Assembly (NCBI RefSeq): GCF_043290135.1
Contig: NC_134701.1
Location: 199,664,601-199,728,600 of the forward strand
Origin: Rhipicephalus microplus
Lineage: Eukaryota; Arthropoda; Arachnida; Ixodida; Ixodidae
DNA length: 64,000 nt
Reading direction: 5' to 3'
Below the pieces are notes generated by a model. That model had not been told where the DNA came from. It did not search any database and saw only the letters and a program-made list of their open reading frames with translations. Shown here piece after piece: positions 1-64,000 of this stretch (positions within the stretch are counted from its first letter, which is position 1; each line of letters opens with the position of its first letter). Both the position numbers and the translations under genes were made by a program.

Positions 1-3000
1 TGGCCTGGCCTCACGGAGAAAACAATGTCAACTTTATCGGCTAGTAAGTGACCTCGACCTTGACATACTGGCAGTCCAAGAGACTAAAGTCCATGGTGAC
101 GATGAAACTGGGGGCATGGTGCGCCAATTCTTGCCGCGGTATTCTGTTGTAGTTAGCCATGCCATAGGGACTTCTTCTGGTTGCGTTTTGTTCGTCAGAC
201 AGAGTCTGGGTGCTAAAGTAGAAGCGTCAACGTCATGTCCGTCTGGTCGGCTCATTGTTTGTGATCTTTTGTTTTCGGGATTGGAATGGCGCGTAATATG
301 CTTGTACGCACCGACTGTCACTGACGAAAGACGCATATTTTTCGAACAACTGAAGCAGTATACCAAATGTAATAGGCTCCTAATCATTATTGGCGATTTC
401 AACTGCGTCCTTTCAGCCAAAGACAAAACTAGCGAACGACCTTACAGGGATGCAAGTACGGCTGTCTTAAGCGATATGGTAAGAGAACATGGTTTGGAGG
501 ATGTGGCTGAATGTCTCGGTGGTGGCCGGACTATGCAGTACACCCACTTTCAGGCAGCCAGCCATGCCCGACTAGATAGGGCGTACGTGAGTGTAGAATT
601 GGTACCGATTTGCAAGGCGTACCGTGTTAACGCCGTTTCATTTAGTGACCACTGCTTGGTTAGCTTTGTAGTAGCTAGCACGAAAGAAACGAAAAGGGCC
701 TTCGAGTGGCAACTATGGAAATTGAATTCGAATCTGCTGAGTGATGAAAAATTTGTGGAGGAAGTAATGACGGAAGTTGAAAAAATGAAAGTTCGCAGTA
801 AAAAGACGTTTAGAGAAAAATGGGAGAACTTCAAGCAGGTCGTTAAATTGAAGGCTTTGGAACGCTCGAGCGCTATAAGCAGAGAAAAAGGAGCAGAAGA
901 AAAGCTCATGCGCAGAAACCTGGAAAAATTGCTCCTCGAAGAATGTAGATTGCCCGGCATGTTTCTTGAAGATATTCGCGCGTTGAAAAGTAAAATTGAG
1001 CGGTTCGATGTCGAAAGATACCGCGGTGCTATGGTTCGGGCAAGAGCCGAGCGACTGATAACGGCAGAAGCACCGTCAAAAAGGGCGTTGGGCTCAGAAA
1101 AGTGGCATGCGCGTCGTAATCAGATAACAGAAATTGAACACGAGGGTGAGGTCAGCGATGTCGCAGATGTTATCGAGCGTGCTTTCTTTGAGCACTTCAA
1201 TGGTTTATTCGCCGCCAGCTCAGTTGAAGTCGATCGTTTTAAAAAAGATTTTTTACCGCTGATGCCAAAGCTTGACAATAATGCAAAAGAATTATTGGAG
1301 GAACCCATTTCGGAAGAGGAAGTTAACAGTGCTATTGAAAGTATGCATCCAGGGAAATCGCCTGGCCCTGATGGTCTGACTTCCGCCTTTTATAAGTGTT
1401 TCAAGTTTGAAATAACACCAGTCTTAGCCGACGTTTATAATGAGGCATTCGAGCTGAAAATATTACCCCCGTCCTTTTCATCATCTCACACTGTTCTTAT
1501 ACCAAAATCGGAAGACCCCATTGCACTGCGCAAAGTAAATTCTTACCGCCCAATCTGCCTCACTAATGGAGATTACAAGATATTCATGAAAATCCTAGCT
1601 AAAAGGTTGCAAACAGTCATTACGGAGCTCGTGGGGCCGCATCAGACGTGCGGCATTAAAGGTCGAACTATCCTCACGAATATACACGCAGCCCGGAGCA
1701 TCCTCGAATGTTGTGACGCTATTGGTGCGCGAGTCGCAATGCTGCAAATCGACCTCGAGAAGGCTTTTGACAGGGTGCCTCATGAAATTCTGCTGTGCAT
1801 CCTAGATTATGTGAATTTAGGGAAAATAATCAAAGAGGGGGTTGTCATGGCGTACCGAGACTGCTCAACGCGGCTAATCGTTAACAAGGTGGTGGGGAAG
1901 CGCATCCCAGTCAAGCGTTCTGTCCGTCAGGGTTGTCCTCTCTCACCACTATTGTTTTGTTTGTACATAGAGTCCTTTTGTTTGAGTGTCATAAAGAATG
2001 ACTGTGTTCGTGGGTTTAAGCTGCACGAGGTTGAAGTCCGACTGTTGGCGTATGCGGACGATATTGCCATTTTTTGCGCGGACTCTGACAGCATAGCAGA
2101 TGCTGTCAAATGCGTTACTAACTTCTGTGTTGCAAGTGGCAGCGCTGTAAACTGGGGAAAATGCCTTGGCTTTTGGCACGGTGACTGGGCAGAAACCCCT
2201 GACAGTTTTGCCAGCATAAGGTTTGTTACGACACCGGTGAAATACTTGGGTGCCCCCCTCGAATGCTACAAAGACAGCGACTCGTACTGGAGGAGCCAAG
2301 TGGATAACCTGCGGGAAAGAGTGAACAAGTGGAATGGCTGGAATTGGTCTATGTTTTCTAAAGCCACAATTTGCAACATATTCTTAGTGAGTAAAATTTG
2401 GTATATCTTACAAGTCTTACATTGTTCAAGGGTAAACATCCAAAAATTTCACCGTGTGTTCGCTGTCTTTGTGTGGGAATCGTCTTGGGAAAGATCGAGT
2501 CGGACCAATTTATTTCTTCGAGTGCGAAATGGAGGACTCGGCTTGTCGCATTTGTTTTTAAGACAGGTAGTCAATCGATTTTGTTTCTTTAGAGACGTCG
2601 ACAACCCATTCCTTCGCACTGTCTGTCAACTTCGCCTGGGGCAACACTTGCCTAACATGGTTGTATCAACCTGCAGCGTACCTGGTGGTGTTTATGGCTT
2701 TCTCCGCGAAGTTGTACTTTCTTGTAGGTTTCTGTCAGTGCGGTTTTCACTTGAATACTTGAGTCAAGTCCGACGAAGAAAGTTGTACAAGGACCTACGT
2801 GATGTGTTTTTACCAGTGCCTTTGTATCGGTCCCTTTACAATGTATGCCATGGCCACACTGTACTAAAGCGCGTCAAGGCGATGAAAATATCACCAGGTG
2901 CTAAGAATTTCTTTTTTAAATTACATACCGGTACGCTGACCGTCAAAACCTGGATGGCTGCAAAGGGGTTTTACGTTCCTTGGGGCACGCATTGCATAAT

Positions 3001-3474
3001 ATGCAGAAAGGAGGAGACAATTGAGCATGTATTCATTGACTGCTGGGATGCTGTTTTTCTTTGGGACGTGCTCCAGCGCACGATCAAAAAAGACTTCCCC
3101 ATTGATGCATATGGCATCCGCTATTTGCAAATACAAAGTGACGATGGTACCCCTTATGATATGATAATGCTTATGGCTCTTCATAGCATTTGGAAATCCA
3201 GGATGGCAGCCATGCACTTTGATGTAGATGCACGAGCACCCGCCCAGTACTTCAAAGAGTATATAAGAAATTTTGTGGATGAACAAAAGTTGGAGGAATT
3301 CCCCCCAGAATGGTTGCCGCGCGTCGAATTACTATCGACGATAAAAACATTTTAACAGATGCGTGGCCACATCGTTTGAGCCACGGTTTTTACAATGTTT
3401 TGGATTGTGTTGTGTATCAGTTAATATGTGTATTGTTTACGTGAGCCGAAAACAGGCAATAAAGAAAAAAAAAA
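1..3474 (+). mobile_element. Tx1/L1-like non-LTR retrotransposon, tRNA-Val-inserted, 5' end outside window
   Basis: The element enters the window inside ORF2, runs through a complete ORF2 and a 3' UTR of about 120 bp, and ends in an AATAAAG-type A-rich tail at about 3454-3474. The tail joins directly to nucleotide 1 of a tRNA-Val at 3475. A close relative, clearly the same family, is the full-length copy at 51986-56821. Its missing ORF1 and 5' junction would lie left of the window. Confidence 0.93.
2..3355 (+). CDS. Retrotransposon ORF2 protein: APE endonuclease, reverse transcriptase and zinc finger (5' partial, open)
   Basis: This is the replication protein of a non-LTR retrotransposon. 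It nicks target DNA and reverse transcribes element RNA at the nick. The frame is open from nt 2 to the stop at 3355 (about 1117 residues); only the first few residues lie outside the window. An exonuclease-endonuclease-phosphatase domain comes first, with QETK near nt 80, GDFN at 392-403, an RLDR motif near 570 and a SDH motif near 644. A linker and an RT domain with a KSPGPDGL motif near 1360, an RQGCPLSP motif near 1927 and YADD at 2051-2062 follow. The C-terminal C-x2-C-x7-H-x4-C finger is near 2993-3043. No internal stop or frameshift is visible, in contrast with the sister copy at 53300-56699, so this copy could encode a working enzyme. The assignment to the Tx1/L1 group rests on domain order and needs a tree. 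Confidence 0.92.
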   Translation, partial: GLASRRKQCQLYRLVSDLDLDILAVQETKVHGDDETGGMVRQFLPRYSVVVSHAIGTSSGCVLFVRQSLGAKVEASTSCPSGRLIVCDLLFSGLEWRVICLYAPTVTDERRIFFEQLKQYTKCNRLLIIIGDFNCVLSAKDKTSERPYRDASTAVLSDMVREHGLEDVAECLGGGRTMQYTHFQAASHARLDRAYVSVELVPICKAYRVNAVSFSDHCLVSFVVASTKETKRAFEWQLWKLNSNLLSDEKFVEEVMTEVEKMKVRSKKTFREKWENFKQVVKLKALERSSAISREKGAEEKLMRRNLEKLLLEECRLPGMFLEDIRALKSKIERFDVERYRGAMVRARAERLITAEAPSKRALGSEKWHARRNQITEIEHEGEVSDVADVIERAFFEHFNGLFAASSVEVDRFKKDFLPLMPKLDNNAKELLEEPISEEEVNSAIESMHPGKSPGPDGLTSAFYKCFKFEITPVLADVYNEAFELKILPPSFSSSHTVLIPKSEDPIALRKVNSYRPICLTNGDYKIFMKILAKRLQTVITELVGPHQTCGIKGRTILTNIHAARSILECCDAIGARVAMLQIDLEKAFDRVPHEILLCILDYVNLGKIIKEGVVMAYRDCSTRLIVNKVVGKRIPVKRSVRQGCPLSPLLFCLYIESFCLSVIKNDCVRGFKLHEVEVRLLAYADDIAIFCADSDSIADAVKCVTNFCVASGSAVNWGKCLGFWHGDWAETPDSFASIRFVTTPVKYLGAPLECYKDSDSYWRSQVDNLRERVNKWNGWNWSMFSKATICNIFLVSKIWYILQVLHCSRVNIQKFHRVFAVFVWESSWERSSRTNLFLRVRNGGLGLSHLFLRQVVNRFCFFRDVDNPFLRTVCQLRLGQHLPNMVVSTCSVPGGVYGFLREVVLSCRFLSVRFSLEYLSQVRRRKLYKDLRDVFLPVPLYRSLYNVCHGHTVLKRVKAMKISPGAKNFFFKLHTGTLTVKTWMAAKGFYVPWGTHCIICRKEETIEHVFIDCWDAVFLWDVLQRTIKKDFPIDAYGIRYLQIQSDDGTPYDMIMLMALHSIWKSRMAAMHFDVDARAPAQYFKEYIRNFVDEQKLEEFPPEWLPRVELLSTIKTF

Positions 3475-3547
3475 GTGCTTGTGGTGTAGTGGTTATCACA
3501 TCCGCCTAACACGCGGAAGGCACCAGGTTCGATCCCTGGCAGGCACA
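3475..3547 (+). tRNA. tRNA-Val (AAC), rebuilt at a retrotransposon 3' junction
   Basis: A 73-nt cloverleaf: acceptor GTGCTTG/CAGGCAC, anticodon loop CTAACAC, T arm CCAGG-TTCGATC-CCTGG, discriminator A, no encoded CCA. It begins directly after the A-rich tail of the upstream element, so its first ~18 nt are the target duplication, and it is still complete from nucleotide 1. A T-run follows at 3558-3564. Confidence 0.9.
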
Positions 3548-3557
3548 AGAGCATTTC

Positions 3558-3564
3558 TTTTTTT
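3558..3564 (+). terminator. Pol III T-run terminator (representative of the array unit)
   Basis: Seven consecutive T residues starting 11 nt after the tRNA at 3475-3547. Nearly every array unit has an equivalent run of 5-8 T about 10-15 nt after its tRNA, which fits RNA polymerase III termination. Confidence 0.75.
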
Positions 3565-3570
3565 AGTTTC

Positions 3571-3585
3571 AATATACGTCATTGA
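3571..3585 (+). promoter_or_regulatory. Conserved TATA-like spacer motif upstream of tRNA units (representative)
   Basis: The motif AATATACGTCATTGA recurs with little change in nearly every spacer. Its TATA core lies about 46 nt before the next tRNA start. The position suits an upstream TATA element that helps Pol III initiation, but conservation could also come only from recent homogenisation of the array. Function is inferred. Confidence 0.4.
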
Positions 3586-3618
3586 ACAAAGGCTCATTCG
3601 TGAGAGCTCTGCACAGGT

Positions 3619-3691
3619 GTGCTTGTGGTGTAGTGGTTATCACATCCACTTAATACGCGGAAGGCGCCAGGTTCGATCTCTGGCAGCCACA
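3619..3691 (+). tRNA. tRNA-Val-derived unit with AAU anticodon (probable pseudo-tRNA)
   Basis: The anticodon loop reads TTAATAC, giving AAU (isoleucine) in a valine-type body. The anticodon stem TCCAC/GCGGA has an A-C mismatch and the 3' acceptor strand has CAGCCAC in place of CAGGCAC. The same variant recurs at 5204, 10451, 28549 and 29413, so it is copied with the array and is not a one-off error. Confidence 0.6.
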
Positions 3692-5494
3692 AGAGCACTT
3701 CTTTTTTACAGTTTCAATATACGTAATTGAACAAAGGCTCATTCGTGAGGGCTCTGCACAGCTGTGCTTGTGGTGTAGTGGTTATTACATCCGCCTAACA
3801 CGCGGAAGGCCCCAGGTTCGATCCCTGGCAGGCACAAGAGCATTTCTTTTTTTAGTTTCAATATACGTCATTGAACAAAGACTCATTTATGAGAGCTCTG
3901 CACAGCTGTGCTTGTAGTGTAGTGGTTATCACATCCGTTTAACACGTGGAAGGCCCCAGGTTCGAACCCTGGCAGGCACAAGAGCACTTCTTTTTTACAG
4001 TTTCAATATACGCAATTGAACAAAGGCTCATTCGTGAGAGCTTTGAACAGCTGTGCTTGTGGTGTAGTGGTTATCACATCCGCCTAACACGCAGAAGGCC
4101 CCAGGTTCGATCCGTTGCAGGCACAAGAGCACTGCTTTTTTCACAGTTTCAATATACTTCATTGAACAAAGACTCATTTGTGAGAGCTCTGCTCAGCTGT
4201 GCTTGTGGTGTAGTGGCTGTCACATCCGCCTAACACGCGGAAGGCCCCAGGTTCGATCCCTGGCAGGCACAAGAGCATTTCTTTTTTTATTTTCAATATA
4301 CGTCATTGAACAAAGACTCATTCATGAGAGCTCTGCACAGCTGTGCTTGTGGTGTAGTGGTTATCACATCCACCTAACACGCGGAAGGCCCCAGGTGCGA
4401 TCCGTGGCAGGCACAAAAGTACTTCTTTTTTACAGTTTCAATATACGTCATTGAACAAAGGCTCATTCGTGAGAGCTCTGCACAGCTGTGCTTGTGGTGT
4501 AGTGGTTATCACATCCGCTTAACACGCGGAAGGCCCCAGGTTCTATCCCTGGCAGGCACAAGAGCATTTTTTAGTTTCAATATACGTAATTGAACAAAGG
4601 CTCATTCGTGAGGGCTGTGCACAGCTGCGCTTGTGGTGTGGTGGTTATTACATCCGCCTAACACGCGGAAGGCCCCAGGTTCGATCCCTCGCAGGCACAA
4701 GAGCACTTTTTTTACAGTTTAAATATACGTCATTGAACAAAGGCTCATTTGTGAGAGCTCTGCACAGCTGTGCTTGTGGTGTACTGTTTATCACATCCAC
4801 TTAACACGCGGAAGGCCCCAGGTTCGATCCCTGGCAAGCACAAGAGCACTGCTTTTTTACAGTTTCAATATACGTCATTGAACAAAGGCTGATTCGTGGG
4901 AGCTCTGCACAGCTGTGCTTGTGGTGTAGCGGTTATCACATCCGCCTAACACGCGGAAGGCCTCATGTTCGATCCCTGACAGGCACAGGAGCACTTATTT
5001 TTTACAGTTACAATATACGTAATTGAACAAAGGCTCATTCGTGAGAGCTCTATACAGCCGTGCTTGTGGTGTAGTGGTTATCACATCCGCCTAACACGCG
5101 GAAGGCACCAGGATCGATCCCTGGCAGGCACAAGAGCATTTCTTTTTTTAGTTTCAATATACGTCATTGAACAAAGGCTCATTCGTGAGAGCTCTGCACA
5201 GGTGTGCTTGTGGTGTAGTGGTTATCACATCCACTTAATACGCGGAAGGCGCCAGGTTCGATCTCTGGCAGCCACAAGAGCACTTCTTTTTTACAGTTTC
5301 AATATACGTAATTGAACAAAGGCTCATTCATGAGGGCTCTGCACAGCTGTGCTTGTGGTGTAGTGGTTATCACATCCGCTTAACACGCGAAAGGCCCCAG
5401 GTTCGATTCGTTGCAGGCACAAGAGCACTTCCTTTTTTACAGTTTCAATATGCTTCATTGAACAAAGCCTCATTCGTGAGAGCTCTGCGCAGCT

Positions 5495-5567
5495 GTGCTT
5501 GTGGTGTAGTGTTTATCACACCCGCCTTATGCGCGGAATGCACCAGGTTCGATCCCTGGCAGGCACG
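5495..5567 (+). tRNA. tRNA-Val-derived unit with UAU anticodon (probable pseudo-tRNA)
   Basis: The anticodon loop CTTATGC gives UAU (isoleucine). Box A is altered to TGGTGTAGTGT. The anticodon stem is CCCGC/GCGGA and the T arm is intact. Related UAU units start at 6796, 10742, 11462, 23177, 25783 and 30133. Confidence 0.55.
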
Positions 5568-6649
5568 AGAGCATTTTTTACAGTTTCAATATACGTCATT
5601 GAACAAATACTCATTCATGAGAGCACTGCACAGCTGTGCTTGTGGTGTAGTGGTTATCACATCCGCTTCACACGCGGAAGGCCCCAGGTTCGATCCCTGG
5701 CAGGCACAAGAGCATTTCTTTTTTTTAGTTTCAATATACGTCATTGAACAAAGACTCATTCATGAGGGCTCTGCACAGCTGTGTTTGTGGTGTAGTGGTT
5801 ATCACATTCGCCTTACACGCGGGAGGCTCCAGGTTCGATCCCTGGCAGGCACGAGAGCATTTCTTTTTTTACAGTTTCGATATACTTCATTGAACAAAGA
5901 CTCATTTGTGAGAGCTCTGCACAGCTGTGGTTGTGGTGTAGTGTTTATCACATCTGCCTCACACGCGGAAGGCCCCAGGTTCGATCCGTGGCAGGCACAA
6001 GAGCATTTCTTTTTTTACAGTTTCAATATACGTTATTGAACAAAGGCTCATTCGTGAGAGTTCGGTACAGTTGCGCTTGTGGTGTAGTGGTTATCACATC
6101 CGCCTTACGCGTCGAAGGCACCAGGTTCGATCCCTGGCAGGCACGAGAGCATTCCTTTTTTTAGTTTCAATATACGTCATTGAACAAAGACTCATTCATG
6201 AGAGCTCTGCACAGCTGTGCTTGTGGTGTAGTGGTTATCTCATCCGCTTCACACGCGGAAGGCCCCAGGTTCGATCCCTGGCAGGCACCAGAGCATTTCT
6301 TTTTTCAGTTTCAAAATACGTCATTGAACAAACCTCATTCATGAGAGCTCTGCACTGCTGTGCTTGTGGTGCAGTGGTTATCACATCTGCCAAACACGCC
6401 AAAGGCGCCAGGTTCGATGCCTGACAGGCACAAGAGCACTTCTTTTTTACACTTTCAATATACGTCATTGAACAAAGGCTCATTCGTGAGAGCTCTGCAA
6501 AGCTGTGCTTGTGGTGTAGCGGTTATCACATCCGCCTAACACGCGGAAGGTCCCAGGTTTGATCCCTGGCAGACACAAGAGCACTTCATTTTTACAGTTT
6601 CAATATACGTCATTGAACAAAGACTCATTCATGAGAGCTCTGCACAGCT

Positions 6650-6722
6650 GTGCTTGTGGTGTAGTGGTTATCACATCCGCTTAGCACGGGGAAGGCCCCA
6701 GGTTCGATCCGTGGCAGGCACA
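6650..6722 (+). tRNA. tRNA-Val-derived unit with AGC anticodon (probable pseudo-tRNA)
   Basis: The loop TTAGCAC would read AGC (alanine), but the anticodon stem is broken (TCCGC against GGGGA). Box A and the acceptor remain intact. An identical variant lies at 11316, inside the duplicated segment. Confidence 0.5.
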
Positions 6723-7371
6723 AGAGCACTTCCTTTTTTACAGTTTCAATATGCTTCATTAAACAAAGCCTCATTCGTGAGAGCTCTGCGCAGCTGTGCT
6801 TGTGGTGTAGTGTTTATCACACCCGCCTTATGCGCGGAAGGCACCAGGTTCGATCCCTGGCAGGCACGAGAGCATTTTTTACAGTTTCAATATACGTCAT
6901 TAACAAAGACTCATTCATGAGAGCATTGCACAGCTGTGCTTGTGGTGTAGTGGTTATCACATCCGCTTCACACGCGGAAGGCCCCAGGTTCGATCCCGGC
7001 AGGCACAAGAGCATTTCTTTTTTTAGTTTCAATATACGTCATTGAACAAAGACTCATTCATGAGAGCTCTGCACAGCTGTGTTTGTGGTGTAGTGGTTAT
7101 CACATCCGCCTTACACGCGGGAGGCACCAGGTTCGATCCCTGGCAGGCACGAGAGCATTTCTTTTTTTTACAGTTTCGATATACTTTATTGAACAAAGAC
7201 TCATTTGTGAGAGCTCTGCACAGCTGTGGTTGTGGTGTAGTGGTTATCACATCCGCCTCACACGCGGAAGGCCCCAGGTTCGATCCGTGGCAGGCACAAG
7301 AGCCCTTCTTTTTTTACAGTTTCAATATACGTTATTGAACAAAGGCTCATTCGTGAGAGTTCGGCACAGTT

Positions 7372-7394
7372 GCGCTAGTGGTGTTGTGGTTATC
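7372..7394 (+). tRNA. 5' fragment of an interrupted tRNA-Val unit
   Basis: The first 23 nt of a unit, ending GGTGTTGTGGTTATC, where the truncated retrotransposon begins. The same 15 nt restart after its poly(A) at 8297, which marks the target duplication. The matching uninterrupted unit is at 12038. Confidence 0.85.
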
Positions 7395-8296
7395 TCGTCA
7401 GGGATCCGTTTTTGCGTACGGTATGCCAGCTCAGGTTAGGCAGTGCCTTACCAGATCTTGTTGTTACTACGGATAGCCGGCCCGTGACGTTGCGTGGGTA
7501 TCTCAAGGAAGTGGTAGACAGTGTACGTTTTTTATCTGTACGCTTTTCGATAGATTATCTAGCAAGTGTTAGAAGAAAAGAATTGTACAAAGATGTATGT
7601 GCTATGGTTTTGCCAGTACCATTGTACAGGGCCATATACAGTGGAAGACCGGGACAAAATGTACTGAAGCGGGTGAGAAACATGCAGGTACCTACAGGGG
7701 TGAAAACTTTTTTCTTCAAGTTACACACAGGAACACTATCAGTAAAGACTTTCACAGAGGAACGGGGTTTTTTTTACACCATGGGGGTCACACTGCTTGA
7801 TATGTAAGAAACCAGAAACAATAGACCATGTTTTTTTGCATTGTTGGGAAGGGGTACATTTTTGGGACATATTACAGAGGACAATAAAGAAGGATTTTCC
7901 ACTAGATCCACACGGAATAAGGTACCTCGCAGTAACAAATGATGATGGGGTCCCATTTGATGTAGTGATGTTGACCGGTCTCCACTGTATATGGCGTGCA
8001 CGAATGGCCGGATACCATTTCGACCCGGACGCAAAGCCAGCAGTAATTTATTTCAGGCAAAGCATGTCTGCATTCATTGAGTGTAGCAAAATAGGGGATA
8101 TCGAGCCAGAATGGTTGTCAAGGTTTGAACCCCTGGCAAACCTTAAGTATTTTTAAGAGGACAACATCAGTACAGATGGGACTGATGGCAATGCTTGTTC
8201 TTTTTTTTTTCTCCTTGTATTGTAATATATGTGTGTGCAATGATTGCCCTGTACAATGTCCATGCCAGGCAATAAATAAAAAAAAAAAAAAAAAAA
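7395..8296 (+). mobile_element. 5'-truncated non-LTR retrotransposon in a tRNA-Val unit, with 15-bp target duplication
   Basis: Only the C-terminal part of ORF2, a 3' UTR and a poly(A) tail of about 18 A remain. The flanking duplication GGTGTTGTGGTTATC lies at 7380-7394 and 8297-8311. Its unusual GTTGTGG variant is shared with the uninterrupted paralogous unit at 12038-12110, so the duplicated segment there is a natural empty site. The cut positions, about tRNA nt 9 and nt 23, are offset by several nucleotides from the other insertions. Confidence 0.92.
7397..8156 (+). pseudogene. C-terminal fragment of retrotransposon ORF2
   Basis: It encodes the region after the reverse transcriptase core, beginning at the RDPFLRTVCQLRLG-type segment, and includes the HTGTLSVKTF motif and a zinc finger beginning CKKPETIDHVF. 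A frameshift near 7770-7800, beside a T-rich run, breaks the finger region. The stop is at 8156, about 120 bp before the poly(A). It lacks the endonuclease and RT core, so it is dead on arrival. Confidence 0.9.
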
Positions 8297-11200
8297 GGTG
8301 TTGTGGTTATCACATCCGCCTTACGCGTGGAAGGCACCAGGTTCGATCCTTGGCAGGCACGAGAGCATTCCTTTTTTTAGTTTCAATATACGTCATTGAA
8401 CAAAGACTCATTCATGAGAGCTCTGCACAGCTGTGCTTGTGGTGTAGTGGTTATCACATCCGCTTCACACGCGGAAGGCCCCAGGTTCGATAGCTGGCAG
8501 GCACAAGAGCATTTCTTTATTTAGTTTCCATATACGTCATTGAACAAAGACTCTTTCATGAGAGCTCTGCACAGCTGTGCTTGTGGTGTAGTGGTTATCA
8601 CATCCACCTTACGCGCGGAAGGCACCAGGTTCGATCCCTGGCAGGCACGAGAGCATTTTTTTTACAGTTTCAATATACTTCATTGAACAAAGACTCATTC
8701 GTGAGAGCTCTGCACAGCTGTGCTTGTGGTGTAGTGGTTATCACATCCGCCTAACACGCGGAAGGCCCCAGGTTCGATACCTGGCAGACACAAGAGCATT
8801 TCTTTATTTAGTTTCCATATACGTTATTGAACAAAGACTCATTCATGAGAGCTCTGCACAGCTGTGCTTGTGGTGTAGTGTTTGTCACATCCACCTTACG
8901 CGCGGAAGGCACCAGGTTCGATCCCTGGCAGGCACGAGAGCATTTCTTTTTTTTTACAGTTTCATTATACGTCTTTGAACAAAGACTCATTCGTGAGGGC
9001 TCTGCACAGCTGTGCTTGTGGTGTAGTGGTTATCACATCTGCCTTACACGCGGAAGGCCTCAGGTTAGATCCCTGGAAGGCACAAGAGCCCATCTTTTTT
9101 ACAGTTTAAATATACGTCATTGAACAAAGGCTCATTCGTGAGAGATCTGCGCAGCTGTGCTTGTGGTGTAGTGTTATCACATCCACTCAACACGCGGAAG
9201 GCCCCAGGTTTGATCCCTGACAGGCACAAGAGCACTTCTTTTTTACACTTTCAATATACGTCATTGAACAAAGGCTCATTCGTGAGAGCTCTGCAAAGCT
9301 GTGCTTGTGGTGTAGCGGTTATCACATCCGCCTAACACGCGGAAGGTCCCAGGTTTGATCCCTGGCAGACACAAGAGCACTTCTTTTTTACAGTTTCAAT
9401 ATACGTCATTGAACAAAGACTCATTTGTGAGAGCTCTGCTCAGCTGTGCTTGTGGTGTAGTGGCTGTCACATCCGCCTAACACGCGGAAGGCCCCAGGTT
9501 CGATCCCTGGCAGGCACAAGAGCATTTCTTTTTTTATTTTCAATATACGTCATTGAACAAAGACTCATTCATGAGAGCTCTGCACAGCTGTGCTTGTGGT
9601 GTAGTGGTTATCACATCCACCTAACACGCGGAAGGCCCCAGGTGCGATCCGTGGCAGGCACAAAAGTACTTCTTTTTTACAGTTTCAATATACGTCATTG
9701 AACAAAGGCTCATTCGTGAGAGCTCTGCACAGCTGTGCTTGTGGTGTAGTGGTTATCACATCCGCTTAACACGCGGAAGGCCCCAGGTTCTATCCCTGGC
9801 AGGCACAAGAGCATTTTTTAGTTTCAATATACGTAATTGAACAAAGGCTCATTCGTGAGGGCTGTGCACAGCTGCGCTTGTGGTGTGGTGGTTATTACAT
9901 CCGCCTAACACGCGGAAGGCCCCAGGTTCGATCCCTCGCAGGCACAAGAGCACTTTTTTTACAGTGTAAATATACGTCATTGAACAAAGGCTCATTTGTG
10001 AGAGCTCTGCACAGCTGTGCTTGTGGTGTACTGTTTATCACATCCACTTAACACGCGGAAGGCCCCAGGTTCGATCCCTGGCAAGCACAAGAGCACTTCT
10101 TTTTTACAGTTTCAATATACGTCATTGAACAAAGGCTGATTCGTGGGAGCTCTGCACAGCTGTGCTTGTGGTGTAGCGGTTATCACATCCGCCTAACACG
10201 CGGAAGGCCTCATGTTCGATCCCTGACAGGCACAGGAGCACTTATTTTTTACAGTTACAATATACGTAATTGAACAAAGGCTCATTCGTGAGAGCTCTAT
10301 ACAGCCGTGCTTGTGGTGTAGTGGTTATCACATCCGCCTAACACGCGGAAGGCACCAGGATCGATCCCTGGCAGGCACAAGAGCATTTCTTTTTTTAGTT
10401 TCAATATACGTCATTGAACAAAGGCTCATTCGTGAGAGCTCTGCACAGGTGTGCTTGTGGTGTAGTGGTTATCACATCCACTTAATACGCGGAAGGCGCC
10501 AGGTTCGATCTCTGGCAGCCACAAGAGCACTTCTTTTTTACAGTTTCAATATACGTAATTGAACAAAGGCTCATTCATGAGGGCTCTGCACAGCTGTGCT
10601 TGTGGTGTAGTGGTTATCACATCCGCTTAACACGCGAAAGGCCCCAGGTTCGATTCGTTGCAGGCACAAGAGCACTTCCTTTTTTACAGTTTCAATATGC
10701 TTCATTGAACAAAGCCTCATTCGTGAGAGCTCTGCGCAGCTGTGCTTGTGGTGTAGTGTTTATCACACCCGCCTTATGCGCGGAATGCACCAGGTTCGAT
10801 CCCTGGCAGGCACGAGAGCATTTTTTACAGTTTCAATATACGTCATTGAACAAATACTCATTCATGAGAGCACTGCACAGCTGTGCTTGTGGTGTAGTGG
10901 TTATCACATCCGCTTCACACGCGGAAGGCCCCAGGTTCGATCCATGGCAGGCACAAGAGCATTTCTTTTTTTAGTTTCAATATACGTCATTGAACAAACC
11001 TCATTCATGAGAGCTCTGCACTGCTGTGCTTGTGGTGCAGTGGTTATCACATCTGCCAAACACGCCAAAGGCGCCAGGTTCGATGCCTGACAGGCACAAG
11101 AGCACTTCTTTTTTACACTTTCAATATACGTCATTGAACAAAGGCTCATTCGTGAGAGCTCTGCAAAGCTGTGCTTGTGGTGTAGCGGTTATCACATCCG

Positions 11201-12037
11201 CCTAACACGCGGAAGGTCCCAGGTTTGATCCCTGGCAGACACAAGAGCACTTCTTTATTACAGTTTCAATATACGTCATTGAACAAAGACTCATTCATGA
11301 GAGCTCTGCACAGCTGTGCTTGTGGTGTAGTGGTTATCACATCCGCTTAGCACGGGGAAGGCCCCAGGTTCGATCCGTGGCAGGCACAAGAGCACTTCCT
11401 TTTTTACAGTTTCAATATGCTTCATTAAACAAAGCCTCATTCGTGAGAGCTCTGCGCAGCTGTGCTTGTGGTGTAGTGTTTATCACACCCGCCTTATGCG
11501 CGGAAGGCACCAGGTTCGATCCCTGGCAGGCACGAGAGCATTTTTTACAGTTTCAATATACGTCATTAACAAAGACTCATTCATGAGAGCATTGCACAGC
11601 TGTGCTTGTGGTGTAGTGGTTATCACATCCGCTTCACACGCGGAAGGCCCCAGGTTCGATCCCGGCAGGCACAAGAGCATTTCTTTTTTTAGTTTCAATA
11701 TACGTCATTGAACAAAGACTCATTCATGAGAGCTCTGCACAGCTGTGTTTGTGGTGTAGTGGTTATCACATCCGCCTTACACGCGGGAGGCACCAGGTTC
11801 GATCCCTGGCAGGCACGAGAGCATTTCTTTTTTTTACAGTTTCGATATACTTTATTGAACAAAGACTCATTTGTGAGAGCTCTGCACAGCTGTGGTTGTG
11901 GTGTAGTGGTTATCACATCCGCCTCACACGCGGAAGGCCCCAGGTTCGATCCGTGGCAGGCACAAGAGCCCTTCTTTTTTTACAGTTTCAATATACGTTA
12001 TTGAACAAAGGCTCATTCGTGAGAGTTCGGCACAGTT
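8297..12037 (+). repeat. tRNA-Val tandem array, block 2, first half
   Basis: Starts and anticodons: 8297 (lacks nt 1-8, UAC), 8433 CAC, 8577 UAC, 8720 AAC, 8864 UAC, 9012 UAC, 9157 AAC (72 nt), 9301 AAC, 9446 AAC, 9590 AAC, 9735 AAC, 9874 AAC, 10017 AAC, 10162 AAC, 10307 AAC, 10451 AAU, 10596 AAC, 10742 UAU, 10883 CAC, 11026 AAC (A33, degenerate), 11171 AAC, 11316 AGC, 11462 UAU, 11602 CAC (72 nt), 11745 UAC, 11892 CAC. From about 9407 to 12060 this is a near-identical copy of about 4160-7394. The offset is 5247 bp up to 10957 and 4666 bp afterwards, because units 5781-6289 have no counterpart here. Confidence 0.94.
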
Positions 12038-15000
12038 GCGCTAGTGGTGTTGTGGTTATCACATCCGCCTTACGCGCGGAAGGCCCCAGGTTCGATAGCT
12101 GGCAGGCACAAGAGCATTTCTTTATTTAGTTTCCATATACGTCATTGAACAAAGACTCTTTCATGAGAGCTCTGCACAGCTGTGCTTGTGGTGTAGTGGT
12201 TATCACATCCACCTTACGCGCGGAAGGCACCAGGTTCGATCCCTGGCAGGCACGAGAGCATTTTTTTTACAGTTTCAATATACGTCATTGAACAAAGACT
12301 CATTCATGAGTGCTCTGCACAGCCGTGCTTATGGTGTAGTGGTTATCACATCCGCTTCACACGCCGAAGGCCCCAGGTTCGATACCTGGCAGACACAAGA
12401 GCATTTCTTTATTTAGTTCATATACGTCATTGAACAAAGACTCATTTGTGAGAGCTCTGCACAGCTGTGTTTGTGGTGTAGTGGTTATCACATCCGCCTC
12501 ACACGCGGAAGGCCCCAGGTTCGATCCGTGGCAGGCACAAGAGCCCTTCTTTTTTTACAGTTTCAATATACATTATTGAACAATGGCTCATTCGTGAGAG
12601 TTCGGCACAGTTGCGCTTGTGGTGTAGTGGTTATCACATCCGCCTTACGCGTGGAAGGCACCAGGTTCGATCCCTGGCAGGCACGAGAGCATTCCTTTTT
12701 TTTAGTTTCAATATACGTCATTGAACAAAGACTCATTCATGAGAGCTCTGCACAGCTGTGCTTGTGGTGTAGTGGTTATCACATCCGCTTCACACGCGGA
12801 AGGCCCCAGGTTCGATCCCTGGCAGGCACAAGAGCATTTCTTTTTTCAGTTTCAATATACGTCATTGAACAAACCTCATTCATGAGAGCTCTGCACTGCT
12901 GTGCTTGTGGTGCAGTGGTTATCACATCCGCCTAACACGCGGAAGGCCCCAGGTTCGATCCGTGGCAGGCCCAAGAGCACTTCTTTTTTTACAGTTTCAA
13001 TATACTTCATTGAACAAAGACTCATTCGTGAGAGCTCTGCACAGCTGTGCTTGTGGTGTAGTGGTTATCACATCCGCCTAACACGCGGAAGGCCCCAGGT
13101 TCGATACCTGGCAGACACAAGAGCATTTCTTTATTTAGTTTCCATATACGTTATTGAACAAAGACTCATTCATGAGAGCTCTGCACAGCTGTGCTTATGG
13201 TGTAGTGTTTGTCACATCCACCTTACGCGCGGAAGGCACCAGGTTCGTTCCCTGGCAGGCACGAGAGCATTTCTTTTTTTTACAGTTTCATTATACGTCT
13301 TTGAACAAAGACTCATTCGTGAGGGCTCTGCACAGCTGTGCTTGTGGTGTAGTGGTTATCACATCTGCCTTACACGCGGAAGGCCTCAGGTTAGATCCCT
13401 GGAAGGCACAAGAGCCCATCTTTTTTACAGTTTAAATATACGTCATTGAACAAAGGCTCATTCGTGAGAGATCTTCGCAGCTGTGCTTGTGGTGTAGTGT
13501 TATCACATCCACTCAACACGCGGAAGGCCCCAGGTTTGATCCCTGACAGGCACAAGAGCACTTCTTTTTTACACTTTCAATATACGTCATTGAACAAAGG
13601 CTCATTCGTGAGAGCTCTGCAAAGCTGTGCTTGTGGTGTAGCGGTTATCACATCCGCCTAACACGCGGAAGGTCCCAGGTTTGATCCCTGGCAGACACAA
13701 GAGCACTTCTTTTTTACAGTTTCAATATACGTCATTGAACAAAGACTCATTCATGAGAGCTCTGCACAGCTTTGCTTGTGGTGTAGTGGTTATCACATCC
13801 GCTTCACACGCGGAAGGCCCCAGGTTCGATCCCTGGCAGGCACAAGAGCACTTATTTTTTTACAGTTTCAATATACTTCATTGAACAAAGACTCATTCGT
13901 GAGAGCTCTGCACAGCTGTGCTTGTGGTGTAGTGGTTATCACATCCGCCTAACACGCGGAAGGCCCCAGGTTCGATACCTGGCAGACACAAGAGCATTTC
14001 TTTATTTAGTTTCCATATACGTCATTGAACAAAGGCTCATTCGTGAGAGTTCGGCACAGTTGCGCTTGTGGTGTAGTGGTTATCACATCCGCCTTACGCG
14101 TGGAAGGCACCAGGTTCGATCTCTGGCAGGCACGAGAGCACTTCTTTTTTTACAGTTTCAATATACGTTATTGAACAAAGGCTCATTCGTGAGAGTTCGG
14201 CACAGTTGAGCTTGTGGTGTAGTGGTTATCACATCCGCCTTACGCGTGGAAGGAACCAGGTTCGATCCCTGGCAGGCGCGAGAGAATTCCTTTTTTCAGT
14301 TTCAATATACGTCATTGAACAAACCTCATTCATGAGAGCTCTGCACTGCTGTGCTTGTGGTGCAGTGGTTGTCACATCCGCCTAACACGCGGAAGGCCCC
14401 AGGTTCGATCCGTGGCAGGCACAAGAGAATTTCTTTTTTCAGTTTCAATATACGTCTTTGAACAAAGACTCATTCGTGAGAGCTCTGCACAGCTGTGCTT
14501 GTGGTGTAGTGGTTATCACATCCGCCTTACACGCGGAAGGCCACAGGTTCGATCTCTGGCAGGCACAAGAGCACTTCTTTTTTACAGTTTAAATATACGT
14601 CATCGAACAAAGGCTCATTTGTGAGGGCTCTGCACAGCTGTGCTTGTGGTGTAGTGGTTATCACATCCACTTACCACGCGGAAGGCCCCAGGTTCGATCC
14701 CTGGCAAGCACAAGAGCACTTCTTTTTTACAGTTTCAATATACGTCATTGAACAAAGGCTCATCTGTGAGAGCTCTGCACAGCTGTGCTTGTGGTGTAGT
14801 GGTTGTCACATCCGCCTCACACGCGGAAGGCCCCAGGTTCGATCCGTGGCAGGCACAAGAGCACTCCGTTTTTTACAGTTTCAATATACGTTATTGAACA
14901 AAGGCTCATTCGTGAGAGTTCGGCACAGTTGCGCTTGTGGTGTAGTGGTTATCACATCCGCCTTACGCGTGGAAGGCACCAGGTTCGATCCCTGGCAGGC

Positions 15001-15092
15001 GCGAGAGCATTCCTTTTTTTAGTTTCAATATACGTCATTGAACAAAGACTCATTCATGGGAGCTCTGCACAGCTGTGCTTGTGGTGTAGTGG
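12038..15092 (+). repeat. tRNA-Val tandem array, block 2, second half
   Basis: Starts and anticodons: 12038 UAC, 12182 UAC, 12325 CAC, 12467 CAC, 12613 UAC, 12758 CAC, 12901 AAC, 13047 AAC, 13191 UAC, 13338 UAC, 13483 AAC (72 nt), 13627 AAC, 13772 CAC (nt 1 is T), 13918 AAC, 14062 UAC, 14208 UAC, 14351 AAC, 14495 UAC, 14640 ACC, 14785 CAC, 14931 UAC, and 15075 interrupted after tRNA nt 18 by the element that starts at 15093. Units 13047-13699 are near copies of 8720-9373 (offset about 4327 bp), so the block is a mosaic of unequal exchanges. Confidence 0.94.
14640..14712 (+). tRNA. tRNA-Val-derived unit with ACC anticodon (probable pseudo-tRNA)
   Basis: The loop TTACCAC places ACC (glycine) in the anticodon position. 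The stem TCCAC/GCGGA has one mismatch, and the 3' acceptor strand reads CAAGCAC. It is probably one substitution away from an AAC parent. Confidence 0.5.
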
Positions 15093-15134
15093 GGATTCCA
15101 CTTCGGGCCGCGATAGCGAGCGGATGCGTTTGGA

Positions 15135-16337
15135 ATGGGCTCCGTCGGAGCGGTATCAGCGGCCGTTTCTGGCCGCGGAAACAGGGTGATAGCTGCCTCG
15201 GATAACGAGTATCGCGTTGTTCTGCCTAGTCTGCCTTCAGGACGTCTGGTTTTGAATACTGTTTTTGTGCACGAGGATGTGAGGGCACGGCCCTACCGTG
15301 TAGAAGACTTCAGGGATACGCTGAGTGATTTGAAACTGCTCTCCGAGGTTACGTCCTTGGGGGCGTATCAAATGAATCACGTTTGGGCCGTCACGTTCAA
15401 ATGTGCCGAAGGTGCGAAGAGGCTGCTGGAAAAAGCGGAAGTGAAAGTGAAGGGCCAGCGTTGCCTCCTCATCGATCCATCGAACCAGGAGCTTCGGTTG
15501 AAGCTGCACTGGCTCCTGCCTACCGTACCGGACGACGACGTGCGAGCGGCCTTCCTGAACTATGGCAGAGTGACGGACATTATCAAGGAACGGTTGAAGG
15601 TCAGTGGTGTGACTGACAAGGCGTCAACGACGCGAAATGTGACGATGACACTTAAGGCGGGAGTCAAGCCAGAAGATTTACCCCATCAAATAAGGATTGC
15701 TGGTGAGCTGGCTCTTGTGGTGGTGCCGGGAAGGGCACCGCTATGCCTTCGTTGCCAGTGCACTGGACACATTCGTCGGGACTGTAAGGTACCACGGTGC
15801 ACGTTGTGTCATCGCTTTGGACACAACGAGTCGGAATGCGTGCGTACCTACGCCAGTGTTGCAGGGCCCGTGGGAAGCGACGACACTTCGGAGCTCCTAA
15901 TGGACGAAGCAGATTCCGAGGCAGCAGCGAGAGTGGAGGCAGAAAGTGCCACGATGGACAGCGCGCCAGCTGAGCAAATCTCGGGTGAGAGTGCTCACGT
16001 AAAGTCGACGAACCTCAAAGCCGAAGATACATTGTTGGTGAAAAATGATTCCTCGGAAGCACTGCAGACGCAGGAGGACAAAAGCAACGTGACAGAAGAG
16101 GTCAACAGGGAAGTAGTGGAGGAAATGGACATTTCCAAGGAGGGCACCACGACGAATAAGCGATCACACGAAGGCGCCGAGGGAGAGAGCGAATCTACCG
16201 ACCCAAGCAGTCGCGATGAACCTCCAGCAAAAGCAACCCCTGTACGTCGACCGACAGTGCGGCCACGGCCGAACATCCCACAGGATCGGAGGCTGACGGC
16301 GACGACGAAGCCGCCGCCACCGCCCCCGGTCACGTAG
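15135..16337 (+). CDS. Retrotransposon ORF1 nucleic-acid-binding protein, two CCHC knuckles
   Basis: A 400-residue ORF1, the gag-like protein expected to coat element RNA and assist target-primed reverse transcription. Residues 1-110 carry a conserved segment (PSLPSGR, RPYRVEDFRDTL, LGAYQMNHVWAV). Residues 120-190 look like a small RRM-like fold (DDDVRAAFLNYGRV). Two C-x2-C-x4-H-x4-C knuckles follow at C204-C207-H212-C217 and C222-C225-H230-C235. The C-terminal 165 residues are acidic, low in complexity and end in a proline run. The start is the first ATG that gives the N-terminus shared with other copies, only 42 bp from the element 5' end. The frame is intact. Confidence 0.9.
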   Translation: MGSVGAVSAAVSGRGNRVIAASDNEYRVVLPSLPSGRLVLNTVFVHEDVRARPYRVEDFRDTLSDLKLLSEVTSLGAYQMNHVWAVTFKCAEGAKRLLEKAEVKVKGQRCLLIDPSNQELRLKLHWLLPTVPDDDVRAAFLNYGRVTDIIKERLKVSGVTDKASTTRNVTMTLKAGVKPEDLPHQIRIAGELALVVVPGRAPLCLRCQCTGHIRRDCKVPRCTLCHRFGHNESECVRTYASVAGPVGSDDTSELLMDEADSEAAARVEAESATMDSAPAEQISGESAHVKSTNLKAEDTLLVKNDSSEALQTQEDKSNVTEEVNREVVEEMDISKEGTTTNKRSHEGAEGESESTDPSSRDEPPAKATPVRRPTVRPRPNIPQDRRLTATTKPPPPPPVT

Positions 16338-16437
16338 CAGTAAGCTGTGTAAGCCTCGACCTATGTCGCGGGCCCCAAGGTCTTGTGTAGACAGGAGCAT
16401 AAGCCCATACTCTGGGTCTCTATTATTAATTATACAA

Positions 16438-19400
16438 ATGGCGCTGCCAGATAAATCCTTGCGATTTGCTACAATCAATGTTCGAGGGCTTGCGGCGAGG
16501 AGAAAACAACGACAGTTGTATAGACTGGTGATCGAACATGATTTAGACATCATTGCCATACAAGAAACCAAAATTGGAAGTGAAGATGAGACCAAGAGTA
16601 TGGTGCTACCTTTCATGTCAATGTACTACGCGGGTATGAGTCACGCCATAGGGCAATCCGCGGGGTGCGTTCTTTTTGTGCGCCAACACCCAGGCCTTGA
16701 AGTGAGGGGCGTGAGGTCAGATTTGGCGGGGCGCATGGTTTTGTGTGATTTTCGTTATGGTTCAGTTGAATGGCGAGTGATATGCCTTTATGCTCCTAAT
16801 TTGTTCGACGAACGAAGACATTTCTTCGAGAGTGTCAGAAATTACTGCAACGTCGAAAGGAACCTGGTACTGATGGGGGACTTTAATTGTGTACTGGCAG
16901 CGCGTGATAAATCAAGTGGTACAGCGTATAGAGACGCCAGCACGGCTGAGCTTCGCGAATTAATTGATGAATACGGGCTTGAGGACGTGGCGGACTGCTT
17001 GGAGTGCGACCGCATTGTGCGCTTCACGCATTTCCAAGCAGCCAGCCACGCCCGACTGGACAGAGTGTATGTTCCGGCTGAATTGATAGCACTTGCGCAA
17101 GAATATCGTGTGCAATCGGTGTCATTCAGTGACCACTGTCTAGTCATGTTCGATGTTAATAAGAAAGCGAAAAACCGAAATAAGTTTGCGTGGGAATTAT
17201 GGAAACTTAATGCTAAAATTTTGGAGGATGAGGTTTACTGTGAGAAAGTGTTAGCCCTGCTAGAAGAGATAAAGAACCAGACAAACACAACAATATGTGA
17301 GAAATGGCAAACATTTAAGCAAACAGCTAAATTGAAGGCACTTGAACAAGCCAGCGCTTTAAAGCACGAAAAGAATAAGTATGAGGAAAACCTGCGGCAA
17401 AGCTTGCAAATGCTAACTTATGAAGAAAGCCTATCGCCTGGGACGTTCAAAGACGACATTAACACACTGAAGCAAAAACTTGAGCAGGCTGATATCGAAC
17501 GCTATCGGGGGGCGTTGGTGCGAGCTAGAGTAGAAGCAACGATAACAGGCGAGGCGCCAACTAAACGAGCCCTCGCAAAGGAAAAAAAGTGGGCCCGCCG
17601 GAACGAGATTCACGAAGTGGAACAAGACGGTGTTATCTTATATGATCAGAGCGGCATCGAACACGTGTTCACAGCGTTCTACAGAAAGCTGTTCGCGCGT
17701 TGCCCGGTGGACGCAGAGGGTTTCGAGACGGAATTCATGCCTTTAATGCCAAAGATTGACGATAGCTCAAAGGAAATGTTAGAGCGCCGTATTACGGCCG
17801 ATGAGATGGCGGTGGCGATAGACGATTTGAAACGTGGGAAATCTCCCGGGCCCGACGGGCTAGGAGCCGATTTTTATAAGGCGTTCAAGTACGAAGTAGC
17901 CCCTATACTGGCCGCAATTTTAGACGATGCATATGAGCGCAAACGACTACCACCTTCATTCCTGTCCACACACACAGTTTTTATCCCGAAAACAGATGAT
18001 CGCGACACATTAAAGCGGGTAACAGCATATCGCCCTATCAGCTTAGCGAACGTCGACTATAAGATATTCTTGAAAGTGTTGGCTAAAAGACTGCAAACAG
18101 TAGTGAAAGATATAGTTGGACCACACCAGACGTGCGGTATCAAGGAACGAACCATTTTCACGAACATTCATACGGCGAGAAGCATACTGGAGTGTTGTGA
18201 CGTATTGTGCAAGAAGGTCGCAATGCTCCAGTTGGATCTGGAAAAGGCGTTCGACCGGGTACCGCACGACATACTATTTGCCATTCTGGAGTACGTGAAC
18301 GTAGGATCTGTTATCATGGAAGGTGTCGCAATGGCGTACAGGGGTTGCACGACAAGGTTGATAATAAATAAGTCAGTAGGAGAGCTTATCGAAGTGCAGC
18401 GGTCGGTGCGCCAGGGGTGCCCACTATCGCCGTTACTTTTCGCTTTATATATTGAGCCCTTGTGCCTCAGCGTAATACGGGCTAACTGTATCAATGGCTT
18501 TAAAATGCAGCAAGCGGAGGTAAAACTACTCGCTTATGCGGACGACATCGCGGTGTTTTGTGGGGACCACGCCAGTATCATGAAAACTGTGGAAATTGTG
18601 AAGCGTTATTGTGTTACTAGTGGCAGTGCAGTTAACTGGGGCAAGAGCCTCGGAATCTGGCATGGAGCATGGACAATGAAACCCAGTACCTTTGCCAACA
18701 TTCAATGGATTTCCACTCCCACGAAATACCTAGGCGTTCCTTTAGAGTTTTACCGGGACAGTGAACCATACTGGCAAAACCAAGTTGCGGAAATGCGTGG
18801 AAGGACTGAGAGGACAAAGGGCTCGGAATTGTCTATGTTTGCACGTACCATGGTGTGTAATGTGTTTTTCATTACCAAACTTTGGTATGTGTTGAGTGTT
18901 TTGCACTGATCACGCATTAACATACAAAAGCTCCACAGAATTCTGGCTGTTTTTGTTTGGGGATCGAGTTGGGAGAGGACAAGCCGCACCAACTTGTTCC
19001 GACGTGTACGTCATGGAGGTCGTAGCCTGTCGCACTTATTCCTGAGGCAAATAGTGAACCGGTTCTGCTTCCTTAGGGATGTGAAGGACCCCTTTTTGCG
19101 CACTGTATTACAGCTCAGACTTTGCAAACTTGTGCCGGACTTTGTGGTATCCACCGAATGTATTGAAGGCGGGGTTTTCGGTTTTTTGAAGGAGGTTGTG
19201 ATGGCTTATAAGTTCTTGCGTGCTCGATTCTCATGCGAATATCTGGCAGGAGTGAAACGAAGGAAGCTATACAAAGATCTTGTGGATATACTACTCCCCG
19301 TGCCTTTGTATCGCACAATATATAGTGCCAAGTATGGAAGTGATGTCCTGAAGCGTGTCAAACATATGTATGTAGCTCCAGGAGCCAAGTCCTTTTTCTT

Positions 19401-19839
19401 CAGATTGCACACCGGGACACTAGAGGTAAAAACATGGCTACAGGAAAAAGGAATGTATGTACCATGGGGAGTGCACTGTTTTTTATGCAGAAAGCCTGAA
19501 ACCATTGAGCACGTCTTCTTAGAATGCTGGGAAGGCGTGTTCTTCTGGGATATATTACAAAGAACGCTAAAGAAAGACCTCCCTTTAGACCCACAAGGAA
19601 TTCGTTTCCTAACTGTGGACAACGAAGAAGGTGTCCCGTTTGATGCTGTTATGCTACTGGGTTTGCACTGCATAATGAAGGCCTGCATGGCCGCACGACA
19701 TGTAGATATAGATGCAAGATCGGCACAAGAGTACTTCCGCGAATCAGTGGGCAGGTTCCTGGAAGCACATAAATCTTTAGATCCGATACCTGAATGGGTA
19801 TCGAGGATCGAGCCACTCATGAACATGAGACGATTTTAG
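16438..19839 (+). pseudogene. Retrotransposon ORF2 (endonuclease-RT-zinc finger), full length except for one TGA
   Basis: The frame runs 1133 residues from the ATG at 16438, chosen because it lies just before the endonuclease motif LRFATINVRGL; an upstream in-frame ATG at 16363 is possible. An APE endonuclease comes first (QETK, GDFN near residue 147, RLDR, FSDH), then RT with KSPGPDGL, RQGCPLSP and YADD at residues 700-703. The finger is C1014-C1017-H1025-C1030. A TGA at 18907-18909 (codon 824) stands where relatives have cysteine (HCSR). Otherwise the frame is unbroken to the stop at 19839. It could be a very young copy, an assembly error at one base, or a readthrough case; the first is most likely. 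Confidence 0.88.
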
Positions 19840-19986
19840 CCATTACACGCCAGCCAAAGTTTGGTGTCTCCTTTTACCCATGCCCATTTATGTATCTATG
19901 TCTTATGTGCCTTGCATTATTTCTTGTGTTCCCTGACTGTATTTGTGTTTATATGTGTACGTCTAAGCAGGCAATAAAGAAAAAGA

Positions 19987-22900
19987 AAGCTTGTGGTGTA
20001 GTGGTTATCACATCCGCTTCACACGCGGAAGGCCCCAGGTTCGATCCCTGGCAGGCACAAGAGCATTTCTTTTTTCAGTTTCAATATACGTCATTGAACA
20101 AAGACTCATTCATGAGAGCTCTGCACAGCTGTGCTTGTGGTGTAGTGGTTATCACATCCGCCTTACGCGCGGAAGGCACCAAGTTCGATCCCTGGCAGGA
20201 ACGAGAGCATTTCTTTTTTTACAGTTTCAATATACGTCTTTGAACAAAGACTCATTCGTGAGAGCTCTGCACAGCTGTGCTTGTGGTGTAGTGGTTATCA
20301 CATCCGCCTAACACGCGGAAGGCTCCAGGTTCGATACCTGGCAGACACAAGAGCATTTCTTTATTTAGTTTCCATATACGTCATTGAACAAAGACTCATT
20401 CATGAGAGCTCTGCACAGCTGTGCTTGTAGTGTAGTGTTTATCACATCCACCTTACGCGCGGAAGGCACCAGGTTCGATCCCTGGCAGGCACAAGAGCAG
20501 TTCTTTTTTACAGTTTAATTATACGTCATCGAACAAAGGCTCATTTGTGAGAGCTCTGCACAGCTGTGCTTGTGGTGTAGTGGTTATCACATCCACTTAA
20601 CACGCGGAAGGCCCCAGGTTCGATCCCTGGCAAGCACAAGAGCACTTCTTTTTTACAGTTTCAATATACGTCATTGAACAAAGGCTCATTCGTGAGAGCT
20701 CTGCACAGCTGTGCTTGTGGTTTAGGGGTTATCACATCCCCCTAACACGCGGAAGGCCTCAGGTTCGATCCCTGACAGGCACAAGAGCACTTCTTTTTTA
20801 CAGTTTCAATATGCTTCATTGAACAAAGACTCAATCGTGAGAGCTCTGCACAGCTGTGGTTGTGGTGTAGTGGTTGTCACATCCGCCTCACACGCGGAAG
20901 GCCCCAGGTTCGATCCGTGGCAGGCACAAGAGCACTTCTTTTTTTACAGTTTCAATATACGTTATTGAACAAAGGCTCATTCGTGAGAGTTCGGCACAGT
21001 TGCGCTTGTGGTGTAGTGGTTATCACATCCGCCTTACGCGTGGAAGGCACCAGGTTCGATCCCTGGCAGGCGCGCGAGCATTCCTTTCTTTAGTTTCAAT
21101 ATACGTCATTGAACAAAGACTCATTCATGAGAGCTCTGCACAGCTGTGCTTGTAATGTAGTGGTTATCACATCCGCTTCACACGCGGAAGGCCCCAGGTT
21201 CGATCCCTGGCAGGCACAAGAGCATTTCTTTTTTCAGTTTCAATATACGTCATTGAACAAAGACTAATTCATGAGAGCTCTGCACAGCTGTGCTTGTGGT
21301 GCAGTGGTTATCACATCCGCCTAACACGCGGAAGGCCCCAGGTTCGATCCGTGGCAGGCACAAGAGCACTTCTTTTTTTACAGTTTCAATATACTTCATT
21401 GAACAAAGACTCATTCGTGAGAGCTCTGCACAGCTGTGCTTGTGGTGTAGTGGTTATCACATCCGCCTAACACGCGGAAGGCCCCAAGTTCGATACCTGG
21501 CAGACACAAGAGCATTTATTTATTTAGTTTCAATATACGTCATTGAACAAAGACTCATTCATGAGAGCTCTGCACAGCTGTGCTTGTGGTGTAGTGGTTA
21601 TCGCATCCGCTTAACACACGGAAGGCTCCAGGTTCGATCTCTGGCAGGCACAAGAGCACTTCTTTTTTACAGTTTCAATATACGTAATTGAACAAGGGCT
21701 CATTCGTGAGAGCTCTGCACAGCTGTGCTTGTGGTGTAGTGGTTATCAAATACGCCTAACACGCGGAAGGCCCCAGGTTAGATCCCTGGCAGGCACAAGG
21801 GCATTTCTTTTTTACAGTTTCAATATACGTCATTGAACAAAGACTCATTCGTGAGAGCTCTGCACAGCTGTGCTTGTGGTGTAGTGGTTATCACATCCGC
21901 CTTACGCGCGGAAGGCACCAGGTTCGATCCCTGGCAGGAACGAGAGCATTTCTTTTTTACAGTTTCAATATACGTCATTGAACAAAGACTCATTCGCGAG
22001 AGCTCTGCACAGCTGTGCTTGTGGTGTAGTGGTTATCACATCCGCCTTACGCGCGGAAGGCACCAGGTTCGATTCCTGGCTGGAACGAGAGCATTCCTTT
22101 TTTTACAGTTTCAATATACGTCTTTGAACAAAGACTCATTCGTGAGAGCTCTGCACAGCTGTGCTTGTGGTGTAGTGGTTATCACATCCTCCTAACACGC
22201 GGAAGGCCCCAGGGTCGATACCTGGCAGACACAAGAGCATCTCTTTATTTAGTTTCAATATGCTTCATTGAACAAAGCCTCATTCGTGAGAGCTCTGCAC
22301 AGCTGTGCTTGTGGTGTAGTGGTTATCACATCCGCCTTACGCGCGGAAGGCACCAAGTTCGATCCCTGGCAGGAACGAGAGGATTTCTTTTTTTACAGTT
22401 TCAATATACGTCTTTGAACAAAGACTCATTCGTGAGAGCTCTGCACAGCTGTGCTTGTGTTGTAGTAGTTATCACATCCGCCTAACACGCGGAAGGCCCC
22501 AGGTTCGATACCTGGCAGACACAAGAGCATTTCTGTATTTAGTTTCCATATACGTCATTGAACAAAGACTCATTCATGAGAGCTCTGCACAGCTGTGCTT
22601 GTGGTGTTGTGTTTATCACATCCACATTACGCGCGGAAGGCACCAGGTTCGATCCCTGGCAGGCACGAGAGCATTTCTTTTTTTTACAGTTTCAATATAC
22701 GTAATTGAACAAAGGCTAATTCGTGAGAGCTCTGCACAGATGTGCTTGTGGTGTAGTGGTTATCACATACGCCTAACACGCGGAAGGCCCCAGGTTAGAT
22801 CCCTGGCAGGCACAAGAGCATTTCTTTTTTACAGTTTCAATATACGTCATTGAACAAAGACTCATTCGTGAGAGCTCTGCACAGCTGTGCTTGTGGTGTA

Positions 22901-23752
22901 GTGGTTATCACATCCGCCTTACGCGCGGAAGGCACCAGGTTCGATTCCTGGCAGGAACGAGAGCATTCCTTTTTTTACAGTTTCAATATACGTCTTTGAA
23001 CAAAGACTCATTCGTGAGAGCTCTGCACAGCTGTGCTTGTGGTGTAGTGGTTATCACATCCGCCAAACACGCGGAAGGCCCTAGGCTCGATACCTGGCAG
23101 ACACAAGAGCATTTCTTTATTTAGTTTCAATATGCTTCATTGAACAAAGCCTCATTCGTGAGAGCTCTGCACAGCTGTGCTTGTGGTGTAGTGTTTATCA
23201 CACCCGCCTTATGCGCGGAAGGCACCAGGTTCGATCCCTGGCAGGCACGAGAGCATTGTTTTACAGTTGCAATATACGTCTTTGAACAAAGACTCATTCG
23301 TGAGAGCTCTGCACAGCTGTGCTTGTTGTGTAGTGGTTATCACATCCGCCTTACACGCGGAAGGCCCCAGGTTCGATCTCTGGCAGGCACAAGAGCACTT
23401 CTTTTTTAAAGTTAAATATACGTCATCAAACAAAGGCTCATTTGTGAGAGGCATGCACAGCTGTGCTTGTGGTGTAGTGGTTATCACATCCACTTAACAC
23501 GCGGAAGGCCCCAGGTTCGATCCCTGGCAAGCACAAGAGCACTTCTTTTTTACAGTTTCAATATACGTCATTGAACAAAGGCTCATTCGTGAGAACTCTG
23601 CACAGCTGTGCTTGTGGTGTAGGGGTTATCACATCCCCCTAACACGCGGAAGGCCTCAGGTTCGATCCCTGACAGGCACAAGAGCACTTCTTTTTTACAG
23701 TTTCAAAATACTTCATTGAACAAAGACACAATCGTGAGAGCTCTGCACAGCT
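19987..23752 (+). repeat. tRNA-Val tandem array, block 3, part 1 (26 units)
   Basis: Starts and anticodons: 19987 CAC (nt 1-2 replaced by element tail), 20131 UAC, 20277 AAC, 20421 UAC, 20566 AAC, 20711 AAC, 20856 CAC, 21002 UAC, 21146 CAC, 21290 AAC, 21436 AAC, 21580 AAC, 21725 AAC, 21870 UAC, 22015 UAC, 22161 AAC, 22305 UAC, 22451 AAC, 22595 UAC, 22742 AAC, 22887 UAC, 23033 AAC (A33), 23177 UAU, 23319 UAC, 23463 AAC, 23608 AAC. Units at 20711 and 23608 share a TCCCC anticodon stem mismatch and a GGGGTTATC D-loop, which marks them as recent relatives. Confidence 0.93.
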
Positions 23753-26700
23753 GTGGTTGTGGTGTAGTGGTTGTCACATCCGCCTCACACGCGGAAGGCC
23801 CCAGGTTCGATCCGAGGCAGGCACAAGAGCACTTCTTTTTTTACAGTTTCAATATACGTTATTGAACAAAGGCTCATTCGTGAGAGTTCGGCACAGTTGA
23901 GCTTGTGGTGTAGTGGTTATCACATCCGCCTTACACGTGGAAGGCACCAGGTTCGATCCCTGGCAGGCGCGAGAGCATTCCTTCTTTTAGTTTCAATATA
24001 CGTCATTGAACAAAGACTCATTCATGAGAGCTCTGCACAGCTGTGCTTGTGGTGTAGTGGTTATTACATCCGCCTAACACGCGGAAGGCCGCAGGTTCGA
24101 TCCGTGGCAGGCACAAAAGCACTTCTTTTTTTTTACAGTTTCAATATACTTCATTGAACAAAGACTCATTCGTGAGAGCTCTGCACAGCTGTGCTTGTGG
24201 TGTAGTGGTTATCACATCCGCCTAACACGCGGAAGGCCGCAGGTTCGATACCTGGCAGACACAAGAGCATTTCTTTACTTAGTTTCAATATATGTCATTG
24301 AACAAAGACTCATTCATGAGAGCTCTGCACAGCTGTGCTTGTTGTGTAGTGGTTATCACATCCGCTTAACACGCGGAAGGCTACAGGTTCGATCTCTGGC
24401 AGGCACAAGAGCACTTCTTTTTTACAGTTTCCATATACGTAATTGAACGAAGGCTCATTCGTGAGAGCTCTGTACAGATGTGCTTGTGGTGTATTGGTTA
24501 TCACATACGCCTAACACGCGGAAGGCCCCAGGTTAGATCCCTGGCAGGCACAAGAGCATTTCTTTTTTACAGTTTCAATATACGTCATTGAACAAAGACT
24601 CATTCGTGAGAGCTCTGCACAGCTGTGCTTGTGGTGTAGTGGTTATCACATCCGCCTTACGCGCGGAAGGCACCAGGTTCGATCCCTGGCAGGAACGAGA
24701 GCATTTCTTTTTTTACAGTATCAATATACGTCTTTGAACAAAGACTCATTCGTGAGAGCTCTGCACAGCTGTGCTTGTGTTGTAGTGGTTATCACATCCG
24801 CCTAACACGCGGAAGGCCCCAGGTTCGATTTCTGGCAGACACAAGAGCATTTCTGTATTTAGTTTCCATATACGTCATTGAACAAAGACTCATTCATGAG
24901 AGCTCTGCACAGCTGTGCTTGTGGTGTTGTGTTTGTCACATCCACCTTACGCGCGGAAGGCACCAGGTTCGATCCCTGGCAGGCACGAGAGCATTTCTTT
25001 TTTTTACAGTTTCAATATACGTCTTTGAACAAAGACTCATTCGTGAGGGCTCTGCACAGCTGTGCTTGTGGTGTAGTGGTTATCACATCTGCCTTACACG
25101 CGGAAGGCCTCAGGTTTGATCCCTGGAAGGCACAAGAGCACTTCTTTTTTACAGTTTAAATATACGTCATTGAACAAAAGCTCATTCGTGAGAGCTCTGC
25201 ACAGCTGTGCTTGTGGTGCAGTGGTTATCACATCCACTTCACACGCGGAAGGCTCCAGGTTTGATCTCTGGCAGGCACAAGAGCATTTCTTTTTTTTTCA
25301 ATATACGTCATTGAACAAAGGCTCATTCGTGAGAGATCTGCACAGCTGTGCTTGTGGTGTAGTGTTATCACATCCACTCAACACGCGGAAGGCCCCAGGT
25401 TCAATCCCTGACAGGCACAAGAGCACTTCTTTTTTACACTTTCAATATACGTCATTGAACAAAGGCTCATTCGTGAGAGCTCTGCAAAGCTGTCCTTGTG
25501 GTGTAGCGGTTATCACATCCGCCTAACACGCGGAAGGTCCCAGGTTTGATCCCTGGCAGACACAAGAGCACTTCTTTTTTACAGTTTGAATATACGTCAT
25601 TGAACAAAGACTCATTCATGAGAGCTCTGCACAGCTGTGCTTGTGGTGTAGTGGTTATCACATCCGCTTAACACGCGGAAGGCCCCAGGTTCGATTTGTG
25701 GCAGGCACAAGAGCACTTCCTTTTTTACAGTTTCAATATGCTTCATTGAACAAAGCCTCATTCGTGAGAGCTCTGCACAGCTGTGCTTGTGGTGTAGTGT
25801 TTATCACACCCGCCTTATGCGCGGAAGGCTCCAGGTTCGATCCCTGGCAGGCACGTGAGCATTTTTTTTACAGTTTCAATATACGTCATTGAACAAAGAC
25901 TCATTCATGAGAGCACTGCACAGCTGTGCTTGTGGTGTAGTGGTTATCACATCCGCTTCACACGCGGAAGGCCCCAGGTTCGATCCCTGGCAGGCATGGG
26001 AGCATTTCTTTTTTCAGTTTCAATATACGTCATTGAACAAAGACTCATTCATGAGAGCTATGCACAGCTGCGTTTGTGGTGTAGTGGTTATCACATCCGC
26101 CTTACACGCGGAAGGCCCCAGGTTCGATCCTTGGCAGCCACAAGAGCATTTCTTTTTTTACAGTTTCGATATACTTCCTTTAACAAAGACTCATTTGTGA
26201 GAGCTCTGCACAGCTGTGGTTGTGGTGTAGTGGTTGTCACATCCACCTCACACGCGGAAGGCCCTAGGTTCGATCCGTGGTAGGCACAAGAGCACTTCTT
26301 TTTTTACAGTTTCAATATACGTTATTGAACAAAGGATCATTCATGAGAGTTCGGCACAGTTGCGCTTGTGGTGTAGTGGTTATCGCATCCGCCTTTCGCG
26401 TGGAAGTCACCAGGTTCGATCCCTGGCAGGCGCGAGAGCATTTCTTTTTTCAATTTCAATATACGTCTTTGAACAAAGACTCATTCGTGAGAGCTCTGCA
26501 CAGCTGTGCTTGTGGTGTAGTGGTTATCACATCCACTTAACACGCGGAAGGCCCCAGGTTTGATCCCTGGAAGACACAAGAGCACTTCTTTTTTACAGTT
26601 TGAATATACGTCATTGAACAAAGACTCATTCATGAGAGCTCAGGACAGCTGTGCTTGTGGTGTAGTGGTTATCACATCCGCTTAACACGCCGAAGGACCC

Positions 26701-27388
26701 AGGTTCGATCCGTGGCAGGAACGAGAGCATTTCTTTTTTTTACAGTTTCAATATACGTCTTTGAACAAAGACTCATTCTTGAGAGCTCTGCACAGCTGTG
26801 CTTGTGGTGTAGTGGTTATCACATCCGCCTTACACGCGGAAGGCTCCAGGTTCGATCTCTGGCAGGCACAAGAGCACTTTTTTTTTACAGTTTAAATATA
26901 CGTCATCGAACAAAGGCTCATTTGTGAGAGGTCTGCACAGCTGTGCTTGTTGTGTGGTGGTTATCACATCCACTTAACACGCGGAAGGCCCCAGGTTCGA
27001 TCCCTGGCAAGCACAAGAGCACTGCTTTTTTACAGTTTCAATATACGTCATTGAACAAAGGCTCATTCGTGAGAGCTCTGCACAGCTGTGCTTGTGGTGT
27101 AGGGGTTATCACATCCCCCTAACACGCGGAAGGCCTCAGGTTCGATCCCTGACAAGCACAAGAGCACTTCTTTTTTACAGTTTCAATATACTTCATTGAA
27201 CAAAGACTCAATCACGAATGAGTTATGAGTGCAGAGCTCTGCACAGCTGTGGTTGTGGTGTAGTGGTTGTCACATCCGCCTCACACGCGGAAGGCCCCAG
27301 GTTCGATCCCTGGCAGGCACAAGAGCATTTCTTTTTTTTCAATATACGTCATTGAACAAAGACTCATTTGTGAGAGCTCTGCACAGCT
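23753..27388 (+). repeat. tRNA-Val tandem array, block 3, part 2 (25 units)
   Basis: Starts and anticodons: 23753 CAC, 23899 UAC, 24043 AAC, 24191 AAC, 24335 AAC, 24480 AAC, 24625 UAC, 24771 AAC, 24915 UAC, 25062 UAC, 25207 CAC, 25348 AAC (72 nt), 25492 AAC, 25637 AAC, 25783 UAU, 25926 CAC, 26070 UAC, 26216 CAC, 26362 UUC, 26506 AAC, 26651 AAC, 26798 UAC, 26943 AAC, 27088 AAC, 27249 CAC. The spacer before 27249 carries an extra segment of about 16 bp (around 27217-27232). Confidence 0.93.
26362..26434 (+). tRNA. tRNA-Val-derived unit with UUC anticodon (probable pseudo-tRNA)
   Basis: The loop CTTTCGC gives UUC (glutamate) from a UAC-type parent by one change. Nucleotide 2 is C (GCGCTTG), which loses an acceptor pair, and the 3' anticodon stem is GTGGA. 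It is probably non-functional. Confidence 0.5.
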
Positions 27389-30300
27389 GTGGTTGTGGTG
27401 TAGTGGTTATCACATCCGCTTAACACGCAGAAGGCCCCAGGTTCGATCCATGGCAGGAACGAGAGCATTTCTTTTTTTACAGTTTAAATATACGTCATCG
27501 AACAAAGGCTCATTTGTGAGAGGTCTGCACAGCTGTGCTTGTGGTGTAGTGGTTGTCACATCCACTTAACACGCGGAAGGCCCCAGGTTCGATCCCTGGC
27601 AAGCACAAGAGCACTTCTTTTTTACAGTTTCAATATACGTCATTGAACAAAGGCTCATTCGTGAGAGCTCTGCACAGCTGTGCTTGTGGTGTAGGGGTTG
27701 TCACATCCCCCTAACACGCGGAAGGCCTCAGGTTCGATCCCTGACAGGCACAAGAGCACTTCTTTTTTACAGTTTCAATATACTTCATTGAACAAAGACT
27801 CAATCGTGAGAGCTCTGCACAGCTGTGGTTGTGGTGTAGTGGTTGTCACATCCGCCTCACACGCGGAAGGCCCAAGGTTCGATCCCTGGCAGGCACAAGA
27901 GCATTTCTTTTTTCAGTTTCAATATACGTCATTGAACGAAGACTCATTCATGAGAGCTCTGCACAGCTGTGCTTGTGGTGCAGTGGTTATCACATCCGCC
28001 TAACACGCGGAAGGTCCCAGGTTCGGTCCGTGGCAGGCACAAAAGCACTACTTTTTTTACAGTTTCAATATACTTCATTGAACAAAGACTCATTCGTGAG
28101 AGCTCTGCACAGCTGTGCTTGTGGTGTAGTGGTTATCACATCCGCCTAACACGCGGAAGGCCCCAGGTTAGATTCCTGGCAGGCAGAAGAGCATTTCTTT
28201 TTTACAGTTTCAATATACGTCATTGAACAGATTCATTCGTGAGAGCTCTGCACAGCTGTGCTTGTGGTGTAGTGAATATCACATCCGCCTTACGCGCGGA
28301 AGGCACCAGGTTCGATCCCTGGCAGGAACGAGAGCATTTCTTTTTTTACAGTATCAATATACGTCTTTGAACAAAGACTAATTCGTGAGAGCTCTGCACA
28401 GCTGTGCTTGTGGTGTAGTGGTTATCACATCTGCCTTACACGTGTCAGGCCTCAGGTTTGATCCCTGGAAGGCACAAGAGCACTTCTCTTTTACAGTTTA
28501 AGTATACGTCATTGAACAAAGGCTCATTCGTGAGAGCTCTGCACAGCTGTGCTTGTGGTGCAGTGGTTATCACATCCACTTAATACGCGGAAGTCTCCAG
28601 GTTCGATCTCTGGCAGGCACAAGAGCACTTCTTTTTTACAGTTTCAATATACGTCATTGAACAAAGGCTCATTCGTGAGAGCTCTGCACAGCTGTGCTTG
28701 TGGTGTAGTGTTTATCACATCCGCCTTACGCGCGGAAGGACCAGGTTCGATTCCTGGCAGGCACAAGAGCATTTCTTTTTTTTTCAATATACGTCATTGA
28801 ACAAAGGCTCATTCGTGAGAGATCTGCACATCTGTGCTTGTGGTGTAGTGTTATCACATCCACTCAACACGCGGAAGGCCCCAGGTTCGATCCCTGACAG
28901 GCACAAAAGCACTACTTTTTTTACAGTTTCAATATACTTCATTGAACAAAGACTCATTCGTGAGAGCTCTGCACAGCTGTGCTTGTGGTGTAGTGGTTAT
29001 CACATCCGCCTAACACGCGGAAGGCCCCAGGTTAGATTCCTGGCAGGCAGAAGAGCATTTCTTTTTTACAGTTTCAATATACGTCATTGAACAGATTCAT
29101 TCGTGAGAGCTCTGCACAGCTGTGCTTGTGGTGTAGTGGTTATCACATCCGCCTTACGCGCGGAAGGCACCAGGTTCGATCCCTGGCAGGAACGAGAGCA
29201 TTTCTTTTTTTACAGTATCAATATACGTCTTTGAACAAAGACTAATTCGTGAGAGCTCTGCACAGCTGTGCTTGTGGTGTAGTGGTTATCACATCTGCCT
29301 TACACGTGTCAGGCCTCAGGTTTGATCCCTGGAAGGCACAAGAGCACTTCTCTTTTACAGTTTAAGTATACGTCATTGAACAAAGGCTCATTCGTGAGAG
29401 CTCTGCACAGCTGTGCTTGTGGTGCAGTGGTTATCACATCCACTTAATACGCGGAAGTCTCCAGGTTCGATCTCTGGCAGGCACAAGAGCACTTCTTTTT
29501 TACAGTTTCAATATACGTCATTGAACAAAGGCTCATTCGTGAGAGCTCTGCACAGCTGTGCTTGTGGTGTAGTGTTTATCACATCCGCCTTACGCGCGGA
29601 AGGACCAGGTTCGATTCCTGGCAGGCACAAGAGCATTTCTTTTTTTTTCAATATACGTCATTGAACAAAGGCTCATTCGTGAGAGATCTGCACATCTGTG
29701 CTTGTGGTGTAGTGTTATCACATCCACTCAACACGCGGAAGGTTCCAGGTTCGATCCCTGACAGGCACAAGAGCACTTCTTTTTTACACTTGCAATATAC
29801 ATCATTGAACAAAGGCTCATTCGTGAGAGCTCTGCAAAGCTGTCCTTGTGGTGTAGCGGTTATCACATCCGCCTAACACGCGGAAGGTCCCAGGTTTGAT
29901 CCCTGGCAGACACAAGAGCACTTCTTTTTTACAGTTTGAATATACGTCATTGAACAAAGACTCATTCATGAGAGCTCTGCATAGCTGTGCATGTGGTGAA
30001 GTGGTTATCACATTTGCTTAAATCGCGAAAGGCCCCTGGTTCGATCCGTGGCAGGCACAAGAGCACTTCCTTTTTTACAGTTTCAATATGCTTCATTGAA
30101 CAAAGCCTTATTCGTGAGAGCTCTGCACAGCTGTGCTTGTGGTGTAGTGTTTTTCACACCCGCTTTATGCGCGGAAGGCACCAGGTTCGATCCCTGGCAG
30201 GTACGTGAGCATTTTTTTACAGTTTCAATATACGTCATTGAACAAAGACTCATTCATGAGAGCACTGCACAGCTGTGCTTGTGGCGTAGTGGTTATCACA

Positions 30301-31009
30301 TCCGCTTCACACGCTGAAGGCCCCAGGTTCGATCCCTGGCAGGCACAAGAGCATTTCTTTTTTTTAGTTTCAATATACGTCGTTGAACAAAGACTCATTC
30401 ATGAGATTCTTCACAGCTGCGTTTGTGGTGTAGTGTTTATCACATCCGCCTTACGCGCGGAAGGACCAGGTTCGATTCCTGGCAGGCACAAGAGCATTTC
30501 TTTTTTTTCAATATACGTCATTGAACAAAGGCTCATTCGTGAGAGATCTGCACATCTGTGCTTGTGGTGTAGTGTTATCACATCCACTCAACACGCGGAA
30601 GGCCCCAGGTTCGATCCCTGACAGGCACAAGAGCACTTCTTTTTTACACTTTCAATATACGTCATTGAACAAAGGCTCATTCGTGAGAGCTCTGCAAAGC
30701 TGTCCTTGTGGTGTAGCGGTTATCACATCCGCTTCACACGCGGAAGGCCCCAGGTTCGATCCCTGGCAGGCACAAGAGCGCTTCTTTTTCACAGTTTCAA
30801 TATACGTCATTGAACAAAGGCTCATTCGTGAGAGCTCTTCACAGCTGTGCTTGTGGTGTAGTGGTTATCACATACGCCTAACACGCGGAAGGCCCCAGGT
30901 TCGATCCCTGGCAGGCCCAAGAGCACTTCTTTTTTACAGTTTCAATATACGTCATTGAACAAAGACTCATTCGTGAGAGCTCTGCACAGATGTGCTTGTG
31001 GTGTAGTGG
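27389..31009 (+). repeat. tRNA-Val tandem array, block 3, part 3 (25 units plus one interrupted)
   Basis: Starts and anticodons: 27389 AAC, 27535 AAC, 27680 AAC, 27825 CAC, 27969 AAC, 28115 AAC, 28258 UAC, 28404 UAC, 28549 AAU, 28694 UAC (72 nt), 28834 AAC (72 nt), 28979 AAC, 29122 UAC, 29268 UAC, 29413 AAU, 29558 UAC (72), 29698 AAC (72), 29842 AAC, 29987 AAA (degenerate stem), 30133 UAU, 30275 CAC, 30419 UAC (72), 30558 AAC (72), 30702 CAC, 30847 AAC, and 30992 interrupted at about 31009 by an element. Six units (about 28034-28897) are duplicated in tandem at 28898-29761, offset 864 bp. Confidence 0.94.
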
Positions 31010-31046
31010 TATTCTGCTTCTGGACGCCGGTTGGTGCAGACGCAGG

Positions 31047-32323
31047 ATGGAAAGCTCATCCCGAGCAGCGACAGCGGCCGACGCCGGCCGCGGTACAGCG
31101 TCTCCCCTCGTTCCAAAGGACTACAGGATTATTCTGCCTTCGTTGCCATCAGGTGAAGCGATGCGTCGAGCAGTAGCTCTACACTGCGACGTCAGCGGCC
31201 GACCGTACCGCATCGACGACTTCAGGAAACCTCTCAAAATTTAGGCGTCATACAGCAAATAAGTGGCATCGGAGCATATCAGATGTCGCACGTGTGGCTA
31301 TTGAACATGAGGACCGTGGAAGCAAAGAAAGCGCTGACAGACGCAGCTGTTCTTAAAGTTGACGACCGGGCATGTCTCGTCATTGACCCGACGCGGCAAG
31401 AGGTTAAAATGAAATAGCACTGGCTAGCGTTCGATGTTACGAAAGACGCTATTCGACGTGCCTTCTATGAATACGGCGACGTCAAGGAGGTGACCGATGA
31501 CCGATGGAGAGTCGAGGATTTTGAAGGAGTTGAATCGACCACTCGTGTAATTCGCATGCAACTACGAGATGGCGTTTCTGTGGATCAACTGCCCCATCAG
31601 GTGCGTATTGGCAGCAGTACGGCACTGGTCGTGGTGCCGGGAAGACCGCCTTTGTGCTTGCGGTGCCGAAGTACGGGGCATATGCGACGCGATTGTAAGG
31701 TCCCAAGGTGCAGCGAATGCCACTCTTTCGGTCATGAGCAGGACGAGTGTAACCGTTCATACGCACGAGCTGCAGGGCGACGTCCAGAGACTCAACAGAG
31801 TGAACTTCTCATGGATGAGGAGGAATCTGAACAAGCATCTTTGCCTGCGACACCACAGAAGCAGACGACATCGGACGACACGCTGAAGAAAAGCAAGCAA
31901 GTTTCTTCAGCCCCGGACACGAACGCCGAACGGAAAATGGGAAGTCAAGCGGCCCCAACGACTAGCGAACAGACGCGTCCTGCGCCTGCGATGCACGCCA
32001 CGTCGCAGCTGCAAGCAACGCGCCCTGAAACGCCGGCGTCCCAGGCCAACGCTGCTTCGACTCCTCTAAACTCGACTTCACAGCACTCTTTGGCGAACGA
32101 AACGGACGAAAATGAGGATTTGCCTAGTGACCTGGATACCTTAAGCATGGAATTAGAATCGGCGTCTGCAAAACGCCGTCGCGATTCAGACGACGGTGCT
32201 CAAGTAGACGAAACGCAAGTAAAGTCGGAAGTGCAGTGGAAGGTGGTCAGTGGAGGCAAAAAACGAAACGCTGCCCGACAACGGTCGTGGTCGCTCAGAC
32301 GCGATGATGGCCGCTCAAACTAA
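31047..32323 (+). pseudogene. Retrotransposon ORF1 (CCHC), frameshifted copy
   Basis: This copy matches the intact ORF1 at 46949-48226 almost throughout, but has lost bases near 31240 (frameshift) and has a TAG near 31415 where the intact copy has TAT (tyrosine). The two knuckles (CLRCRSTGHMRRDC and CSECHSFGHEQDEC) are preserved in the second reading segment (31490-32323). Only the C-terminal part could be translated. Confidence 0.88.
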
Positions 32324-32392
32324 AGGTGAACAACATGGATCCACCCTGGACGACGAGAGCCCAATAAGTGAACGTGCAGGGCTCGTTCACTT

Positions 32393-34462
32393 ATGCGAGT
32401 GATGGATAAGTTAAATCCCGGAAAATCTCCAGGACCAGATGGTCTTTGTGCCAAGTGGTACAAATGTTTTAAAAGTGAACTGTCTCCTATACTTGCAGGC
32501 GTTTTTAATGAGGCATATCAGGAAAAGAAATTACCACCATATTTTGGTGAATCGCGTACTGTTCTCATTACGAAAACAGACGAGGCTGAAAAGCTCAGGC
32601 ACATCACAGCGTACAGGCCAATCGCACTGACAAACGTAGACTACAAAATATTAATGAAAACTTTGGCGGCTAGACTTCAGTCAGTAATAAAAGATATTGT
32701 CGGTCCACACCAAACGTGTGGAATCAAAGGTCGGTCCATAGTTACAAACGTTCATATAATGCGATCCGTGCTCGAATGTGTTGACGCCAGTCAAGCTCGT
32801 GTGGCCATACTCCAGCTGGATCTGGAGAAAGCGTTTGATTACGTTGCCCACGCACTTTTGTTTGCAGTATTGAAGCACGTTAATGTTGGTAAGATAATTA
32901 TTGACGGAGTAGCCATGGCATATCGAAATGGGAGTACGAGACTAATTATCAACAAGAGAGTTGCCCCCCCCCCATTAGAATTGAGCGCTCAGTGCGTCAA
33001 GGTTGCCCTGTTAGTCCACTGTTGTTTTGCATCTATATTGAAACTTTATGTCGGTCGATATTGCAGAATGACATCATTAATGGGTTTAGAGTACAATCTT
33101 CAGAGGTCAAACTACTCGCATACGCTGATGATGTTGTGATTTGTAGCACTTCCTATGTAGGTATTGAAGAATCAATCCGAGTTTCTAAATCTTTCGCCGA
33201 AGTTACAGGTAGCCACATAAACTGGGGTAAATGCCTCGGCTTCTGGCATGGATATTGGCCTTCAACACCAGAATTTATCGCAGCCATTAAATGGACAAGA
33301 ACGCCAGAAATATCTCGATACCGCTCGAGTCATACAAAAGTACTGACGAATATTGGACACAGCAAACGAAAGAAACTAAAGAAAAAGCGAATAGGTGGAA
33401 TGCAACTTATCTGTCCATGTTTGCTAGGGCTACTGCATGCAACTGGTTTTTTGTGTCTAAGCAGTCGTATGTGATGCAAGTGCTGTACTGTTCCCGGGTC
33501 AATGTGCAAAAATTACATCGTGTGTTTGCAATATTTGTGTGGGGGTCTAACTGGGAAAGATGCAGTCGCACGAATTTGTTTAGACGCGTGAAGTGTGGAG
33601 GCCTTGGGCTAGGACATCTGTTTATCAAGCAGTTAGTAAATAGGTTTTTCTTTTTTCGTGAGACAAGAGATCCTTTCCTACTAACAGTGTGTCAAACAAG
33701 ACTAAGTAGACTGTTGCCCGAGTTTGTTGTGAGCACCCATGTTACCCCAGGGGCTGTGCAAGGATACATGAAAGAAGTAGTGGCCAGCGTGCGGTTTTTG
33801 TGTGTTCGCTTTTCAACTGACTACCTGTGGTCTGTTGGAAAGAAAAAACTGTACAAAGATTTACGTGACACGATGCTCCCCGTCCCACTGTACAGAGCGC
33901 TATATACAGCATGCAAGGGTCAGAACGTACTTAAACGAGTAAAAAAAATGCCAGCAGCTCCAAGTGCGAAAACGTTCTTTTTCAAATTACACACTGGAAC
34001 ACTTCCTGTAAGAACCTTCCTAGAGGAGCGTGGGTTTTATATGCCTTGGGGATCTCACTTTCTAATCTGTAAGAAACCGGAAACTATCGACCATGTTTTC
34101 CTGCACTGTTGGGAAGTTTATTTTTGGGACGTATTACAAAGGACAATCAAAAAAGAGTTTCCGTTAGACCCTCATGGTATCAGGTATTTGGCAATAGAGA
34201 ACGAGGATGGATTACCTTTCGATTTTATCATGATGACTGCCTCATGATAAAATCGATAAAATCATGATGACTGCCTCATGATAAAATTGCTGGTCTTCTG
34301 CATGACTGCAGAAGACCAGCAAGAGAGTATTTAAAGGAAAGCATCTCAAGATTACTTGAGGTAGTAAGAACAGACGAATGTGTACCTTTATGGGTAGAAA
34401 GGGTAGAAGCCCTACTGACCATGAAGGAATTCCAGGATGTGATATGTTATAGTTATGCTTGA
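32393..34462 (+). pseudogene. Retrotransposon ORF2, RT and zinc-finger half only, several lesions
   Basis: It starts at the LNPGKSPGPDGL segment of the RT domain with no endonuclease upstream. A run of 10 C at 32964-32973 shifts the frame just before RQGCPVSP. The YADD motif is present (about 33120-33131; it reads YADDVVI). A further shift occurs near 33305. Between about 34220 and 34320 a stretch coding for the region after FDFIMMTA is replaced by two perfect fold-back palindromes. The C-terminal motif MKEF near 34420 is recognisable, but the stop is changed and the frame runs to 34462. Confidence 0.88.
34220..34320. repeat. Two adjacent perfect inverted repeats replacing ORF2 sequence
   Basis: Arms CGATTTTATCATGA at 34220-34233 and its complement at 34242-34255 (8-nt loop), then arms GCTGGTCTTCTGCA at 34289-34302 and its complement at 34307-34320 (4-nt loop). 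A partial second copy of the first palindrome lies between them. The homologous stretch in the sister copy (about 39255-39337) has ordinary coding sequence, so these palindromes arose in this copy. Confidence 0.85.
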
Positions 34463-34561
34463 CGGGCTTAGTTATTTTTAAGTTTTTTGTATTGTTTGTA
34501 GTGAATTGTAATATATCTTTGTAACCCGTTTGTGAAGTTTACCGGAAATAAAGAAAAAAAA

Positions 34562-34634
34562 GTGCTTGTGGTGTAGTGGTTATCACATCCGCCTTACACG
34601 CGGAAGGCCCTAGGTTCGTTCCCTGGCAGGCACA
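34562..34634 (+). tRNA. tRNA-Val (UAC), rebuilt between two retrotransposons
   Basis: Acceptor GTGCTTG/CAGGCAC, anticodon loop CTTACAC, stem TCCGC/GCGGA. The T arm CTAGG-TTCGTTC-CCTGG has a single mismatch. It is the only full unit between the elements ending at 34561 and starting at 34724. A T-run follows about 12 nt downstream. Confidence 0.85.
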
Positions 34635-34707
34635 AGAGCATTTCTTTTTTTACACTTTCAATATACATAATTGAACAAAGACTCATTCGTGAGAGCTCTG
34701 CACAGCT

Positions 34708-34723
34708 GTGCTTGTGGTGTAGT
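34708..34723 (+). tRNA. 5' fragment of interrupted tRNA-Val (target duplication copy)
   Basis: GTGCTTGTGGTGTAGT, tRNA nt 1-16, directly before the element that starts at 34724. The matching copy is at 39581. Confidence 0.85.
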
Positions 34724-34764
34724 CATTCTTTCGTCGACACTCACGCGCGTCGGACGCAAGAGTC

Positions 34765-35976
34765 ATGTGCTCCGTAGGAGCGGCGTTTTCGGCACATACT
34801 AGCCGCGGTAACAGGATGAGCGAAGAGCAAGACGCAGGATATGAAGTAATTTTGCCACCACTGCCCAAGGGACGCGTCGCGCAAAACACCGTGTTTTTAC
34901 ACGGTGATGTGCGCGGCAGACCGTATTGAGTAGAGGATTTCCGAGACGCGCTCGGACCTACAGGACTGCTGCCGGAGGTGTTGGCCCTGGGGGCCTACCA
35001 GATAAATCATGTCTGGGCAGTCACCCTGAACAACGCGGACGCTACGAGACGCTTGCTCGACGTGAAGGAACTGAAACTCAAGGGTCGACGATGCATCATC
35101 GTAGACCCCCAGGATCAGCAGGTGCGGCTGCGTCTTCATTGGCTGCTGTATGGCGTCAACGATGAAGACGTGCGAACGGCGTTGGCGGCTTATGGGAAGG
35201 TCGTTCAAGTCACCAGGGAGAATTGGCGTGTGCAAGGAGTCAGCGACAAGGGGTCAACCACACGGACTGTGCTACTTAAGCTCAAGAGTGGCGTGAAGGT
35301 TGAAGATCTCCCGCATCAAATCAGGGTGGCTGGTGGACTGGCACTTGTGGTTGCACCTGGGCGTCCAATGCAGTGTCTGCGCTGCCAAGGTACTGGCCAT
35401 GTTAGAAGAGAGTGTAAGGTACTCCGATGCTCGCGTTGTCGGCGGTTTGGCCACAGCGAAGACGCGTGCATGCGCACGTACGCATCGGCTATAGGATCAC
35501 CTGAACGTGACACAGCAGAGTTGGTGATGGACGTGACCGAGGCTGAAGACGCGGCGAAAGGCGCAGGCGACGTGGTGAACCCAGAAGCTTCAACAGGTAC
35601 GGCTACACCGACTGGTGGTGATGAACCAACAGTCCAAGCAGACATTGAATCTGGGGAGGTTACTCAAGAGCCAGCCGGCCAAACAGAAGAAGGCTTCACA
35701 AGTTCCCCATCGAAGGAGCCTGAGCCGGTGGATTTAACCGAACTTCCAGTGTCGTGCGAGAGTATCAGTGGTGGGGAGTCAAGCAAAAGACCCCGCGAGC
35801 AGTCTGCAGGACAGCGTGAGGCGTCCAGTGAAAAGCATGAAGAGGGGCCACCGGCGAAGGCGACTACGTTCAGACGCAGCAGCACAAGGCTGCGTCCCAA
35901 CCCGATATTGGACAAACACTGGCCACCTTTGCCCTCCAGTGGCACGGGTCCACCTGGAGGCTCCGAAGATGTCTAG
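34765..35976 (+). pseudogene. Retrotransposon ORF1 (RRM-like plus CCHC), single in-frame stop
   Basis: About 404 codons from the ATG at 34765, with TGA at 34927-34929 where relatives have CGA or CGN arginine (RPYRVEDF). Otherwise open to 35976. Knuckles read CLRCQGTGHVRREC and CSRCRRFGHSEDAC and are intact. The acidic, Ser/Thr/Glu-rich C-terminal tail is typical of this ORF1 group. Translation from an internal ATG (34978) could still give the knuckle domain. Confidence 0.88.
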
Positions 35977-36037
35977 CTCTATGCTAGACGCTGAAGGTAA
36001 GCATCATGCCCCGGGCTAACTTCTTAACTGTGTAGAC

Positions 36038-39000
36038 ATGGCTGTTGCACCGAAACTTAGAGTGGCAACGTTAAATGTTCGAGGTCTTGCCGCCATGCGG
36101 AAACAGAGCCAAGTCTACAGGCTGCTCGTGGATCATGATATGGATGTACTAGCTGTACAAGAAACAAAAGTTGACGGTGAGGAGGAGACCCTGGGCATGG
36201 TGCTGAGGTTTACGGCGCGTTACTACGCAATTGTAACTCAAGCAATAGGCACTTCTGAAGGCTGTGTTTTGTTCATTAAGAAGTTACCGGGTCTGGTAGT
36301 GCAAGATGCCTTCTCTTGCCCGTCTGGTAGATTGGTTTCCTGTGATTTAGTATTCAATGAATGTCAGTGGCGTATAGTGTGTATTTATGCACCAACCATT
36401 TGCGAGGAGCGATCAATTTGTTTTTCAAGCCTAAAGCAGCACTTCACTTTGGAAAGGAAATATGTATTACTGGGTGATTTTAACTGCGTCCTCAACGGGC
36501 GAGATCGAGCAAACGGACGCGTCATTTACTATAAAAGTAGTAGGACGCTAGCGGACGTAGTTACTGAATTCAAGTTAGAAGACGTGGGCAGCTGTATGGA
36601 GGGAACGCGGGATGTGCGTTTCACACATTTTCGGGGGAATAGCCATGCGCGTCTTGATCGCATTTACGTGTCGCTTGAATTAATAGCCCACTATAAGACA
36701 TCTGCTGTCTACCGAATACACTTCAGTGATCATTGTTTAGTTAAATGCGATATGGGAGAGAAAACAAAAGGTGGAACATTCTCATGGGAGCTGTGGAAGA
36801 TGAATTCCACTTTGATCACTGACGAATATTTCTTAGATCAGGTAATGAACTGTATCAATGAAATAAAAATGGATGATGAAGTTAAACTTGCAGAACAGTG
36901 GGAAGAGTTCAAGCAGCGAATAAAAATAAAAGCTATTGATCGTTCTTGCGCATTGAGTTACGCAAGGAAAAAGAAAGAAAAAGAACTCCGAAAGACTTTG
37001 GTAAGACTAATAGGCTTGGAGTGCAAACAACCGGGAGAGTATAAAATTGACATACGCAATATTAAGCAGAAACTTGCTCTGTTTGACGAGGAACGCTACG
37101 GTGGTGCTCTCGTCCGTGCTAGGGCTGAGGCATTAGCGGCTGGAGAGACGCCGACCAAAAGAGCGTTAAGCGTGGAGAAAACGAACGCACGACGGAATCA
37201 TATCGAAAAAATAGAGAAGGACGGTCACGAAGTAACCCATACGGACAGCATTTTATCCGTATATTCAAGTCATTCTGAAAACCTTTTTGCGTGGAGACAG
37301 GTAGACCTAGAAAGATTTAAAGAAGAATATTTAGGACGCATGCCGCAAGTGAGTGAGGAAGTGAAAAACGCTTTGGAATTATCTATATCTGCATCTGAAG
37401 TTGAACGGGCGATTGATAAGTTAAATCCCGGGAAATCTCCAGGACCAGATGGTCTTTGTGCCAAGTGGTACAAATGTTTTAAAAGTGAATTGTCTTCAAT
37501 ACTTGCGGGCGTTTTTAATGAGGCATATCAGGAAAACAAATTACCACCATCCTTTGGTGAATCGCGTACTGTTCTGATTCCGAAAACAGACGAGGTTAAA
37601 AAGCTCAGGCACGTCACAGCGTACAGGCCAATCGCACTGACAAACGTAGACTACAAAATATTAATGAAAATTTTGGCAGCTAGACTTCAGTCAGTAATAA
37701 AAGATATCGTTGGTCCACACCAAACGTGTGGAATGAAAGGTCGGTCCATAGCTACAAATGTTCATTAAATTGCGATCCGTGCTCGAATGTGTTGACACCA
37801 GTCAAGCTCGTGTGGCCATACTCCAGCTGGATCTGGAGAAAGCGTTTGATTGCGTTGCCCACGCTCTTTTGTTTGCAGTATTGAAGCACAATAATGTTGG
37901 TAAGATAATTATTGACGGAGTAGCCATGGCATACCGGAATGGTAGTACGAGACTAATTATTAACAAGACATTGCCCCCCCCCCCCCATTAGAATTGAGCG
38001 CTCAGTGCGTCAAGGTTGCCCTGTTAGTCCACTTTTGTTTTTGTTTTGCATCTATATTGAAACTTTATGTCGGTCGATATTGCAGAATGACATCATTAAT
38101 GGGTTTAGAGTACAATCTTCAGAGGCCAAACTACTCGCATACGCTGATGATGTTGCGATTTGTAGCACTTCCAATGTAGGTATTGAAGAATCAATCCGAG
38201 TTTCTAAATCTTTCGCCGAAGTTACAGGAAGCCACATAAATTGGGGTAAATGCCTCGGCTTCTGGCATGGATATTGGCCTTCAACACCAGAATTTTTCGC
38301 AACCAATAAATGGACAAGAACGCCAGTTAAATATCTAGGAGTACCGCTTGAGTCATACAAAAGTACTGATGAATATTGGACACAGCAAACGAAAGAAATT
38401 AAAGAGAAAGCGAATAGGTGGAATGCAACCTATTTGTCCATGTTTGCTAGGGCTACTGCATGCAACTGGTTTTTTGTGTCTAAGCTGTGGTATGTGATGC
38501 AAGTGCTGTACTGTTCCCGGGTCAATGTGCAAAAATTACATCGGGTGTTTGCAGTATTTGTGTGGGGTTCTAACTGGGAAAGGTGCAGTCGCACGAATTC
38601 GTTTAGACGGGTGAAGTGTGGAGGCCTTGGGCTAGGACATCTGTTTATCAAGCAGTTAGTAAATAGGTTTTTGTTTTTTTCATGAGACAAGAGATCCTTT
38701 CCTACTAACAGTGTGTCAAACAAGACTAAGTAGACTGTTGCCCGAGTTTGTTGTGAGCACTCATGTTACCACAGGGGCTGTGCAAGGATACATGAATGAA
38801 GTTGTGGCCAGGGTGCGGTTTTTGTGTGTTCAGTTTTCAACTGACTACCTGTAGTCTGTTGGAAAGAAAAAAACTGTACAAAGATTTATGTGACACGATG
38901 CTCCCCATCTCATTGTACAGAGCGCTTTATACAGCACGCAAGGGTCAGAATGTACTTAAACGAGTTAAAAAAATGCCAGCAGCTCCAAGTGCGAAAACGT

Positions 39001-39451
39001 TTTTTTTTTTTCAAATTACATACTGGAACACTTCCTGTAAGAACCTTCCTAGAGGAGCGTGGGTTTTATATGCCTTGAGGATCTCACTGTCTAATCTGTA
39101 AGAAACCGGAAACTATTGACCATGTTTTTCTGCACTGTTGGGAAGGAGTTTATTTTTGGAACGTATTACAAAGGACAATCAAAAAAGAGTTCCCGTTAGA
39201 TCCTCATGGGATCAGGTATTTGGATATAGAGAATGAGAATGGATTACCTTTCGATTTTATTATGATGACTGCCTTGCACAGTATATGGCGCTCTAGAATG
39301 GCTGGATTTCATTGTGACCCAGACAGAAAGACCAGCAAGAGAGTATTTTAAAGAAAGCATCTCAAGATTACTTGAGGTAGTAAGAACAGAATAATGTGTA
39401 CCTTTATGGGTAGAAAGGGTAGAAGCCCTACTGACCATGAAGGAATTCTAG
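36038..39451 (+). pseudogene. Retrotransposon ORF2, endonuclease half intact, RT half frameshifted
   Basis: The frame from the ATG at 36038 (LRVATLNVRGL at residue 7 on) covers the whole APE domain (QETK, GDFN, RLDR, FSDH) and the RT start (KSPGPDGL) to 37768, then stops after a 1-nt gain near 37764. A run of 13 C at 37974-37986 shifts the frame before RQGCPVSP. YADD is near 38140. Further breaks occur near 38683 (T-rich run), a stop near 38851 and others down to MKEF at about 39437-39451. The lesions cluster at homopolymers, so some could be sequencing errors. Confidence 0.9.
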
Positions 39452-39578
39452 AACGAGATGTGTTCTAGTAATGCTTGACGGGCTTAGTTATTTTCAAGTT
39501 TTTTGTATTGTTCGTTGTGAATTGTAATATATTAAGCGTAGTAACCCGTTTGTGAAGTTTACCGGAATTAAAGGAAAA

Positions 39579-39651
39579 AAGCTTGTGGTGTAGTGGTTAT
39601 CACATCCGCCTAACACGCGGAAGGCCCCAGGTTCGATCCCTGGCAGGCACA
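39579..39651 (+). tRNA. tRNA-Val (AAC) at retrotransposon 3' junction
   Basis: The genomic tRNA sequence restarts at nt 3 (GCTTGTGG at 39581); nt 1-2 are AA from the element tail, so two acceptor pairs are lost. The remaining arms are perfect consensus, with anticodon loop CTAACAC. Confidence 0.8.
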
Positions 39652-39723
39652 AGGCATATCTTTTTTTACAGTTTCAATATACGTCATTGAACAAAGACTC
39701 ATTCGTGAGAGCTCTGCACAGCT

Positions 39724-39796
39724 GTGCTTGTGGTGCAGTGGTTCGCACATCCGCCTTACACGCAGAAGTCCCCAGGTTCGATCCCTGGCAGGCACA
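39724..39796 (+). tRNA. tRNA-Val (UAC)
   Basis: Acceptor and T arm are consensus. The D-loop reads GGTTCGCAC and the 3' anticodon stem GCAGA has one mismatch with TCCGC. A unit spacer with a T-run lies on each side. Confidence 0.75.
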
Positions 39797-39870
39797 GGAG
39801 CATTTCTTTTTTTTACAGCTTCAATATACGTCATTGAACAAAGACTCATTCGTGAGAGCTCTGCACAGCT

Positions 39871-39943
39871 GTGCTTGTGGTGTAGTGGTTATCACATACG
39901 CCTAACACGCGGAAGGCCCCAGGTTCGATCCCTGGCAGGCACA
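39871..39943 (+). tRNA. tRNA-Val (AAC)
   Basis: Near-consensus unit. The anticodon stem is TACGC/GCGGA (one mismatch), the loop CTAACAC and the T arm intact. A T-run starts about 12 nt downstream. Confidence 0.8.
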
Positions 39944-40015
39944 AGAGCACTTCTTTTTTACAGTTTCAATATACGTCATTGAACAAAGACTCATTCGTGA
40001 GAGCTCTGCACAGAT

Positions 40016-40031
40016 GTGCTTGTGGTGTTGT
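40016..40031 (+). tRNA. 5' fragment of interrupted tRNA-Val, left of the P-type transposon
   Basis: GTGCTTGTGGTGTTGT, tRNA nt 1-16 with one change (T for A). It is the left part of the target duplication of the 46911-51820 retroelement and is now separated from it by the DNA transposon. Confidence 0.8.
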
Positions 40032-41040
40032 CATAGAGAAAGAAGAAGACAAGAGCGGACACTCCGCAAAACCTGGCCTCAGGAAGTGCGTCACGACTAC
40101 GTAACGAACTAGTGCTCCCACCAAACGTCAGAGGGCGCAAGCGCAAAAAACACACAGTTAGAATCAATGCAACAAAATTGTTTTCACAAATTAATAATTA
40201 TACGCCCATATTTGGTATGTTCTTTATACATAAAAACGATTTGTTCAACACACCTTACGCGATTATTTTTCTTCAGCCGTACTGTCATAAAAACCATCTA
40301 CCCAGCGACAAGCCCATGCATGACTGACAGCGAGAAGCTTTCGTCGCTTTCGTCAACGTCGGCTGCGTCGGCGTTTTCAAGAGTGAGATAACAAGTGAGG
40401 CACGTTTTCAAGCGAAGCTTGTTGAATGACATGTTGTTGGTCGTGTTGGGTCATTTTTTCAGAAAACGGTTACGCTTGCGCGAATAAGACACCATGCAAC
40501 AAACATAGAAAGATGAACACACACACGTTGCGCTTCATGTGTGCGAGTTTGTTTCTTACGTGGCGTCTCATTCACGCAGTTGTAACCTTTTTTTGAAGCT
40601 TGTAAGGACTGGGAGGTCCACTAAAAAGAAAGTTTGTGGCTCTATGCGGCGGTTAGACGGGAACATTGTGCAACGTATGCAGTATAGCAAAGGCGGCACG
40701 GCGTCAAGCCGAGGCGACGCGTGCTGCGTCTGCCACGGACGCGAGCGTCTGTGCGCTGAGCATAGCTGGGCAGCTAGGTCATAGGCTCGGTGCAAAATAT
40801 TGAGAATCGTTCGCTGGGCCTCACATGCTTCACGACGCGTTTCCCTAAGGCTCGGAACACGAATAATTCTTAGTGTGCCGGAGGCAAATCTGGACTAGCC
40901 AAGTGGCCATCATCTTCGTTTCTTCGCTAGTCTTGTGCCACTAGTGCAAGCTGCCCACAAATTTTCTTGACGTTTCCAATATAATTTTACCGCACAAATT
41001 TCAACTACGATTTTTCTCCCCAATGTACTGCTGATACTGC

Positions 41041-41131
41041 GTACGCACGAAGGTGTTCTAAAGTTTCCAGGCCGCGATACCATTGCATTACAAGGGATAG
41101 CGGCCTGGAAACTTCTGAAGATCTTTGTACG
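41041..41131. repeat. Inverted repeat (hairpin) in the 5' part of the P-type transposon
   Basis: A perfect 15-bp inverted pair AAGTTTCCAGGCCGC at 41061-41075 and 41100-41114, with a 24-nt loop. Imperfect pairing extends outward (GTACG at both ends) for arms of about 35 bp. It could be a subterminal binding site of the transposon or a small foldback insertion. Confidence 0.75.
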
Positions 41132-41319
41132 TGGTCTTGACGTATATCTTTGTAAGTCAGAGTTTTATGGGTCAGAGATGTATCACTGGTTTTGTATTGT
41201 GCATCAATTAGCTAATCATTCAAAGGGGTTTGCTGGTACACTTATGACGTGCACATATCTTTTTCGTAATTTGACAGCGAAGCATCCACTTACTAACATT
41301 TTCAGACCGCGCTGACGCC

Positions 41320-44300
41320 ATGCCGTCCGGCGGTCCAAGCTACGGCAGCTACTGCTGTGTATCGTGGTGCTTCAACAATTGCAGAACCCACAAGAAGCCT
41401 GGGACGAGTTTCTTCTGCGTACCACGGGACGGTAGGTGTGTTAAAGCTTTTGTATGGTTTGCATGTCTGTAGGCTTACTGTTCGTACTTGCTAAGTGAGG
41501 GTAACAATAAAAAATCACTATTCAAGCACTTCCCCTTTCAGCTGATAGTTCATTGCCAATGCAGGATGAAAGCATGGATGCAGTATGCTGGACGCGATGA
41601 TCTCCTGAGTAAGCCGGCCAGCCTATTGTACGCAACGTACAGGGTTTGTAGCGACCATTTTACTGCTCAAAGTTTCATGGACCCTGGGCACACAAGGCTT
41701 ACAAGAATGGCTGTTCCCAGTGTGCAACCAGCTGCACTATGTAATTGATTGACTGAAACTCAAATATGTGCAATAGCAGCCACTTGTATTGAATCAGTGG
41801 CGACAGTTAACCGTGAAGATCTTTGTAGCCGATGGAGAAACCTGACTACAGAAGTAACACTTGGAAAGTCTTAAATTCTGTGAATTGTGGGCTATTACCT
41901 TCCTAACAGCAGCTTTACATTTCTGTCATTTTTTATGCTCTGGACCTGCGCAACTTGTTTTGAAAAACTTTAAAGGGCTATTTCACGTTATCTTCAAGCC
42001 TGAGTGCACATGTACGTATACCTTTCATCAGTGACAGCTGCCACTGTTGATAATTCCAAAAATCACAAATTACTTGTTTCCTAGTTGGTGCCTCCTCTTT
42101 TCTTCCACGTTCGACCAATTTATGCGTTTGAAAGAGCTGTTTAAGTTTCCCCATGCAACAAGCTTTGTAACTTGTACCAACTGCACATATATGCAGGTTC
42201 TCTGAGCGTCGCTTCAAGTAGTGACTGTGACATGGCTGCAGAAGCTGCACTGCAAGGTGCGGATGAGCTTCAGTTTGTGTTATTTTAAGCCTTTTACTGA
42301 CACATTGTCGTAATTTCATTTCTTCAGGACCTGCGGTAGAGGCTTCAAAAAACGGCTCCCACACATTGAGGTGCCCCGATGAGCAGGGTGCGTTCAGTGT
42401 CGCGATTTCTTTTTTTTTACCCAAATTGACTGTTGACCAAACCTCTGCAGGTGGCAGCTCCCTTGTAGCTGGTGAAAGAATTTCTGCTGATTTCGTCTTG
42501 CCGGAGAAAACCTTAACCAGTCGTTAAGCTGTCACAAAAGGAACTTGTGTGACCGGTAAGTTGTATGTTCACTTCAACACCAGAGTGGATTGATATAGAG
42601 ACTTCCGCAGGCCGCTCGCAAGATTGTTCCGACAGCACTGTCCGAGGCACTGAACAAGCTTCACAAGACCCTCCAGAAGACGTCTCCGCCAACAGCTCCA
42701 CGCCTGAGTGCCCTAGAGAAAATGGTGACTATGCTTTTATTGCAGCAGTTTTTAATGTGCTATTTTATGTTTAGGACATTCTGAGGAAACTATCCTCAAA
42801 AGGACACTACGTGTGCACTTACAAAATGTAAGGGTGGGCTCTCAGTGATTTTCATTTTTTTTTTGTGCATTGTCAACATTGTGAATGGTTTGTTTTTAGG
42901 TAGTGGAATCGAAAACTTTGTACCACAGAAAGTTGTGCACCTTGGGTCTGAAAGAGTGAGGAAAGTGCTCGTATGGGATTAGTTGTTCTTCGCTTTTACA
43001 TCAATTTTTTGTTTATAGCAGTGCGTTCCTGTGTGCCAGCGACAATGTCTCCATCAATGAAGTACAAGCAAACCATTAAACATCTGCAAGCCAAAGCAGC
43101 AGCACAGCGGAAATCTATCAAAAGACTGCAGAGACAGCCTCACCAAGCACCGTCATCGACTTCGAAGGCCCTTAAAGTTATCCGACCGCACGTCACCGAG
43201 GAGGTTTTTAAACTTCTTTCTGCACATGTTCGCTTGAGGCCCAAACGCAAGGGCAAGCGGTTCCCGTGTGGTTCAAGAAATTCGCTTTTCACTTAAACTT
43301 CCGAGGTCCGCGAGCATACCGATTTCTGGCTCCATATTTTTCTTTGCCCTCCCGGCGTTCATTAAGGAGGTGGCTAGCTAATGTAAAGATGACTCCAGGC
43401 ATAATTCCAGGAATCCTTTCTTCCATTGCAACAAATACTCAAGCTTGGAATGAACGGGACCGAGTGTGTGCTTTAGTTTTCGACGAAATAGCACTCAAAA
43501 AGAATTTGTACTATGATGCTGCAAGAGACGTTGTCCAGGGTTTTACAGATGATGGCACTCATCGCACTTCAACCATCGCTGATCGAGCACTGGTTTTTCT
43601 TTTCTTCTTGTTGGCGTTTCGAGAAAGTGGGTTCAACCGGTTGCTTTTACTATAGGGCACACATCAACACCATCATCTGTTATGCATAACTTGCTGGTGT
43701 CACTCATTTTGGAGCTTAAGAGCATTAATATTGCAGTGAAAGCAGTCATTTGTGACCAGGGCAGTTCAAATGTAAGTCTCGCTAACCAACTAAGAGTGAC
43801 TCTAGCAAAGCCTTTTTTTCGACAGTGTTGAACCTTTTTTTGAAGTTAATGGTGAGCGGGTATATTACATTTTTGATGTTCCGCATTTAATTAAAACAAC
43901 GCGCAATAATGTCCAAGCACACAAGTTATACATTGGGGATGACATCGTTAACTGGTCGCACATTGTAAGCCTTTACCAATCCTCACTTGAGTTGCGGTTG
44001 CGATTGGCTCCAAAGTTGACTGAACGGCACGTTCATCAGAAACCTTTTTCTAATATGAAGGTCAGCAGAGCAACTCAGGTCCTCAGTGCATCAGTTTCGA
44101 TTGCTATCACGGCAATGGTGTATGCGAAGGTGCTGCCTGCCTCGGCCATTACTACAGCTCAATTTTGTGATCGTATGGACAGGATTTTCGATGCCTTGAA
44201 CAGCTCGAGTAAAAAAAAGAACTTCGCAAAAGCTGCGGCCTGCAATCATGAAAAATGATTCAGAGCTGATTGACTTCCTCCGAGGCCAGCTTCCCTGGAT

Positions 44301-45156
44301 TGCATCATGGCAGTTTGTTGGCAGACGTCAACCACAAACTATCGTAGGTTGGCAAATTACAATTCAGGCAATTTGTCAACTATGGGACGACCTCTCCAAA
44401 AATTACAATTTTGAATACCTGTTAACACGCAGGCTTCAACAGGATCCTCTGGAGAACATATTTGGTCACATTAGGCAACAACAGGGTTGCAACACCAACC
44501 CCAATGTAGCACAATTTATTTGTGGCCTGAAGCACATCTGCATAAGAAAACTCTTCAAGCTGTCAGAATACAGAAATGTCGAGGATGATGAATGTGACCT
44601 CCTCCAGGAGCAGCTCTCGCCATTCTCCCTCACCAGTGCGTCTCTTGTGGATAATGAGGAGTGTGCACAGCCACAGCCTGACGACTTTCCCGCTCTGGAC
44701 GATCTCTCTGAACTTGCGACAAACATTCACTCCCATATTATCGATGACTCCGCTGCATATTATGTAGCTGGTTTTCTCACCAAACACTTCCTTCGGAATG
44801 CATGTGACGGTTGCAGTTGCCCACAGTTACTGAAAGACAACAGTGAGACGCTTAAGGGTACCCACCAGTATTTCACAATGTTCAAAGCATACCACGTCCC
44901 CAGCAAACTTTTTGGGAATCTCACTGTCGCATCAGAAGCAGCTTTTGCATACGTACAACAACTTGAATCTCACTTTCTTGCCATAATTGAGGCCACTGCA
45001 CATCACCTGAAAGTGTGCGATGTTTTGTATCACCATCTGTCAAGTGTCGGCAGATTTTCATTTCTGCTCTGCTGGGTGTCGCGCGAAGTTTCTGAAAATG
45101 TTTTGCCGGGTTCGTTTATGTTGGCATGTGCGTTTTGTGAACCGAAACTTAGATAG
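41320..45156 (+). pseudogene. THAP-domain P-element transposase (THAP9-like), intron-containing, frameshifted
   Basis: Exon 1 (41320-41431) encodes the first half of a THAP zinc finger (CCVSWCFNNC). The second half is in an exon ending near 41747 (VCSDHF for C-x2-H, then the MAVPSVQP box). The intron donor is at 41432; the acceptor near 41541-41550 is unresolved. Acidic linker exons are likely near 42580-42723. From about 43019 a basic coiled coil precedes the transposase core GPRAYRFLAPYFSLPSRRSL. Likely catalytic acids are in LVFDEIALKK, VICDQGSSN and DPLENIFGHIRQ. Frame changes near 43260, 43620, 43815 and 44240 break the core, so the copy is probably inactive unless these are sequence errors. 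The final frame ends at 45156. Confidence 0.82.
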
Positions 45157-46892
45157 GGTTAGGTTCTAGTCTTCAATCTCGGGCATACAGCTTGACAAGT
45201 TTAAAGGTTAGCAATTAGCGGCGGGTTTACACTAAAGTATTCGAGTTGAGCCGAATCCTGCAATAGCTTTGTTATGTTATTACTTCGTTACAGCAGACTT
45301 CATTATGGTCTTATATGCATATATTCAGCTCAACTGGACTAGCCACTCCTTCGTTGCATACATTGTTTAGGTTACCCGCTATGAGGAGTAGGGACACTGT
45401 GTATTTGCTCGAAGTGATTTGCATAATCTTAAAAAGAATGTTGGGTATCCTGTCTGTATTTTTGTAGCGAATGCGGGCAAACTGTACACTTTACTGTGGC
45501 TCGCTCTGTCACTGTGTATGCTTTATCTCTCCTGCTCAAGTAATATATCGATAACAAAACCACTTGTTGAAATGTCTTCGAGCGGGTAAGAAACACAGTG
45601 TAAAGGGGGCACGGTTCACGTTATCACGCTTCTCGTATTTTAGCTTCTCATCAACCTCCTCATCTCGCCCATCAAAATTTTCAAAAGAATACCCAAACTT
45701 GTAGCGTTTGATGGGGCTGTGGACGCTGCCATTTTATTTTTATATAGCTTGTGAGTGATAACGTACGATGTAGAGCCTTTGTGAAAAATAATGAGCCAAA
45801 GTGGTTTCCTTCTGCTATTTATTAGCCCTGTAATACCGCTCTCGTAGCACCAATTAAAGTCAACAATCCTGGATAAAGTGATGACTACAATCTATTTCAG
45901 CTCGCAACGCAAATCGCCTGGGATCTTAAGTTTTTGATGAAGGCGACGCATAAGAAGAGCCACAAGACCTGCCAGTTTGTAGTATAAAGTTTGTCTTTCA
46001 CGTAGTGAGCAAGCTGCAAAGCCCTACCTTTCTGAGGACAAGCAGGCATCAAGTCTGCTTTTTTTCATTTTGGACTAGCTGTTCTTAAGCACAGCCAGCA
46101 CACTGCACCTTTGCCTTTCTGCTATATTGTGTCGTGTGGTTTCTGTGCGCTCTTTTTTTCTATGCATTATTTCTGTTAAGCCCAGGCGTGATTTGCGACT
46201 TCATTGCTGTGTATATGTCACTTCTTCCTTCTTCATCAGCATTGTGCGCTGTGTTTTTGCCATAGATCCTTACTTACCCACTGGCCCGGTGTGTCATACT
46301 TCACCAGCTTCTCGGCTTCTGCCAACTCTAGCGATGTGTGCGTTGTCTGTGTTCTCTCTGTGTTTGTTAAAATATTTGTTACAATTTATTTGTAAGGCGA
46401 GATGCATTTGTTGTCTACCTGTGTCATATTGTGCTTTTTATATTCTCAGACTCTACCTTGCCTTTGAATAAAACATTGCGGATACTCTGTCTCTTTGACT
46501 GATATGTACATTGATCACTTGTTCCAAAAGAAAAACACAAGCGCGATGAATAAAACCGTAGTGAATTATCATTACCTGCATCTCTTTTTATTATAACTTA
46601 TCGAAATAAAAATTACGTCACGACCGATTCGCACGAACCACTGAACAAAACAAAACAGGGAATCGCTAAATCAAAACGACCTACAAAAACTATCTATTTG
46701 GGCGATGAATAGTGGTCTGAAATCATGAACTTTCGTCATAGCCAAACGTCGGTTATGCAAAGTAATTCAAAATTTGCGCCAGTGAAACCGAAACCGGAAG
46801 CGCACGCCACTTGCTCTCACCAACCACTATGTGTGCTAGGGTCGATTGGGCCGCTGGGGTCTACGGGAGTGTCCACTCTTCACCTTTTTTTA
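45157..46892. other. Non-coding 3' region of the P-type transposon
   Basis: AT-rich sequence with no recognisable coding domain on either strand; short frames such as 46127-46471 have no family features. An AATAAA at about 46467 could be the transposase polyadenylation signal. Confidence 0.6.
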
Positions 46893-46948
46893 TTTCTCTA
46901 TGGTGTAGTGGTATTCTGCTTCTGGACGCCGGTTGGTGCAGACGCAGG

Positions 46949-48226
46949 ATGGAAAGCTCATCCCGAGCAGCGACAGCGGCCGACGCCGGCCGCGGTACAG
47001 CGTCTCCCCTCGTTCCAAAGGACTACAGGATTATTCTGCCTTCGTTGCCATCAGGTGAAGCGATGCGGCGAGCAGTAGCTCTACACTGCGACGTCAGCGG
47101 CCGACCGTACCGCATCAACGACTTCAGGAAACCTCTCAAAGGTTTAGGCGTCATACAGCAAGTAAGTGGCATCGGAGCATATCAGATGTCGCACGTGTGG
47201 CTATTGAACATGAAGACCGTGGAAGCAAAGAAAGCGCTGACAGACGCAGGCGTTCTTCAAGTTAAAGACCGGGCATGTCTCGTCATTGACCCGACGCGGC
47301 AAGAGGTTAAAATGAAATATCACTGGCTAGCGTTCGATGTTACAAAAGACGCTATTCGACGTGCCTTCTATGAATACGGCGACGTAAAGGAGGTGACCGA
47401 TGACCGATTGAGAGTCGAGGATTTTGAAGGAGTTGAATCGACCACTCGTGTAATACGCATGCAACTACGAGATGGCGTTTCTGTGGATCAACTGCCCCAT
47501 GAGGTGCGTATTGGCAGCAGTACGGCACTGGTCGTGGTGCCGGGAAGACCGCCTTTGTGCTTGCGGTGCCGAAGTACGGGGCATGTGCGACGCGATTGTA
47601 AGGTCCCAAGGTGCAGCGAATGCCACTCTTTCGGTCATGTGCAGGACGAGTGTAACCTTTCATACGCACGAGCTGCAGGGCGACGACCAGAGACTCAACA
47701 GAGTGAACTTCTCATGGATGAGGAGGAATCTGAACAAGCATCTTTGCCTGCGACACCACAGAAGCAGACGACATCGGACGACACACTGAAGAAAAGCAAG
47801 CAAGTTTCTTCAGCCCCGGACACGAACGCCGAACGGAAAATGGGAAGTCAAGCGGCCCCAACGACTAGCGAACAGACGCGTCCTGCGCCTGCGATGCACG
47901 CCACGTCGCAGCTGCAAGCAACGCGCCCTGAAACGCCGGCGTCCCAGGCCAACGCTGCTTCGGCTCCTCTAAACTCGGCTTCACAGCACTCTTTGGCGAA
48001 CGAAACGGACGAAAATGAGGATTTGCCTAGTGACCTGGATACCTTAAGCATGGAATTAGAATCGGCGTCTGCAAAACGCCGTCGCGATTCAGACGACGGT
48101 GCTCAAGTAGACGAAACGCAAGTAAAGTCGGAAGTGCAGTGGAAGGTGGTCAGTGGAGGCAAAAAACGAAACGCTGCCCGACAACGGTCGTGGTCGCTCA
48201 GACGCGATGATGGCCGCTCAAACTAA
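46949..48226 (+). CDS. Retrotransposon ORF1 nucleic-acid-binding protein, intact
   Basis: 425 residues from the ATG at 46949. The upstream in-frame extension crosses the P-transposon end and is not real coding. The N-terminus is Ala/Arg rich. The conserved block (LPSLPSGEAMRR, GRPYRINDFRKPL, GAYQMSHVW) is followed by an RRM-like segment (DAIRRAFYEYGDVKEV) and two knuckles, CLRCRSTGHVRRDC and CSECHSFGHVQDEC. The tail is rich in Ser, Thr and Gln, then acidic (NETDENEDLPSDLDTL), ending with basic residues. It is the intact version of the ORF1 at 31047-32323. Confidence 0.88.
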   Translation: MESSSRAATAADAGRGTASPLVPKDYRIILPSLPSGEAMRRAVALHCDVSGRPYRINDFRKPLKGLGVIQQVSGIGAYQMSHVWLLNMKTVEAKKALTDAGVLQVKDRACLVIDPTRQEVKMKYHWLAFDVTKDAIRRAFYEYGDVKEVTDDRLRVEDFEGVESTTRVIRMQLRDGVSVDQLPHEVRIGSSTALVVVPGRPPLCLRCRSTGHVRRDCKVPRCSECHSFGHVQDECNLSYARAAGRRPETQQSELLMDEEESEQASLPATPQKQTTSDDTLKKSKQVSSAPDTNAERKMGSQAAPTTSEQTRPAPAMHATSQLQATRPETPASQANAASAPLNSASQHSLANETDENEDLPSDLDTLSMELESASAKRRRDSDDGAQVDETQVKSEVQWKVVSGGKKRNAARQRSWSLRRDDGRSN

Positions 48227-48299
48227 AGGCGAACAACATGGATCCACCCTGGACGACGAGAGCCCAATAAGTGAACGTGCAGGGCTCTCAGCTTGGACC

Positions 48300-51200
48300 C
48301 GCTCACCGATCACGTCGCTGAGCGGGTTCGTGAAAGAAGCGATGCTCAATGTACGAGGACTGGCTTCCAGGAAGAAACAGACTCAGCTCTACAGACTAGC
48401 CATGGACCAAGACCTGGACATTATTGCAGTTCAGGAAACCAAAGTGAAGAGCATGGACGCCACCGAGAGCCTACTGCAACGTTTCACCGGACGCTACACC
48501 GCCAGCGTCAGTCATGCAGTTGGTAGGTCGGCAGGGTGTGTGATCTTTGTGCGGAATAGTTTAGGTGCCAGTGTTCAAAACGTCACGTCTGACTCATCCA
48601 GAAGGTTTGTTGTATGTGATTTGACCTTCTTTTCTCTTAATTCGCGAGTGATTTGTTTATATGCAGCTCTTGAAGTTGATGAACGGTGTGTAACATTCGA
48701 CGAAATCCGTACTTATTGTGAATGCGATCGCATAGTCATCCTTATGGGAGATTTTAATTGTGTGATCAGTGCCGATGATAAAACAAGTACATCCAATTTC
48801 AATGACTCAAGCGCAGTCGCGTTAACGAATCTAATTTCTGACTTAGACCTTGAGAATGTTGCAGAGTGTATTGGTAAAGGACCAACACTGTATACGCATT
48901 TCCAAGGCTCCAGTCATGCGCGCCTAGATAGGGCCTACGTATCACTGGATTTAATTCCGATTATCAGTGAGTACAATGTCCTCCCTATTTCATTTAGTGA
49001 TCATTGCTTAGTATCATTTGTAATAGGTAAACAAATAGACGTAGACCAGTATTTAACTGGGACACGTGGAAGCTGAATTCTAATCTCTTGGAAGATGAAC
49101 AATTTATGGACAGTGTTCGAGAGGCGTTGGTAAACATAGATAGTGGAGACCAAAAATACGGAGTGAAGTGGGAACAATTTAAACAGAATATAATGTTGAT
49201 AGCTATAGAACGCTCATGTGTAATAAAACACTGAAAGAGTGAAGAAGAAAGAACCCTACGTTTAAATATCAAAGAACTGCTAGCAGAGGACAGCAAAACG
49301 CCAGGCTTATTCACAAATGATATAAGGTCAGTAAACTACAAATTGGAACAAATTGATGAGGAGAAGTATCGTGGCGCACAAATAAGGGCAAGGGCAGAGA
49401 AAATGACCGCAGGAGAGAAACCGACCAAAAGAATGCTTGGTCTCGAAAAACGAAACGCTCAGCGGAATATTATACATCAGATTGAATACATGGGTAACGT
49501 TACAAGTGAACAAAGATATATAGAGGATGCTTTCAACGAGTACTACACCACTTTATTTGATAAATGTAAAGTAAATGTAGATGATTTCAAGAATAAATTT
49601 TTAAAATTAATGCCAAAGGTTGAGGACTGCAGGAAAGACAGCCTAGAATGTCCTATTTCTGAACCGGAAGTGACAAAAGCAATCATTGCCCCCCATTTGA
49701 GAAAGTCCACAGGACCTGATGGCTTAACAGCCGCATTTTATAAGGAATTCAAACACGAACTAGCACCGATCCTGGCAGCGGTTTTTAACGAAGCCTTAGA
49801 CATAAAGACTCTGCCACTTTCTTTTCTGCTATCTCATACTATTTTAATTCCAAAAACTGAGGACGCAGTTAAATTACGTGAAGTGAAATCGTACAGGCCA
49901 ATCAGTCTCTCAAATATCGACTACAAGATTTTGATGAAAGTGCTAGCAAGGAGACTGCAGACAGTTATTAATAACATTGTAGGCGACCACCAGACATGTG
50001 GGATTAAAAGGCGCACTATATTCACAAACATTCACAAGGCACGAAGTGTATTGGAGTGCAGCGATGCCACAAATGATCACATCGAGATGATCCAGATAGA
50101 TTTAGAAAAAGCATTTGACCGAGTACCGCACGAAATTTTTTTTTCTTTTGTTAGACAATGTCAATGTTGGCAAAGTAATTCGAGATACAGTTCGAATGGC
50201 ATATACTGGATGTAAAACTCGGCTAATCATCAACAAAGTTCTTGGGAAACGAATTAATGTCAGACGTTCTGTACGACAAGGCTGCCCTTTGTCTTCCCTC
50301 CTATTTTCAATTTATATAGAGTCATTTTGCCAAAAAGTCATGAAAAGCAATAACATAGTGGGGTACAAACTACAAGAAGCTAAAGTACGGGTACTGGCAT
50401 ACGCAGATGATATAGCTGTGTTTTGTAAAGATTATGATAGTATCGCTGAAACCATAAAAATTGTGAACCTTTATTTTAATGCAAGTGGTAGTTTGGAAAA
50501 CTGGAGCAAGTGCCTGGGTTACTGGCACGGCGAATGGCCTGTGACTCCACAATTTGTGGCTGGTATTTCATGGACTACTACTCCGGTACGATACCTAGGT
50601 GTGCCATTAGAATATTATTGTGACAGTGAACCGCACTGGCGGCGTCAGGCCATGGAGCTATGAGAAAAAGCTGAACAACTTAATGGTTTCCAGCTATCAA
50701 TTTTTGCCAGAGCGACATTTTGTAACGTATTTTTAGTCAGTAAGCTCTGGTATGTCCTTCAGGTAATGCATTGTTCACGTGTGAATCTACAGAAGCTTCA
50801 TCGAATATTTGCTGTTTTCTTGTGGGGTTCTTCTTGGGAGCGAACAAGTAGAACTAACTTATTCAGACGGGTTCGCTCTGGAGGACTTGGTCTGTGTCAT
50901 TTGTACCTTCGTCAGTTAGTTAATCGGTTTATGTTTTTTCCGAAATAATCGAGACCCATTCATACGTACTGTTATACAGCTTAGGCTTGGAAGACGGTTG
51001 CCAGAATTTGTGGTAGCATCTGTTCACATGAAGGCAAGTATTAGAGGTTTCTTAAAAGAAGTTGTTGATTCATGTCTCTTTCTAAAAACGTGTTTTTCAT
51101 TGGAATAGCTCAGTACGGTTTCGCGTAAAAAGTTATACAAAGATTTAGTAGAAACAGTTCTTCCTGTTCCCTTATATAGAGCATTATACCGTGTAGGCCC

Positions 51201-51704
51201 AGACCAAAATGTCTTAAGCCATGTAAAAAAATGGAGGTAACACCTGGAGCGAAATCCTTTTTCTTTAAGTTGCACACTGGGACCTTGCCCGTGAAAACAT
51301 GAATGCAAGAAGAAGGCTTATTCGTTCCTTGGGGTGTTGATTGCCTTCTCTGCAAAAAGCCGGAAACAATTGAACATGTTTTCCTGGACTGCTGGGATGC
51401 AGTCTTTTTCTGGGATGTTCTCCAAAGGACTTTGAAAAAGGATCTGCCTCTCGATGCCTATGGCATCAGATTTCTACCAGTATCAAATGAAGAAGGAATA
51501 CCTTTCGACCTAGTTATGTTACTGGGCCTGCACGGTATATGGCAATCTAGAATGGCGGTGCGCCGTGCTGATGTTAATGCACGTCCGGTTAGGCAATATT
51601 TCTTTCAATCTGTCTGTTCGTTCGTGGAAGCACAAAAGGTTCAACAAGAGGTGCCCGAATGGCTTCATCAAATAGAAAGCCTAATACAGATGAAGGAATT
51701 TTAA
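48300..51704 (+). pseudogene. Retrotransposon ORF2, many lesions
   Basis: The endonuclease part (AMLNVRGLASRKK, QETK, GDFN, RLDR, FSDH) is open to about 49050, where a frameshift occurs. TGA near 49232, a shift at the T-run near 50140, TGA at 50661-50663, a stop near 50946 and further stops near 51108 and 51299 follow. RT motifs are readable (STGPDGL in place of SPGPDGL, RQGCPLSS, YADD near 50402), as is the finger starting CLLCKKPETIEHVF. The open frame may overlap the end of ORF1. It is non-functional. Confidence 0.9.
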
Positions 51705-51820
51705 AAAGCTTGTTAAATATGATGCTTTTTACCTCTTTTTTTGTTTCATGTTTCTACTTTGTTTGATGTATATATGTTTGTGAATGTTGTATGCAAACAG
51801 GCAATAAAGAAAGAAAAAAA

Positions 51821-51893
51821 ATGCTTGTGGTGTAGTGGTTATCACATCCGCCTTACACACGGAAAGCCCCAGGTTCGATCCCTGGCAGGCACA
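51821..51893 (+). tRNA. tRNA-Val (UAC) between two retrotransposons
   Basis: Target sequence restarts at nt 2 (TGCTTGTGG). The anticodon loop is CTTACAC, the stem TCCGC/ACGGA has one mismatch, and the T arm is consensus. A T-run lies about 10 nt downstream. The next unit is already interrupted after 19 nt (51967-51985) by the following element. Confidence 0.78.
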
Positions 51894-52023
51894 AGAGCAT
51901 TTCTTTTTTTACAGTTTCAATATACGTCATTGAACAAAGACTCATTCGTGAGAGCTCTGCACCGCTGTGTTTGTGGTGTAAGTGGACATTCCACATCCGG
52001 CTTTCGAGAGATACGGTCGCGGA

Positions 52024-53292
52024 ATGTTCGGCTCCGACGGAGCGGCTTCAGGAGCCCGAACGGGCCGCGCTAACAGGGTTTTTGCGCTTAGCGCCGACGA
52101 TTATTAGGTGATTCGGCCCAATCTGCCTTCCGGACATATCGCTGCGAATACCGTTTTCATGCATGGTGATCCGAGAGCCCGGCCTTACCGCGTCGAAGAT
52201 TACCGGGACACTTTGGCCAAGCTTGGCGCGCTCGACGACGTTTTGGCGTTGGGGGCGTATCAAATGAACCACGTATGGGCTGTGACACTGACGAGTGCTG
52301 AGGCTGCTCGATAGTTGCTCTCCACCGTCGATGTGAAGCTAAAAGATCGCCCATGTTTGCTCATTGACCCAAATAACCGCGAGGTTCGCTTGAAGCTTCA
52401 CTGGTTGCTGCACGGCGTGACCGATGAAGACGTTCGTGTTGCCTTGACTCCCTATGGGAAAGTATTCGAAGTGAAGCGGGAGAAGTGGCGAGCACCGGGC
52501 ATCAGTGAAAAGGGCTCAACGACGCGGTCTGTGGGACTAAAGCTGCACTCCAACGTCAAGGTGGATGACATTCTGCACCAGCTCAAGATTGCCGGAGAGC
52601 TGACTCTCGTTGTCGTTCCGGGCCGTGCACCGTTGTGCCTACGGCGCAAGAGTACCGGTCACATACGTCGCGACTGCCGAGTACCGTGCTGCAGTCGTTG
52701 TCGCCGCTTCGGCCACGAAGACAACGACTTCGCGAAGACACATGCCAGTGTGACCGGACCAGCGCAGGAAAGTGATGCACTGGAGCACCTCATGGACGAA
52801 GCGGACTCGGAAGAAACAGCTGGAGTTAACCCAAACTCTGCTGTGCAAGATGGGTCATCATGCCGTCAAGAAGAGGGCGTGTGTGAAGCACAAGGTAAGC
52901 CCGACGACGGGCTTCCATACGAAGGCGTAGGAGAAAGCAGTGAAAAGGTGGATGCAAGCAGCACCGGTGACACTTTCTGTGGCTTAGCAGGCGAGACCCC
53001 CTCCGAGGCTGAACCCATGACTGGGATTGAAAGCGACAGTGGCACTGTGACGGGGAAGCGTCCCCGTGACGAAGGTAAAAAGACAAGGGCACCACTGCTG
53101 CCTCGCCGGACGAACCACCCGCCAAAACGACTCCCGCTCGGCGGCCTCTCATTCGGCCACGACCCAACATTTCGTCGAAGCGCAAGACGGTGGAAACGCC
53201 GCCTTCGCCAACTTAAGGACTGTACTGGGACAAGGCGTTCAGGAAGGAATTGCAGTTGTAAGGTAAGCGCCATGCCCCTGGGTTTTTCGTAG
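52024..53292 (+). pseudogene. Retrotransposon ORF1 with two stops and damaged knuckles
   Basis: The frame from the ATG at 52024 meets TAG at 52105-52107 and at 52312-52314, then stays open to 53292. The first knuckle reads CLRRKSTGHIRRDC (second Cys changed to Arg). The second reads CSRCRRFGHEDNDF (last Cys changed to Phe). RNA binding through these knuckles is therefore unlikely. Its stop lies only 8 bp before the ORF2 ATG. Confidence 0.87.
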
Positions 53293-53299
53293 CCTTACA

Positions 53300-56200
53300 A
53301 TGGTGCAAATAGAAAATTCAATTCGTGTGGCCACTTTAAATGTGCGCGGCCTGGCCTCACGGAGAAAACAATGTCAGCTTTATCGACTAGTAAGTGACCT
53401 CGACCTTGACATACTGGTAGTCCAAGAGACTAAAATCCATGGCGACGATGAAACTGGGGGCATGGTGCGCCAATTCTTGCCGCGGTATTCTGCTATAGTT
53501 AGCCATGCCATAGGGACTTCTTCCGGCTTCGTTTTGTTCGTCAGACAGAGTCTGGGTGCTAAAATAGAAGCCTCAACGTCATGTCCGTCTGGTCGGCTCA
53601 TTGTTTGTGATCTTTTGTTTTCGGGATTGGAATGGCGCGTAATATGGTTGTACGCACCGACTATCACTGACGAAAGACGCATATTTTTCGAACAACTAAA
53701 GCAGTATACCAAATGTAATAGGCTCCTAATCATTATTGGCAATTTCAACTGCGTCCTTTCAGCCAAAGACAAAACTAGCGAACGACATTACAGGGATGCA
53801 AGTACCGCTGTCTTAAGCGATACAGTAAGAGAACATGGTTTGGAGGATGTGGCTGAATGTCTCGGTGGTGGCCGGACTATGCAGTACACCCACTTTCAGG
53901 CAGCCAGCCACGCCCGACTAGATAGGGCGTACGTGAGTGTTGAATTGGTACCGCTTTGCAAGGCATACCGTGTTAACGCCGTTTCATTTAGTGACCACTG
54001 CTTGGTTAGCTTTGTAGTAGCTAGCACGAAAGAAATGAAAAGGGCCTTCGAGTGGCAACTATGGAAATTGAATTCGAATCTGCTGAGTGCTGAAAAATTT
54101 ATGGAGGAAGTAATGACGGAAGTTGAAGAAATGAAAGTTCGTAGTAAAAAGACGTTTAGAGAAAAAAGGGAGAACATCAAGCAGGTCGTTAAATTGAAGG
54201 CTTTGGAACGCTCGAGCGCTATAAGCAGAGAAAAAGGAGCAGAAGAAAAGCTCATGCGCAGAAACCTTGAAAAATTGCTCCTCGAAGAATGTAGAATGCC
54301 CGGCATGTTTCTTGAAAATATTCGCGCGTTGAAAAGTAAAATTGAGCGGTTCGATGTCGAAAGATACCGCGGTGCTATGGTTCGGGCAAGAGCCGAGCGA
54401 CTGATAACGGCAGAAGCACCGTCAAAAAGGGCGTTGGGCTTAGAAAAGTGGCATGCGCGTCGTAATCAGATAACAGAAATTGAACACGAGGGTGAAGTCA
54501 ACGATGTCGCAGATGTTATCGAGCGTGCTTTCTTTGAGCACTTCAATGGTTTATTCGCCGCCAGCTCAGTTGATGTCGATTGTTTTAAAAAAGATTTTTT
54601 ACCGCTGATGCCAAAGCTTGACAATAATACAAAAGAAATATTGGAGGAACCCGTTTCTGAAGAGGAAGTTAACGGTGCTATTGAAAGTATGCATCCCGGG
54701 AAATCGCCTGGCCCTGATGGTCTGACTTCCGCCTTTTATAAGTGTTTCAAGTTTGAAATAACACCAGTCTTAGCCGACGTTTATAATGAGGCATTCGAGC
54801 TGAAAATATTACCCCCGTCCTTTTCATCATCTCACACTGTTCTTATACCAAAATCGGAAGACCCCGTTGCACTGCACAAAGTAAATTCTTACCGCCCAAT
54901 CTGCCTCACTAATGGAGATTACAAGATATTCATGAAAATCCTAGCTAAAAGGTTGCAAACAGTCATTACGGAGTTCGTGGGGCCGCATCAGACGTGCGGC
55001 ATTAAAGGTCGAACTATCCTCACGAATATACACGTAGCCCGGAGCATCCTCGAATGTTGCGACGCTATTGGTGCGTGAGTCGCAATGCTGCAAATCGACC
55101 TCGAGAAGGCTTTTGACAGGGTGCCTCATGAAATTCTGCTGTGCATCCTAGATTATGTGAATTTAGGGAAAATAATCAAAGAGGGGGTTGTCATGGCGTA
55201 CCGAGACTGCTCAACGCGGCTAATCGTTAACAAGGTGGTGGGGAAGCGCATCCCGGTCAAGCGTTCGGTCCGTCAGGGTTGTCCTCTCTCACCACTATTG
55301 TTTTGTTTGTACATAGAGTCCTTTTGTTTGAGTGTCATAGAGAATGACTGTGTCCGTGGGTTTAAGCTGCACGAGGTTGAAGTCCGACTGTTTGCTTATG
55401 CGGACGATATTGCCATTTTTTGCGCGGACTCTGACAGCATAGCAGATGCTGTCAAATGCGTTACTAACTTCTGCGCTGCAAGTGGCAGCGCTGTAAACTG
55501 GGGAAAATGCCTTGGCTTTTGGCACGGTGACTGGGCAGAAACCCCAGACAGGTTTGCCAGCATAAGGTTTGTTAGGACACCGGTGAAATACTTGGGTGCC
55601 CCCCTCGAATGCTACAAAGACAGCGACTCGTACTGGAGGAGCCAAGTGGATAACCTGCGGGAAACAGTGAACAAGCGGAATGGCTAGAATTGGTCTATGT
55701 TTTCTAAAGCCACAATTTGCAACATATTCTTAGTGAGTAAAATTTGGTATATCTTACAAGTCTTAGATTGTTCAAGGGTAAACATCCAAAAATTTCACCG
55801 TGTGTTCGCTGTCTTTGTGTGGGAATCGTCTTGGGAAAGATCGAGTCGGACCAATTTATTTCTTCGAGTGCGAAATGGAGGACTGGGCTTGTCGCATTTG
55901 TTTTTAAGACAGGTAGTCAATCGATTTTGTTTCTTTAGAGACGCCGACAACCCATTTCTTCGCACTGTCTGTCAACTTCGCCTGGGGCAACACTTGCCTA
56001 ACATGGTTGTATCAACCTGCAGCGTACCTGGTGGTGTTTATGGCTTTCTCCGTGAAGTTGTACTTTCTTGTAGGTTTCTGTCAGTGCGGTTTTCACTTGA
56101 ATACTTGAGTCAAGTCCGACGAAGAAAGTTGTACAAGGACCTATGTGATGTGTTTTTACCAGTGCCTTTGTATCGGTCCCTTTACAATGTATGCCATGGC

Positions 56201-56699
56201 CACACTGTACTAAAGCGCGTCAAGGCGATGAAAATATCGCCAGGTGCTAAGAATTTTTTTAAAATTACATACCGGTACGCTGACCGTCAAAACCTGGGTG
56301 GCTGCAAAGGGGTTTTATGTTCCTTGGGGCACGCATTGCATAATATGCAGAAAGGAGGAGACAATTCAGCATGTATTCATTGACTGCTGGGATGCTATCT
56401 TTCTTTGGGACGTGCTCCAGCGCACGATCAAAAAAGATTTCCCCATTGATGCACATGGCATCCGCTATTTGCAAATACAAAGTGACGACGGTACCCCATA
56501 TGATATGATAATGCTTATGGCTCTTCATAGCATTTGGAAATCCAGGATGGCAGCCATGCACTTTGATGTAGATGCACGAGCACCCACCCAGTACTTCAAA
56601 GAGTATATAAGAAATTTTGTGGATGAACAAAAGTTGCAGGAATTCACCCCAGAATGGTTGCCGCGCGTCGAATTACTATCGACGATAAAAACATTTTAA
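53300..56699 (+). pseudogene. Retrotransposon ORF2, two nonsense codons and a frameshift
   Basis: The frame starts MVQIENSIRVATLNVRGLAS. One key endonuclease motif reads GNFN (at about 53739) where all other copies have GDFN, so the catalytic Asp is lost. TGA at 55076-55078 replaces CGA, and TAG at 55685-55687 replaces TGG. A 1-nt change in the T/A-rich run near 56250 shifts the frame before the finger. YADD is near 55398. The copy at 2-3355 lacks all of these lesions. Confidence 0.91.
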
Positions 56700-56819
56700 C
56701 AGATGCGTGGCCGCATCATTTGAGCCACGGTTTTTACAATGTTTTGGATTGTGTTGTGTAATTATCTGTTAATATGTGTATTGTTTACGTGAGCCGAAAA
56801 CAGGCAATAAAGAAAAAAA

Positions 56820-56892
56820 AAGCTTGTGGTGTAGTGGTTATCACATCCGCCTTACACGCGGAAGGCCCCATGTTCGATCCCTGGTAGGCACA
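56820..56892 (+). tRNA. tRNA-Val (UAC) at retrotransposon 3' junction
   Basis: Target sequence restarts at nt 3 (GCTTGTGG at 56822). The anticodon loop is CTTACAC and the stem perfect. The T loop starts TGTTCGATC and the 3' acceptor strand reads TAGGCAC. Two 5' acceptor pairs are lost to the tail. Confidence 0.75.
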
Positions 56893-56986
56893 AGACCATT
56901 TCTTTTTTTACAGTTTCAACATATGTCATTGAACAAAGACTAATTCGTGAGAGCTCTGCACAGCGGTGCTTGTGGTGTAGTGGTTA

Positions 56987-57001
56987 AATAAAGAAAAAAA
57001 A
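56987..57001 (+). mobile_element. Tail-only retrotransposon insertion (15 bp) inside a tRNA-Val
   Basis: AATAAAGAAAAAAAA, the 3' tail of the tRNA-inserting elements, stands alone. It is flanked by GCTTGTGGTGTAGTGGTTA (56968-56986) and the same 19 bp with one mismatch (57002-57020). This is an extreme 5' truncation. Confidence 0.85.
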
Positions 57002-57072
57002 GCTTGGGGTGTAGTGGTTATCACATCCGCCTAACACGCGGAAGGTCCCAGGTTCGATCCCTGGCAGACACA
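57000..57072 (+). tRNA. tRNA-Val (AAC) rebuilt after the tail-only insertion
   Basis: Target sequence restarts at nt 3 with GCTTGGGGTG (one change from consensus). The anticodon loop CTAACAC and stems are consensus, and the 3' end is CAGACAC A. The intact 21-nt left fragment of the same unit is at 56966-56986. Confidence 0.75.
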
Positions 57073-57186
57073 AAGGTTTTCGTTTTTACAGTTTCAATAT
57101 ACGTCATTGAACAAACACTAATTCGTTGAAGCTGTGCTTGTGGTGTAAGGATTCCATTTTCGGCCGATCTAGCGAAAGGACGTCTT

Positions 57187-58350
57187 ATGGGCTTCGGCGG
57201 AGAGGTTATAGCGGTCACGGGAACAGGTTTTCGGCAATGGATAATGAGTACCAGGTTGTTGTGCCTCGTCTGTTTACAGGTCGGTTGCTTTCAGATACAT
57301 TTTTTTGCACGTGGACGTAAGCACTCGCCCGTACAAGTTTGAGGGTTTCCGTGACGCTCTGGCTCAACGGTCGATACATACCTTAGGTTATCGCCTGGGG
57401 GTCGTATCGTATGAGCCACGTGTGGGCCGTCACTTTCAAGGATGCGGTGTAGATGAAGAAGTCGGCCGATGTCGGTGAACTGCAAGTTAGAGGCAAGCGC
57501 TGTATTATCATCGACCCGGCAAACAGCGACATTCGAATGAAGGGGTCACTTGGTCCTTCATAGCGTGCCTCATGAAGATGTAGGACTTGCCTTCGCACAT
57601 TTCGGCAAAGCCAAAGAGGTCAAGGATTGGTGGCGGGCGGAGGGAGTAGAGGACGAGGTTTCCACTACAAGAGTTGTGACCCTCAATATGAACGCCGGGG
57701 TGAAAATAGATGACCTTCTACGCCATCTAATTGTCACAGGCGAGATCGCACTTGTCGTGCCGAAGAGGGCTCCGCTCTGTCTTCGCTGTCGTGGCACGGG
57801 CCATATCCGCAGTGAGTGGCGCATTCCAAGATCTGGTGTTCGCCGGCGTTTCCGTCATGAAGACAGCCAATGTCAGTGAACGTACGCCAGCGTGACCGCG
57901 CCAGGGAGCAACGAGGACCAAGTCGATCTACTGATTTATGAGGCTGACTCAGAGGAGACGGCGGCTTCAACGTGCGACAGTGAGCCTTCACCATCGACGT
58001 CGTCTTATTCTCCGCCTGAAGAAACAGAGAAGCAGCGGGTCGTGGAACTTGTAAAGAAACCCAAACAGGCGCTTACCCGAGCCGTCAAGGCCACGCCGAC
58101 GAGCACGGTAACCTCATCAGATCCTACGTTCCAGGCGAGTGTAAATCAACCCGATGACGAGAATGTGGATATTACGCAAGGACCAACCATTTCGAGCAGC
58201 GAGCCGCATCAGGACCATGGCGGCGGGGATGAACCACCGACAAAAGCGTCAGGTGGAAGTGATTCCCTTTCAAACCACGGCCGAATATTCCAAGAAAACC
58301 ACGGCTGTCGGTGGTTCACCCGCCTCTGTTGGCAATCGAGCAAGGAATAA
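57187..58350 (+). pseudogene. Decayed retrotransposon ORF1
   Basis: Recognisable segments occur in several frames: DNEYQVVVPRLFTGR near 57240, an RRM-like VGLAFAHFGKAKEV near 57590, and LCLRCRGTGHIRSEW near 57770, where the final knuckle Cys has become Trp. The second knuckle is lost (SGVRRRFRHEDSQC). Stops include one near 57880. The acidic tail is open at 57892-58350. Confidence 0.82.
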
Positions 58351-58611
58351 ATGGCGCGAGGGGTCTCGAGTTTTTTCTTTCTTTTCCGCTCGTTTTTTTT
58401 TTTTGGCGTTTTTGTATATATTTCCCGGGGAACCCTGCACGCCGCTTTTACCACGTTTGTCGCTTTCAGAGATGCTCTCTATTACCTCGTTTCCTTGTCA
58501 AGCTTTTCCCTTTCCGTGGCACATCTGGTCAAGTACAGGACAGCAGGACGTTTTTGAATGCAGGGTCGCCGCACTTTAGATGTGTACGCCAGCTGGAGAG
58601 TGCCATTTATG

Positions 58612-59282
58612 ACTATGGATTTTGAAACTGGTCTACGTGTAGCAACCCTAAGCGCTCGAGGGCTTAGTGCAAGATGGTGACAGTGCCAATTAAGCCTCCT
58701 ACATACTTGATTCCGGCTTGAACTTAGCAACCGTCCAGAAAGCGGAAATGGAAAGCCGGGAAGCGGCAGACGGCATGGTGCCCCCCTTTCGGTCTCACTT
58801 TGATGTATGTGTTTGTCAAGCTGTAGAAATTTCTGACGGTTGCGTCCTTTTTGTGCGTAAAAAACTTAGGTATATGTGCACAAAGAGTTGTATCGCGCGA
58901 AAGTGGATGTATCTTGGTCGTAGATTTAAGCGTTTCTGGTTTATGTTGCAGCGCAATCTGTGTGTGCGCCCCGCCGCTGTGGTCTAGTGACTAAGGTACT
59001 CGGCTGCTCACCCGCAGGTCGTGGTATTGAATCCCGCCTGCGGCTGCTGCATTCCCGATGGAGGCGGAAATGTTGTAGACCCGTGTGACCAGATTTCGCT
59101 GCACGTTAAATAACCGCAGGTGATCGAATTTTCCGGAGCTCTCCACTACGGTGTCTCTCATAATCGTATGGTGGTTTTAGGACGTCAAACCCCACATATC
59201 AAATCAATCAGTCTGTTTGTGTGTACTAAACATGAAAACGAAGCGCAAAACATTTTTCGAGTGCTTCAAATTTGATTTATAT
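58612..59282 (+). pseudogene. Decayed retrotransposon ORF2, endonuclease start, split by a SINE
   Basis: The start TGLRVATLSARGLSARW matches the usual LRVATLNVRGLASRR but reaches a TGA near 58678. Endonuclease-like sequence continues in shifted frames up to the ICV segment at about 58955, breaks at the SINE, and resumes after 59212 with residues that align to the ICLYAP...DERRIFFEQL region. It ends at the Gypsy LTR. Confidence 0.75.
58968..59210 (+). mobile_element. tRNA-derived SINE, tick Ruka type
   Basis: It begins GCCCCGCCGCTGTGGTCTAG with a Pol III box A (TGGTCTAGTGACTAAGG) and a box B-like GGTCGTGGTATTGAATCC. A tRNA-unrelated body (ATTCCCGATGGAGGCGG, CCGGAGCTCTCCACTACGG) follows, and it ends CATATCAAATCAATCA. 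I recognise this consensus from ixodid ticks. Possible target duplication: TCTGTGTGTG before, TCTGTTTGTGTG after. It is inserted in the ORF2 remnant of the host element. Confidence 0.85.
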
Positions 59283-59410
59283 TGTCACGTTACTCTCGAC
59301 AAACTTGATAAAAAAATGGGCTCGTTTAGTCGACTACTCAAGCAGCGGCTCAGAGAGATCGTCTTCGTCTTCTTTCACACTTCGATCTCACCCAAGCAAA
59401 CCATGTGGCA
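59283..59410 (-). repeat. Putative 3' LTR of the Gypsy element (about 128 bp)
   Basis: On the plus strand it starts TGTCACGTTACTC and ends CCATGTGGCA, giving TG...CA ends in either orientation. It lies four bases beyond a polypurine tract. Boundaries cannot be confirmed without the 5' LTR. Confidence 0.55.
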
Positions 59411-59414
59411 ATAG

Positions 59415-59430
59415 TCCCCCCCTTTGAAAG
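59415..59430 (-). promoter_or_regulatory. Polypurine tract (plus-strand primer site) of the Gypsy element
   Basis: The minus strand reads CTTTCAAAGGGGGGGA. This is a G-rich purine run at the expected place between the pol 3' region and the 3' LTR, used to prime second-strand DNA synthesis. Confidence 0.65.
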
Positions 59431-59648
59431 CATCGACTCGATGCTCGTAAATAAAAAAAAATGAAGGTATACACACGCAGATATAGAGAACCAAAAGAGG
59501 GAGAGTGCCACTACTCGCAGAGCAAATGAGGAAGTTTCGCCAACGCTTCCGCCAAGCGCAAAAAGAAAGGGCATAAAAACACACGAGAACACAAACAGCA
59601 GCAGCAACGCAATGTCACGGCATGTCGTAGCACGTGAAACCACAAGGG

Positions 59649-62600
59649 CTACTGTGTGAAGTAGGGCTTCAGCCGAAGGACATGCACGGTTTCGGGCCGA
59701 AGCTGTCGACGAGAAGACGCTGCGCCGTCCGGAAATACCTCGTAGGTAAGATCTGTGATTCGTCTAAGAACCTTGTACGGTCCAAAATAACGGCTTAGGA
59801 GTTTTTCGGATAAGCCTGGTCGCCGTACAGGGATCCACACCCACACTCGGTCCCCAGGGTGGTAGGTGACATTTCGATGGCGGAGGTTGTAACGTCGTGC
59901 GTCTGCATCTTGTTGGTGACTGGTGTTTATGCGAGCTAGCTGACGAGCTTCTTCGGCGTATTGAGTGTATTGCTCAGCATCTTGAGCAAGTTCATTGCTT
60001 TCGTCGCACGGAAGCATAGCATCGAGCATGGTTCGCACGTTGCGTCCGTAAACAAGTCGGAAAGGCGGAAATCGCGTTGTTTCTTGCGTTGCCGTATTAT
60101 AAGCAAACGTGATGTATGGAAGAATCTCGTCCCAGGTTTTATGTTGTACGTCCACGTACATTGACAGCATGTCCGCTATGGTCTTGTTAAGCCTCTCTGT
60201 CAGTCCATTGGATTGCGGATGATAAGCCGTTGTTTTTCGATGACTTGTGCAGCTCAGTTTTAAAATGTCCTCCATCATTCGTGCTGTAAACGACGTCCCT
60301 CTGTCCGTAATCACGCATGACGGGGCACCATGCCGTAGGACGATTTGGTGCACGAAGAACTGCGCGACTTCAGAGGCCGTGCCACGGGGTAACGCTTTTG
60401 TTTCAGCATAACGCGTAAGATAATCTGTCGCAACTATAATCCATTTGTTCCCAGAGGACGACAAAGGGAAGGGCCCGAGAAGGTCCATTCCCACGAGGTC
60501 AAACGGTGTCCGTGGTGGTGCGATCGGCTGGAGCAGGCCCGCGGGTCTCACAGGCGGAGTCTTGCGGCGCTGGCACTCACGGCAGCCTTTCACATATTGA
60601 TGTACACTAGTTGATAGTCGCGGCCAGTAATACTGTTGGCGTACTCGGGCGAGAGTTCGCGAATAGCCCAAATGTCCTGACGTGGGCTCGTCGTGGCACG
60701 CCAGGAGGATTTCATCACGCGTGTCGGTAGGAACAACGAGTAGGAAGGCCTTGTCGCTACCACGGGCGTTTTTCTTGTAAAGAATGCCTCTTCTTAGACA
60801 AAAAGAGGACAGTTCGCGAGCAATGTGTTGAGGGACCTGAGAGTTGCGGCCTTCCAGGGAATCAATGACTGGGCGTAATTCACCGTCTGCCCGCTGCTTT
60901 GACATAAATTCGGAGTCACTAACTGCTCCGAGAAAGGCATCTTCATCTTCGGAGCCCCTGACAGCGTTCCCCACAGGTGCTCGAGAAAGCGCGTCGGCGT
61001 CTTCGTGTTTGCGCCCTGACCTGTACACAATCGTAATGTCAAACTCCTGCAAACGCAAACTCCACCGTGCGAGACGGCCGGATGGATCTCTGAGATTTGC
61101 CAGCCAGCAGAGCGAGTGGTGGTCAGTCACCACTTTGAAGGGACGACCGTAGAGGTAAGGCCGAAATTTGGTCGTCGCCCACACGACTGCGAGGCATTCT
61201 TTTTCTGACGTAGAATAGTTGGTCTCAGCTCGAGAAAGAGTACGACTGGCGTAAGCTATCACATGCTCAACGCCGCCGTGTCGTTGTACAAGGACAGCGC
61301 CAAGTCTGACGTTGCTGGCATCTGTATGAATTTCTGTAGCAGCGTCCTCATCAAAATGGGCAAGAACAGGGGCTGTTTGCATTCTCTGTCGTAACTCTGT
61401 GAACGCTGTAACTTGTTCTGCGCCCCAAGTAAAGGGTACGTCATCTCGGGTGAGTCGCGTAAGAGGTTCAGCTATCTTAGAGAAGTTGGCGATAAATCGG
61501 CGATAATACGCGCACAAGCCGAGGAAACGGCGTACTGCTCTTTTATCTGATGGGACAGGGAAGGCGGCGACAGCAGCAGTTTTGTCTGGATCAGGTCGCA
61601 CTCCATCTGCACTAATGACATGTCCCAGAAATTTCAGCTCTTCATAGCCGAAATGGCATTTTTGGGGTTTCAGCGTAAGTTCAGCTGTGCGAATGGCTTC
61701 CAGAACCTTTCTCAGACGCTTCAGATGTTCTTCAAAGCTCTCGGAAAAGATGACCACATCATCGAGGTAGACAAGGCAGCTTTGCCACTTCAAGCCAGCG
61801 AGAACTGTGTCCATCATTCTCTGAAAAGTGGCTGGTGCAGAACAGAGGCCGAAGGGAAGAACTCGGAATTCGTAAAGTCCGTCTGGAGTCACAAACGCGG
61901 TTTTTTCTCGGTCTCGTTCATCCACTTCAATTTGCCAATAGCCACTCTTTAGATCGATGGACGAAAAATACTTCGCACGTCGTAACCTGTCGAGGGAGTC
62001 GTCTACTCGTGGAAGCGGGTAGACGTCCTTTTTTGTGACGCTATTAAGCTTCCTGTAGTCAATACAGAATCGCAGCGTTCCGTCTTTTTTCTTTACTAGA
62101 ACGACTGGCGAGGACCAAGCGCTGCTGGATGGTTGAATAATCCCGTCATCGAGCATCTCTTTTACTTGTGTCTGAATAGCCTCGCGTTCTTTGGCAGAAA
62201 CGCGATAAGGCTGCTGCCGGATGGGGCGGATGTCATCGTCGGTAATAATTCGATGCTTCGTGAGGTGTGTTTGACGGACTTTAGAAGAAGAGGCGAAGCA
62301 AGATCTAAACTCCCTTAAAAGGTCGTGAAGTGCAGCCTTTCTCTCGTCTGACAGCGTCGAATTAATGTCGATGTGGTCCAGAAATTCCTTATCCTCATGC
62401 GTTTCCTCGGACGCGAAGCACTCCGTGACGTCGGCAACAGGTTCTCCATAAGCTAGGGTGGTTCCACGGAAAAGATGCCGGTGCTCGTAATTGAAGTTCG
62501 TAGCTAGTATCGTTGACTGTCCGTCACGGACTCGCACAACACTTCGGGCGGCGCATACACCTTGGAGCAGCAGAAGTGATAAGTTGCTTTCAGCCACCAC

Positions 62601-63155
62601 GTCGCCGTCTTGGAAGTCTTCACAAGTGACTTCGATGGGAACAGTTGCTCGAGGTGGCAGCGTCACACTGTCGTCAGCAACACGCAGCGCAAGTCTACGG
62701 CAGTTATCGACGTCTCGATCTGTTGCGCCTTGAGTCGAGAAGGTCACGATGCGCTCACGGAGATTTATGATGGCACCGTATTCCCGAAGGAAGTCCATGC
62801 CGATAATCAGCTGTCGCGAACAGTCGCGCAGAACGAGGCAGCTGAGCACAAACGTTGACGCACGAATTTTCACTCTTGCGGTACAGCGACCCAGCGATGT
62901 TACAACGTGTCCTCCAGCTGTTCGAATTCGCGTTCCATTCCACGGCGTGATCACTTTCCTGAGATCTTTCGCTAGCCTCCCGCTGATGATCGAATAGTCT
63001 GCACCAGTGTCTACCAATGCACTGACCTGAAGACCGTCAACCAGCACAGGTATGTCGAGCGACACGCGGTCACTAAGTTCAGATGCGGATGTCGGCGTTT
63101 CTTCGGCACTGCGATTATTCTCGGACGAAATGCCTTCGGCGTTGCGTGCAAGCAT
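59649..63155 (-). CDS. Gypsy Pol polyprotein: protease, RT, RNase H, integrase (intact)
   Basis: 1168 residues from the first ATG in frame. The frame stays open upstream into the gag end, so the true product is probably a frameshift fusion. The aspartic protease has DTGADYSI (Asp49) and IIGMDFL near 117-122. RT carries DYRKLN near 366-371, LPFGLCSAPATFQ near 433 and YLDD at 463-466. RNase H has TDAS near 611. The integrase has the zinc-binding set H821, H828, C858, C861 and a DDE triad D891 (MDLLGPF), D951 (TDRGTSF) and E987 (GLTERLN). The C-terminus (YHPGDRVWVW, then SRYFGPYKVLRRI) is the usual GPY/F-like end. No stop or frameshift interrupts it, so the copy may be young. Confidence 0.93.
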   Translation of the reverse strand: MLARNAEGISSENNRSAEETPTSASELSDRVSLDIPVLVDGLQVSALVDTGADYSIISGRLAKDLRKVITPWNGTRIRTAGGHVVTSLGRCTARVKIRASTFVLSCLVLRDCSRQLIIGMDFLREYGAIINLRERIVTFSTQGATDRDVDNCRRLALRVADDSVTLPPRATVPIEVTCEDFQDGDVVAESNLSLLLLQGVCAARSVVRVRDGQSTILATNFNYEHRHLFRGTTLAYGEPVADVTECFASEETHEDKEFLDHIDINSTLSDERKAALHDLLREFRSCFASSSKVRQTHLTKHRIITDDDIRPIRQQPYRVSAKEREAIQTQVKEMLDDGIIQPSSSAWSSPVVLVKKKDGTLRFCIDYRKLNSVTKKDVYPLPRVDDSLDRLRRAKYFSSIDLKSGYWQIEVDERDREKTAFVTPDGLYEFRVLPFGLCSAPATFQRMMDTVLAGLKWQSCLVYLDDVVIFSESFEEHLKRLRKVLEAIRTAELTLKPQKCHFGYEELKFLGHVISADGVRPDPDKTAAVAAFPVPSDKRAVRRFLGLCAYYRRFIANFSKIAEPLTRLTRDDVPFTWGAEQVTAFTELRQRMQTAPVLAHFDEDAATEIHTDASNVRLGAVLVQRHGGVEHVIAYASRTLSRAETNYSTSEKECLAVVWATTKFRPYLYGRPFKVVTDHHSLCWLANLRDPSGRLARWSLRLQEFDITIVYRSGRKHEDADALSRAPVGNAVRGSEDEDAFLGAVSDSEFMSKQRADGELRPVIDSLEGRNSQVPQHIARELSSFCLRRGILYKKNARGSDKAFLLVVPTDTRDEILLACHDEPTSGHLGYSRTLARVRQQYYWPRLSTSVHQYVKGCRECQRRKTPPVRPAGLLQPIAPPRTPFDLVGMDLLGPFPLSSSGNKWIIVATDYLTRYAETKALPRGTASEVAQFFVHQIVLRHGAPSCVITDRGTSFTARMMEDILKLSCTSHRKTTAYHPQSNGLTERLNKTIADMLSMYVDVQHKTWDEILPYITFAYNTATQETTRFPPFRLVYGRNVRTMLDAMLPCDESNELAQDAEQYTQYAEEARQLARINTSHQQDADARRYNLRHRNVTYHPGDRVWVWIPVRRPGLSEKLLSRYFGPYKVLRRITDLTYEVFPDGAASSRRQLRPETVHVLRLKPYFTQ

Positions 63156-63213
63156 CGATGGGAGGTCTTCCGCACTTTGAGTCCCAGCGACTTGCCCCCG
63201 AAGGCCGCTGCCT

Positions 63214-64000
63214 TCAGTTTTCCCGACGAGGGCTCGGGGAGCGTTGCCGTGCCGTCACCCCAAAACGTGGCCCAGTGGCTGCGGGTCTCCTCGGAGATGG
63301 TGACCGCGATTGCCGTCGTGTAAAGGGTGCACGCTGTTGCACGAGATATTCTTCGATATCCCTTGGCCTTTGGCCAATTCGGGGACGAGGGGAATTGACG
63401 GAAAATCCGCGCAGTCCAAGTTGCCGGTATGGGCATTCGCGGTAAATGTGACCAGCCTCACCGCAATGATAGCAGAGGGGTCGTCTGTCTGGCGTACGCC
63501 AGAGATCAGACTTGCGCGTTGGTGTACGGCGACTATCGATGTCCAAATCAGCGTGCGCTGACTGAATCGCGACTGACGGCATCATTGTCTGGATCGGGAC
63601 GTATGGCATTGTCTGGATCGGGACGTGCGGCACTGTCTGGATCGGGACGTGCGGCACTGGCTGGATCGGGACTCCTTGACCCGAAAGAGGAGTGGCAGAT
63701 CGCAAGGCTTCCGCGTACGTACGACGGCGACTGTCAGTAGACACAGGAGCCGTTTCCAGATCAACCGACGTCGGCGGAAAACGATGGGCGTGCAGCACCT
63801 GCTGGACCTCGTCGCGGATGACACTGGTGATAGAACCAACATCGATTTGCCTTGTCCCGTACATCTTTTCCATTTCTTCCCGGACGACAGATCGAATGAT
63901 CTCGCGAATCCATTCGGGGCTCTTGCTCCCAGGGGTGGCGAAAATCTCGGGAGTTGAGGCAGCATTCACTTGACGGTCAAACTGGGCAGACCGTTGGTGC
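63214..64000 (-). CDS. Gypsy Gag protein, N-terminus outside window
   Basis: Open from the window edge to the stop at 63214 (about 262 codons seen). It has an N-terminal helical segment (EWIREIIRSVVREEMEKMYG), a Pro-rich repeat region with the heptad-like unit VPIQTVPH or VPIQTMPY several times, one zinc knuckle CYHCGEAGHIYREC and a basic Arg/Ser tail. Pol lies in the +1 frame relative to this gag (or -2), and the two frames overlap, so Pol would need a +1 shift or internal initiation. The repeat unit is visible as tandem 24-30 bp blocks near 63590-63660. Confidence 0.85.
   Translation of the reverse strand, partial: HQRSAQFDRQVNAASTPEIFATPGSKSPEWIREIIRSVVREEMEKMYGTRQIDVGSITSVIRDEVQQVLHAHRFPPTSVDLETAPVSTDSRRRTYAEALRSATPLSGQGVPIQPVPHVPIQTVPHVPIQTMPYVPIQTMMPSVAIQSAHADLDIDSRRTPTRKSDLWRTPDRRPLCYHCGEAGHIYRECPYRQLGLRGFSVNSPRPRIGQRPRDIEEYLVQQRAPFTRRQSRSPSPRRPAATGPRFGVTARQRSPSPRREN

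Follow-up and report, generated by a model that had tools for sequence, protein, structure and literature searches.

LINEs in a tick tRNA-Val array belong to a clade that inserts at the 5′ start of Pol III transcription units, with the Pol III initiation machinery as probable guide

What directs a LINE to one position inside a tRNA gene? The question is raised by a 64-kb stretch of the Rhipicephalus microplus genome (the window), in which ARAGORN finds 149 tRNAs and Rfam 140 tRNA matches, all on the + strand, and in which LINEs interrupt tRNA-Val units (Table 1). The initial annotation placed every LINE junction of the window within a tRNA-Val unit and in a single orientation, and read this as non-random, site-directed insertion of APE-type L1/Tx1-like elements inside the body of tRNA-Val genes. 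All of this stands except the target, which proved to be far broader than tRNA-Val.

Table 1. Target array and inserted elements in the 64-kb window
Feature	Positions	Strand	Basis or remark
tRNA-Val tandem array (target), units of ∼145 bp	3475..31010	+	ARAGORN, Rfam; broken by E2 and E3
E1, LINE, 5′ end beyond window	1..3474	+	3′ junction; ends in AATAAAGAAAAAAAAAA, at tRNA-Val nt 1
E2, LINE, 5′-truncated	7395..8296	+	target duplication GGTGTTGTGGTTATC
E3 left target duplication, tRNA-Val nt 3–18 including A box	15077..15092	+	junction reading
E3, full-length LINE, 4.9 kb	15093..19988	+	junctions, ORFs, family 3′ ends
E3 ORF1 frame, 406 aa	15117..16337	+	zinc-knuckle-like cysteine motifs by eye; no Pfam match
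E3 ORF2 frame with APE endonuclease and reverse transcriptase domains; 870 aa before an in-frame stop	16297..18909	+	PF03372, PF00078
E3 ORF2 C-terminal part beyond stop, 309 aa	18910..19839	+	zf-RVT
E3 right target duplication	19989..20004	+	tRNA restarts from nt 3
E4, LINE mosaic	31010..34561	+	5′ 1.4 kb 98% to E6; 3′ 2.3 kb 92% to E5
E5, full-length LINE in tRNA-Val	34724..39580	+	junctions; sampled relatives mostly at dispersed tRNA-like sequences
P-element-like DNA transposon, not LINE	40032..46899	+	inverted ends CATAGAGAAA..., GTGTTGT/GTGTAGT repeat, PF21789
E6, full-length LINE	46910..51822	+	junctions; relatives at A-box/B-box sequences
E7, full-length LINE	51986..56821	+	junctions; relatives at tRNA genes
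E8, a LINE 3′ tail of only ∼14–16 nt with a tRNA-Val start on either side	56984..57001	+	junction reading
E9, 5′ part of LINE	57149..58100	+	∼62–65% to other copies

In the window, left tRNA-Val fragments end at nt ∼14–18 (15075–15092, 30992–31009, 34708–34723, 51967–51985 and 57134–57148), and the downstream copies restart at nt 1–3 (3475, 19989, 34562, 39581, 51822/3, 56822 and 57002). A further fragment that had been listed as a LINE edge, 40016–40031, borders the P-element-like transposon instead; as E6 starts near 46910, this transposon splits the left tRNA fragment of E6. The earlier list of fragments was otherwise present in the sequence but had overlooked E2. With tRNA nt 1 correctly placed at the G that precedes GCTTG by two bases, the duplicated site runs from nt 1/3 to ∼14–18 and takes in the A box completely or almost completely; target duplications in the window cover roughly nt 1–18. 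E2 differs in register, its duplication lying 6–8 nt deeper into the tRNA. The LINE families of the window are mostly 60–63% identical to each other at the nucleotide level, yet insertion site and orientation are common to all. Chance would hardly give this, nor an insertion such as E8 (near 57000), so short a tail set between two copies of the tRNA start. E1 is closer to E7 (95% identity), and the complete element, L038, has tRNA-Val flanks at both ends. E2 shows 67–73% identity to the 3′ parts of E4 and E5, the upper figure taking in tRNA units.

ORF2 carries an N-terminal APE endonuclease domain followed by a reverse transcriptase, and no restriction-like endonuclease appears among its Pfam results. 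Its best PDB match is human L1 ORF2p, over residues 55–864. The C-terminal cysteine motif, zf-RVT, was found in P0003 barely above the Pfam cut-off; zf-CCHC fell under the cut-off in two of four ORF1 frames, and the zinc-knuckle motif of P0001 was recognized by eye. Judged by these domains, the window elements are APE-type two-ORF LINEs of the L1/Tx1 group. A protein search returned 83 relatives, mostly unnamed. A tree sets a clade of 74 rows against 9 outgroup rows, of which a single one (P0081) is named TX1, and contains no L1 rows. Nucleotide relatives elsewhere amounted to at least 29 loci, which among the matches listed were all from bacterial records and covered the endonuclease part; none was found in the viral contigs searched.

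To follow the families beyond the window, we sampled their best-scoring copies genome-wide: 40 scored places out of 71 first-look candidates for E3, 25 copies for E7, 20 of 40 scored for E5 and 8 of 40 scored for E6. (First-look candidates, which are unconfirmed as copies, number 902 for E5 and 856 for E6.) Across the four families, 89 of 91 3′ junctions adjoin a unit of one of three kinds: tRNA genes, tRNA-like repeats and 5S rRNA genes. L075 is left out of the sample. For the E3 family, all 40 3′ flanks are at Pol III units (31 tRNA by ARAGORN or Rfam, 7 tRNA-like only, 2 in 5S). All 23 readable E7-family junctions are at tRNA genes, the 8 sampled E6 relatives are at A-box/B-box sequences, and 18 of 20 E5-family 3′ ends are at Pol III-type units, the ends of L095 and L103 showing no full unit. 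Because ARAGORN and Rfam call just 1 of the 20 E5 flanks a tRNA, we adopted a test for the A and B boxes. It is passed by 73 of 83 3′ junctions, versus 73 of 2,400 random stretches of the window and 41 of 1,660 shuffles, but 24 of the 83 flanks also pass when reverse-complemented. Isotypes entered at the same position include Ala, Arg, Asn, Cys, His, Ile, Leu, Met, Pro, Ser, Thr and Trp. This points to LINEs that target Pol III-type genes as a class, not one sequence. Some of the tRNA-like targets look degenerate and may be untranscribed.

Insertions have one orientation. The poly(A) 3′ end of the element meets the mature RNA sequence at about its first nucleotides, whereas the 5′ end joins the target ∼14–19 nt further in, leaving most or all of the target gene, A and B boxes included, downstream of the element. 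Target duplications of 13–20 bp, mostly 14–19, are present in 31 of 43 rows, some places being counted twice; another 4 rows have 10–12 bp, and 8 are without a call, with locus ends missing or the right end mis-set. Two E5-family copies also carry duplications of 13–20 bp. The register is not exact: insertions at Arg-TCT and His genes lie ∼10 nt upstream, and at Ile-TAT the register is also upstream, while L076 and L084 share with E2 a register 6–8 nt inside. Six junctions were read by eye (L025, which is the same place as L043, and L036, L070, L087, L091 and L099).

We favour the reading, with a probability of about 0.65, that these elements are a LINE clade whose speciality is the 5′ start of Pol III transcription units and whose probable guide is the Pol III initiation machinery. 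Its main rival is direct reading: a protein of the element would itself recognise the DNA of the A box and cut a fixed number of nucleotides away, with the Pol III machinery uninvolved. After eight junctions had been re-set by typed anchors (L036, L040, L058, L059, L070, L081, L087 and L099), 77 of 83 flanks were found to have an A box, with one mismatch or none, that starts within 20 nt of the junction, compared to ∼21% of shuffles; the start is most often 7 nt past the junction in each of the three families counted. That many E5 targets are tRNA-like sequences uncalled by either program also fits A-box reading. However, because A box and transcription start are linked in tRNAs, the spacing alone cannot tell A-box reading from guidance by the machinery, and two observations speak against the former. 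First, the cut sites share little sequence, none of 24 columns exceeding 0.8 bit over 15 targets. Second, 5S genes, identified by Rfam RF00001, are entered at their start by two families at places within 1 nt of each other (L041/L042 and L039), and there is no A box there, the best match at the insertion place being the commonest value of shuffles. The 5S evidence comprises two or three copies, as a single event may underlie both L041 and L042, which share 99.8% identity across 7.6 kb; L039 is without its 3′ end. On balance, we regard A-box reading as possible but doubtful.

Three other explanations fare worse. Strict sequence specificity for tRNA-Val, as first proposed, would account for every LINE junction in the window, but the window happens to sit in a tRNA-Val array. 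Elsewhere, nearly all copies were expected at tRNA-Val; instead, copies with ORF2 95–99% identical to that of E3 lie on other chromosomes at tRNA-Ala, Arg, Thr, Met and Asn genes and in 5S, and the wider sample adds further isotypes and tRNA-like sequences, which rules this target out as exclusive and makes such specificity very improbable. Equally hard to credit is broad insertion followed by survival only of copies in Pol III genes. Multicopy genes are held to tolerate insertions in the available text of PMC4640811, but in a 3.26-Gb genome survival alone would hardly bring 89 of 91 junctions close to a single position with a single orientation. Least probable of all is a single insertion amplified along with the satellite array, a concern of the initial annotation: some copies have the look of duplicates (L013–L016, judged by their flanks, and L041/L042), but families, isotypes, chromosomes and duplications all differ, and merging flanks of at least 85% identity leaves 21 distinct targets for E3 and 12 for E7, which refutes it.

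Returning to guidance by the Pol III machinery, the geometry suggests how an insertion might proceed. The endonuclease would first nick the Pol III template strand around nt +1 to +5. Target-primed reverse transcription would follow, primed by the 3′ end thus freed and beginning at the oligo(A) tail, and the second strand would be cut after the A box. Less certainly, the site may be found via TFIIIB, TFIIIC or the polymerase rather than by strict DNA sequence. In its fullest form, which we hold slightly less firmly, the model is of an animal LINE clade that is steered by the Pol III initiation complex, opens the template strand of any active Pol III unit (tRNA, 5S or tRNA-derived repeat) within its first nucleotides and rebuilds the gene behind itself.

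Dewa, Keno and Mutsu belong to the Tx1 clade, in the same broad APE group as the tick LINEs. As far as the available descriptions go, they too target small-RNA genes or arrays of them, but each has a single target and no spread over isotypes; that of Dewa is the spacer of tRNA-Leu (PMC3706591). The same source, in its available part, places Dada DNA transposons inside tRNA genes of zebrafish and Perkinsus; these differ in having a DDE transposase and one gene family each, and the duplications exemplified there are of 6 or 7 bp. NeSL-1_TV, LIN15_SM and LIN25_SM are LINEs reported, in the accessible text of PMC4640811, to be specific for tRNA-Pro, tRNA-Arg and tRNA-Glu genes, respectively, and the LIN families come from planaria, an animal. 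Unlike the APE-type tick LINEs, they are NeSL-related, with a restriction-like endonuclease and a single isotype each. Closer in breadth are the L1-clade LINEs of dictyostelids (TRE5, TRE3, NLTR-A and NLTR-B), which are directed to many tRNA genes. According to the portions available of PMC5911963 and PMC5006619, NLTR-A inserts 2–6 bp upstream of tRNA genes; NLTR-A and NLTR-B carry an RNase H domain (PMC5006619); and TRE5, which possesses an APE domain and whose ORF1 protein interacts with TFIIIB, integrates near 5S genes as well (PMC5911963). TRE5 is described 40–54 bp upstream of the tRNA gene and TRE3 downstream. The dictyostelid elements thus lie outside the gene, whereas the tick junctions are mostly at tRNA nt ∼1–3 and ∼14–19, inside the mature RNA sequence, with a duplication covering the A box and in an animal host. 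For Ty3 and Tj1, the Pol III start sets the position, and Tj1 is found at both tRNA and 5S genes (PMC5911963, available text); these are yeast LTR elements, however, that use an integrase and insert 1–4 bp (Ty3) or 1–10 bp (Tj1) upstream of the start. The initial annotation's survey of precedents was incomplete, as NeSL-1_TV, LIN15_SM, LIN25_SM, Dewa and NLTR-A are also linked to tRNA. The comparable elements that we found in print, as far as the sources describe them, are amoebal and yeast and located outside the gene, and in the mainly open-access journal literature searched, we found no APE-type LINE of an animal that is distributed among Pol III genes.

If the favoured reading is true, this would be the first animal LINE known to choose sites by gene class rather than by a single sequence, joining yeast LTR elements and amoebal LINEs as a further example. 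First-look candidates (71 for E3, 902 for E5 and 856 for E6) offer plenty of material for studying how an APE endonuclease acquires specificity, and as families differ in their choices (tRNA genes and 5S versus tRNA-like repeats), comparison would allow the determinant to be mapped. The system would also inform on how tRNA arrays coexist with parasites, and its proteins may perhaps be useful for inserting DNA at multicopy sites.

We also considered a hybrid Pol III promoter, formed by the left A box and a B box of the element. It received little support in the first 400 bases, where E3, E5 and E9 have no B box with at most two mismatches and weak ones occur at position 349 in E6 and 40 in E7. 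Finally, ORF1 frames of 404–423 aa together with ORF2 frames of 1144–1180 aa are present in 10 of the 43 loci scanned (duplicates counted), which suggests recent activity.

Nine LINE copies or pieces (E1–E9; L1/Tx1-type elements with two ORFs and an APE endonuclease) break up tRNA-Val units in the window, all on the + strand, and on both the presence of the tRNA-Val fragments and the single orientation of the insertions the initial annotation holds. Pairwise nucleotide identity among these copies is mostly 60–63% (57–67% over all stretches), with exceptions for E1 versus E7 (95%), E2 versus E4/E5 (67–73%, the upper figure including tRNA units) and the mosaic E4, whose two-family join may be the product of template switch or recombination. 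LINE 5′ ends have an ATTC start in common, and most 3′ ends carry AATAAAG(A)n; E8 is an extreme 5′ truncation. E3 has an ORF1 frame of 406 aa and an ORF2, interrupted by one stop, with APE, RT and zf-RVT domains; by sequence, human L1 ORF2p provides the best solved structures for this ORF2.

Features located in the window
Feature	Position	Strand	Remarks
tRNA-Val array	3475-31010		AAC, CAC and TAC anticodons mixed; a few individual units are called Ile, Ala, Gly, Glu or Phe instead
E4 mosaic	31010-34561		1.4 kb 5′ part 98% to E6; 2.3 kb 3′ part 92% to E5
P-element-like DNA transposon	40032-46899		inverted ends CATAGAGAAA; ~7-bp repeat
E8	56984-57001		reduced to ~14-16 nt from a LINE 3′ tail; target duplication present
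gypsy-like pol frame, open	59649-63254	-	1201 aa; protease, RT, RNase H, integrase domains
tandem repeat	63586-63672		24-bp unit, 3.6 copies

tRNA-Val had been taken as the only target. Elsewhere in the genome, near-identical copies of the window LINEs are not in tRNA-Val but sit where other tRNA genes (called with ARAGORN) begin. A protein search of the genome (52 of 90,143 candidates scored) gave 55 matches, of which 30 loci were retained. In the family of E3 (40 places scored of 71 candidates, all 40 3′ flanks read), 31 flanks were called tRNA at the junction, seven were tRNA-like only (L023, L040, L044, L048, L053, L061, L064) and two lay in 5S rRNA genes. For the E7 family, 25 copies were listed, and all 23 readable 3′ junctions adjoin a tRNA gene, 21 of them called by ARAGORN and two lacking the first six nt; another member, L039, has lost its 3′ end, and its 5′ end lies inside 5S. 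In the E5 family, 40 of 902 candidates were scored and 20 flanks read; 18 of these 20 ends adjoin tRNA-like sequence carrying both an A and a B box, 16 assigned by script and two (L091, L099) by eye. The target met most often in this family is a dispersed repeat, for which a first look gives 961 candidates. All eight E6-family ends read (856 candidates, 40 scored) are at such targets, five called tRNA by ARAGORN. Summed over the four families, 89/91 of the 3′ junctions read are at tRNA, tRNA-like or 5S sequence; specificity for tRNA-Val alone is rejected. Merging flanks at least 85% identical leaves 21 (E3), 12 (E7) and 12 (E5) distinct targets.

Most insertions share a register. Target duplications of 13–20 bp, mostly 14–19, occur in 31 of the 43 rows of a duplication table in which some places are counted twice, and span mostly tRNA nt 1–3 to nt 14–19; two E5-family copies have duplications of 14 and 15 bp. 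Four rows hold 10–12 bp (E6, with its left fragment split, E7, L046, L047), and eight give no length, an end being absent from the locus or mis-set (L026, L027, L031–L033, L039, L049, L050). At 5S the duplicated stretch is nt ~4–19. Arg-TCT and His are entered ~10 nt upstream, Ile-TAT also upstream, and the copies E2, L076 and L084 sit 6–8 nt inward. Downstream of the LINE lies most or all of the target gene, both boxes included.

A combined A- and B-box test was passed by 37/40 E3-family flanks (misses: L023 and the two 5S), 16/20 of the E5 family and 20/23 of the E7 family, where the misses (L036, L070, L087) reflect wrongly script-set junctions, the flanks showing Ala, Arg and Ala, respectively. 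Background was 73/2,400 for random window stretches outside the arrays and 41/1,660 for shuffles. Reverse complements of the flanks passed in 24/83 cases, and hence the test is not strand-specific.

The flanks establish the position and orientation of the insertions, their duplications and the gene classes entered. Insertion would proceed by target-primed reverse transcription, with an inferred order of the two strand cuts, and the Pol III initiation machinery probably guides the LINE to its site. That the LINE's own protein reads the A box directly seems less likely to us. Taken by itself, an A box with no more than one mismatch is present in 77/83 flanks versus ~21% of shuffles, eight junctions having been hand-set beforehand. 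Cut sites of 15 targets hold at most 0.8 bit in any of 24 columns (G at position 1), two further columns holding ~0.6 bit. The 5S site's best A-box match has two mismatches, the value most frequent among shuffles. Guidance by Pol III machinery is suggested chiefly because the 5S start, without an A box, is also entered, an argument drawn from two or three copies.

The window lies at 199664601-199728600 of its contig in a 3.26-Gb genome; it holds 149 tRNAs (ARAGORN), and the array has a repeat unit of ~145 bp. Genome-wide, the 16-mer GCTTGTGGTGTAGTGG is present 1199 times in the forward and 44 times in the reverse direction (reversed-pattern control, 2 and 0). A run of array units is apparently duplicated internally (~4–7 kb versus ~9–12 kb). 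Clusters or tandem arrays of several further isotypes also occur in the genome (L021, L024, L029, L043, L044, L045, L050). Passages of PMC3160391 report Ruka SINEs to be numerous in R. microplus and able, potentially, to fold in the manner of serine tRNA. A U6 search of the genome gave 47 matches among those listed (best 48 of 203,000 candidates scored), 43 exceeding the cut-off.

A quick LG+G4 tree, whose long outgroup branches drew a tool warning, groups the window families with 24 other relatives in a starred clade of 30 rows, nested in a 74-row clade opposite nine outgroup rows, Danio TX1 among them. An Ixodes scapularis relative has 49% identity. The P-element-like transposon is inserted into E6's left tRNA-Val fragment, and all those of its protein relatives whose source organism is named come from ticks.
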